The notes below the pieces were generated by a model that was not told the origin of the DNA, did not search any database, and saw only the letters and a program-made list of their open reading frames with translations. A program made the translations under genes and the position numbers. A stretch of DNA of 64,000 nucleotides from NCBI RefSeq assembly GCF_020520425.1, contig NC_079492.1:113681157-113745156 (forward strand). The letters run 5' to 3'. This stretch comes from Spinacia oleracea. Lineage: Eukaryota; Streptophyta; Magnoliopsida; Caryophyllales; Amaranthaceae. Positions 1-64,000 of this stretch are shown one piece after another (the first letter of the stretch is position 1; each line of letters begins with the position of its first letter).

Positions 1-555
1 GAGGCCGGATTGACACCTGGAGGTGGCGGTGGTCAGAGCTGATGGTGGTTAAAAATGTGGTGGGAAGGTTAGATGTGGAAGAAGGTAAACGAGGAAGGTA
101 AATGATGAAAGGAGGGTGGTAAATGTAGGAGGGGACATGGATAAATAAATGGGGTGGTATATACATAGTAAGCCCCATATTATACATTAGTGAAAGTAGA
201 TGTCAACTAGCTTAATTGGGATAGTTTTGAGGGGAAATACTCAAGATAATAGAATCTCGTCCACACTATTTACCGCCTTACATTTTGTGACTCTTTTTAT
301 AGACATACACACAAAACCATTATATGTTAGTAGGACTATCCTAAAATAATAACACATAAATATTTGATTTAAATAAAAGAAAAAGTTGTTAATGGAATTA
401 ATTGGTTATATAGAATAGCATGGCGCACCTAATTAATATGTACTAAATCTTATGTACTCATACAATTCTCTTACATCATTCATCGTATATTACTAAAATT
501 CAATACCCTCATTTGTTAATCCCCCCTCCCCCATATAACTACGTACTATTACATA
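1..555. other. Intergenic, no gene recognised
   Basis: The first 130 bases are purine-rich (GGTGG and GAAGG runs) and the rest is AT-rich. I see no open frame with recognisable protein content, no paired terminal repeats and no tRNA boxes. Confidence 0.4.
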
Positions 556-1271
556 TAGGGGTGTCATATCGGATCAACGGATCGGGTTTGGGTCGGACTC
601 ATCAAATTCGGGTTGAAACTGATCGAGTTGGAACCTATCCATTTGGCTAATGGGTTGGATTGGATCAAATTTAAAACTTAACAGATTGGATGGGGTCGGA
701 TTTTTTAAGCACGGGTTCATATCGGATCGCGTGGTAAACAAATCGCAATGTAATCGGGTTGGGTCGGATTGGATCGGATTGGACATGATGGATTGTTAAC
801 GGATTTAGTCGGACTATAACATGTTCGGGTTCATATCGGTTCGGATTAATCGGGCAGCGGCTAAAACAAGTTGGATTAAAACGGATTTAGCCGGGTTATA
901 TGAGATTCAGGTTTCATATCAGTTCGGGTTATTATAGGATCGGGTTACTATTATAACAATGAACTAATAACAAATAAAGTTTATTACGTCGTATTAATGA
1001 ACTAACTAGTGTATGGCTCGGGCGATGCCACGGTTGCTACATTGAATAACTAAAGTTTTAGATTTTTCTTGAGCTCAATACTTGACCAAAATAATTGTAT
1101 TCTATAGAATGAAAAATATCCGTTAAGTTCGTCAAACACAGACATGCTAAGTCATTTATCATGGCAAGTAAGTTTTCAATCATATCATCTTACAATTTGT
1201 ATAATTTGTTTTCTCGTGGAACTAAGTGCGTCAAATTAATAAACACCAAATTAGATATATATACAGCTATG

Positions 1272-1350
1272 TAAGGCAATCCTATAGTTGATTCTTATGA
1301 GACTTAAGAAATTAAGGCAATCCTATAGTTGATTCTTATGAGACTTAAGA
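1272..1350. repeat. 41 bp direct tandem duplication
   Basis: A 41 bp unit starting TAAGGCAATCCTATAGTTGA occurs back to back (1272-1312 and 1313-1350) without visible mismatch over the first 38 bases, which implies a recent local duplication. Confidence 0.8.
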
Positions 1351-1493
1351 CATTATGTTTCTTCATAGTTGTCATAATGCTTTAATTTTTTTTCTTTTGA
1401 AAATAGTCCATAGACATTAAAAAGTCACATAAGAATTTATTTGTTTTATACTTCATGTGAACATTTATTTATAAATTAATGTGAAGAGATAAC

Positions 1494-1600
1494 CCTAATT
1501 GGTGGTTGGTTAAGATGGTAATGAGAACTATCTTCCACACTTGAGGTCTGGTGTTCGAACCTCATCTTATTGATTTTTGGTTGTCTATTACATAATATTT
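1494..1600 (+). mobile_element. tRNA-derived SINE head
   Basis: An A-box-like TGGTTAAGATGGTAATG at about 1506 is followed about 40 bases later by a B-box GGTGTTCGAACCTC at about 1551, the spacing of an internal RNA polymerase III promoter. The flanks do not fold into a tRNA acceptor stem, so this is a SINE head rather than a tRNA gene. Its 3' end is not defined. Confidence 0.55.
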
Positions 1601-2337
1601 GGTGAATGGATGATGTGGCGTGAGGAGAGTACTACGTGACACATATACATTTTCCACAACGCTTTTTAATATATTAGTATAGATAAAGTAATAGTTAACT
1701 AGTATATATAATTTGTAAGAAATTAAAAAGTATAACGTCCACATGTAATTAGTTTAGTAAACTAATAATAAGTTATGGATTGATGATGATAACAAGTTCA
1801 AACTAAAACTTCGTAAGATTATAACTATACAAGAATAAATATATAATTCCATAATTGTATAACTATAGGGTTATCAACGATAATTACATAGTAAATAACT
1901 GTATAAGGCTATAACTATATAATTTTTTATAAGATTATAAGTTTATAAATATATAATTCTATCACATTTTAAATATAGAGTCAAGTAAGTTGGTACGGAT
2001 CAAAATTGGTTCGGATTAAACTGGTCAAGGGTTGAAAAGGTATGGATTAAATGTGTCACGAATTGAAAACGGATCAAAATAAACGAAATTTCTTCAAGTT
2101 TGAACGGGTTCAGGTTCAAATGGATCGGATCATAAACGGGTTTCAGATCGCTTCGGTTCGGATTAAATGGAGAGATCTTAATCGGATCAATATTAACGGG
2201 TTGAGTCAGATCCGAGTTGAATGTAATCGATCGGAATCGAATTTCAAATTTTAGCTCACGGGTTTTAGACGGTTCGGATTGTAAACATTCGGACAAATCC
2301 ATCGAATTTACTGTGTCAGATTGAGAATTGACACCCC

Positions 2338-2848
2338 TGATGACTTAACTGGATTGATCAGATATGTGTTCTCAAAATTATAATAAAAGGATCGGAGTAT
2401 AACAATATTAGAAGTACACTAGAGAATCGTTACTTATGTTTTTGGATATGTATAATATTGTTACAAATACTCCTTGACTCCTTCCCTTTCCGTTTTAGGT
2501 ATAACATTATCATAAGGAGTACTTTCTGTAATTCTGTTTAAGCTTTCAATAAGTATAGAAGAGGAGTAAATTAAATATAGTAGTGTTTGTTTCGCCGATT
2601 TTTGGTATGTGTGTTTGGTTTAGAAAAAATCATTTTCTAAACTCATATCTCAAACCTACAAGGCATGGAGTTTAGAAACCCAATGGGAAGGTGGGTATGA
2701 TATATAACTTTAGGTATCAAATAAAAGAAAAATATTCATTCCCGGATATAACCAAACACATGGTATTAGGAATTACGTTTCAACTCCATACCACCATGGT
2801 TTCATTTGCCATTCCAAACCAATACCACTATGCAAACCAAACGCCCCT
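2338..2848. other. Intergenic with possible TIR element
   Basis: Between about 2605 and 2848 the DNA begins GTGTTTGGTTTAG and ends AACCAAACGCCCC, and contains internal inverted pieces (CATTTTCTAAACTC, GGAGTTTAGAAAC). This could be a small TIR transposon of the GGGCGTTTGG-ended type. No gene is seen in the stretch. Confidence 0.3.
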
Positions 2849-3545
2849 TGTTGGAAATAATGCAAAGAAAGAGTATTACCATATTGTGAAAATGTCCCAC
2901 ATTGGTAGAAATGAAAAGGAGGCTTTTCAAGTGGAGTATTTAAAGAAAATGACTTTGTCCCACATGGAAAGAAAACAAGCTTTTCCTTTTGTTTAAATAT
3001 AGGGAAGTAATGTTTATACTTTGAAGTACTTCCCCAAGTGTTGTGGGCTAGAAGGGGGAATCCCCACGCGCTGCCGCCGCCTGTCCGGCCGGTTCGTGTT
3101 CGTGTTCGTGGCACGTGCGCGGTGTGGTGGGGCCTCCTTTTTGGGCCAAGTCGTAGCTGACGGTCCAGTCTTTATGAGGCCGGTCAGTTCCGTTTTAATT
3201 ACTCAAATCAATTCTGATTTTCAGTTATCAAAAGTTTTATTACATGATCAATTCTGATCAGCGGTTACAGGTGTTTTAATTACCCAATTAAATGTTAATT
3301 TTCGGTTACAAAATCTTAGTGGCTTTATAATCTGTTTGGGGATCAGTTTTGAAAGCACACCGAAAATCAAACTCTCTCTACTCCTATTCTGAGCATTATT
3401 GTGAGTTCCATGTTTCTCCTTAGTTGAGTGCACATTTTGGAGAGACGCTGTGTAAAATCTTGGGGGGCAACGCCTTTTCCGATTGCACCATAGTCGGGGC
3501 GAATTTTGCTTCTAAGACAGTGTTTCGTAACACGTCACAGCTTTA
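2849..3545 (+). mobile_element. Solo LTR or LTR fragment, Copia-like
   Basis: The segment begins TGTTGGAAATAATG, a start I associate with plant Copia LTRs, and has TCCCACATTGG-type motifs repeated at about 2896 and 2958. A GC-rich stretch follows (3060-3180), then a leader-like end (GGAGAGACGCTGTG, GCTTCTAAGACAG) near 3440-3530. No gag or pol follows, so it is a solo LTR or remnant. The 3' boundary is approximate. Confidence 0.45.
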
Positions 3546-4371
3546 TTTACATCAAATATTCGGCCCACATTTTATTAACATTTTCGGATTTTACAGTCTC
3601 ATTTCCTACACCCCTAAGTGGAGGGATTGGGGTTGGGGGGTTGGGGGGGAGGAGGGGTGTAAGGCTTATAATGGTCCTCTGAATGGGGGTCTTATGCAAG
3701 GGCAGCACAGAGGATTTCTTTTTACCTGAAAAAAAATGGCTGAGTATGACAATTGATGACGACATCTTTTTTTCCTAAAGCGCATCTTCATGCTCTCATG
3801 TGTATGATCAAACAAGTATATATATGCATGCATCTTTTAAAATCTCAACAGCCTTATAAGTACTTCGTAGTATTTATCAATGGAGCTTTTATTTTGAGGG
3901 AATTGTTGGGAAAAAAAAACTTATATATAATAAGGTTATATTTTGTACTTCTTATTAAACTTATTTTTCCAAAGTAAATTAATTATTTGTTATATTTGTA
4001 TTTTTTTATATAATATATTTTTCCAAATGAAATTAATTATGAATTATTTCTTATTCACTATTGTTTTTCCACACGTATTAAAGCATTGGAGAGTTAATTT
4101 TTACAGATGAAAAAAAATCAGTATTGTTTTTACTAAAACTAAGCTTATAATGCTTAAACAAGGCTTATCAAATTAAGTTTATGTAATATTAATACTATAA
4201 AAAAAAATTCACTTTATGTACACACGAAGTTTGGCAATGTAACTAATTAAGGAGTAATGAATTGAAAGTGAGAAAAGTTGGAAAGAGTAAAGTAAAATTA
4301 AATCTAAAATAGATAAAAATAAAAATCTAACAAGTTTATATTAAAAAAATGATTCTAATTAGAAATCTAAT
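3546..4371. other. 3' flank of CHX gene, nothing recognised
   Basis: AT-rich DNA downstream of the minus-strand CHX gene. A G-rich tract lies at about 3625-3660. No protein, RNA gene or paired repeat is supported, and no clear polyadenylation signal could be singled out. Confidence 0.35.
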
Positions 4372-7300
4372 CTAGTAACATGCCCAAGGACTAGCCCGTT
4401 GATCTCTTAAGACTTGTTGTTGCACTACCAATACAGATCCCGAGGTATTAAAGTCAAGTGATACCAAAAAATCCCCTATCAATCCTAATTCAGGATTATC
4501 ACTCCAATCTGATAACCCCTCCAATAAAGTTGGATTAATTCCACTTTTCCTCCCGACGACCCAAAGATCTATTGGAACGCTATCGTTCAACGATTGCACC
4601 GCCGAAACAGTTTCGAAACCATTGCTCACAACTACTTCCTTGTACACTACTTTGTCATTCATCTCATTTTTGACCCAAAACCAAGTTACCACCCCATCAT
4701 CCAACTTCCTTTCTGACTCATTATCCCCTTTGTATTCACTTGCCAAGAACCTAACAACGATCAATGACACATCAGGATGTTCTACCATTCGAGCTGCCAA
4801 TGAGAGGGCTTCACGAGCATCTGGCCCACCAAGGAATAACATGGCAAATTGACGATGTACACGGTGGCTCGTTCGAGCCGGAAGTGTTCCCCATGCAGCT
4901 GCATTTTTGCATGCTAGAATTCCCACGGAACATGGTGCGTGAGATAATGTGTTAGCATTAGCAGATTGAACTCCTTGCCTAAGTATGGCGGTTGAAAAAT
5001 CATTCCCATCTTCAATACATTTTTTATGGAAGGGTAAAATAATGAATCCTACCTTGTTCAATAAGGCAATTTCACAAATGTCTTGGTACATGGTCCGTTG
5101 AGGGGTAACACTTGTAAAAAAGTTCATAGTAATTGAGTCTGTACGAACCTCTTCGTAGAGCTTGATTGCGTTGTGAACAGCTTCGTTGTTGTTGTCGTAA
5201 TAATCATCACTTTGCTTCGTATGGTCGATGAATACTGGTGCAGCTCTCCCTACGAGTTCGATAAGGTAGAGAGCAAAAACTATAAAACGATCTTTACAAG
5301 TTGGATTAGCAAATTCCAACAGGCTAAATAGGCTAGCCACACTTTCTTGGTCGTAAATGCAGGCTAGGATTCGTAGTTCGGAATCTTGTACTGTGTGTTG
5401 TATGGTTCTTTTTTTATTGATCATATATGGTCTTGTAGGGTCATAAAGGTAATCAAGTATAGGGGTGGATATGCTAGTCATTATGATTGTCAAAATTACC
5501 ATCAATGAGAAAGATGGCGTGTTTACGATCTGCAAACAAAGATCTCGAGTAAGTAGCATATATATTTTTTTCCGAAGAGGAGTAAGTAGCATATATTTAA
5601 GAATTAAAACACCAACACTGGTAGTAAAATTTGAAATTAATTGAAGTATACAAATTAGATTCTAGTAGAAAATTGTATTCCATTAATATATTTAATTATT
5701 AATATGAAATATTCATAAAAACTTGATATCAATTTAGTAAAATCTTATATGACAATATTCTCCGTATGTAATAATCTAAATTTGTTTTTTTTAAAATAAA
5801 GTAAGAGGAAAGTATAAAAAGTTAAAGTTTAGCAACATCTAAAGAATATGTGATATAGTGGTACCTTTAAATCAATCCAATGAAGATATAGAAGAAACTC
5901 GGTTTGACCTCTAAGGCTAAGCATGAAGCCCATAGCAAGAGAATCTCTATACGACATGTCCATCCATCGGGCCGACATGGAAACTGAAATAAGCTTGGAT
6001 ACATAGCCCATAACAGCCATAGCGAAGAGTGGAGTTAAGCAAGACCAACAACCGGTCATTGCAAACACATTTGTCTTGAGCCCAATAGTAGCATATGCAA
6101 AAGGCATAAGAATATCATTCATAAAAACCTCACTCTTATTTACAATAGTTGCCCCGATAGGGGGTCCATTTGGTATAGCTAAACCAAGCCAAAGAGGGCC
6201 ATTTCCAATTGCAGCCCCAATAAAGTCGGAGAAGAAAGCAACTACAAAAACGGCGAGTAAAGTAGTAGTAATATATTTTTGATCCACGGGTTTACCTTCA
6301 GGAGTTTGCCGGTTAATCCATTCCATTACTAGTGGTACACCACCAAATATTAAGGTACCAACCCCAGCTACTGTTAACATGTAATAAATCGTGTTAACTT
6401 TTTTCCCTTCTCCTACCTTAAGGGCTTCAAATATAATAATCACCACTATACCAATAAGGTCACTAATGAGAGCCGTTGTTAAAGCAATGCGTCCAATGTC
6501 TGAGCTTAAAAGTTGCATGTCTCTTAGAATGGAGTAAATAACTGGAAATGATGTGATAATAACAGCCGATACTATACCTCCTATAGAAACATCCCTTCGG
6601 AGTTGTGGGTCCATGTATCCTCGTATACATGCTATTACTACCCCTATGCAAATTAGGGGTACTATCAACCCGGATATTGCAATCACCCAATGTTTCTTTC
6701 CGGCCTTAGTAATCACACCTAGGTCCGTTTTCACCGCCGTTACAAACATGAAAAACATGAATCCCATGATCCCGATATTTTGTATTACAAATCGCGAGTT
6801 ATCTGGAATCACATTCTTCGCAAAGTTCTCATTATGTCCTAGGACCGATGGTCCAAGGATTATGCCTGCCTACACACACAAATAAGTATTATTATTTTCT
6901 AGTGTAAAACATTCATAAAGGTAAAAATGTATGATTTTTCCTGGATGTATGGAGACTTATAAAACATGATATTTTGCATACCATGATTCCACGTATCCCC
7001 TCATTGATGCTTTTTTACTACTTGTTTCCATTATATTTCAAATTTATTTAGACAATAAAAAATAATCACGCTTAATAAATTTTTAGGATAGTATTCTAAA
7101 ATATATTTTACACCCCCCACACACACATATATATAGGATACAAGAAGGTTTCATTGATAACAAGTCGATAACCATAAAAAATAAAATTGAGAAAAGACTT
7201 ACAATAATATCGCAGATGACTTTAGGTTGTTTGAGAGGCTTCAGAGCGAATCTCATAATTTGACTGAAAATAAGAACTATAGACATTTCTAAAAGGAGAG

Positions 7301-7445
7301 TGGTAAAGGAGAAATCAAGAGGACTGGTGCCTTGAAATATTGAGAAAGCATGAGTACCACGGTTTCTTCGACAAATAATTTCAACAACTCGGCCATGATA
7401 ATCTATCACGGCAGATCCATTTAACTCAGATAGAGCTTGGTCCAT
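4372..7445 (-). CDS. Cation/H+ antiporter (CHX family, CPA2), copy 1
   Basis: Three exons by splice motifs: 7445-7203, 6869-5865 and 5529-4372 (243, 1005 and 1158 bp, both introns phase 0), giving 801 aa, a normal CHX length. CHX proteins exchange monovalent cations, mainly K+, for protons across plasma or endomembranes. Exon 1 holds the N-terminus and first membrane helix. Exon 2 carries most of the Na+/H+ exchanger domain: AGIILGPSVLG at residue 82, TSFPVIYSILR near 187, an ISD motif with Asp218, then NGPLWLGLAIPNGPPIGATI. Exon 3 is the cytosolic regulatory region (RTIQHTVQDSELRILACIYD, VGFIILPFHKK, DLWVVGRK). Where many CHX proteins have an Asn-Asp pair this one has Ser-Asp, keeping the acidic residue. 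The start chosen is ATG at 7445, matching the paralogue at 31473-34921. No stop or frameshift is seen, so it is probably functional. Confidence 0.9.
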
Positions 7446-7760
7446 AACAACAACAAACTTAACTTGACGACGACAACAACAAAATGAAGAAGAAATTTTC
7501 TTGATCACGACGATCAATTAATTTTTATTATGAAGACGATAATATGATCATAATCATGAATAATATAACCATGTAAGCAAAAATTTGAAACTAAACAAAA
7601 CAAAAATCAATCAAGTTAAGTTTTATTTTTTTGGGGTAAGAAAGACAGTGAGAGAGGGAAAGTGAGAGAAAGTAAAGCGGAGAAAGTGAGAAGAAAGGAA
7701 AGATTGAAGAATGGTTAGGCGTTAAATGTGGCGATTTATTTCCATTTTAGTTTCTATGTT
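7446..7760 (-). promoter_or_regulatory. 5' leader / core promoter of CHX copy 1
   Basis: On the minus strand, 7632-7715 is a long C/T-rich tract (CTTTC, TCTCTC), the pyrimidine-patch type common near plant transcription starts. No clean TATA box could be assigned. Confidence 0.3.
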
Positions 7761-7891
7761 ACTCCTACATTCTAGTCCTATCATTCATCCTCACTTTATG
7801 TAACCCTTTATGTTATTTTATTTTCTATTTTGTTTACTCTTACTTATTTAATATGTATGTATCCATGCCATTTTTAAAATGAAAAAACATA

Positions 7892-8175
7892 TTCCCTCTA
7901 TATTTATTTAAGGGATACACTTGCCTTTTTCGGCCGTATTTATTTAAGAGATACACTTGCTATTTTTAGTAACTTATCAACCCCACCATCTAATTAAATA
8001 ATATATCTACACCCCACCCCCACCCCCTCACTTTCTAAAATGACATGGTTCCCACTTGTTTTTCTTATTAAAATATCTACTCAACCCCACTTGTTTTATT
8101 ACTTTATTTCATTCAATTCTTTCTCTTAATACCCGTGCCCGACCAAGTGTATCTCTTAAATAAATACGGAGGGGG
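7892..8175. mobile_element. Stowaway-like MITE with TA duplication
   Basis: The left end (TTCCCTCTATATTTATTTAA) and the reverse complement of the right end (CCCCCTCCGTATTTATTTAA) pair for about 30 bases, with TA on both sides. A second copy of the terminal motif lies directly inside the left end at about 7929-7965. It is non-coding and about 284 bp long. Confidence 0.75.
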
Positions 8176-9835
8176 TATTATATTTGTTTCAGTGCCGGGC
8201 TATAATTACGTCACGACAATGAGACCCTGTGCAATATTTTTAAATGGTGCCCTTAATTCATTACTTTAAATTAAATATCCAATTTTTATTATACAAAAAA
8301 CCTTCACTTACAAAATTTTGTCGAAATGATAAACATAACAAACAAAAAAAAAGCATTAATAAAATCACTTTAAAAGTGTATCATTTAGCCGTTAAAAACG
8401 AGATTTTATAATGAATTGAAGGATGAAATGAAGTTGGAGATGAAAAGTTTTTTGAAAGTTGAATGAGAAATATGGGGAAGAACAGATGAATGTGTGTTTC
8501 CAAGTGTTTCCCATAATCCCAAGTGCATAGTAATGTAGCCCACTTGGACACCCGATTTTCATTGCACTCGGGTTCTTCTCTCTTTCAAAAAAAAAAAAAA
8601 AAAAGTGCATAGTAATGTACGTAAAAAAATGAAATTATAGAGTCAAACTACAACTGTATTAACTCTGAAAATCAATCAAAATGCAATTTTTGTTGTAAGG
8701 GGTTTCGAACCGAGCCCTCTACCGTATTAATGCATTACCTTAACCAATGCTCCAGTTTAATATTTTTGTATATTTAGGAAACTAATTAAAGTATATTTAA
8801 AAATAAAATTTTGGGGCCCTGTTCCGTCGCTCACCCCGTACCGCCCCAGAATCGTCCTGATTTGTTTTTTTTGTTCTATTCAATTACATCGTCTTCAATA
8901 CGTATCTTTGAATGTTTATATAATTCATTGTGTATTTTTAAAAGTAATAAAAGATGATACAACAAAAACATATAATGAAACAAATCTAACAAAATCTCAA
9001 ACACTTATTTCTTTATTTTATACAACTCACGAAATGCGTACAGTAAAACATTTTTTTTTTTTACTTTGACCTACTTAATAATAAGTAAGTAGAAATAAAA
9101 TACGGAGATTATATTATTTTAAATGTAATTAATAAAGTATCTACGATTGATTTGAACAAGTACTTCGTATTGGAAATCAAGTAAATCTATGAAAATAATA
9201 CACAAAAAATCATTAAAATTACCAAAAATTGTGTAAAACAAAAGATAAAAAATCAACAGACACAGACTTACCATTTGGAGTAGTTGCAGAAGAAATTCTC
9301 CCAAACAAAGGGAAAAAACTGAAATTAAGGATGAAATGGAGGAGAAACTTTTATATCTGAGTGAGAGAGAGAAACAAGAGGGTTGGTGGAGGCGGAGGTC
9401 TCTAGGTCTTGGATAAGGGAATAGTGCCCTTGCAGCGAACAATTACGGGGGCGAAGTTGTAATTGCGAAACTAATTGCAACTTGTATGACACGTGCACGC
9501 TGCGAATTTAGAAAAAAAAATAAAAAAATCGCAACGCTCTTTCGATTTAAAAAGTTGCGAAAAGCTCATTTAACTTTGACCCGCATTGACTATATAGTTG
9601 TTGCAACTCCTATAATTAGCATGAGTTGCAAATTTGCAATTGATGAGTTGCAAATGTCTCTACTAGTGTTAGAATAATTGAAATTGCTACTTTGTACGTG
9701 GTCACTTTGCTTTAAAGTTAATTCAAAGAACCTAAGGTCGGGTTGTCCAAAAATTATCTTTGTTAAGAGTGACGTAACCTTTTGTTTTGTTGTATTTAGC
9801 ATGTTGGGTGATGAAAGCAATAAACATACTTGCAC
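8176..9835. other. Intergenic, transposon debris
   Basis: AT-rich DNA with homopolymer runs (poly-A at 8588-8604, poly-T at 9050-9061). A possible donor site (minus strand, near 9271) follows a short serine/leucine-rich frame at 9272-9442, but no downstream exon is found. At 9663-9671 the sequence CTCTACTAGTG resembles a CACTA transposon end without a mate. No supported gene. Confidence 0.35.
8690..8765 (-). mobile_element. tRNA-derived SINE or tRNA relic
   Basis: On the minus strand TGGAGCATTGGTTAAGG (A-box-like) is followed about 35 bases later by CGGTTCGAAACCCC (B-box). This is the spacing of a polymerase III internal promoter. Flanks do not form a tRNA acceptor stem, so a SINE head or decayed tRNA copy is likelier than an active tRNA gene. 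Confidence 0.45.
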
Positions 9836-10052
9836 CGCGCGCTAAGGTAGTGTGGCCTGCAAGGCTTAGTAAGCGGCAAGCTCGCCTTGTGCGCTAAGGC
9901 CCAATGCCCACATACATAACTTAGGCGCCAAGTTACTTGGGCCATAAGTTGTTCGTTTTCCTAATCCTACAATAATTACACTTCTAGGTATTTGATTATT
10001 CCTAGTGTTCTAATAAATTTAATTAACTAGAATCTTAATGGGTTTAGTTATT

Positions 10053-10852
10053 TTTTTTGCTAAGCAAGTGAGAATAATATCAAGGCTCAAACAATTACAA
10101 CCTAAACTAACTTCAAGAGAAACAAACCAACTAGGTTGGACCATTTCAACAAGAAGTTAGCAAAACAACAAGCAGCTAGGAAAACAAAGCTTATAAGCTC
10201 ACAAACGAACTATTGTCTTTCCTGTTTACATACTTAGGCAAGATTGCTTGGATTCTACTCTTCACAGTTTGCTTCAAAGTACCAACTGTAACTTTAACAG
10301 CAGGAACCAACTGATCCCATAGACTAGTGTTCCTGCATCTCCAGATTAAGTACACCAGTGCCACAATTGCTGCATAGTACACCTGCTTCCTGAACTTGGT
10401 GTGTCTTCCATGCTTGATGCTTCTATATAAATGATGTAAATCAACAGCAGTAGTGTTGATCCCCAACCATGCCTTCATTGCAACCAAACATTGCTTGCTG
10501 TAAGAGCATTCAAAGAAAAGATGATGATGATCCTCATCCTGCTGTCCACAAATTAAACAACTTGCAGAACTACTGATACCAATTTTAGCCATTTTAGCTG
10601 TAGTTTGCAACCTGGATTGGATTACTAGCCAAGAAATAAACTTGTGCTTTGGGGTATTAAGCCTATTCCACACCAATCTGTCCCAATGGACCTTAGGTCT
10701 ATTACCTGCCAGCTTGTTATAGACTTGCTGCACAGAATATTTAGTCATTGCACCAATTTCTGCTTCAGTAAACACCATTTTGAGTTTCTCTTTAGTACTG
10801 AAAACCTGTATCCAATACCAGCTAGCTGTTATTTGATTGAGTTTCTCTTTAG
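10053..10852 (-). mobile_element. 5'-truncated LINE insertion with 13 bp target duplication
   Basis: GGGTTTAGTTATT occurs at 10040-10052 and again at 10853-10865. Between them is 800 bp with poly-T at the left edge, i.e. a 3' poly-A tail on the minus strand, and the C-terminal part of a LINE ORF2. Target duplication, poly-A and 5' truncation are hallmarks of target-primed reverse transcription. The target was the old Copia LTR. Confidence 0.85.
10191..10852 (-). pseudogene. LINE ORF2 C-terminus (zf-RVT region)
   Basis: The frame is open from the truncated insertion edge to a stop at 10191. It encodes the zinc-binding C-terminal region of plant LINE reverse transcriptases: a YSVQQVYNKLAG segment, TPKHKFISWLVIQSRLQTT, and CLICGQQDEDHHHLFFEC with the Cys/His pattern. 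Endonuclease and RT domains were lost by 5' truncation, so the copy cannot move by itself. It is the same family as the larger LINE at 41268-43981, whose C-terminus aligns along its length. Confidence 0.85.
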
Positions 10853-11246
10853 GGTTTAGTTATTTGATTCCTAATAGGATTACAATTATCTATTTCCACC
10901 CTATAAATATGTGGTTCATGATCACAATTTATACAACAAACAAGACATTAAACTCACGAGAGAATTCAATATTTGTCTATCACCTTTGTGAGTTTCCCGA
11001 GTGCATAAAACCTTAGAGAATATTCTAGTTGGTTGAATATAAAGCGGATACGGACGTGCTGTGGACTTTCTACGGAGGGGTGACATTTGGAGTCATGTAC
11101 TTCTTCTTGTTCGATTCGGGAGTAGCTAGGGAAGGTACGCATCACAATGTATGCTAAATTATGCTAATTGAATATGTGGCAATTAATTTGGATTCCTGAC
11201 TTTATGATTTTTCCGCATGAATTATATTGTTCATAACCTTACAACA

Positions 11247-11576
11247 CAACTTCCTTTAGGCATTCTTGCAAGAAACCAAATCAATAACTTAGCATAGGAT
11301 ACTTAAATCAAAATCGAGTGAAACCCAAAGCAAACAGCAAGAAGTTAAGGGTGGCAGAGGATCGGAAACAAATATATATTCTTCTTGTAGTTTATTACAA
11401 GCTTGGAAAAATGACTAAACTCATCCACTTCTTTTTATTTTTATTACTACTTTATCTACTTGTATTTAGTTTTATTAGTTGATCGGTTCTTCTGGTTACT
11501 GATTTTTTTATATGCAACATCAAACTGCATCCCTTTTTTTAATATTAATACCAGTATGATACAATATTATCAGATA
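11247..11576. other. Intergenic, nothing recognised
   Basis: AT-rich spacer between the old Copia LTR and the next MITE. No gene, repeat pair or RNA signal is supported. Confidence 0.4.
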
Positions 11577-11908
11577 CTCCCCCCGTCCCTTAATACTCGC
11601 ACCGGTTTGATCGGTGCGGAGTTTAAGACATTTGAATTGACTTATTAATTTAATGGGTGTTAGTTGATAGTGGGGTATTTTATTAATATAGTTAGTGGAA
11701 AATGTGTAAGGGGTGGTGAGTGGGGGGTGTGAATATTTTAATGCTTTTTTGTAAGGAGTAGGGGTAAGGAGTAGGGGTGTAGGTGGGTTAGTAGATAAAT
11801 GTGAGAAATAATATAATATGGGTAAAAATTTCCATTTATAGAAGCGGTGCAAATATTAAGGGATGGTCCGAAAAGGAAAGCGGTGCAAATATTAAATGAC
11901 AGAGAAAA
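11577..11908. mobile_element. Stowaway-like MITE
   Basis: Left end CTCCCCCCGTCCCTTAATAC, right end (reverse complement) TTTTCTCTGTCATTTAATAT; about 26 positions pair, with TA on both sides (11575 and 11909). The right terminal motif GCGGTGCAAATATTAA is present twice (about 11843 and 11880), suggesting a duplicated end. Length 332 bp. Confidence 0.75.
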
Positions 11909-12074
11909 TACCAAAATGTATCCACTCAAATCCCAGAGGAGCAGAGAGACTACCGTCGGGGATAGTTGCATCTACATCTGACCTCTATCTCTGTAGACTA
12001 TGGGGTCTTCCTAGTGAGGTATGTGAACATTGCTAAAACAACTTATAAAAATTGCAAAGATTTGTGTGTATTTT

Positions 12075-12535
12075 CCTAGACCTAGAACCTTAATATTCTT
12101 CACAACATCCCCTACTGTCACAGTATTGTTGACTCGTAAATCATGAAACCAATCGCTAACAATTTTTGTATATTCAAGACTAGGATCCCTAGCCTTTGCT
12201 TCAATAACTTTTTTGGCACCTCTTGGCAATTCCAAAGAAACATAAACGTCATCTATTGTTATTTTCATTTTACCCGTATATATCCAAAAGAAGAGAGGTA
12301 TGAAAAGGATCAAAATTATGAACTAGCCACCGACAGAGATCCCAAGGCATCATGAACATCATCTTTTTATTTTTCAGCCAAACCCTTAAAGTTCTTATCC
12401 CCCACTAGTAGCTTATACAAAATGGCAGGGGACATTCTGGAAAACGTCTTGACCTTCTCACTTTCTCCCCTCGCAATAACTTGCATTTCTTGTTCTTCTC
12501 TTACTTGTGCAACTTCTAAAGAATGATCGCTGCAA
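12075..12535 (-). pseudogene. Plant-mobile-domain / Ulp1-type transposon protein fragment
   Basis: Read on the minus strand, one mostly continuous frame gives EEQEMQVIARGESEKVKTFS, then RMSPAILYKLLVGDKNFKGL, an in-frame stop, and then KITIDDVYVSLELPRGAKK followed by VIEAKARDPSLEYTKIVSDW. The order MSP..LYKLL then T.DDVY..L.LP.G is what I recall for plant mobile domain proteins in MULE-type transposons that also carry a Ulp1-like protease. Several stops make it a relic. The assignment is from motif recall only. Confidence 0.4.
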
Positions 12536-12824
12536 AATATATGACATAAAAGTTACTACATAAATAAGAAAATGAATAGGAAGCAAAGCAACAACATGAG
12601 GGTTTGTGCATCAGTGTGAATCAGAGGCATGCTTTTTCTCTAATCTGTTCTCCTTTTTATCTTTTTTTACTTTGTATACATTGAAATCTGGTTATAGCAT
12701 ATTGTATTTGTGGAGTATTTATGTTCTTGCCAAATTCCACGCATACATGTAAAGGAGGCTTTGTACGAAATCCCACTTATTTAACATGAACCTGTATTAC
12801 CTACATTGACTTTTGTATTTGCAG

Positions 12825-13985
12825 ATACAACAAGAAATTGCTTATATTAAACCAGGGCTAGGAGACACACATGTGGGAGTTTCAATCAAGATTCGTGGAA
12901 GTCAAAACAGGAAAGCGAGTTATTCGTCTCTATTAAGACAATTGAAAATGACATTCAACTTTATAATAGGGCTAGACAAGGGGGAAAGCCGGAAATATAC
13001 AAAAATAAGGTAACTGATCTAAACAGCACATCATTACACACTTTTCCAAAGTTTCTCTACCTAAACTTATCAACAATAACCAATAGCAATAACCAATACC
13101 TCTGCAGTAGTTCAGGTTCAACAAGTTGAGTTTGAGATTAACTCTAGATCGTGTCTGCCTACTTGCAATATCTGATTTAGTACATCATAAAGTGAAGTTA
13201 TTGAATAAGAAAAGAAGTACTCCCTTTGTCCCTTATACTCGACCTATTTTGACTTTTCGCACTATTCACATAATTCACTTTGACCCTATTTTATTTCTAG
13301 TATATGAAAACAAATGTTAGTATATAATATATTATTGGATTCATCTTAATATATATTTTCAAAATATTAATATTTTATAAGTTTTTATAATATGTAGTTA
13401 AAGAAATTGGTGGTCAAAGTTGTGCATTGGCAAGTGTGTCCGGTCAAAATAGGTCGAGTATTAAGGGACAGAGGGAGTATACTGAAGAATTTGGTTACTT
13501 ATTAAATAAAATCAAGTTCTTTACCTTGTGATGGCTCAAGTTGGCTTAGCCTCCTCTTCTTTTTTGCTTCGTTTTTCGACATCCTTCTGATATTTGTTCA
13601 CAATTTCAAATTTCTTACCTATCCAGGTTTAACATTAGGGTTCATGTTAAATAACGCAAATGTACATCAAAAATACCATAAACTATAAAATAACAACAAA
13701 CTAGTTCAACACAAGAAGTTCTTGTTTCTCCAAAAAGGGTAACATACTAATACGAATTGAAATTATATATCAAAGCAAAAGACCAAATTGTCCATTGAAT
13801 CTCCAGATCAAACAGAAAAATTGAATATTTGTAAAGATTGTACGGAGCTATTAGGTTTTTCCGTTCTACAGAAAAATCCAGCCACTGTAAGTGGTGAAAA
13901 GATTGTGAGGGTAAAAGCATCAGCTAAGGTCAAACGTTGGGAACTCCTGAAGGAAATTGATAACAATCTTCCATTGAGTGTGAGG
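12825..13985 (+). pseudogene. Two unidentified exon-like segments
   Basis: Segment 12825-13009 is flanked by GCAG and GTAACT and is open in one frame only (IKPGLGDTHVGVSIKIRG within it). Segment about 13800-13985 is open (TVSGEKIVRVKASAKVKRWE) and ends GAG/GTAAGT. I do not recognise either protein, and a MITE (13220-13477) lies between them. They could be exons of a small unknown gene or captured fragments. No start or stop context ties them together. Confidence 0.25.
13220..13477. mobile_element. Stowaway-like MITE with TA duplication
   Basis: Left end CTCCCTTTGTCCCTTATACT pairs with the reverse complement of the right end, CTCCCTCTGTCCCTTAATAC; both sides carry TA (13218 and 13478). The 258 bp interior is AT-rich and non-coding. 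Confidence 0.85.
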
Positions 13986-14696
13986 TAAGTTACTAGTTAT
14001 TGATACTAACCCTTTTATGTCTAGAAATTTTCGCTGTGAATGTGGAACTAATTGATGAACTGTATTGGGCTATTAACACAAATCACATAGGTTATGCTTT
14101 TTATAGATCTAGGTGTACTTACTTGGTTTATGTAGTCATTGGCATCTATAACAACAATAAGAGCAGCTAATACATAACTGGCAATCTACTACAATGCAGG
14201 TTCTTGTTTCCCACCACTCTCGTTTTGCCTTTATGATGAATATGACAACATCATTCCACTCAAGGTTATCCAAGATGTGGAATGCCAACTATAGATTGTG
14301 CATAATTGTGATTCAACGATGTTGAATTTAGCAGTATGTATGATAATACAACTGATTAATACAGGAAACAGTGATAATCAAGGCCAGTATATCCAATAAT
14401 AGTAGTCTCATGAGTGGAGCTAGATTACTAAATGAGATGTAGCTTATAAATAGATACTAGTAATGTAATACATTAGTGATCTAGGCCCATGAGGCCAAGA
14501 GTGCATCTGATTTCATTAAATAGATGTCCAAGTGTTACTGCGAAAAACATTAATTTCAGCTGTTTAAGAATACTGCCTATTTCAGTGAGTTTTTTGGTTC
14601 TTTGCTCATATTAAGAGTTGTAGCTTGTTAGTGGCAGATAATTTGATGGATTAGGATTCATACACATATTCATAATTTTCTCTCTCCTAAATTCTA

Positions 14697-15175
14697 ATGA
14701 CAGAGAATAAATTTAAGCTCACGTGGGGCAGCACAATCATGCATGAAGGAAGGTGTGTCATGAGCATAAGTAGCAGTAGATGAACAAGAATGCTTGGAGT
14801 ACTAAGAGTAAGATGATTCATGACAAGTTTATGCGAAATTAAAGTGATTCCTACAGCAAAGTTCATCATTGTTTAAGGCTGCAAATCCACTCTTACAGCC
14901 CACATACAGCCTATTACCATGTGGGCCTCTAAAATTCAAAGTCTCAGGGCAGTCCTGTAACAAGTTGGTCTTACACCCCTTGCCTTCATGAGGGGTAATG
15001 GTCATCGGAAGGTTGAACCCATCAACAAGGCTGACTCCATAGGCGGAGTGATCCTTGTTGCCGTGGTGGATGCTAAACTAGGTTATGGTGGTAAGGATTT
15101 CTCTGCCTAGCCCATCGCATTCCAGGAGGCCACCGCAGTCTCTGAATGCACAACTGAAGCTCCCATTACGGAATG
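14697..15175 (-). pseudogene. Thaumatin-like protein (PR-5 family) pseudogene
   Basis: The minus strand encodes, in one frame with two internal stops, the middle and end of a thaumatin-like protein: FRDCGGLLECDGLG, then AYGVSLVDGFNLPMTITPHE, a Cys-containing loop (GCKTNLLQDCPETL), YVGCKSGFAALNNDELCCRN, and the terminal SYAHD-like segment (TYAHDTPSFMHDCAAPRELK). Intact members are secreted pathogenesis-related or antifreeze-like proteins of about 200-250 aa with 16 cysteines. The N-terminal part and signal peptide are missing. In-frame stops at about 15084 and 14824 show decay. Confidence 0.75.
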
Positions 15176-15432
15176 TATATATTATAAAATTTAATTAAGA
15201 AGTATAATCTAATAAAGATGTATAACTTTGATCATATTATAAGTTTATAACGGTTAAAACATGATAAATCAATAATAATGGCCTCGGGAAAAAAGGCCAA
15301 ATCAAGCATGAAAAAATAGGAGCCTCAGTAGTCAATAAGGACTATGGACTTATAGAGAGACTACTTCATCTACTGTAACTAAGTAGAGCCTTTCTTGCCA
15401 ACATGAACCAAACAAACACCACAAACAATCAA

Positions 15433-15774
15433 GGGCGATGATAAAGGTCGCAAGTTGCGACAACATTTAGTTGTCACAATCTTACGTGTCGCAGTTTAAT
15501 TGGTACATATAGGCGCCACGTAGGCTATGTGTCATCAGGATATTTTTACTATCAATTCAATAATTTTACTATGAAAATATGTAAAATAGATTAATCGATA
15601 TAAAAAAGGAAACAAATTAGAATATTAAATTTTTCTTATCTTTATTGAAACATGTATAATAGATTATATAAGTTAAATATTTTAGTTTCCAATTTAAATC
15701 ATGACACATAAGCATGCCATGTCATCATTGTGACACGGCTTAAAGGTCGCGTGTTGCGACCTTTATCATTTTCG
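15433..15774. mobile_element. Mutator-type MITE with 9 bp target duplication
   Basis: AACAATCAA flanks the element at 15424-15432 and 15775-15783. Inside, ATGATAAAGGTCGCAAGTTG on the left pairs with ATGATAAAGGTCGCAACACG from the right (reverse complement). A 9 bp duplication points to the Mutator superfamily. The 342 bp interior has no coding sequence. Confidence 0.7.
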
Positions 15775-16187
15775 AACAATCAATCTCAATCCCTGGCACA
15801 AACCTATAATTCTAAACAAACATCTCATCAAGGGAAATAAAACATTAATTTCCGGTTAAGATTCGTTTTCTCAATAATGCTCCACACCCTAAAGAAACTA
15901 GCATCCAGATGAGCTCTAGTAGGATTCTCAACAATTAAATCATACCCAATGTCATAATCCTTAGCAGTTTTTGCAACAGAACAAATCTTCTACCCAGATA
16001 ACTCTACCAATCATTTCTCCTTCAATAAAAATTACAAAATCAAATTACTTCTCCAAATTGCCGAATTCACTAAGAATGTATACAAATAGTCAATTAGAAA
16101 AGTAAAAACAGGAAGTAGTAAGGAACCTGGTTTCTATTCAAAATCTACTCTTACTCACACAAAAGTGAAGAGAGAGAAAAATACCGA

Positions 16188-16335
16188 TTTGCAAAGAAGC
16201 TGAAGCTCATCATTCGATAAATGTTGCTCTTCTTTATCCTTAGCGATCCATTGGTACGTTTTCAAAATCAATTTCTCTATAAACACTTGATCCAAATTAG
16301 CAATTGAAGGAGAATAAAAAAGGCAGTGGTATGAA
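16188..16335 (-). pseudogene. Unidentified exon-like segment
   Basis: The minus strand reads through ANLDQVFIEKLILKTYQWIA and DKEEQHLSNDELQLLCKS, then reaches a donor-like GGTATTT. The composition looks like real coding sequence, but I cannot name the protein and no partner exon is found. Upstream (16340-16480) is a serine-rich stretch made of an imperfect GCTTCAATGGAGGA-type repeat. Confidence 0.25.
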
Positions 16336-17097
16336 CAGGCTTCAATGGAGGAACGAGCTCGAAATAAACTTGGAAGAAGTTTCAATGGAGGAAGAAGCTC
16401 AGAAGAAGCTTCAATGGAGGAGAGAGAATGTCGTGAAATGAGGGGGAAAAAGTGGAAGGGTGAGGAACGGGAAGGGGGAAGCAAGTTGGTTGTACAAATT
16501 CTTATTTACGAGGGATATTTACGAGGGATCGGAGTAAAAGTTAACTAAAAATGTTTAAAAGTTAAGCTTATATATGTAAAAGTTATCTATTTTTTAGTGA
16601 TAAATTTTTTTATTTTAATAAAACTTATTTCTTCAAAATCACTAATAAGGTATAAAATTAATCATATTACCCCTTAAAATGTTTATCTATCAACGTTTAT
16701 AAAAGTTAATCAAAACTAGATTAAAGTTACAAAAAAATGGGTAAAAGTTATCTTGGTGTACAATAAATTTATTGTACACCCTGTGCGCACAAGACCTAAC
16801 CGTCAGATGTATTTGTATCAACGGTTCAGATTTGTTCTCATATAACAATTTATTCTCACATAAAGAGGTGTTCTCACCGGAACCCGACCCTATAAAATAT
16901 TTATATAATAAATTATTGTCACGGTTAATCATGGAGCATGTGAATGAGTCTAGAAGGTTAAGTAATGTCTTAAATAAATTTTAATCTTAAATGGGATACG
17001 TTAATGGTTAAATAAGGTCTTGTACATATTGGATATAATCTTACCTAAGGTCTAAGATATGGAGGGTTAATTCTAAATTGTATGACCAAAAACTAAA

Positions 17098-17372
17098 ATT
17101 TAGTGTAATCAAAGGCATAATTGAAAACGACCATAACAATAGTTTATTTTCAAGGAAGGTTTATATTTTAATTTCATCGAGTTATACTTACATTGAATTC
17201 TTAAAGTCACACATTTTTATTTTCTAAAAATTGTAAATTTAGTGTAATCAAAGGCATAAGTGAAAGTGACCTTAAAAAGAGTTATTTTTCAAGGAATGTT
17301 TATATTTTAATTTCACCCAGTTATACTTAGAATTTCTTAAAGTCACATATTTTTCTTTTCTTAAAATTGTGG
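17098..17372. repeat. Tandem duplication of a ~138 bp unit
   Basis: TTTAGTGTAATCAAAGGCAT starts at about 17098 and again at 17237. Both copies then share CAAGGAA.GTTTATATTTTAATTTCA and CTTAAAGTCACA. Divergence of several bases suggests an older duplication. Confidence 0.7.
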
Positions 17373-18145
17373 ATTGTGGGATGAAAATGGTATTGAATAA
17401 CTATTAGGATCTTTAATGACCATAACTAATGGAACAATCGTATTTAAAGTATTTTAATTGTGAATACATTCCATTCAATGGTAATTGCTTTTGTAAAGAA
17501 AAAGGGAACATTTCCAATAAGTTTCATTAAAGGGTTCAATGATTTTGAATTAGCAACTAAAACTTAGTGCTTTGGAAAATAGTTAATCTAAAAAGAAATT
17601 AATAATTATCACTCATTAATTAAAAAATATTTTTGAATATAAAAGGTTATTCAAATGTTATATGAAACACATTTCAGGCATCCTAAGCTCACTAAATGGG
17701 GTTGACTAGTTTGAAACAAAGGTTTCTTTGTTTGAAATAATGTACAAGTGATTTTTACATAACAAGGAATATTGGAATTTGACAACAAAGTTATAGTCTT
17801 AAGTATGGAAGTCTCTTTCTTAGGTTGTCTAATACCAAAATGAGGTAATTGTCAAAGAATATTAATCAAGGTGTCAGTCGAGTGAAGTGTCTATGTGGTT
17901 AAATGATTTGAGGAAGTACTTAATCGGATTAAAGAATAATTTTTTTTTTGAGAAAGAAATTGAGTTGAATTATATTGAGAAATAACCAATACATGATTGA
18001 GGAAAGGAAATGACGTTTGAGAATGAATTTGTATACATTAATTTCGAAGTAGGGAAAGTAGTTGTGTACGTGTTGCATGATGCTCGCATGCGTTAGTGGT
18101 GAACAACTTATAATTTGAAGGCAAGTATTACACTTGTCGTTGTTG

Positions 18146-18243
18146 TTTCGCAAGCGGGTTAAATACTCGTAGTTGACGCATTGTAAGCGAGTTAAATACT
18201 TGTGGATGTCATATTGCAGGCGAGTTAAATGCTCGTAGCTTTT
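18146..18243. repeat. Three-copy ~34 bp tandem repeat
   Basis: The motif GC(A)AGCGGGTTAAATACTCGTAG and variants occurs three times (about 18150, 18183 and 18217), with diverged tails. Confidence 0.6.
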
Positions 18244-18961
18244 AAAGGACATCCTGGTTAGTCTTGCAAGCATAATGTAAATAGGAGGGTGACGATCCCC
18301 ACAGTTTAGAGACAGTCGGTCGTGGTGACCCTCCTCTATACGTGTTCACTTTCCCCAACTTCAAAGTTGTTATGTTGTGATTTAATTTTAATAGTTACAT
18401 ATTATAACAGAATTGGTCTAGCGAGGTTGTTTCAAGAATGACCTGCAGGTCTAATAATTGTTGAATCATATTTTGAGCAAATAGCATGGAATGTAAAGTA
18501 TACTTAAGAAACAAGTGTGATTAGTTATGAGTTAACGTTAGGGGAGACATCGTCTCTCATCTCTTTCTGAAAATTTTGGTATAGTGTTTTACATGTACCA
18601 TAAGTGGCATAGTAAGGTCATGGATTTGAATTTAAGTGTTGTTTTTTTAATATTATTTTCCTTTCTAATATTTATAAAAACAATGTTATTTGATGACAAA
18701 AAGTTTTTAAAGTGATTCAGGAGTGATTTTCATTGAGTGGATCCACTACTACAAATCATCACTTGTGGAACGAATTATGCCACGGGAATTTCAAACTCGT
18801 GGCAATTTTACATCTTGCCACGGGAAAATAACATTCAGTCATTCACTAATAAACTAAGAATGACAACAACATTTATGCCACGGGAAAAATACATTCGTGG
18901 CAAACATACGCTTGTGCCACGAATTTTGCCACAAAATTATTATCGTGGCTAATAAAAATTA

Positions 18962-19486
18962 GGATAAATTATTTTTTACCACTTAAAAAAATCGAAAAAT
19001 TATTTTTTACCACCTAAAAACTAAAACTTGTATTTTACCACCTAAACAATTTTAAAAAATTGTTTTTTACCACCTGAAAAATTAAAGTAGATGAAAATGT
19101 TATGTGGGGGGCACAATAACGGTAATATTTCATATATGTTCTTTTCTTCCACTATTTCATGTATTTAATACTCTTCTCTTCCCCCGCTTTCTTATTTTCC
19201 ATGAATTCACATAATTTTCACCATTATTAATTCATAAAATTAACAAAATTTAATGAAAATAAAGAGAGAGGGGTGAAAGAGTTAAAGAAATTCATAAAGG
19301 GAGTGTAAAAAATTGGAGAGAAATTGAATTAGGTAGCCACACATAAAGGTTGCATCTACTTTTTTGTTTTTATGTGGTAAAAAACAAGTTTTAATTCTTT
19401 TTTAGGTGGTAAAATACGAGTTTTAGTTTTTTAGGTGGTAAAAAACAATTTTTCGATTTTTATAGGTGGTAAAAAACAATTTGTCC
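18962..19486. mobile_element. Mutator-type foldback element inside the CACTA
   Basis: TAAAAATTA occurs at 18953-18961 and 19487-19495, a 9 bp target duplication. The ends begin GGATAAATTATTTTTTACCA and, from the right (reverse complement), GGACAAATTGTTTTTTACCA. The inverted repeats extend about 120 bp and are themselves built of a ~30 bp motif containing TTTTTTACCACCT. The 525 bp element has no coding sequence. Confidence 0.85.
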
Positions 19487-19489
19487 TAA

Positions 19490-21670
19490 AAATTAAAATA
19501 TTTTTTTATCTAAAAAAAAACACACATTAATTTTCATAAGCGGGAATTATTTGGTGAGCGCACTCTACTATTCATCTCTGTTCTCAACTGCAAATTCCCT
19601 AAAACCGTGAGAAAGCCTTATAAGGCGACACCGATACACCGCAAAGAAACCTTCAAGGCTTATCGCTGCTGCTCAAGAACAACGGCGAAATCAACACCGA
19701 TTCTCCGCCTAGGTATTTTCCCTAAATTAGCTTCAACTTCTCGCCTGTTTCTCTCACCTCCTCCACCCTCCCGATGCTTCTCTTCCGTGCTTAATTCTCA
19801 ATGAATTACTACGCTCTTTTCTTCTATCAGACATTAATCCTGATCTAAATCATGTGGTATTTCAATTACGCGGTTGTTTTTTTATATACAAAGTATTGAA
19901 TTCAATCTTACCGTATTTCAATTTTTCTATTGATTGTCTATTTTTCATATTTTACCTATTTTGTTGTACTGATTTGGTTGTTATTAATTGATCAAATTTT
20001 GAATTGCTGATGATAATCTAAATTTCTGATGATGAAAAATTACTAAATTTGCTGATTATAGGAATTGGGTTATTATTCCAAATTACTGGATTTGGTTATT
20101 ATGTAGGATAAGTAGCTGTTAAAATTACATGATTAGGTGATCTGCTGCTTTGAAATTTTGAAGTTTAAGAGCTAATATAAATAAGGAAAGGTTTGGGTAA
20201 TGATATTCTTGCTTTGACTTGGTGATGTTATTTGGGGTTTATGTTTGGAGTTGCAAGGCTAGAGTTCTTGTAGACGTATGTTTAACTGGTGGGGATTATT
20301 TTTGGAGCTGTTGGGCTGGTGCAATGCTGTAGGTATACTGCTGGTTCTGGTATCTGTAGGTTTTAGTTTGCAACTTGCAATTTGGGTTTTGGCTGTTATC
20401 GTTTGAATGTGTGATTGGAGACTGTAGTAGCAGGCTCTCCTTGATGTTATTTTGCAGCTTCCTGCTGTTAGTTTAGAAGGGTGCGATTTCTTTTGTGTGT
20501 GGTGGGTTAGTTTGTTCTAGGTGTTTGTCTTATTAGGAGTTTTCTTTAGGTAGTTTGGTGCAATTCGTAGTAGTCTGTTTGTTTTAGTTTGATAGGTTGT
20601 ATATAACCTTTTCTTTTAGGTTCATTTGCTGTCTTTCCACAAGTAGGGGTTGTGGACTGTTAAGAGTGCTTGATCCTTAGTATCCGTATGACCCATGGGG
20701 GCTTACTCCAAGTGCATTGGTTGCATCAATGTGTGACAGTTGGATATGTGGTAGTTACATGCTCATCTGTTTAACAACTATTTAGGTATTAAATATTTTT
20801 CTGGTGATCAATTTCATTGATTTCTATGGAGTATGTTCTAGGCATCTCATGTTCAATGTTCATCTTTTGTTGCATTATTTTAGGAACTGATTATAGGTAT
20901 GGTTGTGTATGTTCATCCTATGTTGTTCTATAATAAAGACTGTTTTAAAAGAGAGGAGTAAGACCTAGGTACTTGGAGACTAATTAGCATACACTAGAGG
21001 AAAAAACATCAAAGGTGGCTAGTTAAAGGTGGCCCTTATTTAACAAGGGCATCCTTTGACTGAAAAAAATTAAAACAAGAATAAATAAATAAAACTTTTC
21101 CCTCCTAAATCCTTGGAAGCGCATCTTTTGGGGTTTTAATTTGAAACCTAGCTCGCTGCTTCCCCTTTGTCGCTGCTTCCCCTTTGTTCTTGCTACTCCC
21201 GCGCACTACTCATCTTCTCCATCTTCTCCATCTTCGCTGCTCTAGTACTCGCACCAATCTCGCATTTATCTCCACTCCACCGGCGACGACCTCGACAAGA
21301 AGAACCACCATTGCGCAATTCTCTCCACTCGACCGACAATGACTTCAATTGAGTTCGATTTGAGCTTTTTCAAATTTCTCTCCTCAAGTTCCGAATTTTT
21401 GGTTTGTTCGAAATTTGTGATTTTTGTTTGTTTGATAGTTTATGTTTGATAATTTTCTAAGGTTTAAAGAGGATAATCTTTTTATGGATGCATTTCTCAA
21501 TTTGGGTTTGATTGGTGTTCAATGTAATTGGCAATCGATATTTTTCATTAGTTTGTACTCTGGAGTGTCTTCTCAGCTTATTTAGTTCCTTTTGCCTAAT
21601 TATTTATTTTAAATGAATTAATATTATCTCATGTTTATCAACTGATGATGTGATATTGCTACTTGGCTTT
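19490..21670 (+). other. CACTA interior: leader-like and intron-like sequence
   Basis: 19545-19690 looks like a 5' untranslated exon (CTCTCTGTTCTC, then CGCCTAG/GTATTT at about 19711), and T-rich intron-like sequence follows to about 21150. A second C/T-rich, leader-like segment is at 21110-21350. No protein is recognised. A lone CACTAGAGG at 20992 has no convincing mate. Confidence 0.3.
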
Positions 21671-21675
21671 GTCCC

Positions 21676-22050
21676 AGGCTTATATTAATATCGAATTATA
21701 TGCTCGAGTTTCTGTTGCTGTGCTCTGTTACAAGCTAGCCGAGGTAGTTAAGATGGCTGCGTCCGGAAGAGAAACTAATGAGAGTCGTTCTGCCATTGAA
21801 TCTGGAAAGATGTTTCTTTTGGAGCTTCTTGACTCTGCGATAATGTTCTTTTATTGGTACTGGTTTTTTATAATTTATAATTTTTTATTTCCCTGAATTG
21901 GTAATTGGTATTGACATATATTTTCTCGACATATGTTATGATGTTTAGGAAGTTATGCTGGGATATAACTAAGGATATGGAAACTCTGCTAGCTATCATC
22001 CATTTTTTTACAAGCATATACGCGGACGAACTTCATATTTGCACAGTCCC
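21676..22050 (+). pseudogene. Captured exon fragments of an unidentified gene
   Basis: After an acceptor-like CCCAG at 21678, the frame reads AYINIELYARVSVAVLCYKL, AEVVKMAASGRETNESRSAI and ESGKMFLLELLDSA. A second segment after TTTAG at about 21949 reads DITKDMETLLAIIHFFTSIY. The composition is that of an alpha-helical host protein and the exon borders are intron-like, so DNA-level capture is likely. I cannot name the donor gene. Confidence 0.35.
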
Positions 22051-24457
22051 TCGTTTTTTGTTTTTAGTGTATGCAATGTGCAATGTGCAATGTGCAATGT
22101 GATTTGTGAGCTTGTAAATGTTATCTTGGAGTTTCTGTTGATTCTATGGTTAGGATTTCACTTTTGTTGGTTGGAAAATTGAGGTTTGTAAAAGAAGTAA
22201 TGAACAATGTAGGGTAGTGGTTTGACAGGAGATTTGGTTTGGTTCAGATATTGTTGGATGAGTTTTTAGGTAGCTACTTGGGGTCTGTACAAAATATCTG
22301 TATCATTTCCTCAAACAACTAATTACTTAAGAAGCAAGACTTGGGTGAGATCAACTGCTGAATATTTGTTTTCTATATAAAGAAGCAAAAGAAAAGTTTA
22401 ATATCGATCATGGCAGGGGAAAGTAAAAATAAAACCAAAAACAATATAGATGAAAAATAAGTACTTGTACTGATGTACATGGGATAGTGTTGGTCCTGCT
22501 ACCATTATTTTCTGAATTTCCTTCTACAACACATACAACCATGGCAATTAGTAGGAGAAGAGCAAAAAATAGAGTGCAGCAGCATCAGTTTAAAAATTTA
22601 AAAACAACCACAAACTGATTTAATAAAAGTAGACATCAGAACTGATTAGTAATGACTAACATTACACAGATTAGGCCATCACAAATTTGATTTGTTTATT
22701 GTGTTCTCAACGCTTTGTATGTCTTAAGGAAGACCTACTCTGATCTTTATGTGTATAATGTATGTGTAACACATGCTTCTGGAAACACCCTGATTTCATA
22801 CATAGTCTTAAATGTTTGACAGTTCGTGATCAAATACTTTGCTGACATCAGGTTCTGATCATGGCAGAATTGGGGAACATGAGCACAAGATAAAGTGGTG
22901 GACATGACCAATTTTTATATGGATTGGGGAATAATGCTGCAAAGTCTTAGGTGTAAGTGTAATTCTCAGTCCTATGGTTTTGTTGTAGTTAGCAACTATG
23001 TTGATATTGCTAAAGTTTTGGAGCTATAAATTATTTTGCAGCATGATCAAGATTATCATCCAGGAAAGAGGAAGCGAGGCAAAGATTATGAGGGAATGAT
23101 AAGGTGCACACTTTCCATACAACAAATAAGAACTGGCCTCTTGACAAAAATGCTTACTGGCTACAACTACTGGTACGTTCATCAGTTTATTGAATTGAAA
23201 ACCGTAGTTTATAGTGCTTCACAGTGGATACCAAGAGACTTGCACCGAGTTAGTGGTCCATCAGAGCTTATAAATAGAAGTGTTCCAGCAGTCTATACAT
23301 GCTACAAGAATTGCTCCTTGTGATCTTTAATATGTTCAGGTGCTCATGTAAAAGAGTGATGAAAGAAATTCAAGCTTGTCTTTTTTTTTTTTTCGATTGA
23401 GGGAGGCAGATCAAAGGTAACAAAGATTGATTTGAATGACAAAGAAAAAGAAAAAAGAGTTTTAGAGTAATTGATAAGGACAGAGTTAAAATTTAGGAAT
23501 GAGTTAAGGAAGTAAAAATCCATATAGAAACTTACTTCCAGTGTATATAAAAAAAACTCACTTATCAACAAACCTATAGAATCAAATCATCAAGTTTATG
23601 CTAGTCTCACATACCAAATGTAATATTTTGAGACAATACATGTATAAAATCTAACAATAAGCCAATCACGAGATAAAGAGTTTTGTAGATGATGTACAGT
23701 CAAATTTTGATAATTAAACCTATAACATTTATCAATTAACATACCAGAACAATCAAACAAAATCAGTGAACTAAAGCAAAAGAATTGAAGTTAAAATAAG
23801 TATTTTCTTATAAGCTGGAACAGGTACACACACACACAATGTGAGGAGTCTAGCCGTCTAGGTTGATCGAGGTATCTTGAGCTTTCCCCCTGGATAGGAT
23901 TTTTATAGGGTGTTTTTTTCCCTTATTTATGTACTTTTTAGTAATCAGTTATCACCTGACTATCCTTACAGCAATTTACATCCGTAAAGAATTGCTGTAA
24001 TTGACCAGTGTTCAACGAAATTTAAAATCACTGAATTTCTTTTGCTTACAGTGTGGTAGTTCTTGATTCTTCTCTCTTCCTCGGTGACCCTATTTCCTTC
24101 CGGGAGAAGGATTCATTGCATCTGGAATCGTGGATACCTCTTAAAGACATGAATGTTGCTAGAACTAATCATCTCTTTGGAAATAATTTTTTATTTATAA
24201 CACAGCGGTGATTGATTGTGTTGCTTATTCTTTAGCTGACTAGGTGACATGCAGGTGCATCCTTCTTCTGTTCTGTATCTGTCTCTGCACTGTTGTGAAT
24301 AACTGGCTCGCTGCCCATCTATGTTACCCTTACACACTAGTTAGTCTGAAAGCATGTGTCCGGCATTCTAGAATGTACCTTTATCTATCTGTATGACTTG
24401 GTAATGGTTATTGATAGCTCTTCATAGTTGTATTTCCACTAACTAAACTTTCTGTAG
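22051..24457 (+). other. CACTA interior: intron-like with short coding-like pieces
   Basis: Mostly T-rich, intron-like sequence. Coding-like pieces of unknown identity are seen at 23036-23105 (QDYHPGKRKRGKDYEGMI) and 24051-24190 (DSSLFLGDPISFREKDSLHL then ESWIPLKDMN). A GCAATGT motif repeats four times near 22074-22101. Confidence 0.25.
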
Positions 24458-24715
24458 GTGAGGTACAGGGATCATACCAAATTAAAGTTACTACAACTGC
24501 TTTGGCTCTTTTGCTGTCTACCAGGCATGTTGAATTGGCAAAAAACTTTGTTCAAGGTCATTTGATTCAGGTTTGAATTCTTATCCTAAACGTATTCGCA
24601 GAGTTACTGTATGTAACTCTCAAGAGCTGACTGTCTATCATGTGAAGAGCGTTGTAGGAATAACAACGCGTTCAAAAGCTAAATCAGCTCCCGATCAGTG
24701 GACCGTGATGGCTGT
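24458..24715 (+). pseudogene. Captured fragment, tentatively importin-9-like
   Basis: After CTGTAG at 24457 one frame reads EVQGSYQIKVTTTALALLLS and TRHVELAKNFVQGHLIQ to a possible donor at 24570. A second segment near 24653 reads GITTRSKAKSAPDQWTVM and then hits a stop. From recall this resembles the C-terminal HEAT-repeat region of an importin-9-type karyopherin, a nuclear import receptor. The two segments do not join cleanly in phase with the obvious splice sites, so boundaries are uncertain and the piece is surely non-functional alone. Confidence 0.35.
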
Positions 24716-25263
24716 AGTTGGGTGATGGGTGTGATCGACAATCCCTTCTATGAATTTGCATTAGTTCTGATGTATCCGGCAATGAGAAGAATACTGTCAA
24801 CATTGTGTGCATTTAAGGTGTTATAGTCATTCTTGGTCAACCAAAGCGTTCATTTTTCTTGTGTGTGGCTTGTTGTGTGTAAGAGAGTAACAAGTAAGCA
24901 TAATGTAGAAAGTCTATAATGAGTCAAATTAGCATCTTTCTTATACTATCAATGCCCAGAACCAATAAAAAAGAGGAAGATTTAGTCATTTTGTGTGTGT
25001 TCCTGTAAGTGAGTTGCTTCCTTTATGCATAATATTTCTAACAACTACAACAAAATCTACCCAGCTTAGACTTGCTTCTGGTAAGTGTAACAGGAGTATT
25101 CAGAGAAAGTATTAATGGAACTACAATTAGTAAATATATCATTGGGTGGAGGAAATATGAAGTAAGAATAATTTTTGCAAACACTGATCATTTTTATTTC
25201 GTTGTTGTGATTTTTTCAAGCGGCATATTTACCTTGAATCTTACTCAAAGTTGTTTTGTTTAG

Positions 25264-25426
25264 GTGTGTTGTTCTTGTGAGTGCTGATAGTACTGACAGT
25301 GTTCAGTTCTGGGATATTAAGCATGGAACACTGTTGCAGGCTCATTCCCTTCACAAAGGCGATTCGTACGCTTTAGCTGCTGCCCCTTCCCACGATAGGG
25401 TGTTTTCTGCCGGTTCTGATGGCAAG
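25264..25426 (+). pseudogene. Captured WD40 exon, UTP4-like
   Basis: A 163 bp exon flanked by TTTAG and GTATAC encodes [40 protein letters not shown] and [12 protein letters not shown], i.e. one WD40 blade (FWD) and the start of the next. The wording of the repeat resembles the UTP4/Cirhin WD40 protein of the small-subunit processome, which acts in nucleolar 18S rRNA maturation. A full protein would have about 12 or more repeats over 700 aa; only this exon is present. Retained intron borders argue for DNA-level capture by the CACTA element. Confidence 0.55.
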
Positions 25427-25576
25427 GTATACAAACTCTTAACTGCCATGTTGATCAATTAAATAAAAGTCATTCTACTGATGTTATGTGGGTTAGAACT
25501 TGATCATAATGTCATTTACCAACCTCCTGGAGTGTTCACAGAAACTAGCTCTACTTTTGTGGTTGCGTTGCTTTTG

Positions 25577-25722
25577 ATCTAACCAGCAGCAGATCAGCAG
25601 CAGCAGATCAAAAGCTGATCAGATCAGCAGCAGATCAGCAGCTGATTTGAGCAGTCTCTGATCAGCTACTGATCTGCTGCTGATCAGATCAGCAGTAGTA
25701 GATCAGAAACTGATCTGATCAA
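25577..25722. repeat. Palindromic GATCAGCAG array
   Basis: About 145 bp built from GATCAGCAG / CTGCTGATC words in both orientations, e.g. GCAGCAGATCAGCAGCAGCA on the left and GATCTGCTGCTGATCAGATC on the right. The whole tract can fold on itself. Confidence 0.75.
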
Positions 25723-26001
25723 AACATCGAATGCTAGTTATGATGATTTATGTGATTGTAGAATTAACAAGTAATGTGGTCTTGACTTGTTCTCTGTACT
25801 TGAATGAAGAAATAAATGCTCCATTGGCATTAAGAAAATGTTTTATTGGCATGTTATACCGTTACTGTTATTGGCTTTGCCTAAATCTAAGGATAAGTTA
25901 GCATATTCCTTGAGAAGATAGTATATTTGTATGAGAGGCCAAATGTTTTGATCGAAGGAAAGAAAAAAGTAGAAGGGACTAGGAAGAGGGAGATAAGATG
26001 T

Positions 26002-26605
26002 GATCCTTACCTGTCATATTTTGACTAAAACAGGAGTTTTCGCTCCCAACTCTCAACTAATGAACCAAAATAAGAATTCTTAACCCTTTACATGTTTAAA
26101 ATACTTAGTATTAGGTTATCAATCCTCATTCTCATCTACTTTGGTCAATTTATGCACATTTAAGGCTCGTTCGATCCTTACATGTCATATTTTGAAAAAA
26201 ATAGTCGTTTTCGCTCCCAACTCTTAACTCATGAACCAAAATAGGAATTATTAACCCTTTACATGTTTAATATACTTAGTATTAGGTTTTCAATCCTTAT
26301 TCTCATCTACTTTGGTCAATTTATGCACATTTAAGGCTCTTTCGATCCTTACATGTCATATTTTGACTATGAAAGCTGTTTTCGCTCCCATAAATGACCT
26401 ATATCGACCAAAATGACCCATAGGCGTGCATAACGAACTTAAAATGAGTCTTATAATCATATAACTAATCATATGAATCATGAAAAAGGGTTAGAATGTG
26501 GAAGTAGGTTCGTTTGTTGGTAGTTGGGATAAAAAATGCCAATTTTGGCCATAAATGACCTATATCGACCTAAATGACCCATAGGCGTGCATAACGAACT
26601 TGAAG
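26002..26605. repeat. ~171 bp tandem array inside the CACTA
   Basis: GATCCTTACNTGTCATATTTTG recurs at 26002, 26173 and 26344, a spacing of 171 bp. Each unit carries GTTTTCGCTCCCAACTC and ATTTATGCACATTTAAGGCT; a diverged tail continues to 26605 with a duplicated AATGACCTATATCGACC segment. The reverse complement shares words (GGGAGCGAAAA, GAGCCTTAAATGTGCATAAA) with the array at 45262-46425, so both are one family. Confidence 0.75.
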
Positions 26606-26649
26606 TGATTTGGTTTTGAGGTGTAGAGCATACTGAACTCTTCAATGCC

Positions 26650-26815
26650 AAGATTCTTATCTCATTTACTGTGTCCTGGTTGAGAATCTTCCACTTTTCT
26701 CCTTTTATTCCTAGCTTCGCTAGCAACAGGCGCCTCCAACTGATTTTTTTTTGCTTGCCGTTCTTTCTTCGATCTTTCCTCAGAGACAACTGCTTCAGAT
26801 GGTACCATTTAGTCC
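26650..26815 (-). pseudogene. Lysine-rich exon-like segment
   Basis: The minus strand reads VPSEAVVSEERSKKERQAKK and NQLEAPVASEARNKRRKVED, then SQPGHSK and a stop. Charged linkers like this occur in plant-mobile-domain/Ulp1 transposon proteins, but the assignment is speculative. It lies immediately beside the 171 bp array. Confidence 0.25.
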
Positions 26816-28087
26816 AAAGTTATGTTATATCTTGTTTGTTCACATGTTCAGTATGATTTCACCGGCCCTTTCACCAACCTGGTTGTACAACCAATCACCA
26901 ACTACCTAATTGGTATAGTTGCACTTGCCAGGTTAAGTCATAAAACCTTGAGGTCAAACAATATCAATCTACTAACTAAAGTGCAAACTTCCAGATATTT
27001 TCTGAACAGAAGTTCATAAAATAATTACCCGATACATGCTTCCAAGTGTTCCAACTTCCAAGTGCTAGACAGGGAAGGAATATATTGACCATCTCAAGGT
27101 ATTTACAGAAGTATCAATTGAAAGCTAACATACTAAGAAAATTAACCAATATTTCTCTATTTGGCAAGAATGATATTCAACTCCATGCACAGGAGACAGA
27201 ACCAGACTACACCACATTCCGCTCACGCTTCACAGAATCCACTAATATCCCTTCTTACAAGATAATGATAATGGACTCCAAAAATTATAATATATCTAGA
27301 GAGAGTCAAAAAACTAAAATAGACAAATGAATCTTACTGGTGTCTCATGCTATTTTAATCTATCTTTTCGCAAGTTGATTGCATTATGTTGTTATATTTT
27401 CACATGCAGAATTTATTCATAATTGTGAGCTCTAGTGTTTTTTTTTATCATATTAGCCTTATTAGTTTCTTTGCATAATTTGCTTTTCCCTTGTTTGTCC
27501 AGCAACTGTTCCCAAATCTTCAAGTGTAGCCATGCCTCCCTCGTAGCAGTATTAAGCACCTATTCCATAGTTCAGAAAATGATTTAGTGTTTGCTGGTAC
27601 CATTAAAGACGTTAACCGAAGGTGGGATCCAGATGAATGTTATAATTCCCAGCATAAGAGCTCTTCCAAATTGAAATAGATGATGAAATTATTTTAATCT
27701 TAATTGTATTCAAAATTTTATTCTTAATTTTAATCTTATTCGTCGTCTCTGATGGGTATAACAATGTTTATGGTTTTTGTTTGTATTTGTAGGTAAAGTG
27801 AAGTATGTATACTAAGGAAAATAGCCAAATTATATGGAGCAGCAAAATATTGTGGATGTCTTTGATATTATGGAAGTTAACTACTGTATTTTGATTTTAG
27901 AGATTTTAGAGATACAAAATAACATTGACTTATTTTCTGTAAACAAATTGGTGTTTTGTTTTATGCAAATACTTTTGTGGTAACAATTATGAAATCAATG
28001 AAAGTTTTTGCTTAAGACTATTATTGTTAGTTTTGAATTTTCTTGATTTATTGGAACATATACACAGTACAGATTATAAATAATTAA
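26816..28087. other. CACTA interior, 3' part
   Basis: AT-rich sequence with a coding-like piece at 27585-27675 (FAGTIKDVNRRWDPDECYNS) followed by a 3' UTR-like stretch. The piece could be another captured exon; I cannot identify it. Confidence 0.25.
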
Positions 28088-28438
28088 TGTATGTGGCTAA
28101 TTGAGTTTTTAGCCACAAATGTTGTATTCTTGCCACGGTTTTTTTCGTGGCTATAGGATATTACTTCCCACATGATATTACTCCTCGCCACGAGTTTTCA
28201 CATTTTGCCACAACTTTTTCCGTGGAAAAATACTATAATTTGCCACGGGTTTTCCCGTGGCCAAAAAAATTAATTTTGCCACAACCATGTTTTTCCTATG
28301 GCAAAATTCTTGCCACGGCCACTTGTTCCACGGGAGTATCAGACTAAAATTTCCGTGGCTACATAGCATAGCCACAGAAATTTTCTACTTGCGCCACGGT
28401 GATTACCGTGGCACAAGTGATGATTTGTAGTAGTGATC

Positions 28439-29164
28439 TGTTTTAACAAGATAGTAAGTTTGTTTTATAATTTTGGATTTACATAAGTTAAGCAACAAAC
28501 CTTAAACAAAATCAAAACAATAATTTTATCCACTTATGAAAAGTATTTCAGGTTGGACCGTGTGTACTCACATATGAACCTTTCCTGGTGGGAGCAAAGT
28601 TAAATTGTTTTGCAGGTAGCGAATATCGAGTAGAATTACTGGTTGAAAGTGCCTAGAGTTCTCTAAAGGTCTTATATGTTTCAAAATGAATATAATTAAA
28701 GTCATTCGCGGATTCATTAATGGGATGTATTATTTCTTCTAAAAGCTTCCAGATTATAATTTATGTTTTCTAAATCCTTGTTTAGGTGGTAATAAATTTA
28801 AGTTTGTTTTATTTGAGACTAAGTATGCTTAGTAAATAACTCATAAAGGGCGAGGTATTACATTTGTGTTCTTCGCAATCGGTTTCTCACACAGGATAAA
28901 GACTAGGTTTTTTTTTATCTCTCTTACTTGGTCTTTTCTTTTTCTTTTTCTTTAATGTTTTGTGTTTTGTGAACGGAAACCTAGTAATAACTCTGTTACC
29001 ACAATGTTGAAGTAACTAAGAAGGGTAAGAAAAGAAGTCAGATGAAAATTATTTCATTTAATTGAATTGAGCTGAAGTACACAAAATGCCACTTAAATAG
29101 TAAAACTGCTTAACCAAAAATACTAAAAAAAAGTATGGAAGCATAATCCCTCTTCCTACTACTA
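28439..29164. other. Intergenic, nothing recognised
   Basis: Sequence just right of the CACTA. A CTTTTCTTTTTCTTTTTC pyrimidine tract is near 28931-28951. No gene or paired repeat is supported. Confidence 0.35.
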
Positions 29165-29414
29165 CCTCCGTTTCACAATACTTGTATCATCTTTTGTTAC
29201 ATATTCCAACATGCATCTTTGTACATTAATATCTCGAATTGTGTAAAAGTAATTTTTTTAAAAAGTTGATATTTAGAATCTTCACATTGAAATGAATTTA
29301 ACATGATCTCACTTGATTGTGGTGTTTCTTACATAATAGTGAAAGAAAATTTATCAAAATTTGTTAATAAATAGTGCCTGAATGATCAACGATGTAAGTA
29401 TTACAAAACGGAGG
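29165..29414. mobile_element. Stowaway-like MITE with TA duplication
   Basis: Left end CCTCCGTTTCACAATACTTG pairs with the reverse complement of the right end CCTCCGTTTTGTAATACTTA. TA lies on both sides (29163 and 29415). Length 250 bp, non-coding. Confidence 0.8.
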
Positions 29415-29919
29415 TAGTGTAATGCATAAGACTAATAAACCAGTAACAACCACTAACTTAATTTATTAGCATCCTATGTTACGGTTAACTATCACATTTT
29501 TCTAAATAATAGTAACTAACTTTGAATAAGTCATTAAACAAAATGGAAAGCTAAAATGATGCTACTATATATGACTGAAATGATACTGGCCAAATTTATA
29601 AACTTAGAAAGTGAGAAATTAAAGTTGTAATTATTCTGGCCTGATTTAGAAAGTAAAAAAATAAAGGAGCTGCAATTCAATGGGAGAAAGGAAAGGGAAA
29701 GAGAAAATTTAGTACATTATCACCAATATTTTGATACTGGATTTCATGAGCATGCTCATCCTCCTACTAATTTCAAGTTGTCCAAAAATCATAATTATAA
29801 TAGAAGTTCTCAATTTTTAGTTAGATAATTCATAAATTTATTTAAGGGAATTTAAAAAGATAATTGAAGATAAACAAAAGTTACAGTGAAATCTGAAATA
29901 TAAATGCTTGAGAAATGGG

Positions 29920-30660
29920 AAAGTTATGTGATCCTAAGAAAGCATGGGGCTTAAGGATCAAGAATGTTGTTTTGTGGAATACGGCTAAACGTTGCTCCAA
30001 AGAAATATACGCCCTTTAGGTTAAGTTGGTGCATGAAGTACATATAAAGAATATTGATTGGTGAAGTTAGAATACACATTGTTATTTGTAGTTGGAAATG
30101 CATTATAAAGGTGAAACAATAGTTGAATCAGAGTATTATGCAGAATTTGAATACTTCTCACAAACACTCCATCTCTGAGGCTTATATAGTTATTTAATAT
30201 CCCACTCATATTGTTAACTAGTCTTATAGAACTTGGGATATAGGTGTTTTTCAAAGAAAATGTTAATTATGTGGTTGCTTATTCTAGACAAACTGCAAAC
30301 AAGATCGCGATCATACAACATTTGTGTTGCCTTTGATTCTGGTACTTGTGTTATTTGTGGTCAAAGTTCCAGGACTCTAAATCATCCTTTTGGTAGTTGT
30401 GAATACAAAAAATGTTAGCATTAGGCTATGAACTAGTTGGGAGTGTTTCATTCCCAGAGAACTGACAAGATGATCACTTGGGTCAGGTGAGGACTCAAAG
30501 GCTCAAGATGGAGGAAAAAATAAATAATTGCCATAGTGCAAACTTCTGATTACTGGAGTTGGAAGGCAAGAAATCAAGGATTTATGCATATCTCAAGTTC
30601 AAGCATAGAAATGACTATCCAAATAGTACAATTTTCAATAAAGACTAGAGTTACGTTAAT
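29920..30660 (+). pseudogene. Decayed LINE C-terminal (zf-RVT) remnant
   Basis: With stops and frameshifts, the plus strand shows the tail of a plant LINE ORF2: MWLLILDKLQTRSRS (compare the W L...RLQT motif in the intact copies), then CVICGQSSRTLNHPFGSCEY with the Cys-Cys...His...Cys zinc pattern near 30352-30418. It is much older than the LINEs at 10053 and 41268. Confidence 0.55.
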
Positions 30661-31472
30661 TTGTAAATGATGTAAATGTTTATTTCATAGGCTAGTTTGT
30701 TAGCTTTTGTGTGTTCCCGAAGTTTTTATGAAGAGTGCCACCCAAAGGTTTATTTACAGTATCTTCCTTATGGGGTGATTGGTTTTATTTCGGGTTTGGC
30801 AAAAGAGTTCGCATTTTTTTAAAATAACATAAAAAAACTAAAAAAAACTAAGTTGTAAATGAAAAGAAGATAATACAAACTTAATTGGGAGAGTTATGTT
30901 ACTAAAGGGAATTAATAAGGCGATACTAGTTGAGTAGGATAAACTCTTAAATATATATTTGAAACTGCTAGAGAAGAAGAAAATAAAAGTGATTGGGAAG
31001 GTGAGAAGCCATGATAAAATTGAAGAATCCAATAATTTTTCTTTTACTTTTTAGGAGGCGTTGTAAGGATGGGATACGTGGCAATATGGTTGATGTTTTT
31101 AAATACTAGGTATAGATTAAGGGTTCTTGTATGAATAAAATTTAAAAATATTTAGCTTTGTATGGTTCACCTGACTTTGGCAAAATTTAACTTATCTGAA
31201 CTTATATGAACTTATCTAAAATTACATGAACTTATTTTCACTGATAATTTTGGTGAAAAAAACTTATATATGTTGAACTTATTTGAAGTTATTTCATCTG
31301 GCCTTAGGATTTTTGTTTCAACGTAATTTGATTTACTTCACCAAATATAAGTTTATAGAAGTTTAGAAATACAATTTCAGCAAAAGTAAGTTATTCAAAA
31401 TAATTCACAATTTATTGCACAGAATAAGTAATCAATTTTCTATGGAAATTTTAATTAGATTCGAAATCCAAA
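30661..31472. other. 3' flank of CHX copy 2
   Basis: AT-rich. A run of the loose repeat (G)AACTTAT(C/T)TGAACTTAT sits at 31190-31290. No gene is recognised. Confidence 0.35.
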
Positions 31473-34400
31473 CTACAAACAAGTGCAATGATTAGCCTCT
31501 TGATCTCTTAATATTTGTTGTTGCACAACCAACACAGATCCTGTGGTGTTAAAATCCGTTGATATCAAAAAGTCGCCTAATACTCCTAATTCGGGATTAT
31601 CACTCCATTCTGATAAACCGTCTAACAAAATCGGATTAATTCCATGTTTCCTCCCTACAATCCAGAGATCTATAGGAAAACTATGGTTCAATGATTGTAT
31701 AGACGAAAGCGTTTCAAAACCATTGTTCACAACAACCTCCTTGTACGTTAATTTTTCGTTCCTTTCATTTTTTACCCAAAATGAAATAACCACCCCATCA
31801 TCCATCCTCCTCTCTAACACATCATCCCCTTTAAACTCGTATGTCAAAAATCGAACCACGATCAATGACACATCAGAATGTTCCATCATACGGTCAGCTA
31901 GGGAGAGGGCCTCACGGGCATCAGAGCCACCAAGGAAGAGTATTGCGAACTGGCGTTGGATATTGTTGCTTGCTCTATTTTGAAATGATCCCCATGTAGC
32001 AACACTCTTGCATGCTAGAATTCCCACAGAGCAAGGTGCATGAGCTAAAGTGTTATCATTTGCAGATTGCACTCCTGGCCTATGTATGGAAGTTGAAAAA
32101 TCATTCTCATCTTCAATGCATTTCTTATGGAAGGGTAAAATAATAAATCCTACTTTGTTTGACAAGGCAATCTCACATATGTCTTGGTACATGGTATGAT
32201 GAGGAGTAACGCTTGTAAAAAATTCCATTGTAATGCGGCCTGTATGAGCCTTTTCATAGAGCTTGATTGCATTGTGAACGACCTCATTGTTATTATCCCA
32301 ATACTCATCATGCGACTTTGTGTGATCAATGAAAAGGGGAGCGCCTCGACCCAGGAGCTCGATAAGGTATAGCGTGAAAACTTTTAATGGGTTTCTAGTT
32401 GTTGAATTAGCAAAGTCCAGCAATCTAAACAGGCTGGCCACACTCTCTTGATCGTATATGCATGCTAGGATTCGAAGTTCAGATTCTTGCATTGTGTGTT
32501 GTATAGTTCTTTTTCTGTTGATCATGTATGGTCTTGTTGGATCATAAAGGAAGTTGATTAATGGACTAACTATGAATGTCACTGCAATTGACAAAGTCAC
32601 CAGCATTGAGAAAGCTGGCGTCTGTATAATCTGCATTTACATATTCAAATATCACATGAAGAAGATTGATAGATAACAACTTGAAATTAGATTAAATAAA
32701 ACATAACAACTACGTACATAAATCGAACATTAGTTTTTTTTTTTAATTTGAAATGAGTTGTCGCTAATGAGATTTATTTAACAACATAAGTTAAGTATAA
32801 GGTTAAAGTATTAAGGGTGGATGTAATACCTAGAAAGGAAATGACGTAGATTGAATTCGTTCCTAGGTATTACATCCACTCCCTAGTACTTTAACCACCT
32901 AAATTTCACACTCACTTCCATATTACACGCCTTATTATTTTTATTTGGGCTCATATTGGCACTACCTCTTAAAGTTGCATGATATCACTAAGTTTTTATT
33001 ATTATTTCCTACGTTTTTCTAAATTACTTTACTTAGTTATTTCTATAAAAATATATACAAAAAATACCCCTACTCACACCCTTCAAGGAAAAATGACCCA
33101 CGTTACTTACTAATTAACTATAAAAACATAGTATTTATCAACTAATACACAATAAAATATCAAGTCAATATTTTTTTTCTAAAATTCTATGCATATCAAA
33201 TTGGTGAGAGTAACTTGAGATTGAAATTAAATGAGTAGCTGTTATCTACTATAGGAATCATTTGAAAATCCCTCTAATGACCAATTATTTATAAACCATA
33301 AAGAATTCTCCTTAAAAAATAGTGATTTAATTTAAATTCACTTTAGTAAACACAATTTATTATTATAAAGTCTCCCAAAGAATCATATGATCTTTATTTT
33401 TTATATTAAATAGTACCTTTAAATCCATCCAATGAAGACACATTAAAAATTCCAATTGGCCTCTGAGACTGAGCATTAATCCCAAAGTAAGTGAATCCCT
33501 ATAAGACATGTCCAAAAATCGAGCCGCCATAACAATCGCAACCATCTTCGTTACAATGGCAACAAATGCCAAAGTAAATATGGGAGTTATGTAAGTCCAA
33601 AACTTGGTCATTGCAAACACATCTATTTTAACGCCAATGGTAGCATATGCAAATGGCATAAATATTTCGTTCATAATAAACTCACTCTTATCCACAATAG
33701 TTGCCCCTATTGGGGGTCCATCAGGTATCGCTAACCCAAACCAAAGAGGCCCATTTCCAATCGCAGCACCAATAAAATCACTAGTGAATCCAATCACAAA
33801 AAATCCAAGCAAAGTAGCAATAATATAATTTTGCTCTATTGGTTTACCTTCAGGAGTTTTCTTTTTAATCCATTGCATTACATGTGGTACGCCATAAATT
33901 ACTAAGAAAGTAACCCCGGGAATTGTTAACAAGTAACATACCAACCTCTTAATTTTGTTGTGTTTTTGCCAATATGCTTCAAATGCAACAATCGCAATTA
34001 CCCCGACAAAGTCACTTATGATCCCTACTGATAAGGCAAGACGTCCAATTTCCGAGCTTAAGAGTTGCATTTCTTTTAGAATAGTGTAAATAACTGGAAA
34101 AGATGTGACGATCATAGCTGAAGTAATATTTACTATCGCAAAAAATTGTACGAAATCTGAGTCCATATCTTTTCGGATGCATATTGCTACTAACCACAAG
34201 ATATTGTAGGGAATTATTATCCCAGCTGATGCAATTATGCAGTGCTTTTTTCTGGCTTTGAAGATTACATTTAGGTCCATTTTCACACCCGTTACAAACA
34301 TGAATAACATAAATCCTATAATACCTATATTTTGTATAACAAATTGCGAGCTCGCCGGAGTTACATACTTTGCAAAGGTGTTGTTTTGACCTAGACCTGA

Positions 34401-34921
34401 AGGTCCAATGATTATGCCCGCCTATACACATAGACACAAGCATAGTTTATTATATTTATTAATGTGATGCAGAATGATTTAATCTCAAGAGAAAAGTACC
34501 ATGATTAAGCAAAAAAGTTGCAATGCATACATAATATATTATAAGTATATTTTTTTCTTACTATTTATCTTCATTAATTTGTTAAGTATGTTCACCATCA
34601 AAAAATCATCTTTTAAAGTATTGAAGATAACAACTAAAAGTAGATCCTTTAATTTATCAAAAATTCATAATCATAAAAAAGAAGACTTACAAGAATTCCG
34701 GAGATAACTTTAGGCTGTTTGAGAGGCTTCAAGAGAAAGTGCAAGAGGTGGCTTAAAATAAGAACTATAGACATTTCTAAGAGGAGAATAGTGAAGGAGA
34801 AATCATGAGGATTAGAACCACCTTCAAATATTAAGAAGGGAGGGTCTTTACGACGTTGTCGACAAATATCACCCACCTTCGTCCCAATGGACTCATTCAG
34901 CTCGAATGAATTATAATCCAT
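31473..34921 (-). CDS. Cation/H+ antiporter (CHX family, CPA2), copy 2
   Basis: Exons 34921-34691, 34421-33417 and 32630-31473 (231, 1005 and 1158 bp; phase 0 introns, donors GTAAGT and GTACTA, acceptors ATAG and GCAG) give 797 aa. The membrane exchanger domain shows AGIIIGPSGLG at residue 78, VTSFPVIYTILKEMQLLSSE around 182, ISD with Asp214, and NGPLWFGLAIPDGPPIGATI. The C-terminal regulatory part repeats the copy 1 motifs (RTIQHTMQESELRILACIYD, VGFIILPFHKK, DLWIVGRK). Exons 2 and 3 have exactly the copy 1 lengths; exon 1 is four codons shorter. The only in-frame ATG near the start is at 34921. No disabling change is seen. Expected role: K+(Na+)/H+ exchange, often in pollen or endomembranes for this family; the membrane cannot be told from sequence. 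Confidence 0.9.
32801..32896. repeat. Foldback inverted repeat in CHX copy 2 intron 2
   Basis: GGTTAAAGTATTAAGGGTGG at 32801 pairs with the right arm ending at 32896 (reverse complement GGTTAAAGTACTAGGGAGTG); both arms continue through GGATGTAATACCTAG. Arms are about 34 bp with a ~29 bp loop. It may be a tiny MITE. Confidence 0.75.
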
Positions 34922-37639
34922 AACCACAAATTAACTTAATTCGTGAAGATGACAATTAGGGGAAAAATATTTGATTTCAATTGTCTTTTACTCACAACTA
35001 CAACTCTTATACGTATCATAAACACTAATCTTGATGACGACCATTAGTATAATAATTTTGAATTATAATAGATATATGAACACGTAAAATCATAAGAATA
35101 TGGCGATAGAAGAAAAAAAATTGAGTTCATACAAAATACAAATTGAAAACTTACTCCCCTCTTTTTAAAAAAAATCTGCCTACAAAAACAAGAAAAAAGA
35201 GGGGAAGTAAGAAAGAAAATAATTGATATTAAAAACAATCATTTTACATTAAGTTAAATAATCATAAACCTCAATCACAGCAATCACATATCAAAGATAG
35301 CATATTATGTGCGAGATATACATACCTTTTTACAGTTGTACTTCCTTAATTAATTAGTTTTATTTATTATCTCTATGTTGTTGCTAATTATATATATTAT
35401 GCATCACTAGCCTAATTTAGGAGTGTTTGGTTGTTTACTTTTAGGATTTTAAAACAAGGCTATAATGGACCTCATTTTATTCAAGTATTGTTTTTAAAAA
35501 GGGATACAATTGAGCAAAATAAAAGAGTGGACACAACTAAAATAAAAGTGAAATAAGTTAATGACGTCGATTTTTAACATCCAAAACATTAGCATCCCGA
35601 ACATACGCCCTAGAGACCTTGCGCACAATAACTAAATAAAAAGAATGAAAATCCACCAGTAGCTAGAGAACCGAAACCGGATTAGGAAGACGACACTAAA
35701 GAAGACAGACCAAATGTACAATTGGTGTACAGCAGAAGAGCAGAGTAACATTTCCTAATAGAAACTTGAAGATCCATAACACAAACTTTAAATTCAACTG
35801 ACAGAGAATAATTAATAATACATGCTTATGCCCCTCCACCAAGTGATAGATAAAGACACCAGATCTTGATGCACCCAACCCACCCCTGCCTAATTGGAGT
35901 TAGAAATTCAAGCGTCGTCCAGAATAAGACATACATTAACTTGCATAAGCTTCAGAAAACATTGACCACCAGAGAAGACCAAAGATGGAGCCAACCAAAC
36001 TCTAGAAAGAGAACAGAGAGGAAGAAAATTCAGAGTAGCTAACTCATCCTCTTTCAAACGCACAGTCCAACCTTGAAGCAACGATGGAAAAACATTAAGG
36101 TGAAGAGGCATATAAAAAACTGCAAGTTTTTCTGAATCACCCAGATTGACCATAGGGCCAAGAAACAACCTAACAAATTCAAATTTGCAACAGACATAGA
36201 GAATGTACTTATCAAATCTATATACTATAATATGAAAGTAATAGAAGAAGATAAAGAACAAAGAGTGGTCACAAGGGTTCCTGCCCACCAAACAACAACA
36301 ATAGTATAGTCTCAGGGACATTTGAGAAACAAACTCTAGAGTCGCAAGACAATGGGAACAAGATTAATAAAAGGGCATACCATGCGAGTCGAGAAGGTCA
36401 GCCACTTGAAAGGTTTTCTAGTTTATCTTCTAGAGGAATGCTTAAAAACAAGGAAGGAAACGAAGACCCTATAAATGCTTCCACCAAGTCGGTGAAGGCC
36501 CCTGCCTACGGAAGGAGACAACATACGCTTGATTTAGAAGAGCAGCGTATGTTGAAGGAAACATCTAGTAAATAAAATCATTCATAGAGCAGAAGGTTGC
36601 TTTAGTGCAAGAATTGCAGAAGCCATGACATTGTCAAAAAGACGATGAACAATGTAAACATCTCATGAGTAATAATGCATATCAAGTAAAATAGAAACAT
36701 GAGTCGAAGACCCGATTCAAGCAATGCTAGTTTAAGGAAACAAGCTCCCTAGAAACCCAAGGATTTTAGAAATACAGATCTTTTAACCAAGACCAATATT
36801 ACAGGTAGAACCTTCTACAACCCTAGGAGGAATAAGAAGGAGTAGAAATAGACGACAACCCTTGAGCATGATGCTCAACCTTCTGAAGATGAGAGATGGT
36901 TGATCCCTCAAGGGGATTTATTGTGTATCACTCAAGTTTAACTAACATATCTATTTTTCCTACAAGTTAGAGTATATTAATATACTATCACATACTACGC
37001 ATTTATAAAATGTATATTTACATCAGTTTTGGGGGGGTTTACTTGATACGATAGTACTATATTTCTAACCTATCCTAATCGTTAAAATTGATACAAGAAA
37101 ACTCATTTTAAACTCAAGCAAGCTAAGATGAACACAAACTTTAGACCATTATTATACAATCACTTTGATCAATTTCGAGATTAACTTCGATATATTAACT
37201 GTAGGAACTCAAGTAGTCGTACTCCTTATCCTTCCTTAATGTCAACTAACATCCAACTAGACCAATATTAGTCTAACTAAGCCAATTACTATAACCATTT
37301 CGCAACATACAATATTAAACGAGAAGAATTATAAACTAAAAAGATCACATTAATCCCTTGTCAATTTAAACACAAAGATGTATCAATTAACTATCCCAAA
37401 ATACACCCTAGTTTAAATAAGAACCATCTTGCCATAAATTAAACTAGTGCTACTAGCAATGACAGAACTACCTTATGACCAAGGGTGGCACGTGCCCCCC
37501 TCTCCTCTCGAGAAAAAAAAGTTATTTATTGTATTTTTAAGAACTCAACTATATGTATTGGTTAATTTAAATTAATGTGTAAGTGGTATCAAAAGATGTA
37601 TGTTGTTGCAATGGCAATTTTAATACTTTATTGTATATA
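34922..37639. other. Upstream of CHX copy 2; no gene recognised
   Basis: 34922-35260 should contain the CHX copy 2 promoter, but I cannot assign a TATA box. 35600-36900 is less AT-rich and looks like old, decayed coding or retroelement DNA; frames on either strand carry no motif I know. A G-run (GGGGGGGTTTACTTG) is at 37030. Confidence 0.3.
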
Positions 37640-40092
37640 TGACACCCTAATAATTCCTTTCTTTTCTAAAACTATTTTCTCGAGTAAAATAAAAGGAATT
37701 ACTTAAGTATATATATATTACCGCCACCGTGATAACGGTTAATGCTCTATACCAGAATAACGCAGCGGAACTATTAACTAACTTTCAAACCAAATTAAAT
37801 AGTTAATGGCCTCCTTACAATTTGGAACCATTAAGGCCTTATAAAAATCCAACTTTAAATAAATCCATTAACTATAATATATTTTCTAGACATTATTAAA
37901 AATAGATTTTATAGAACTATGAAAGTAAAAATACACTTAACATTCTCAGTCTTGAAATGCTGATATTACTTTACCTGCAAGCTCCCTCTACTAATCCTAC
38001 TTTAAAAATCTACTCACCAACAAAGCAAGTGCAATGGTAGATCTTCGTAGGGTCATTACGGAATTGACATGACCAAAAATAATATGAAGCATGTAATCAG
38101 CAAAGCCGAGTACATATGCGCTAAAAGCAATCTAAAACTAAGCATGCTTCACTCTCAAGCAATTAAATAAGATCACATGCACAATCCACGTCCTTAAAAT
38201 CAATTCAATATGAATAGAATAATAAAATAACAAGATTCAACCCTTGACACCAACTCCTAACTCTTCTACTTCAGTTTAATTAGAAATAATGGATTAAGCT
38301 TGAACCACATTTATAACTTGTTTCCACTAGGGACTAGCATGGGGGTTGCCAAGTTATTATTAAGATATCTATGTCACGTATCCGTGACGGAATTCTAGCG
38401 CATTAGTAACTAAATAATTAAATGGCGCAGCGTATTGTAGCACAACGACTTCCAAAGGACGACGCCTAAGGACCTCACCAATATGGTCACTCTAGGTATA
38501 TACGTTCCAAGACCTTTGAATCATATCCTCTTACACTTTACTTTATCAATATTTAATTCAAAGGCTGGCTCAACTACTCAATTAAATAAAACAAACAACA
38601 CTTAATCAATTAAAAAAATTCTTTTTAATATCCTTTAAAGACTTGTAACCAAAGAAACACTTTGATTTTTATTAATTAATTAATCCTCATTAATTGTCTC
38701 AACATGATTAGATTAACATGAGAGTTGTGACATAAATGCACAATTAAACCTTACCTAACCTCCTTGACATGATTTTAATTAAGAGTATAAGACTGGTTTA
38801 CTTTCCTTGACATGCACGTAGCTAAAAGTACGCAACATGATTACTAATATGTTTGTAACTAGAAGTACAAACATAATTAACAACATGACTGTAATTAAGA
38901 GTACAAACATGATTACTATACTTGACATGATTGTAATTAAAAGTACAACATGTATTATCTTGCTACCATGCATGTGATTTATAATACATACATAAAATAA
39001 CTTGACTAATCAGTTTTGCTATTAAATTCAACAACCATAATCAATTAATCAAGTAAAAATGAGTCATAAACTCAATACACACTTATCGTGTACAACAATA
39101 TGTATTATAACTCGCCCTACACATGTGCGTACCTTGAATATGTAATATGAGGGACCACAATTGCAATTCAACTAGCAATTAGAAATCTCTTCCAATAATA
39201 AATCAATAAACCTTAATTAATCACCTATTTCATAAATTTCCAGCAATGTAATTATAATTTATAAATTAATAAACAATCTCAATAAGAATCCTTTTATGAT
39301 AATTAATCAATCCCAATAATTTACTTGAAACCCTAACATAAAAAAATAATAAAATCCACTTTAAAACCCTAAAAATCAATGTATTATGCTTTCTATACAA
39401 TGTGAAACTTATATTCAATACTACAATTAAATATTATAATCATAATAATTAAATAATATGATGTCTAATTATAGTTAACAGAACTAATATTTTTTTTGTT
39501 TTTTTTTATAAAATTAATAACAAAATTAAAATAGAAAAGAGAGAGGAAGGGAAACATGAGTCGGTCGGCTGACGGAGAACGGGGGGCGGCGAGGCGGGAT
39601 GGCAGGGAAGGAGAGGTGACAACGTCGTGGTCGAGTTGCTGCTGCATCACGGCGCTGCTGTTATCGAGAGAAGCCGGGAGCGGGCAGGAGAGAGGGTCGA
39701 AGGAAGAGAGTAGTGGGAGAAGGAAGAGATGAAAAAAATAAGGTTTTAGGAAATATGGGAAATTTTTAGCTAGGGTAATGATATTATTTAGAGGCTTCAT
39801 TAAATGAAGGAAAATACTATTATGTATTTGATTTAAAATTAAAAGGCAGCTTCTAATTCTATATGAACTTGTGTTTTAAATTCTTTTCTCTTCCGGAAAT
39901 AGAAATAGCTTCCCGAATTTATTTATAAAATAAATTTCTCCCCAAAATAGAAATAATAATAATTTGTAAATATTTAACATAAAATACATTTAAAAAAATA
40001 AATTAAATGCAACTTTAATTTAAAATTTCCTTTAAAATACTTTCTAAATATAAAAAATATATTTATAATTCAAAATACAACGGGGTATTACA
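37640..40092 (-). mobile_element. Solo LTR, probably Ty3/Gypsy
   Basis: The segment begins TGACACCC and ends GGGGTATTACA, giving TG...CA ends and a short inverted terminal match (read on the minus strand, TGTAATACCCCG...GGGTGTCA). Flanks are ATATA (37635-37639) and ATATC (40093-40097), a target duplication with one mismatch. There is no gag or pol inside, as expected for a solo LTR left by recombination. A GC-rich block at 39540-39735 is within it. The Gypsy assignment and minus orientation rest on recalled LTR end sequences. Confidence 0.55.
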
Positions 40093-40169
40093 ATATCCCT
40101 TTGAAGTTTAGCAGGTCAAGGGTTCGAGACTCTTTTGATAAAGTGTGCTTCACATTTTCTTCCATTGTA

Positions 40170-40360
40170 ATTAGACCTGTCAAACGGGTCGGTCGGGTCG
40201 GGTTGTAAAAAATTATTTTCGGGTTCGGGTTAAATCGGGTCGGTCACTTTCGGGTTCGGGTTTACAAATGCTTGTTCAAGACCCAGACCTTTCGGGTTCG
40301 GGTCGACCCAACGGGTTCGGGTCGACCCAACGGGTTCGGGTTCAGGTTTACAAATTCTTA
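40170..40360. repeat. CGGGTTCGGGTCG low-complexity array
   Basis: Degenerate copies of GGGTCGGGTCGGGTT and TTCGGGTTCGGGT, including a perfect 20 bp direct repeat of the CGGGTTCGGGTCGACCCAA word near 40290-40335. It resembles the arrays at 556-2337. Confidence 0.7.
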
Positions 40361-41267
40361 GTTACTTTTATGATAATTCAACATTTTGATTTGATAAATA
40401 TACTATAAAATAACACATTAATATATTTTTTTGGTTAAATATAGGACTTTATTACCAAAAGGTAGAAAATACAAGAAGAATACAAACTCAAAAACAACAG
40501 ACACGAGTTAAGGGAGGACAACCCACAACCCTACCTAAAACGAAAAAAAAACACAACCATTAGTGAGAACCCAACCTGCATACAAAAGCAACAACTTCAC
40601 AAAAACAGATTGCACCCACCAAAGAAGCACAATAACAGAAACTCAAATAGAAGCAAAGAGCAAATAACTTGAACACAAAACGAGCCTGCACCCAAAACAT
40701 CAAGCATGAGGTCTACAACCAGACCGCATAGAGAAGGAGTAGAAGCCTGCAGACAGTAACAAATGCAGCAGCTACCAGAGTACCCAGCCTACACCTAGAC
40801 GAAGAACCCGCACACACCCATCACAAGCAAAATCTCCATGCTAGCGAACAAACCTAAAGGAGCAAACAAAGAAGAAATAACGGAAATAGGCAACAACCAT
40901 ACAACAAACTTTAAGTTACGAAACCTTGTAAGTTCTTAAATCGAAAGCATCTAGAATAAGTGATAAAATGGACTTGCAAAATAATATCATCAGGCGTCTT
41001 CTGAATATTTAGAAATATCTTGCAGTTTCGTTCCTTCCAAATGAGATAAATAAAAATAACAAGCACCAATCTAAATAAATGATCCTTGTTTGAATTGCAG
41101 TTGTTAAGAGAAATATCATACTCCAATTCTTGATTCCAAGGACTTGGAGATCTCTGAATACCAACCCACTATAAAGCACTACTCCAAACTTCACTAGAGA
41201 ACTCACAGTCAATGAATAAGTGTGAAATGCTTTCACTACCTTTTGTGCAAAGGCAACAAACAGGATC

Positions 41268-43981
41268 TCTAAGATGTATGTCTTAGTGACTAAATTGAAG
41301 AAGGTTAAAGTTGGTCTGAAAGAGCTCAATAAGAAGGGTTTTACTGACATTCAGGCTGCTGAAATTAAAGCTCATCAGGCAATGTTAGATGCTCAGCAAG
41401 CCATGCATTCTAATCCTGCAAATCAGCAACTAGCTGATCTGGAGTTAGATGCCATCAAGGAATATAAATTACATCATCAAGTGTATATGGACTTTTTGAA
41501 ACAAAAAGCCAAGCTGGATTGGATCAAATTTGGTGATGAGAACACTTCTGTTTTTCATCAGAGTATCAAGGCCAGAAATGTTCAGAATCATGTTTACAGC
41601 ATATATGATATGCATGGAAAATGGCAAGATACTCCAGAAGCAGTTTCTGATGCTTTTCTTGATTATTATAAGCAGCTACTGGGTACAACTCAAGCTGGAA
41701 GAAGATCTGTAATCAAAGAAGTGGTGTTGGCTGGCCCAGTGCTTACTGATCATCACAGAGCTATTCTCAATGCACATTACTCTAGAGAGGAAGTGAAGAA
41801 TGCTCTATTCTCCATTCCTGGAACTAAAGCTCCTGGACCAGATGGTTTTGGCTCTTTCTTTTATAAGGATTCTTGGCATATAGTGGGAGATGAGGTAATT
41901 GATGCAGTTTTTGATGTGTTGAATAATGGTAAGCTTTTAAAGAAGATTAATCATACAGTCATCACTTTAATTCCTAAAACAAAATGCCCCAAAAATGTTA
42001 GTGAGTTTAGAACTATCTCATGTTGTAATACACTTTATAAATGTGTTACTAAGGTGATGTGTGGTAGATTGAGACAGGTGTTGCCAGACTTGATTCTTGA
42101 GAATCAAGGGGGGTTTGTGCATGGAAGATATATTGCTCATAACATCATGGTAGTGCAGGATTTAGTAAGGCATTATGGAAGGAAATCTGTTCAGCGTAGT
42201 TGCCTGTTAAAAGTTGATTTGCAAAAGGCTTATGATACTGTAGATTGGTGTTTCTTGAAGGAAATGTTGGAGAGTTTGGGATTCCCTATTGCTTTTAGGG
42301 AGTTAGTGATGACCTGTGTTACAACCCCTATGTTCTCTCTTATGATAAATGGTTCTATGCATGGGTTTTTCAAGTCTAAAAGGGGTTTGAGACAGGGTGA
42401 TCCTATGTCACCTTTGCTGTTTGTTATATGCATGGAGTATTTGTCCAGAATATTGCATAAGTTGATTGAATTGCCTCAATTTCAGTTTCATCCAAGGTGT
42501 AAAGATGTGAAGCTCACCCATCTTTGCTTTGCTGATGATCTTATCTTGTGTTGTAAAGGGGAATATCCCTCCATATATTCCTTGCTCCAAGATTTTGCTT
42601 TATTTTCCATGTCTACTGGTTTGATGGCTAACAAGAGTAAGTCTGCTATTTATTGCCATGGCATGTCTGAGAGTGATGTGAAAATAGTAGTGGATGCATC
42701 TGGTTTTACTAGGAGTACTTTGCCATTCAAGTACCTAGGAGTGCCAATCTGTTCTAATAGGATCTCAGCAAGTCAGTGTGATGTTTTGGTGGACAAAATG
42801 ACAGCAAGGATTAAAATATGGAGCACTAGGAATTTGTCCTACACTGCTAGAATGCAACTGGTAAATTCTGTTCTTTTAAGCCTGCATATGTACTGGGCTC
42901 AGATTTTCATCCTTCCTAAGGGTGTTCTGCATGATATTCCTAAGATTTGTAGAGCTTTCTTATGGAGTGGGCAGGCATATAGTTCTAAACCAAGCTCTGT
43001 TGCCTGGGATAGAGTTTGTTCACCTAAACAGGTTGGTGGTTTGGGTTTTAGGGATGTGGTCACTTGGAATATTGCTAGTTTGGGAAAATATGTGTGGGCT
43101 ATCACCACTAAGCAGGAAAACATCTGGATTAAGTGGATTCACTCAGTTTACATCAAAGATGGGGACTGGTGGGAGTACCAACCAAATGCCTCTGCAAGTT
43201 GGTACTGGAAAAGGATATGTGAAACAAGAGATCATCTGAAGCAAGTTTTCTCCTATACTGAATTTAGGAATATGGCTAAATATTCTGTCAAGCAGGTTTA
43301 TAACAAGTTGGTTGGAGATAAACCTCATGTTCAACGGGATAAAGTGGTTTGGAACACACTGAATATGCCAAAGCATAGGTTTATATGCTGGCTTGCAATG
43401 CAGAATAGGTTACAGACTACAGCCAAGTTAGCAAAAATAGGGGTGAGCACCTCTGCTGATTGTTTAATTTGTAAGCAAGCTGCTGAAGTTCATGAGCATC
43501 TGTTTTTCAGTTGTCAGTACAGCAAAATGTGTTTTCAAGACCTGGCAGCATGGCTTAACATTAGAAATGTTAATACTGGTCTGCACAATGTCATCAACAC
43601 CATCAAGAGAGGGAAGCATTCCAAATTCAGAAACCAAGTATGCTATGCAGGGGTGACAGCTTTGGTTTACTTGATTTGGAAAAGTAGGAATTAGAGTTTT
43701 TGGGAAGGGTCAGTTCCAACAGTTGATTCTGTTATGAGTAATCTGAAACGAATTGTAAAAGATAGAATTAAATCTGTCATGTGTAAGAGAGTAAGTAGAA
43801 GAGATAATACTTGGTTTCAGAGTCTGTAAGTAGGTTTTGGTTTCTATAGCCTGCTGGCTGTTAGGTGTTGGTTCCTTTCTGCTGATGGCAGTTAGTTGTA
43901 GTGTGTGTTCACCTCTGTGGGAGGAGATTAAGCTGTACTGTTTTTGGTTGGTAATAATTATAATAGCTTGCTTACCAAAAA
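41268..43981 (+). mobile_element. Younger 5'-truncated LINE, 13 bp target duplication
   Basis: AACAAACAGGATC is found at 41255-41267 and at 43982-43994, directly after an A-rich tail (43976-43981). The 2.7 kb between carries most of a LINE ORF2 but no endonuclease, so the copy was truncated on arrival. It landed in the zinc-binding region of the older LINE in opposite orientation. Confidence 0.88.
41274..43829 (+). pseudogene. LINE ORF2: reverse transcriptase and zf-RVT
   Basis: An 806-codon open frame runs to TAG at 43692, and coding similarity continues in frame to TAA at 43827-43829, where the relative at 10191 also ends; the TAG is thus a premature stop about 45 codons from the true end. 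Visible in order: DWIKFGDENTSVFHQSIKAR linker; RT fingers with PGPDGFGSFFYKDSWHIVGD; KVDLQKAYDTVDW (first catalytic Asp); GLRQGDPMSPLLFVICMEYL; FADDLILCC (catalytic Asp pair); ARMQLVNSVLLSLHMYW thumb; and the C-terminal zinc motif CLICKQAAEVHEHLFFSCQY. The N-terminal AP endonuclease is missing through 5' truncation. The RT core looks intact. Confidence 0.88.
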
Positions 43982-44390
43982 AACAAACAGGATCGCAAAC
44001 GACACCTGTCTTCAACAAATTATCATAAGTAGACAACCTCCCAAAGACACAACCAAAGAATAAAGTTACACTTAGGAGGAGCATAGTTATTACCAACCAT
44101 CTTCCTCCAAAGCACCTTATCTATGGGACCTCTCAAACAATTATACACTTTAACAATAGAAATAATTGGTTGATTCAGATAATTATAACCAGAAGAAAAG
44201 GCATCCAAATTTTTTTGAGCATCAAAGATCTTTTTAACTACCCATGATGCATATTTAGGGGTACTCATAGTAGTAAGGGAATTGTGCTTGACACAATATT
44301 GACGCACCCATCAAACCCAAACCTTATCTCTTTTTTTCATCGAGGTTCCAGAGGAGCTTACATAATGCAACTTGATTCCAAAGCTTAACA

Positions 44391-44970
44391 TGAAGGAAAT
44401 GTGTCCTTCACCTAAGGTGCATTGGTCCAATACAAAGGTTCAGATTAATTACAGAATAACTATTTCAGTGAGATCAGGTGATCGGAACAGCTGGCTAGAG
44501 CAATATTTTCTATGAGTGAGTTTTTATCCTTATTAGGATCACAACTTACTCTTAACTGAACCTACAAGGTCACATCAATGAAAAAAACATATCGCCGGAT
44601 TAAATAAATCAGAAATTCATTTAATGGTCATTCGGGAAATTAGTTCGAAAAACGTAAATATACGATAAGACGTTGGATCATAATTGTATATCGTATTGGG
44701 TATATTTTTAAGCTGGGATAAATGAATAATCGTGTCGTACGACATTTGATCTTCAAGTACTATACGATAACTAATAGTGGTAAGACATTAGACACAAGAC
44801 GGAAAGGGAACAAGCGAGTTGCTGGCCCATGAGCCCATCGCGCAAGCGCCACAAATATAAAAACAATAACTGGTGTTTTGTATCCCAAAACCAAAGTGCA
44901 CGTACTACATTTAAATATATGTACGTTCCAATTTCAACGTATGTATGCATTTTAATATAAAATATTGTTC
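44391..44970 (+). mobile_element. Diverged Copia LTR fragment (5' part)
   Basis: It starts TGAAGGAAATGTGTCC and aligns with the beginning of the young LTRs: CATTGGTCCAA, TTCAGTGAGATCA, GCTGGCTAGAG, CTTACTCTTAACTGAACC and GGTCACA follow in the same order. Similarity fades after about 44640. It abuts the old LINE and is a related, older family member. Confidence 0.65.
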
Positions 44971-45002
44971 TATAACATCTAAACCAACTCGATCAAGCGC
45001 GC

Positions 45003-45104
45003 TCAGGCCAATAATAAATACTTGCTGGTAAAAAACTTAGCCCATTGCTCACGAACTACATCAATTTCCTCACTAGCATAAGGCTCATTCCTCAGAGTAT
45101 AGAC
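45003..45104 (-). pseudogene. Terminal exon fragment of an unidentified transposon-type gene
   Basis: The minus strand, after an acceptor-like GTAAAG at 45105, reads VYTLRNEPYASEEIDVVREQ and WAKFFTSKYLLLA, then TGA. It has the look of the C-terminus of a Ulp1-like transposon protein, but this is a guess. No upstream exon is seen; the 156 bp array begins 157 bases upstream of it. Confidence 0.3.
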
Positions 45105-45261
45105 CTTTACAAAAACATAAATTTCAATTAAGCATTAGATTAAATGCAAATTAAATGTAACATTTTAACATTCAAGCAACTAATGACAATGTCCTAATAG
45201 TCTAGAATACGAATCAAGACTAAGGAAAATTAATTAATTACCTCATCTAGTCTTACGTTAT

Positions 45262-46425
45262 GCATATTAAACATGTAATAAGTTTAAAAATGAGTCCTTA
45301 GGTCCTTTAGTTCAAAGTTGGGAGCGAAAATGCCTCATTTTAGCCTAAATATGACCTGTAACGATTTATCAAGTGCATAAGTAGATTGGAATAAGTCTTA
45401 GAAACTTAAAACTAAGCATACTAATTATGTAATAAGTTTAATATGAGTCCTTAGGTTCTTTAGTTCTAAGTTTGGAGCGAAAATGTCATTTTAGCCTAAA
45501 TATGACCTATAACGACCCAATGAGCCTTAATTGTGCACAAATAGATTGGAATGAGTCCTAGAAAGTCAAAACTAAGCATATTAATCATGTCAAAGGTTTA
45601 AAATGATTCCTTAGGTTCTTTAGTTCAAGTTGGGAGCGAAAATGTCATTTTAGCCTAAATATGACCTATAACGATCCAATGAGCCTTAAATGTGCATAAA
45701 TAGATTGGAATGATTCTTAGAAAGTTAAAATCATGCATATTAAAAATGTAATAAGTTTAAAATGAGTCCTTATGTTTTTTGGGAGTGAAAATCATTTTAG
45801 CCTAAATATGACTTGTAAAGACTAAGCAAGCCTTAAATGTGCATAAGTAGATTGGAATAAGTCTTAGAAACTTAAAACAAAGCATATTAATCATGTAATT
45901 AGTTTAAAATGAGTCCTTAGGTTCTTTAGTTCAAAGTTGGGAGCGAAAATGTCATTTTAGCCTAAATATGATATATAACGACCCAATGAGCCTTAAATGT
46001 GCATAAATAGATTGAAATGAGTCCTAGAAAGTTAAAACTAAGCATATTAATCATTTAAAAGGTTTAAAATTAGTCCTTAGGTTATTTAGTTCAAACTTGG
46101 GAGCGAAATGTCATTTTAGCCTAAATATGACCTATATTTATCCAATGAGCCTTAAATATGCATAATAGATTGGAGTATTCTTAGAATGTTAAAATTATGC
46201 ATATTAAACATGTAATAAGTTTATAATGAGTCCTTATGTTCTTCAGTTCAATGTTGGGAGTGAAAATGCCTCATTTTAGCATAAATATGACCTATAACGA
46301 CTAAACAAGCCTTAAATGTGCATAAATAGATTGGAATGAGTCCTAGAAAGTTAAAATTATGCATATTAAACATGTAATAAGTTTAAAATGAGTCCTTAGG
46401 TTATTTAGTTCAAAGTTATAATCGG
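45262..46425. repeat. ~156 bp tandem array, seven or more units
   Basis: GGGAGCGAAAATG (or GGGAGTGAAAATG) recurs at about 45320, 45474, 45630, 45781, 45939, 46100 and 46256, a spacing of 150-161 bp. Each unit includes ATTTTAGCCTAAATATGACC, GAGCCTTAAATGTGCATAAA and TTTAAAATGAGTCCTTAGGT. Units differ by substitutions and small indels. The array at 26002-26605 is the same family in reverse orientation. Confidence 0.88.
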
Positions 46426-47686
46426 GCATAGAAATGAAAGAACTCAGTGTATCAGAACAAAAGTGCAAGCAACATGTTAATTTCAGTGTGAATGCAGTTC
46501 TCATACTTCTTAATATAGGTACACAGACAGAACTTTTGAGTTATTAAAGGTAAAAGTTGGAAATTTTTGACACTTGAAATCAGAAATTGTGAGTTATATA
46601 TATTATGAAGGAGACAGAGTAATAAACATAATTATGGTTTTGGTCTCTCACAAGTCACAACATTACAAGCCCAGGTCGAAGAACAATTGAGCAAATGAAA
46701 GCAAGACATGCAAAATCAGCAGCAAGTTTCATTTAATTTCGAAACCTAGTTACGACACACGGGGAAACAGAAAGAAGATATGATAAAAGTCACAGCAATG
46801 ATACAATTGAAGTTTCCCCAGGCGCATTTCTATCTTTTTTTTTTCTTCTTAGGGATTAGCTAGCTCAAGGACGAGGAAGTATTAGTCCATATACCATATG
46901 GGGCTAAAATAGCCCATATAGCCAAAAAAAGAACAATTATTTTATGACTGGGTAATGGCTGATGACTGACCTGAGGTGGCGTTGCTTAGATGGCAAATGG
47001 AATACGTATTCCATACGTATATTAACAAGAATATAATAGGAATACATCATTTTTTCCCTCCTTTTTTCCCACCTCTCTCCTTTTCTTCTTCAGTGGCTCG
47101 GTTCCAATCTCCCTCCATTGTTATTCTTCACCGGTTCTTTAAGTTCCGACAAGATTGAATTGGGGAAAAACTAATTCCTTAATCATCCTTCACATAAACC
47201 CTAGTTCTAGTTGTCGGAATTGAGAGGAATTATAGATTTAATTGGGGAAGAACATAATCCCTAGTTGCCGGAATTGAGCGGAATTAGAGATTGAATTGGG
47301 GAAGAACATAATCCCTAGTTGCCGGAATTGAGCAGAACTCGTGCAATTTTGGAGCGCGTCATGTAATTACTCTTAAATTCGCAGTTTTCAGGGTTTGTAA
47401 TTGAATATAATTGGTAATTTGTGAACTTTTTTTGTTCGTAATTGAATGAAATTTCGCGTTTTATATGGTGCATTGTTGATAATTTAATGAAATTTCGCGT
47501 TTTAATATGTGAGCAGATTTGGTAATTGAATGAGCAGATTGACCTCTTGACTTTTTAACGTTGTTGAATTTGTTTTTGTTTTGACAGTTGATGTTGTTGA
47601 ATTGCCTAAGTTGACTTTTGTTAATCTGATTTTAGATACTAGTTTTAATTTAATTATACTAGTTTTAATTGAATTGCAGTAATAAA
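46426..47686 (+). other. Upstream region of FAR1/MULE gene
   Basis: No coding sequence is recognised. 46960-47160 contains GGAATACGTATTCC palindromic sequence and a CTCC-rich leader-like tract. 47212-47340 holds a ~55 bp repeat (TTGCCGGAATTGAGCGGAAT...AACATAATCCCTAG), two and a half copies. It could hold the promoter and 5' UTR of the transposase gene starting at 47687. Confidence 0.4.
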
Positions 47687-50181
47687 ATGAAGAGTGAGAT
47701 GTTGGAAATAAGTGACCATGATTTGGGGTGTAATGTTGTGCAAGAAATAAGTGATGATGATTAGGAGGATGATGTTGTGCAAATTATGGATGATCCAACA
47801 GATGGGAGGATTGGGAGGATATTTGATTCGGAGGATGATGTTGTGCAAATTATGGATGATCCAACAGTTGGGAGGATTTGGAGGATATTTTCTTCGGAGA
47901 ATGATGTTGTACAAACTATGGATGATCCAACAGTTGGGAGGATTGCGTGGATCGTTGATTCACCTCCAAAAACTCCTCAAAAAACTCCAACTGTTGGGAT
48001 CATGGATTAACCTCCAAAAAATCCAACAGTAGGGATCATGGATGCTAATTTTGTGTCACCTCCAACAGTTGGGATGGTTTTAGGTCCCACCATGGATGAT
48101 GCAAATGATTACTACAAAAGTTATGGAAGGCAAGAAGGGTTTGGGGTTGTCCGTTGTGGTGCTAGTGGTCCAAGAAAGGGTCCCGGTAAGGTTCTAACTA
48201 CTGCCACATGGATATGTGATTGCTTTGGTGAACCAGATAAACGGAATAGAAGGCCCGTAGAACCTAAAAGGTTTGTGAATCAAATAAATTTGAAAAACCC
48301 GAGAAAGTCTAGGAAATGTGGATGTAAGGCTCTCATGTATGCTGGTGTTACAGATGGTCAGTTGGTAGTTAGAAAAGTCGTACTAGAGCACACAAACCAC
48401 CACCCTACACCAAGTAAATCCAAGACCATTTCCCAGCACAGGGAGTACGAGCTAGGTAAATTACCGCTTATGAAAAAAACGTTCTTTTAAGACACTAATT
48501 CTGGTATGAGTTGTCCTCAAATACATAGAAAAATTTCTCGGCAAAGAAATGGTTTTGAGGAAGTTCCATTAACCTTAAAGGATATGCACAATATGTTAGC
48601 AAGAAAGAGAAAATCAGAAACAGCCGATGGAGATGCTCAAGCGATAGATGATTATTTCAACAAAATGCAACAATAATCAGCACTTTTACCATGTCCGTTG
48701 ACTTGATGCGGAAGCATATTTGAAGGACGTGTTATGGATTGATGCTAGAAGTAGAGCGGCATACAAGGACTTTGGTGATGCAGTTTGTTTCAATGCAACC
48801 TACCTCGTTAACAAATTTAATCTACCATTCGCTAACTTCGTCGGTATCAATCACCATGGCCAGAGCATTTTGTTAGGCTCCGCTTTGATTTCTCATGAAA
48901 ACACAGAAACTTATACTTGGGTCTTTCAAAGTTGGTTGACTTCTATGGGGGGAAATACCCTAATGCCATACTAACTGACCAAGATGCAGCAATGCGTAAT
49001 GCATTGACTATTGCTATGCCACACAGTAGGCATCGATGGTACTTATGGCACATAACATCTAAATTCGGGGTTAAACTTGGAAAGAAGGAGGAGTATGAAG
49101 AACTGAAAGAAGATCTCTTAAATGTGATTTATGATAGTCTCGACCCTAATGAATTTGAGCATTGGTGGAAGGAATTTATGGACAGTTTCAAGCTCCAGAA
49201 AGAAAAGTGGTTACTGAATATGTATGATGAACGTCATATGTGGGTTCATGCTTACATGAGAGATATATTTTGGGCAGGCATGAAAACAACGCAACGAATT
49301 GAGAGTATAAATAGTTTTTTTGATGTATACCTTCATAAAAGCACAACGTTGTTAAAATTTGCTACGAAATACATGACTGCAATGGAGGATCGATGCCGTA
49401 CTGAGGCGGAAGCGGATGCATCCCAAATCCGTTCTACAAGAAGACTGACAACATATTTCAGGGTGAGTATTTCTTTATTTTCAGAGTGAGTATTTCTTTT
49501 TATCCCGTAACTGTCCTTGTTTGAAACTGACTTGATGTATGGTATGTGAAGGTGGAGAGGGTGTTTCAACGGGTGTACACAGATGGGAAGCTCGTAGATG
49601 TGCAAAAATAGTGCCAACGAATCGCATACTGTAATGGAAGGAAGGAGTGTGATTTGTAATAAACCGTTGTAGAGCACATCATTGAGGATAGAGTTTGGAT
49701 TTTTGTTGAAAGGAAAGAAGTTCCACTAGAGAAAACTCGAAAGAACTATAAAGTGACCTTTGACAAAGTATCACATGATATACAATGTGAATGCAAATTA
49801 TTTGAAACACATGGTATAATGTCTAAGCATACCCTTAAGGTATATGATTTACACATGGTAATTGATGTACCTAAAAAGTACATATTGGACCGGTGGCGAC
49901 ATGATATTCCTAGGAAGCACATGAGAATCAAGGTTGCATATCATGATCCTTCTAAGACTATTGAAGTTCGGAGGTATGTGTATAACCTAGTGACATCTAT
50001 TAGAGTGTTCAAAGTTTTATGTGGCTTAAATGACACTTTATTTTTACACAGGTATGATAAGATGGCGTTAGCTTTCGAACATGTATGTTCAAAGGAAATG
50101 GTTAAGGATGGGAGTACGAAAATGGTGCTTACAAAGATCAAAGAGATTAATGACCAATTGGATAAGGGGGCATTGGAGTAA
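47687..50181 (+). pseudogene. FAR1/MULE-type transposase, N-terminal and central part
   Basis: From ATG at 47687 one frame carries an acidic repeat, a FAR1 DNA-binding domain (YYKSYGRQEGFGVVRCGASG, then a Cys-rich CGCKALM...HTNHHPTPSK), the MULE transposase core (VLWIDARSRAAYKDFGDAV, FVGINHHGQSILLGSALISH, NAILTDQDAAMRNAL) and a SWIM-type zinc finger (CECKLFETHGIMSKHTLKVY). Intact relatives are DNA transposases or domesticated FHY3/FAR1 regulators. Lesions: stops at 47762, 48008 and 48488, a frame change near 48675, another near 48950, and further stops around 49608-49665. The SWIM finger has Ser where the third Cys is expected. The frame ends in TAA just where the Copia element inserted. Confidence 0.85.
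47764..47961 (+). repeat. Three-copy 66 bp coding repeat
   Basis: Units start at 47764, 47830 and 47896 and encode a 22-residue acidic repeat of the form MDDPTVGRIxRIFxSEDDVVQI. The next segment keeps only a PTVG echo (about 47990 and 48025). It lies N-terminal to the FAR1 domain. Confidence 0.88.
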
Positions 50182-50183
50182 AA
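50179..50183. other. Left target site duplication of the Copia element (TAAAA)
   Basis: TAAAA directly precedes the 5' LTR and is repeated at 60547-60551 directly after the 3' LTR; 5 bp is the usual Copia target duplication length. Confidence 0.9.
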
Positions 50184-51523
50184 TGAAGGAAATAATGCCC
50201 TTGGTCCAAGTATGCATTCTATGTTAAGTCTAATAAATGCGGTTCAGTATTAATTAACAAGTTAATAATTCAGTGAGATCAAGTGAGCTGAATGCCTAGC
50301 TAGAGGCCGCTTCAGTTCAAGTGGAATTAATGATATTAATCCACAGCTTACTCTTGACTGAACCCGTAGGGTCACACAAATAGTACGTAAACGGATCAAG
50401 TATTTAATGGCATTAAATACTCCATCTATGAATATTCGGAACCGACGGATCTTGGTTTCAGTGGGAGCTAAGATCGTCACAGGCAAGAAATGAATACTCC
50501 GGAAACGATGATATTGCCGGAAACGGAAATATGGATCGTATCGGAAATATGAATATTATCCAAGTCGTAGATGTTGCCGGAAACGGAAACATGGTACGTA
50601 TCGGAAAATATTATTGGAAATGGAAATATTACCAGAATCGGAAATATTGCCGGAAACGGAAATATTGTCAGAATCGGAAATATTGCCGGAATCGGAAAAT
50701 AATTCCGAAAACGGAAATATTAAATATTTGTTCGAAACGGAAATTAATTCCGGAATCGGAAATATTAAATATTGTTCGTATCGGAAATAGATTCCGGAAA
50801 TGGAAATTTAATCGGAAGCGTATCGTACGAATTAGCATCGGACGAGGCCTGCCGGACGAAGGCCCAGCACGAAGCCAGGCCATCGCCCAGCAAGCACGCA
50901 CGCCACAGCCCAGCGCGCACAAGGCCGCGCATGCGTGGGCCGCGCTGCGTGGGCTGCTGCTCGCATGCGTGGGCAGCCCTTGTGGCTGCCGTGTGTGTGT
51001 GAGTTTGAGCTCATGCGAGATTCCTGAATCTGCAAGAGTCAGTGTATGATTAAATGTCTATTCCTATTGGATAAATTGATTAAGTAGAATTCATGTAGAA
51101 TTCTAATTCCAATTAATTCGCATCCTACTAGGATTACGATTCCTTTTCCATAACTCTATAAATAAAGGCCTAGGGGTCATAATTTATACATAAGTTTTAA
51201 AGTATTCAAAAGTGAGGTTTTTGAGAGAAAAATTCAAACACCCATCTTGCCCCAAAAGTGCCGAATTTTCTGAGTACCTTAAGGCGATTCTAGTTGGTCA
51301 ATCTTAAGGCGGATCCGGACGTGCTGTGGACTATCTACGGAGGGACGACACTTGGAGTCCTAAAAGACTTGTTCTTGTTCGGTTCGGGCGCAGCTAGGGA
51401 AGGCACGCAACAAAGAGTATGCATCTAATTATGCTATATGATTATGTGTAAATAATATGTTTCCTGGGTTAATGGTTGTTTCCGCATGATCTATGTAAAT
51501 ATCATATGTATCATAACCTAACA
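50184..51523 (+). repeat. 5' LTR of Copia element
   Basis: 1,340 bp, TGAAGGAAATAATG...CATAACCTAACA. Internally it has an array of CGGAAATATTGCCGGAA-type words (about 50510-50815), a GC-rich segment (50845-51000), a TATA box and a transcribed end. It is indistinguishable by eye from the 3' LTR at a fixed offset of 9,023 bp. Short open frames on both strands inside it are not genes. Confidence 0.95.
51156..51168 (+). promoter_or_regulatory. LTR TATA box
   Basis: TCTATAAATAAAGG lies about 355 bases before the LTR end, in the position expected for the U3 promoter that drives the genomic RNA. The same box is in the 3' LTR at 60179-60191, from which it could drive transcription into the flanking sequence, and the diverged LTR keeps CCTATAAATA near 10900. 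Confidence 0.6.
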
Positions 51524-51541
51524 GTGGTATCACGAGCCCCT
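51524..51541 (+). other. Primer binding site (initiator tRNA-Met type)
   Basis: Directly after the LTR the sequence is G then TGGTATCACGAGCCCC. The first eight bases match the usual initiator Met-tRNA complement TGGTATCA; an extra C precedes GAGC. Confidence 0.7.
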
Positions 51542-54354
51542 TATTATTTTCATAATCTAAATTGCATGAACATGGTTAAATATTACAAATTTGCAAGAAT
51601 TAAAAGGGGTGATTAATTTTCGTAATTGTTAATTAATTGCAAATTGCGTTTATTTAAATATATGTACGCAGTTTTTCGGCAGTTTCTTCATTACTCATCC
51701 GAATTGAGTGATTTTTGTGTCAATTCCGCATGTAAAAGGCATTCTAAAATTTTGACAAAAATAGTATTTTTCTGCCGAACCCAGAATTCTCAAATTCGAA
51801 GCCTAACTATGACTTTTCGAAGGTTTTAGTTTTTCGGATGCAAAATTTCGTAAATTTAAGATGTTAAATTAAATATTTGCGATTCCTGTTGATAAATCTT
51901 GAATTTTTGATTGACCTACTGCATATGTTTAACAAGTTTGAATGCCTAGTCTTGTTAATTATGCAATCTAATTTGTAATTATGATTAATTTGTTGAAAAT
52001 TAGAATAATTTAGAATTAATTTGATTTTCATAATTAATTGTAATTTAATTAGAAACCTATGATTAAAAACCACCATAAAAATTGTAAATTTACGATAAAT
52101 TTTAAATTTTTATGACCTAGACTTGAATCCATATCAATCGGAAATCAATTGGATAATAAATTTTCGATTTTTCGCCCTAAAATTATGAAATTAATAATAT
52201 TTATTAATTTGTCATTAATTTTAAATATAAATTTTAAATTTTTATGTGATTCGTTCAAATAACTTGCACGCACGAAGCAATGGACGCTTCGTGTTACCCT
52301 TAAGGGGTGTTGTATAATGCGGGCATGCGACGACGAGCAAGGGAGCTCGTCGCCCGTGCGGCACGAATGCAATGAGCAAGGGCGTAGTGCACGAGCGCAA
52401 GGCAGCAGCCCTGCCTTGTGACGTGTGCCACGAGCAATGAACGGATGGGCATGGGCGAGGGGCGAGCCAAGGCAGTCGCGTGTGGGCAGCAAGCGAGCTG
52501 CGCCACAGCGCGCGCTGCCTCGCACAACAGCGCGCAGCCTCGTGCGCAGCGAGCGCAAGCTCGCGTGCCACGAGCGCTGCGCACAGCATCACTCGCGCGC
52601 ACCAGCGAGCGATCTCGCGCGCCAGCGAGCGATGGCTCGCGCGCACCAGCGAGCGATGGCTCGCGCGCACCAGCGAGCGATCTCGCGCGCCAGCGAGCGA
52701 TGCAGCGCCCCAGCGAGCGATGGCTCGCGCGCACCAGCGAGCGATCTCGCGCACCAGCGAGCGCGGTAACGCGCGCGCGCTGCGAGCGATAGCTCGCGTG
52801 CGGTGGGCGCTGTGCGGAGGCTTGCGTATGGGACAGCAGCAGCTATGCAACGAGCGCATGGGCTGCAATGGCTGTGTGCGTACAGCCCATGGGCGTGCAA
52901 CGCGTAGGGTGTTTGCGTTTCGATTAGATCGTTTTGAATGTTTAATTTGAAAATTTCAGTTCACGTAATTTTAATTAATTTTAAAATTAATAATTTGAAT
53001 TAATTTCTTGGATTTTAATTTTGAATATTATAATTATAATAAATGGAATTTATTCTAATTATTTTACTAAAATTAAAATCATGAATTAATTTAAATGCGA
53101 CTGAAATTAAATTAAATTTTGGATTCAATTATAAATTTATATGAGCTTTAAATTTTAATTAAATTTGTATGTTTCCGGTTAGACTAGAAATACAATTTTA
53201 TGTTTAAAATTAGTAAAGCATATGAATTTATTGGTTTGAGTGGGAGCACTTTTTAGTCATAAACTCTTGATTAGGTCTACAAATCCTTAAGGTTAAAACA
53301 ACTCGATTAGAATTAATAAGGACTGAATAATTGGTAGATTATTGGTGCCCTTGATTAATTGCTGCAAATGTTTACGTGATGCATAATGTGTTTAACTAAC
53401 CAGCTATGTGGGCCATTCATGATAATGAATGGGTGAATGGTATATATTGTATATGTACTGTTTTGCAGGTTATGAAGTGACTAGTATGGCCCAAATAGGA
53501 TAGAAAATATGGTCTGCGTACCATTAATTTGAATGTAATTGGTCTAAAGTACCAAAGTTGTTTTTCAATTCAAATATGGTCTGCGTACCATCAAATAGTT
53601 GTAATTAGTTATAACTTATCCTATTTGAAGAAAATGGTGCCTCCCACGGAGATTTTCAAGACGGACTTTGAAGTCAAAGCTTCAAGATGAAGTCGGGCCA
53701 TACTAGATCACAAATATCTTATGCATGTTTTAAGTTATTTATTGTTTTAAATATGTCTTAAAATGCATGAGATCATAAGCTTGATTATGTTGCATGATTA
53801 AGGATTTTAGTTCACTTAAAATCTGACCAACATAGTAAGAGCCTTAAGTTCCAAACTTAAAAATTGAGTTAAAAGGTGCCATGCCAAAATATACACTTGC
53901 TTGGATATCCTTTACATCAATCTAGTAATAGTTTTCGCTCAGCGAGGTGTTACTTATTGGTCCTAAAGGGGCAAGGTACACAAATAATTGTGAGTACATG
54001 TTAGTTTTGGTGAAACTCAACGATATAAGTAAGGAGTCCTTTTATGTCGTGGCAAATTCGATAGGTTTACCTAATAAGTTCTTAGACGTACCTATCAACC
54101 AAGAATAGTTTCTAGACTATTAGCAAAAGGCTTTTGCTTACCTAAGATGTTCTAGGATTAAGTCGACAAACTGTGCTTAGTTCTTCAATGATTTTAGGAT
54201 CTTGGAATCATTTTATTCACACCTGCCGGAACACATAACTTGAATAAAATGCTTAATAAACATTGAATTATGCATGAATGCTAGAATTTAAGTTTATTAA
54301 GAGAAACTGTGAATGGTTATTTATTTGTTTATTCTTTTCAATTGTAGTTTTAAT
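51542..54354 (+). other. Long untranslated leader of Copia element
   Basis: 2.8 kb without a credible protein. AT-rich on both sides of a very GC-rich island (about 52310-52920). Long frames through the island on both strands (Arg/Ala/Ser-rich) are by-products of the repeat. The leader is long for a Copia element and may hold packaging or translation signals. Confidence 0.6.
52590..52770. repeat. GC-rich self-complementary array in the leader
   Basis: About seven copies of a 20-24 bp unit built from CAGCGAGCGATGGCTCGCGC, with variants lacking GG. GCGAGC and GCTCGC words alternate, so each unit can form a stem and units can pair with one another. Confidence 0.85.
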
Positions 54355-57300
54355 ATGGCAAACAACAATCAAAACATCATCATGGGTTCTGAGCTTATGG
54401 TCAAGCTGAACCTGACAAATTTTCTTGAATGGGAAGCTAAGCTAGTTGAAATAGTCAAACTCAATGGACTTGAGTATGTACTATCACATCCCATGCCAAG
54501 CTACTATGCCAGAGACATGACCCCTGAGAGATTTTACGCCTGGGATGCGGATCTCAAAAAGGTTATGAGTCTCATGCTGAACAATATCCCTGATGATTGG
54601 GCTAGAAGGTTTGTAGCCTATGAACCTTTTACGCTCATCAAGAATCTGAGGGATATCTGTCGTGGAAGTACGGAGGACAGGGACCTGAACGTCCATGAGT
54701 TGATTGAATCAATGTCTGGGCTAAAGGTTAGTTCTCCCAACAGGTGTTATAGGATGGAGGTCCAAGAAACACATGTTCAGCTCCTTCGCACTAAACAGAG
54801 GGTAGGCGTCCCACTGAGGTTCCATGTGGATCTTATGTGTTCATATTTTGATCGCCTAAGTCTACTAGGAACACCAATAAGCGAAAGGATGGCAGTCTCT
54901 GTCTTGCTCAATTCACTACACAGAGGGTTTGGTCGCTTCAAGCAACAATACCTAAGTGAACCAAGAGAAGAAACAGTTGCAGAATTTATTCACCTTGTCA
55001 GAAAGGCTGAAATAGTACTGGACTGTGAAGCCAAAGATTTACTCAAGGCTAGAAAGAGACCATTCAAGAAAGGTGGAAAGTCCAAGGGCAATGCTAAATC
55101 AAAGCAGGACAAGTCCACATCAAGCTGTCTTTATTGTGATGGAATAGGCCATTACAAAAGAGAATGTCCAAAGCTAAAGGAAGATCAGAAGAACGGAACA
55201 GTCGTTCCATCTTCAGGTATTTTCGTTATAGACTGTATACTTGCTAATTCAACTTCTTGGGTATTAGATACTGGTTGCGGCTCACACTTATGTTCCAATC
55301 CACAGGGACTAAGAAGAAGTAGAAAGTTAAGCAAGGGAGAAGTCGACCTACGAGTGGGAAATGGAGCACGGATTGCTGCATTAGCTGTAGGAACATACTA
55401 TTTGTCGTTGCCCTCCGGGCTAGTTTTGGAACTGGAAGAATGTTTCCATGTTCCAAGTCTTACTAAAAACATCATTTCAGTTTCTTGCTTAGATGCTAAG
55501 GGATTTTCCTTTATAATAAAAGACAATAGTTGTTCGTTTTATTTTAAAGAGATGTTTTATGGATCTGCTAGATTAGTCAATGGACTTTATTTATTAGATC
55601 ACGACAAACAAGTATATAACATAAATACCAAAAAGGCCAAAAAGGATGATTCAGATCTCACCTATCTGTGGCATTGTCGATTAGGCCATATAAACTTGAA
55701 ACGCTTAGAAAGACTTCAAAGGGAAGGAATTCTAGAACCATTTGACTTAGAGGATTATGGTAAATGCGAATCATGTTTACTTGGCAAAATGACAAAGCAA
55801 CCTTTCTCTAAAGTTGGAGAAAGAGCAAATGAACTATTGGGTTTAATCCATACAGATGTATGTGGACCAATGAGTACAAATGCTAGAGGTGGTTTCAGCT
55901 ACTTTATCACTTTCACTGATGACTTCAGTAGGTATGGTTATGTCTACCTAATGAAGCATAAGTCTGAATCCTTTGACAAATTCAAGGAATTTCAGAGTGA
56001 AGTAGAGAATCAATTAGGCAAGAAGATTAAGGCACTGCGGTCTGATAGAGGCGGTGAATATCTGAGCTATGAATTTGATGACCATCTGAAAGAATGAGGA
56101 ATTCTATCAGAATTGACTCCTCCTGGAACACCACAATGGAACGGTGTGTCAGAACGGAGGAACAGAACCTTGCTAGACATGGTCAGGTCAATGATGGGTC
56201 AGGCCGAACTTCCATTAGAATTTTGGGGACATGCACTAAATACAGCTGCACTCACTATAAATAGAGCTCCGTCTAAAGCTGTCGAAAAGACTCCATACGA
56301 ATTATGGTTTGGAAAGCCTCCAAATGTGTCTTTTCTTAAGATTTGGGGATGTGAAGTATACGTCAAACGATTAATTTCAGACAAACTTCATCCAAAATCT
56401 GACAAATGTATCCTTGTGGGCTATCCAAAGGAAACAAAGGGGTATTACTTCTACAATACATCTGAGAACAAAGTGTTTGTTGCTCGAGATGGTGTCTTTT
56501 TGGAGAAAGATCACATTTCCAAAATGACAAGTGGGAGAAAAGTAGACCTCGAAGAAATTCGAGTCGAACAACAAACTCTAGAGAATGCTCAAGATGACAT
56601 TCAGGATGAAACTCAGAGATCTTTAGAAGAATCTGGTGAGAATCATGGTCAATCTAGAAATGTTACCCCGCGTAGATCGCAAAGATATAGATCTCAACCG
56701 GAAAGGTACTTAGGTATTTTGACGAACGAGAGCTATGACGTTCTATTACTTGAAAGTGATGAACCTGCGACTTACAAGCAAGCTATGACGAGCCCTAGCT
56801 CCAAGCAATGGCAAGAAGCCATGCAATCTGAATTAGACTCCATGTCTGAAAACCAAGTATGGGATTTGGTCGATTTGCCAGATGGCTACCAAGCCATTGG
56901 AAGCAAATGGGTTTTCAAACTGAAAAAGGACAAGGATGGGAAACTTGAAGTTTTCAAAGCTAGATTGGTTGCGAAAGGTTACAGGCAAGTCCACGGTGTG
57001 GATTACGATGAAACCTTTTCACCAGTTGCAATGCTAAAGTCTATTCGAATAATGTTAGCAATCGCTGCATATTACGATTACGAAATATGGCAGATGGATG
57101 TCAAAACTGCTTTCTTAAACGGCGTTTTAACAGAAACTGTGTTTATGACACAGCCTGAAGGTTTTGAGGATCCAAAGAATGCTAAAAAGGTATGCAAGCT
57201 AAAGAAGTCAATCTACGGATTGAAGCAGGCATCCAGGAGCTGGAATATACGTTTTGATGAAGCAGTCAGTGACTTTGGTTTCATCAAGAACGCGGACGAA

Positions 57301-58341
57301 TCTTGTGTATACAAGAAGGTCAGTGGGAGCAAAATTGCTTTCCTAGTATTATATGTCGACGACATATTGCTTATCGGAAATGACATTCCTATGTTGAACT
57401 CTGTCAAGATTTGGCTTGGGAAATGTTTTTCGATGAAGGATCTAGGGGAAGCACAGTACATATTGGGCATCAAGATTTACAGAGATAGATCTAAAAAGAT
57501 GATTGGACTTAGTCAAAGCACTTATATCAATAAGGTGCTTGATAGGTTCAAGATGGCGGACTCCAAGCGAGGCTACCTACCCATGTCTCATGGAATGACT
57601 CTAAGCAAGACTCAGTGCCCAAAAACACTTGATGAGCGTAGACGAATGAATGGGATTCCATATGCATCATTGATTGGTTCAATAATGTATGCTATGATAT
57701 GTACACGCCCGGATGTTGCGTACGCACTCAGTGCTACGAGCAGATACCAGTCAGACCCAGGAGAGGCGCATTGGACTGCTGCCAAGAACATTCTGAAGTA
57801 CCTGAAAAGGCACAAAGATGACTTCCTGGTCTATGGTGGAGATGATGAATTAATTGTTAAAGGCTATACGGACGCAAGTTTCCAAACCGACAAAGATGAT
57901 TTCAGATCACAGTCTGGGTTTGTCTTCTGCCTCAACGGAGGAGCAGTAAGCTGGAAAAGTGCTAAGCAAAGCACCATTGCGGATTCTACAACTGAAGCGG
58001 AGTACATTGCTGCACATGAAGCAGCAAAGGAAGCTATATGGCTAAGGAAGTTCATAGGAGAACTTGGTGTAGTCCCCTCCATTAAAGGACCAATAGCCCT
58101 GTATTGTGATAATAACGGAGCTATTGCACAGGCAAAAGAGCCTAGACACCACCAGAGAGTCAAGCATGTACTTCGTAGATTTCACCTTCTACGAGAGTTC
58201 GTTGAAAGAAAAGAAGTCGAGATAAGCAAAATTGGAACTGATGACAACATATCAGATCCATTAACTAAACCTCTGCCGCAAGCGAAGCACAACTCGCACA
58301 CTGCAGCTATGGGAATCAAGCATATTGGAGAATGGCTTTGA
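54355..58341 (+). pseudogene. Copia gag-pol polyprotein, one in-frame stop
   Basis: ATG at 54355 (MANNNQN) is preferred over the upstream ATG at 54313, whose 14 extra residues are hydrophobic and unlike gag. Domains: gag to about residue 257; zinc knuckle CLYCDGIGHYKRECPK at 258; protease LDTGCGSH with Asp305; integrase zinc region (HCRLGHINLKRL...CESCLLGK) from 439; integrase core with Asp501 in HTDVCGPM and LRSDRGGEY; catalytic Glu600 in NGVSERRN; reverse transcriptase with YVDD at 1000-1003; RNase H with LYCDNNGAIAQAKEPRHHQR near 1250; end at 1328. TGA at 56095-56097 (codon 581) cuts the integrase before its catalytic Glu, so RT and RNase H would not be made except by readthrough. Everything else is open. 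Confidence 0.92.
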
Positions 58342-59206
58342 TGTCTCTGTTTAATGTTTTAAAGTTTTAGAGTTTAAATCTTTGTAAAACATTATTGGTT
58401 AATCATTCACAATAAATGAAAGGAATTCATTTTTCCATTTAATTTGTGGTTTATTAAATGATGAGTCCCTTCAACTTGACGATATATTCAAGATAGACTG
58501 TCAGGACCAGTCCTGTGACTAAGAAATGTCTATCAAGTGAACTTGAATGTCAAAGGTTGAAAATGGTCCCTAGTCGGAGTTTTCTATAAAATTGGACGCA
58601 TAGAAAACGTTAGACGATTAGAATGCAAGATGACTAGTAGTTCTGTTTCTTGAACTATGTGGACATGGCAATGTCATAATCATTTGCATAGATACTTACT
58701 TTGGGAAGACTAGTATCGGACAAGACCTATGAAACTTTACTGTAAGAGATGAAAGTCTGTCATAAGTAAATTTCATTAAATTGTTAGACACTAAATCCTC
58801 AATACCTGAGTGATTTGAGATTACTTGTTTGAGAACTGGTTGCTTTGACGTTGACCAACCGTCGCACCGTAAAAGGAGGCTATAAAGGCAACGCTCAGGT
58901 AATCACCTATCAAACGAAGTCTAATCTCAAGATCGCAAAGATTGGGATTGTCCTCCCATAAATCGGGATGAGATGCTTAAAAGTTGTACAAGGCCACTCG
59001 GAGAGCTAGAAACTGTGAAATGCATGGCCGTGCTCGGATGAATCATAGGCTATGATTATCTGTTTATTTGATCAGTTGAACTCTGAAACCGAGGAACACC
59101 TCTGGACATAATAAGGATGACAACTCTTACCTTATGTTCAAGAGCAAGCATCGAGCGACAAAGGAATTAGGAAATGCACACTTGTCCCTAAGGACAAGTG
59201 GGAGAC
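58342..59206 (+). other. 3' non-coding region and polypurine tract
   Basis: No open frame of interest. The last 16 bases, AGGACAAGTGGGAGAC (59191-59206), form the purine-rich tract that primes plus-strand synthesis next to the 3' LTR. Confidence 0.7.
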
Positions 59207-60546
59207 TGAAGGAAATAATGCCCTTGGTCCAAGTATGCATTCTATGTTAAGTCTAATAAATGCGGTTCAGTATTAATTAACAAGTTAATAATTCAGTGAG
59301 ATCAAGTGAGCTGAATGCCTAGCTAGAGGCCGCTTCAGTTCAAGTGGAATTAATGATATTAATCCACAGCTTACTCTTGACTGAACCCGTAGGGTCACAC
59401 AAATAGTACGTAAACGGATCAAGTATTTAATGGCATTAAATACTCCATCTATGAATATTCGGAACCGACGGATCTTGGTTTCAGTGGGAGCTAAGATCGT
59501 CACAGGCAAGAAATGAATACTCCGGAAACGATGATATTGCCGGAAACGGAAATATGGATCGTATCGGAAATATGAATATTATCCAAGTCGTAGATGTTGC
59601 CGGAAACGGAAACATGGTACGTATCGGAAAATATTATTGGAAATGGAAATATTACCAGAATCGGAAATATTGCCGGAAACGGAAATATTGTCAGAATCGG
59701 AAATATTGCCGGAATCGGAAAATAATTCCGAAAACGGAAATATTAAATATTTGTTCGAAACGGAAATTAATTCCGGAATCGGAAATATTAAATATTGTTC
59801 GTATCGGAAATAGATTCCGGAAATGGAAATTTAATCGGAAGCGTATCGTACGAATTAGCATCGGACGAGGCCTGCCGGACGAAGGCCCAGCACGAAGCCA
59901 GGCCATCGCCCAGCAAGCACGCACGCCACAGCCCAGCGCGCACAAGGCCGCGCATGCGTGGGCCGCGCTGCGTGGGCTGCTGCTCGCATGCGTGGGCAGC
60001 CCTTGTGGCTGCCGTGTGTGTGTGAGTTTGAGCTCATGCGAGATTCCTGAATCTGCAAGAGTCAGTGTATGATTAAATGTCTATTCCTATTGGATAAATT
60101 GATTAAGTAGAATTCATGTAGAATTCTAATTCCAATTAATTCGCATCCTACTAGGATTACGATTCCTTTTCCATAACTCTATAAATAAAGGCCTAGGGGT
60201 CATAATTTATACATAAGTTTTAAAGTATTCAAAAGTGAGGTTTTTGAGAGAAAAATTCAAACACCCATCTTGCCCCAAAAGTGCCGAATTTTCTGAGTAC
60301 CTTAAGGCGATTCTAGTTGGTCAATCTTAAGGCGGATCCGGACGTGCTGTGGACTATCTACGGAGGGACGACACTTGGAGTCCTAAAAGACTTGTTCTTG
60401 TTCGGTTCGGGCGCAGCTAGGGAAGGCACGCAACAAAGAGTATGCATCTAATTATGCTATATGATTATGTGTAAATAATATGTTTCCTGGGTTAATGGTT
60501 GTTTCCGCATGATCTATGTAAATATCATATGTATCATAACCTAACA
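59207..60546 (+). repeat. 3' LTR of Copia element
   Basis: 1,340 bp, same start and end as the 5' LTR and no difference found on reading through. Its promoter points into the 3' part of the FAR1/MULE pseudogene. Confidence 0.95.
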
Positions 60547-60551
60547 TAAAA
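60547..60551. other. Right target site duplication (TAAAA)
   Basis: Matches 50179-50183 and defines the exact insertion point. Confidence 0.9.
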
Positions 60552-61562
60552 AACAAACATCAGCGTAGGAGATGGTGGTCCTGGTGGTGATGGTTGTCCT
60601 GGTGGTGATGGTTCTGCTTCAATAACCCTTAAAAGAAAACGGGAATCAACTGTATATGATTGTCCTGGTTCAACTCCTGATTCACTTACTCCTGGCACAC
60701 AAGGAAGCGTTGTTAATGCGGGTGATAATTTTCTGCCTTTGCATACTCCTAGTACCCACTGCTTCCACTGGTACTGCTGCTGATATGTTTCGTGCACCCA
60801 CTGATGATGTATTACCCACTGATGTTGTATTACCATTACCCACTGCTACTGGTAAAATAATAGCATTGGATCCTAAAATTAAGAGGAAAGCACACAGGCC
60901 GCGTAGTATGAATTTCATGACTACGGCTTAAGAACATGTCACCAAAAAGAAGGGCGCAACGACCAAAAAGAAATTGGATTTTTCAGAAGCTCGGGTAATA
61001 AAATCAACATTTCAAATGATACGTCAAATGATACATTAGAAATAAACATTGGATACATGATACAACATATTTTACAGGAAAACCATGCTGAAGAACAGGT
61101 AACCAAAAAGCAGGTAACCAAAAAGAAGGGCACAACGACCAAAAAGAAATTGAATTTTTCAGAAACTCAGGTAATTTCTCAACATTTCAAATGATACTTT
61201 AGCAATAAACATTGGATACATGATACATTATATTTTACCGGAAACCCCTGCTGAAGAACAAGTCACCAGAAACAAGGACTCAAAGACCAAAAAGAAATTG
61301 GATTTTTCTGAAACTCAGGTAATTTCTCAACAACATTTCAAACAATATGTTAGCAATAAACATTTGGATACATTATATTGATCAATATATTTTACAGGAA
61401 ATCTCTATTGAGCCATTTATAATACCACCAAGAGAAGGTGTAGTAGCTAAATTACCGTTGTCGATAGGGGGAATCTGCATACCACAACATGGAAGCGGTG
61501 GTGTTCAGTATTTCACAAGCACCAGCGTAGACCTTGATCACAACCAACAAGTGTTCCATTAA
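60552..61562 (+). pseudogene. FAR1/MULE-type gene, C-terminal part after the Copia insertion
   Basis: The interrupted gene resumes: glycine-rich VGDGGPGGDGCPGGDGSASI, a Ser/Thr/Pro-rich segment (STPDSLTPGTQGS), then a basic tail (PKIKRKAHRPRSMNF, VTKKKGATTKKKLDFSE) of the kind that follows the SWIM domain in FAR1-related proteins. A tandemly triplicated exon-intron unit follows, and a last exon (REGVVAKLPLSIGGICIPQH) ends in TAA at 61562. At least one stop (60928) and frame changes occur. Splice motifs CAG/GTAATT and TTTACAG/G are still intact. Confidence 0.6.
60930..61400 (+). repeat. Tandem triplication of an exon-intron unit
   Basis: Units start at 60930, 61091 and 61254 with AAGAACA(T/G/A)GT. 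Each has a ~65 bp coding part (ACGACCAAAAAGAAATTGGA, then TTTTTCAGAA), a donor (CAG/GTAATT in units 2 and 3, CGG/GTAATA in unit 1), a ~85 bp intron with ACATTTCAAA and AAACATTGGATACATGATAC, and an acceptor TTTACAG or its decayed form TTTACCG in unit 2. Unit 2 also has a 15 bp internal duplication of AGGTAACCAAAAAGC. Confidence 0.8.
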
Positions 61563-61924
61563 TTGATCACAACGCCTTGCAGTGGGCGAACGCCAACCAA
61601 TTAAGATACTATGTGGTACGATCAGGTTGGAAGTGAAATTGTATTAGATTACTAATGTCATTCTAAGTAACATGCATCATTTTAATGTATTGATATTCAT
61701 TCATTGGCAGATCAAACTATGTGCCACATTTGATTACATTCTTATTTTAATAATAAAATAATAGAATCACAAGTTTACAATGAAATGTGTTCAAACTTAC
61801 AATTCTAAGTATTCCCCTTACTGAAAGCTAATAGAATACTTAGAATACTAAGCTAAATAAAAATAACTTACTGAAAGCTAAGCATAACTGGTTGTGTTGG
61901 GTTTAACCTCTACTATTTAACCTA

Positions 61925-62040
61925 TACAATATCTGTGCACATAGAGCAATGGCTTTGGCCTCACATCACAATGGTTACTGCATAAACATAGAGCTTTGCT
62001 TTCCCCTTTGGTCCGAGGTTCCAATCCTATTAAGCGCGCT
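61925..62040 (+). mobile_element. Possible SINE head
   Basis: TAGAGCAATGGCTTTGG (A-box-like) and GGTCCGAGGTTCCAATCCTA (B-box-like) lie about 70 bases apart, wide for a tRNA but possible for a SINE. Weak support only. Confidence 0.25.
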
Positions 62041-63593
62041 TAAAATAACACTATACTCCCCCCACCCCCATTTTGCTTTTTTGTAAGCTCTCCGAATTTA
62101 TTTTATTATGTGCAATTACATTCAAGTGTTCACTTTTGATTATTGATTAATCAATTATATTTATACCCTGTGAAAATACATCATTAAAATTATTGGAACG
62201 ATTTTCTACTATAAAGGGATAATAATAACAATACCAACATATGATCTTGTAACAATTGTAATAGAATACGAGATTATGAGGCGAACTTTCCTTCAATTTC
62301 GGAAAGGTGAATATTAGTACAGCGATAAAATAACAGAAACACAAGTTTTTTTAAAAAAAGAGAATAGATTTGGTTCCTCGTATTTCATGTTATATAAAAT
62401 GACATTACAAGAAATATCTAACCACCAAAAATCATATGAGTTTTAATAATAGAATCACAAGCTTACAATGAAATGTGTTCAGATTTATTCGGGAGAAAAA
62501 CAATCAACTTTGGAAAACAAATACTACTTGTACATGGTTTCAACACTACTTATATAATTATTATTCATTTATAAAATTAATAGACATTCTTGCTTTGTTA
62601 AATTATTGGAGATAAAACTTATATTATAATATGTTACTTGTTTCTCCACGAAATCATGCTAATTTCACATGAAATGTCAAAACAAAACAAATCCCATTAG
62701 TTTGAATAATAGAATATTAAGCTAAATAAAAATGAAATGGATTACAGTTTCTTGCGGATAGAAATAACTTACTGGCTGCTAAAAGAAACGCTTTTCTTGG
62801 GTTTAACCTCTACTAGTTAGATTATACTAAGTTATAAACAATTTATAGAGTAAATAGGCACTCTTGTTAGTCTTTTATATTGGAGATAAACCTTAAATTA
62901 TTTTCAACTATTTTTTCTCCCCTAAAGGTTATTTCCATAATATTATTAATTGGAATTATTTTCTACTATAAAGGGATAGTAATAACAATACCAACATATG
63001 ATCTTGAAACAATTGTAATAGAATACGAGATTATGAGGCGAACTTTAGGACAAATTTGAAAAGGTAAATATTAGTATAGAATAAATTAGCTCCTCGTATT
63101 TCAAGATATATTAATGGAATTAAAAATGAATGTCGAATCACCACAACAAATCACACAAGCTAAAGAACAATGAAATGGATTAAAGTTTATTCGTGAAAGA
63201 ATTATCTTACTGAAATACAGTCTTAACTTGTTTGTTTGGTTTAAAACCGTATTTGTTTAATTATATAGTTATTTATCTATTATATAGTAAATAGAAACTC
63301 TTGTTATTCTTAAATATTTTCAACCATTGTTTCTCCCCTAAAGGTTATTTCCATAACATTATTGGAATGATTTTCTACTATTAAGGGATGGTAATAACGA
63401 TACCAACATATGATCTTGAAACAATTGTAATAGAATGCGATATTATTAGGCGAACTTTGCTTCAAATTCGAAAAGGTGAATATTAGTACATGAGATAAAA
63501 TAACAGAAACACAAGTTTAAAAGAATAAGAGAATAGGTTTGGTTCCTCGCATTTCATGTTTTATCAAATGATATTACAAGAAATATCTAAAAT

Positions 63594-63716
63594 GATAAAA
63601 CTTTTATTATGTGCCAATACTTATATTATATGACGCATAAGTATTGGCTCATAATTTATGAGCCAATACTATTGAGTCATATAATACAAGTATTGGCACA
63701 TAATAAAAGTTTTATC
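63594..63716. repeat. 123 bp near-perfect palindrome
   Basis: The left arm starts GATAAAACTTTTATTATGTG and the right arm ends CACATAATAAAAGTTTTATC. Arms of about 60 bases meet at GGCTCATAATTTATGAGCC with only a few mismatches and essentially no loop, giving one long hairpin in either strand. Confidence 0.9.
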
Positions 63717-64000
63717 CGTACTTTTACTTCATTAGATATGATGATCAAAATAAAATAGGAACATGATTTAAGTTTTATTTAGGTGTGTATAATGACAAGT
63801 GTGTATAAATAAAAAAGTGTTAATACTAGTATAATTCTATACTAATAATGACAAGTGTGTATAAATATTAGTATAATTCTATACTAATATTCACCTTTTC
63901 GAATTTGTCCAAAACATTTCCTCCTTTATAGTAGAACATCATTCTAATACTATTATGGAAATAATCAAGTAAATAATTTAAGTTTTATCTCCAATAATTA

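Follow-up and report, generated by a model that had tools for sequence, protein, structure and literature searches.

A spinach CACTA transposon carrying pieces of several host genes, some of them within a second, nested CACTA element

A CACTA transposon of 9,692 bp (18744-28435, hereafter A), situated in a 64,000-nucleotide window of the spinach genome, carries DNA from at least seven loci, among which are four recognisable genes (UTP4, an importin-9-like gene, a SpoU/TARBP1-like gene and CENP-C). Its termini, its relatives, the matching donor loci, the nesting of a second element (B) and a missing stretch are all there in the assembly (Table 1). Taken as a whole these are very probably best explained by A being a non-autonomous Pack-CACTA element within which a Pack-CACTA element of a second family is nested.

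Table 1. Features of element A and of the nested element B, in window coordinates
Feature	Position	Strand	Evidence
Left target-site duplication, ATC	18741..18743	.	sequence
A left terminal inverted repeat, 24 bp, CACTACTACAAATCATCACTTGTG	18744..18767	+	sequence
Left end of A-family type, with subterminal GCCACG array	18744..18958	+	74-90% to left ends of eight A copies; motif count
Nested foldback element, ~525 bp, long inverted arms	18962..19486	.	9-bp direct repeats alongside
A-family 5' region, including the proposed leader exon	19489..20053	+	70-85% to A relatives over parts
A-family intron-like sequence	20055..20212	+	80% to A copy at C1:22,955,742
366-bp fragment	20257..20622	+	91% to C1:32.32M, C4:144.29M, C8:0.42M
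C2:103.483 Mb piece, blocks 20619-20839 and 20833-20991	20619..20991	+	88-92%
5' 5.6 kb of second CACTA element B, right end absent	20992..26604	+	left terminus CACTAGAGGAAAAAACATCAAAGGTGGC at 20992
In B: SpoU/TARBP1-like gene fragment	21476..22057	+	90.7% to C6:147.0157M
In B: importin-9-like gene fragment	23800..24713	+	95.5% to C3:83.503M
In B: UTP4 gene fragment	25173..25574	+	95.8% over 402 bp to C3:47.590M; PDB UTP4
In B: strong palindrome, AGCAGATCAGC-type units	25614..25693	+	sequence repeats
In B: tandem arrays, unit lengths 171 and 161 bp	26002..26604	+	higher number in other two B copies
C2:103.483 Mb match resumes, ~330 bp further along locus	26602..26651	+	96% over 50 bp
Captured CENP-C exon, antisense to other coding pieces	26646..26809	-	95% over 164 bp to C4:171,445,283-171,445,446
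Fragment matching C6:53.4326 Mb	26813..27331	+	80-88%
Fragment matching C1:78.4904 Mb	27331..27441	+	90%
3' region of A-family type, with subterminal GCCACG array	27463..28435	+	relatives match 27463-27518 and ~27669/27727-28435
A right terminal inverted repeat	28412..28435	-	exact reverse complement of CACTACTACAAATCATCACTTGTG, 24/24
Right target-site duplication, ATC	28436..28438	.	sequence

CACTA elements are characterised by short terminal inverted repeats starting with CACTA, a 3-bp target duplication, subterminal arrays and relatives bearing a Tnp2-type transposase, and A has CACTA termini, a 3-bp duplication (ATC/ATC), subterminal arrays and a Tnp2-bearing relative. An earlier reading made from the sequence only had proposed one CACTA element at these coordinates, and the fully matching termini, the duplication and the arrays at both ends bear this out. 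The hexamer GCCACG, counted on either strand, is present in 16 copies in the terminal 215 and 350 bp of A and in none in the interior, whereas 1000 shuffles of the letters gave 0.08 on average and never more than 2. Pack-MULEs have a 9-bp target duplication and Mutator-type ends, and A is ruled out as one of these by its 3-bp duplication and CACTA ends.

A relative of 27.6 kb with the same ends is found at C6:43.1M (TGT/TGT) and a second long relative, of 26.2 kb, at C6:26.1M (ACA/ACA). The former contains a Tnp2 domain (PF02992, E 5.7e-98, this profile having been tested in one relative) in addition to PF13963, and three other relatives have open frames similar to those of C6:43.1M. When five ORF proteins of the transposase-bearing relatives were searched against the window with tblastn only weak matches were obtained, three in number with E values of 0.21-0.52 and two of them within A, in agreement with the earlier claim that A has no transposase. 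Most likely A would move by cut-and-paste, with transposase provided in trans by the long relatives with which it has its termini and GCCACG sites in common. The joined pieces of host loci, copied as DNA with their introns, occupy the place where relatives have transposase genes. Pfam searches of the relatives also returned low-complexity or sub-threshold matches to TrAA12 and chorismate mutase, which were disregarded, and between 27518 and ~27669/27727 the 3' region of A has no match to the relatives compared.

Element B is 96.7% identical to the sequence from C6:91,719,825 onward over 5,586 collinear aligned sites; this homology starts exactly at the first bases of B (CACTAGAGG), with different DNA upstream. 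The copy at C6:91.7M is complete (9,443 bp, TAT/TAT), and captured DNA is carried by this copy, by that in A and by another at C1:37.86M. The three coding-like pieces that the sequence-only reading had pointed out (21676-22050, 24458-24715 and 25264-25426) are indeed in one orientation and flanked by introns, and all belong to B. Its idea of a multi-gene capture stands as far as intron-containing pieces of several host genes are present at the DNA level, but the single capture has to be replaced by two capture histories.

Both gene names that had been guessed for these pieces are upheld by donor loci. That of the UTP4-like WD40 exon (25264-25426) is at C3:47.590M; in PDB searches with the UTP4 pieces the best E-values, which add up several repeats, belong to WD40 proteins that are designed or of other kinds, and the name UTP4 was chosen because its match is a single stretch, placed alike in the yeast and human proteins, with one donor exon searched alone giving no PDB match at E 0.01. 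Both splice sites of this exon are present in the copy within A, the exon is open in 6/6 places found, and it differs from the donor at 6 of 162 sites, the intron at 11 of 240. The importin-9-like piece, 24458-24715, consists of two exons (~24458-24570 and ~24658-24713) and an intron, the second exon being cut short with its native donor site missing. Donor plus captured exons matched Importin-9 in the PDB at E 1.4e-6, the captured exon alone gave no match there at E 5, and the exon protein is 100% identical between the donor and three transposon copies over 40 aa.

The SpoU/TARBP1-like exon (~21678-21839) is at the start of 21676-22050 and its native splice donor is changed from GT to AT in the three transposon copies compared. 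A match to the SpoU methylase domain PF00588, which has ten in the whole genome, covers profile positions 98-141 of 142 and is found 12.7 kb downstream of the donor; it supports the TARBP1-like assignment, for which a PDB search gave nothing and NCBIfam a weak unrelated match (0.038). Asparagine synthetase was considered as donor of 21987-22369, where the match at C3:99.2145M adjoins asparagine synthetase exons, and was not counted because the first ~70 bp are also part of the SpoU/TARBP1-like donor block; this locus probably contains a relic of the same composite. For 22370-23799 the matches are to the B copies and to a patchwork of repeats, among which no one donor stands out.

A leader-like exon had also been proposed near 19550. 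The 5' region of A is leader-like and has a splice-donor-like GT at 19713-19714 (the aligned column is GT in 5/5 sequences and AG/GT in 4/5), but it is not a captured exon, as it is A-family sequence common to transposase-bearing relatives. It would seem unlikely that this leader drives transcription with the captured exons spliced into chimeric RNAs, or with a hairpin or antisense RNA regulating the UTP4, importin-9, CENP-C or SpoU gene. Such RNAs would be consistent with the upstream position and shared orientation of the leader and its conserved GT, the splice sites of the UTP4 exon, the antisense CENP-C exon, the strong hairpin at 25614-25693, the B copy at C6:91.7M, in which a part of the UTP4 exon is repeated in inverted orientation, and the splicing of Tgm-Express1 exons into transcripts (PMC1947982). 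However the SpoU/TARBP1-like splice donor is gone in three copies, importin-9-like exon 2 is without its native donor site, and exon and intron diverge alike. The roughly equal frequency of UTP4 exon and intron differences fits drifting passenger DNA and, together with the loss of two native splice sites, does not indicate a working chimeric mRNA; the exon pieces are probably drifting passengers and not a working gene. The UTP4 and importin-9-like pieces may nevertheless be used as cassette exons, given the UTP4 splice sites and open frame (6/6) and the 40-aa identity of the importin-9-like piece.

Outside B the mosaic is A's own, comprising the antisense CENP-C exon and matches to four further loci. 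Between the two blocks of the C2:103.483 Mb piece 411 bp of the locus are absent; a gene may be present at this locus, one resembling class-3 lipase, but as Pfam gave no match the name is not claimed. The CENP-C motif is in the next coding stretch of the exon's donor, where a PDB search led to CENP-C and Pfam gave no match to it. The six joins have overlaps of about 4, 4, 2, 0, 1 and 3 bp (by eye), too few to choose between end joining and template switching, and a search that was not exhaustive gave no other genome match that extends beyond a single block of this mosaic, and no second copy of it.

The C2:103.483M match continues past B, which shows that B inserted into that captured piece; it would already have gathered its UTP4, importin-9-like and SpoU/TARBP1-like pieces before jumping into A, and a later deletion would then have removed its right end and ~330 bp of the C2:103.483M piece. 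It is very unlikely that a single Pack-CACTA lineage captured everything, the CACTA at 20992 being a captured piece and not the mark of a transposition of B, for whilst B has no right end in this copy and the ends of A now enclose every piece, homology to the complete B begins at its first base and is collinear for 5.6 kb, and the C2:103.483M locus is found on both sides of B in the same order and orientation, as expected of insertion followed by deletion.

As for other copies with the same termini, which the sequence-only reading had suggested looking for, the terminus of A occurs at 39 places in the assembly at ≤2 mismatches, and at none in the reversed control. Some of these termini were paired by eye, two of the pairs being covered at their ends only; among the six other paired candidates, covered with both flanks and A included, target duplications match in three and do not in the other three. 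Such loose pairing within the family is what could suggest that two unrelated termini have come to flank ordinary genomic DNA by chance, which has next to no likelihood as the termini agree at 24/24 positions within ATC/ATC, subterminal arrays are at both ends, and left and right ends match the left and right ends, respectively, of C6:43.1M and C6:26.1M. Both termini belong to one element, and parent loci of its pieces exist elsewhere in the genome.

With no transposase of its own and with host gene DNA whose donors are in the genome, A belongs to a known kind, Pack-CACTA, as does Tgm-Express1 of soybean. The latter, a CACTA element of the wp allele, is described as carrying exon-intron pieces of five unrelated host genes (PMC1947982), and A likewise carries exon-intron pieces of several. 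By that description Tgm-Express1 lies within an expressed gene, in one of its introns, and splicing of the Tgm-Express1 exons is shown, whereas A is between two CHX-type genes and received part of its load with a second CACTA family. For Pack-CACTA and Pack-TYPE elements a model has been put forward of adjacent insertions remobilised as one (PMC8903248, PMC13317346); unlike in the model as outlined there, the insertions merged here come from two families whose termini differ; one lies within the other, and the inner element was a pack element beforehand. In Chenopodium, of the same plant family, gene fragments have likewise been captured by CACTA elements, and a quinoa element includes a satellite with 171-bp units (PMC8978399), a likeness to the 171-bp repeat of B in unit length; the fragments described there are upstream of a transposase-associated domain with one gene per element, unlike in A and B.

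The donors, the sister copies and an entire copy of the inner element are all present in the same assembly, which makes this a traceable case of pack-type transposons building multi-gene mosaics in two rounds, and a warning to annotators that pieces resembling exons of conserved genes are transposon cargo. It is a long shot that two CACTA families would thereby merge their collections, a pack element jumping into that of another family so that both form one unit under the outer transposase, exons pass between families, and antisense or chimeric RNA is made from the UTP4, CENP-C, importin-9 and SpoU methylase pieces.

Finally, the foldback insert is bordered by a 9-bp direct repeat (TAAAAATTA, at 18953-18961 and 19487-19495) and has no counterpart in the A relatives compared. 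This insert (18962-19486) had been overlooked earlier, as had the CACTA terminus at 20992 and the antisense CENP-C exon at 26646-26809.

The most unusual feature of the element is the nesting of two CACTA families with traceable donors. The outer element, A, has the CACTA termini, target duplication and size (18744-28435) that the sequence-only reading had given it, and GCCACG motifs are dense at its ends with 0 in the interior, a pattern also seen in four long relatives (13-18 in the ends, 0-0.11 per kb inside). The assembly searched for further copies, as that reading had proposed, comprises 894,210,420 bases in 242 contigs, the window being C6:113,681,157-113,745,156, and it holds the 24-bp A terminus at 39 places (<=2 mismatches) against 0 for the reversed control. 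Plus and minus termini were paired by eye into eight candidates, A included, the remaining termini staying unpaired; both flanks were compared for six pairs, and C1:34.1M and C4:94.6M at the ends only. Target duplications match in three of the six, A (ATC/ATC), C6:43.1M (TGT/TGT) and C6:26.1M (ACA/ACA), and do not match in C1:66.6M, C5:122.9M and C5:69.0M; C1:66.6M is not a clean element, as its A-type right-end homology stands well short of the paired terminus. The C6:43.1M relative carries Tnp2 (PF02992, 5.7e-98) and Transpos_assoc (PF13963), ORFs of C6:26.1M and C5:122.9M match DUF4216 and DUF4218, and C5:69.0M has frames similar to those of the transposase-bearing relatives.

Only the ends are common to A and its long relatives (see table). 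The leader exon proposed near 19550 falls within this common sequence, at element positions 746-1310, and the GT at its end is aligned in all five sequences compared. The left end also holds an insert with long inverted arms, without match in the A relatives compared, whose 9-bp direct repeat at the edges suggests what we take to be a Mutator-type foldback. A-family ends also occur in a tandem array at C2:52,784,066-52,790,328 (three right-type ends ~3 kb apart), and termini alone recur with the same spacing 20 kb away, at C2:52,804,407-52,810,473.

Coordinates of features in the window (element position + 18743 = window position)
Feature	Position	Length	Strand	Match
A sequence common to relatives	element 1-216 (1-254 in one relative), ~746-1310, 8720-8775, ~8926-9692
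Foldback insert in A	18962-19486 (element 219-743)	~525 bp
SpoU/TARBP1-like piece in B	21476-22057	about 600 bp		90.7% to C6:147.0157M
Importin-9-like piece in B	23800-24713	914 bp		95.5% to C3:83.503M
UTP4 piece in B	25173-25574	402 bp		95.8% to C3:47.590M
Tandem repeat in B, 171-bp unit	26002-26390
CENP-C exon in A	26646-26809	164 bp	antisense	95% to C4:171.445M
CHX-type cation/proton antiporter genes flanking A	4372-6869, 31473-34421		minus
LINE-type reverse transcriptase	41226-43694
FAR1/MULE-type pieces	48011-49489

The second family, B, begins at 20992 with the terminus CACTAGAGGAAAAAACATCAAAGGTGGC, which occurs 213 times (<=3 mismatches) against 0 in the control, and its first base is the exact start of homology to C6:91,719,825, the preceding DNA being different. 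The complete B there is 9,443 bp long, with TAT/TAT and ends that agree over their first 20 bases, and its right-end sequence has 198 occurrences (<=1 mismatch); a further copy, at C1:37.857-37.876M, is broken up by other DNA and its ends were not seen. Over 5,586 aligned sites 20992-26611 is 96.7% identical to the C6:91.7M copy (K2P 0.033), which, assuming about 7e-9 substitutions per site and year, would correspond to a rough figure of 2.4 million years. Opposite window position 24454, the C6:91.7M copy contains 272 bp of inserted DNA, starting CACTACAAGAA and ending TTCTTGTAGTG, that the window's copy lacks. The motif CACTACAAGAAAA has 1,046 genome occurrences against 68 for its reversed control.

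Directly 5' of B, 20619-20991 matches locus C2:103.483M, and 3' of the B sequence 26602-26651 matches the same locus ~330 bp further along, with ~3 bp of overlap at the join. As this locus stands on both sides, B is nested in A, inserted into a captured piece of the locus; the gap of ~330 bp together with the lost right end argues for a later deletion that removed both.

The multi-gene capture proposed from sequence stands in so far as the pieces match several host loci, but the UTP4, importin-9 and SpoU pieces belong to nested B. The UTP4-like exon was recognised correctly: besides its donor it aligns, as a single stretch, with UTP4 of yeast and human, and three joined donor exons, the captured one included, match these over the last two, although the lowest E-values in both searches, summed over repeats, go to other WD40 proteins or to designed ones; one further donor exon searched alone gave no match. 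The tentative importin-9 assignment also holds, donor and captured exons matching PDB Importin-9 (E 1.4e-6). Downstream of the SpoU-like donor, at 12.7 kb and in the same orientation, the SpoU methylase domain PF00588 is matched at 45.5 bits; the gene is presumably TARBP1-like. Other UTP4-exon places (C6:91.7M twice, C1:37.86M, C3:58.59M) are read as transposon copies because they have more element sequence in common than the UTP4 block. K2P of the window's copy is 0.034-0.044 to the UTP4 and importin-9 donors and 0.044-0.046 (C6:91.7M, C1:37.86M) or 0.054 (C3:58.59M) to other B copies; the two distances are about equal, and capture therefore did not long precede the parting of the copies. At C3:99.2145M, next to asparagine synthetase exons, 390 bp with 92.8% identity to 21987-22369 probably remain from the same composite.

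A itself carries a CENP-C exon, which alone has no family match; the next coding stretch at its donor matches CENP-C in PDB (E 3.2e-7). Further pieces match C2:103.483M, C6:53.43M and C1:78.49M, and a 366-bp stretch is found at three other loci; for all of these we infer the direction of copying from short shared blocks. With UTP4, importin-9-like, SpoU-like and CENP-C, the three named loci bring the count to seven, or to eight if the 366-bp piece is added. No other genome match found covers more than one block of the mosaic of A, the remaining matches being an A copy and short repeats.

Such composites have precedents: the CACTA ends of soybean Tgm-Express1 enclose fragments of five host genes, and its exons are spliced into transcripts (PMC1947982), Pack-CACTA elements with DNA from several loci are described, together with a model of joint remobilisation of neighbouring insertions (PMC8903248; PMC13317346), and CACTA capture is described in Chenopodium (PMC8978399). 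The tandem repeat of B has the same unit length, 171 bp, as a satellite reported inside a Chenopodium quinoa CACTA element (PMC8978399). No paper on this element was found among the best matches in open-licence PMC text, by title and abstract start.

The UTP4 block differs from its donor at 6 of 162 exon and 11 of 240 intron sites, small numbers that give no apparent sign of constraint on the exon. The SpoU-like splice donor has a GT-to-AT change common to three transposon copies, and exon 2 of the importin-9 piece stops short of its splice site. It is possible that captured exons are usable as cassette exons, because the UTP4 exon keeps both splice sites and the protein encoded by the importin-9-like exon is identical at 4/4 places. 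Furthermore, a strong palindrome (z -8.5) lies downstream of the UTP4 exon in the window's copy, and an additional 363 bp in the C6:91.7M copy (C6:91,724,229-91,724,591) are a duplication including an inverted copy of part of that exon, the resulting inverted repeat being absent from the window's copy; either could be a putative small-RNA seed.

Finally, an apparent LTR-type retroelement occupies 50432-60080 of the window, with Copia-type frames at 54313-58341; the stretches flanking these hold identical 205-aa frames (50432-51049 and 59455-60072) and are apparently young LTRs.
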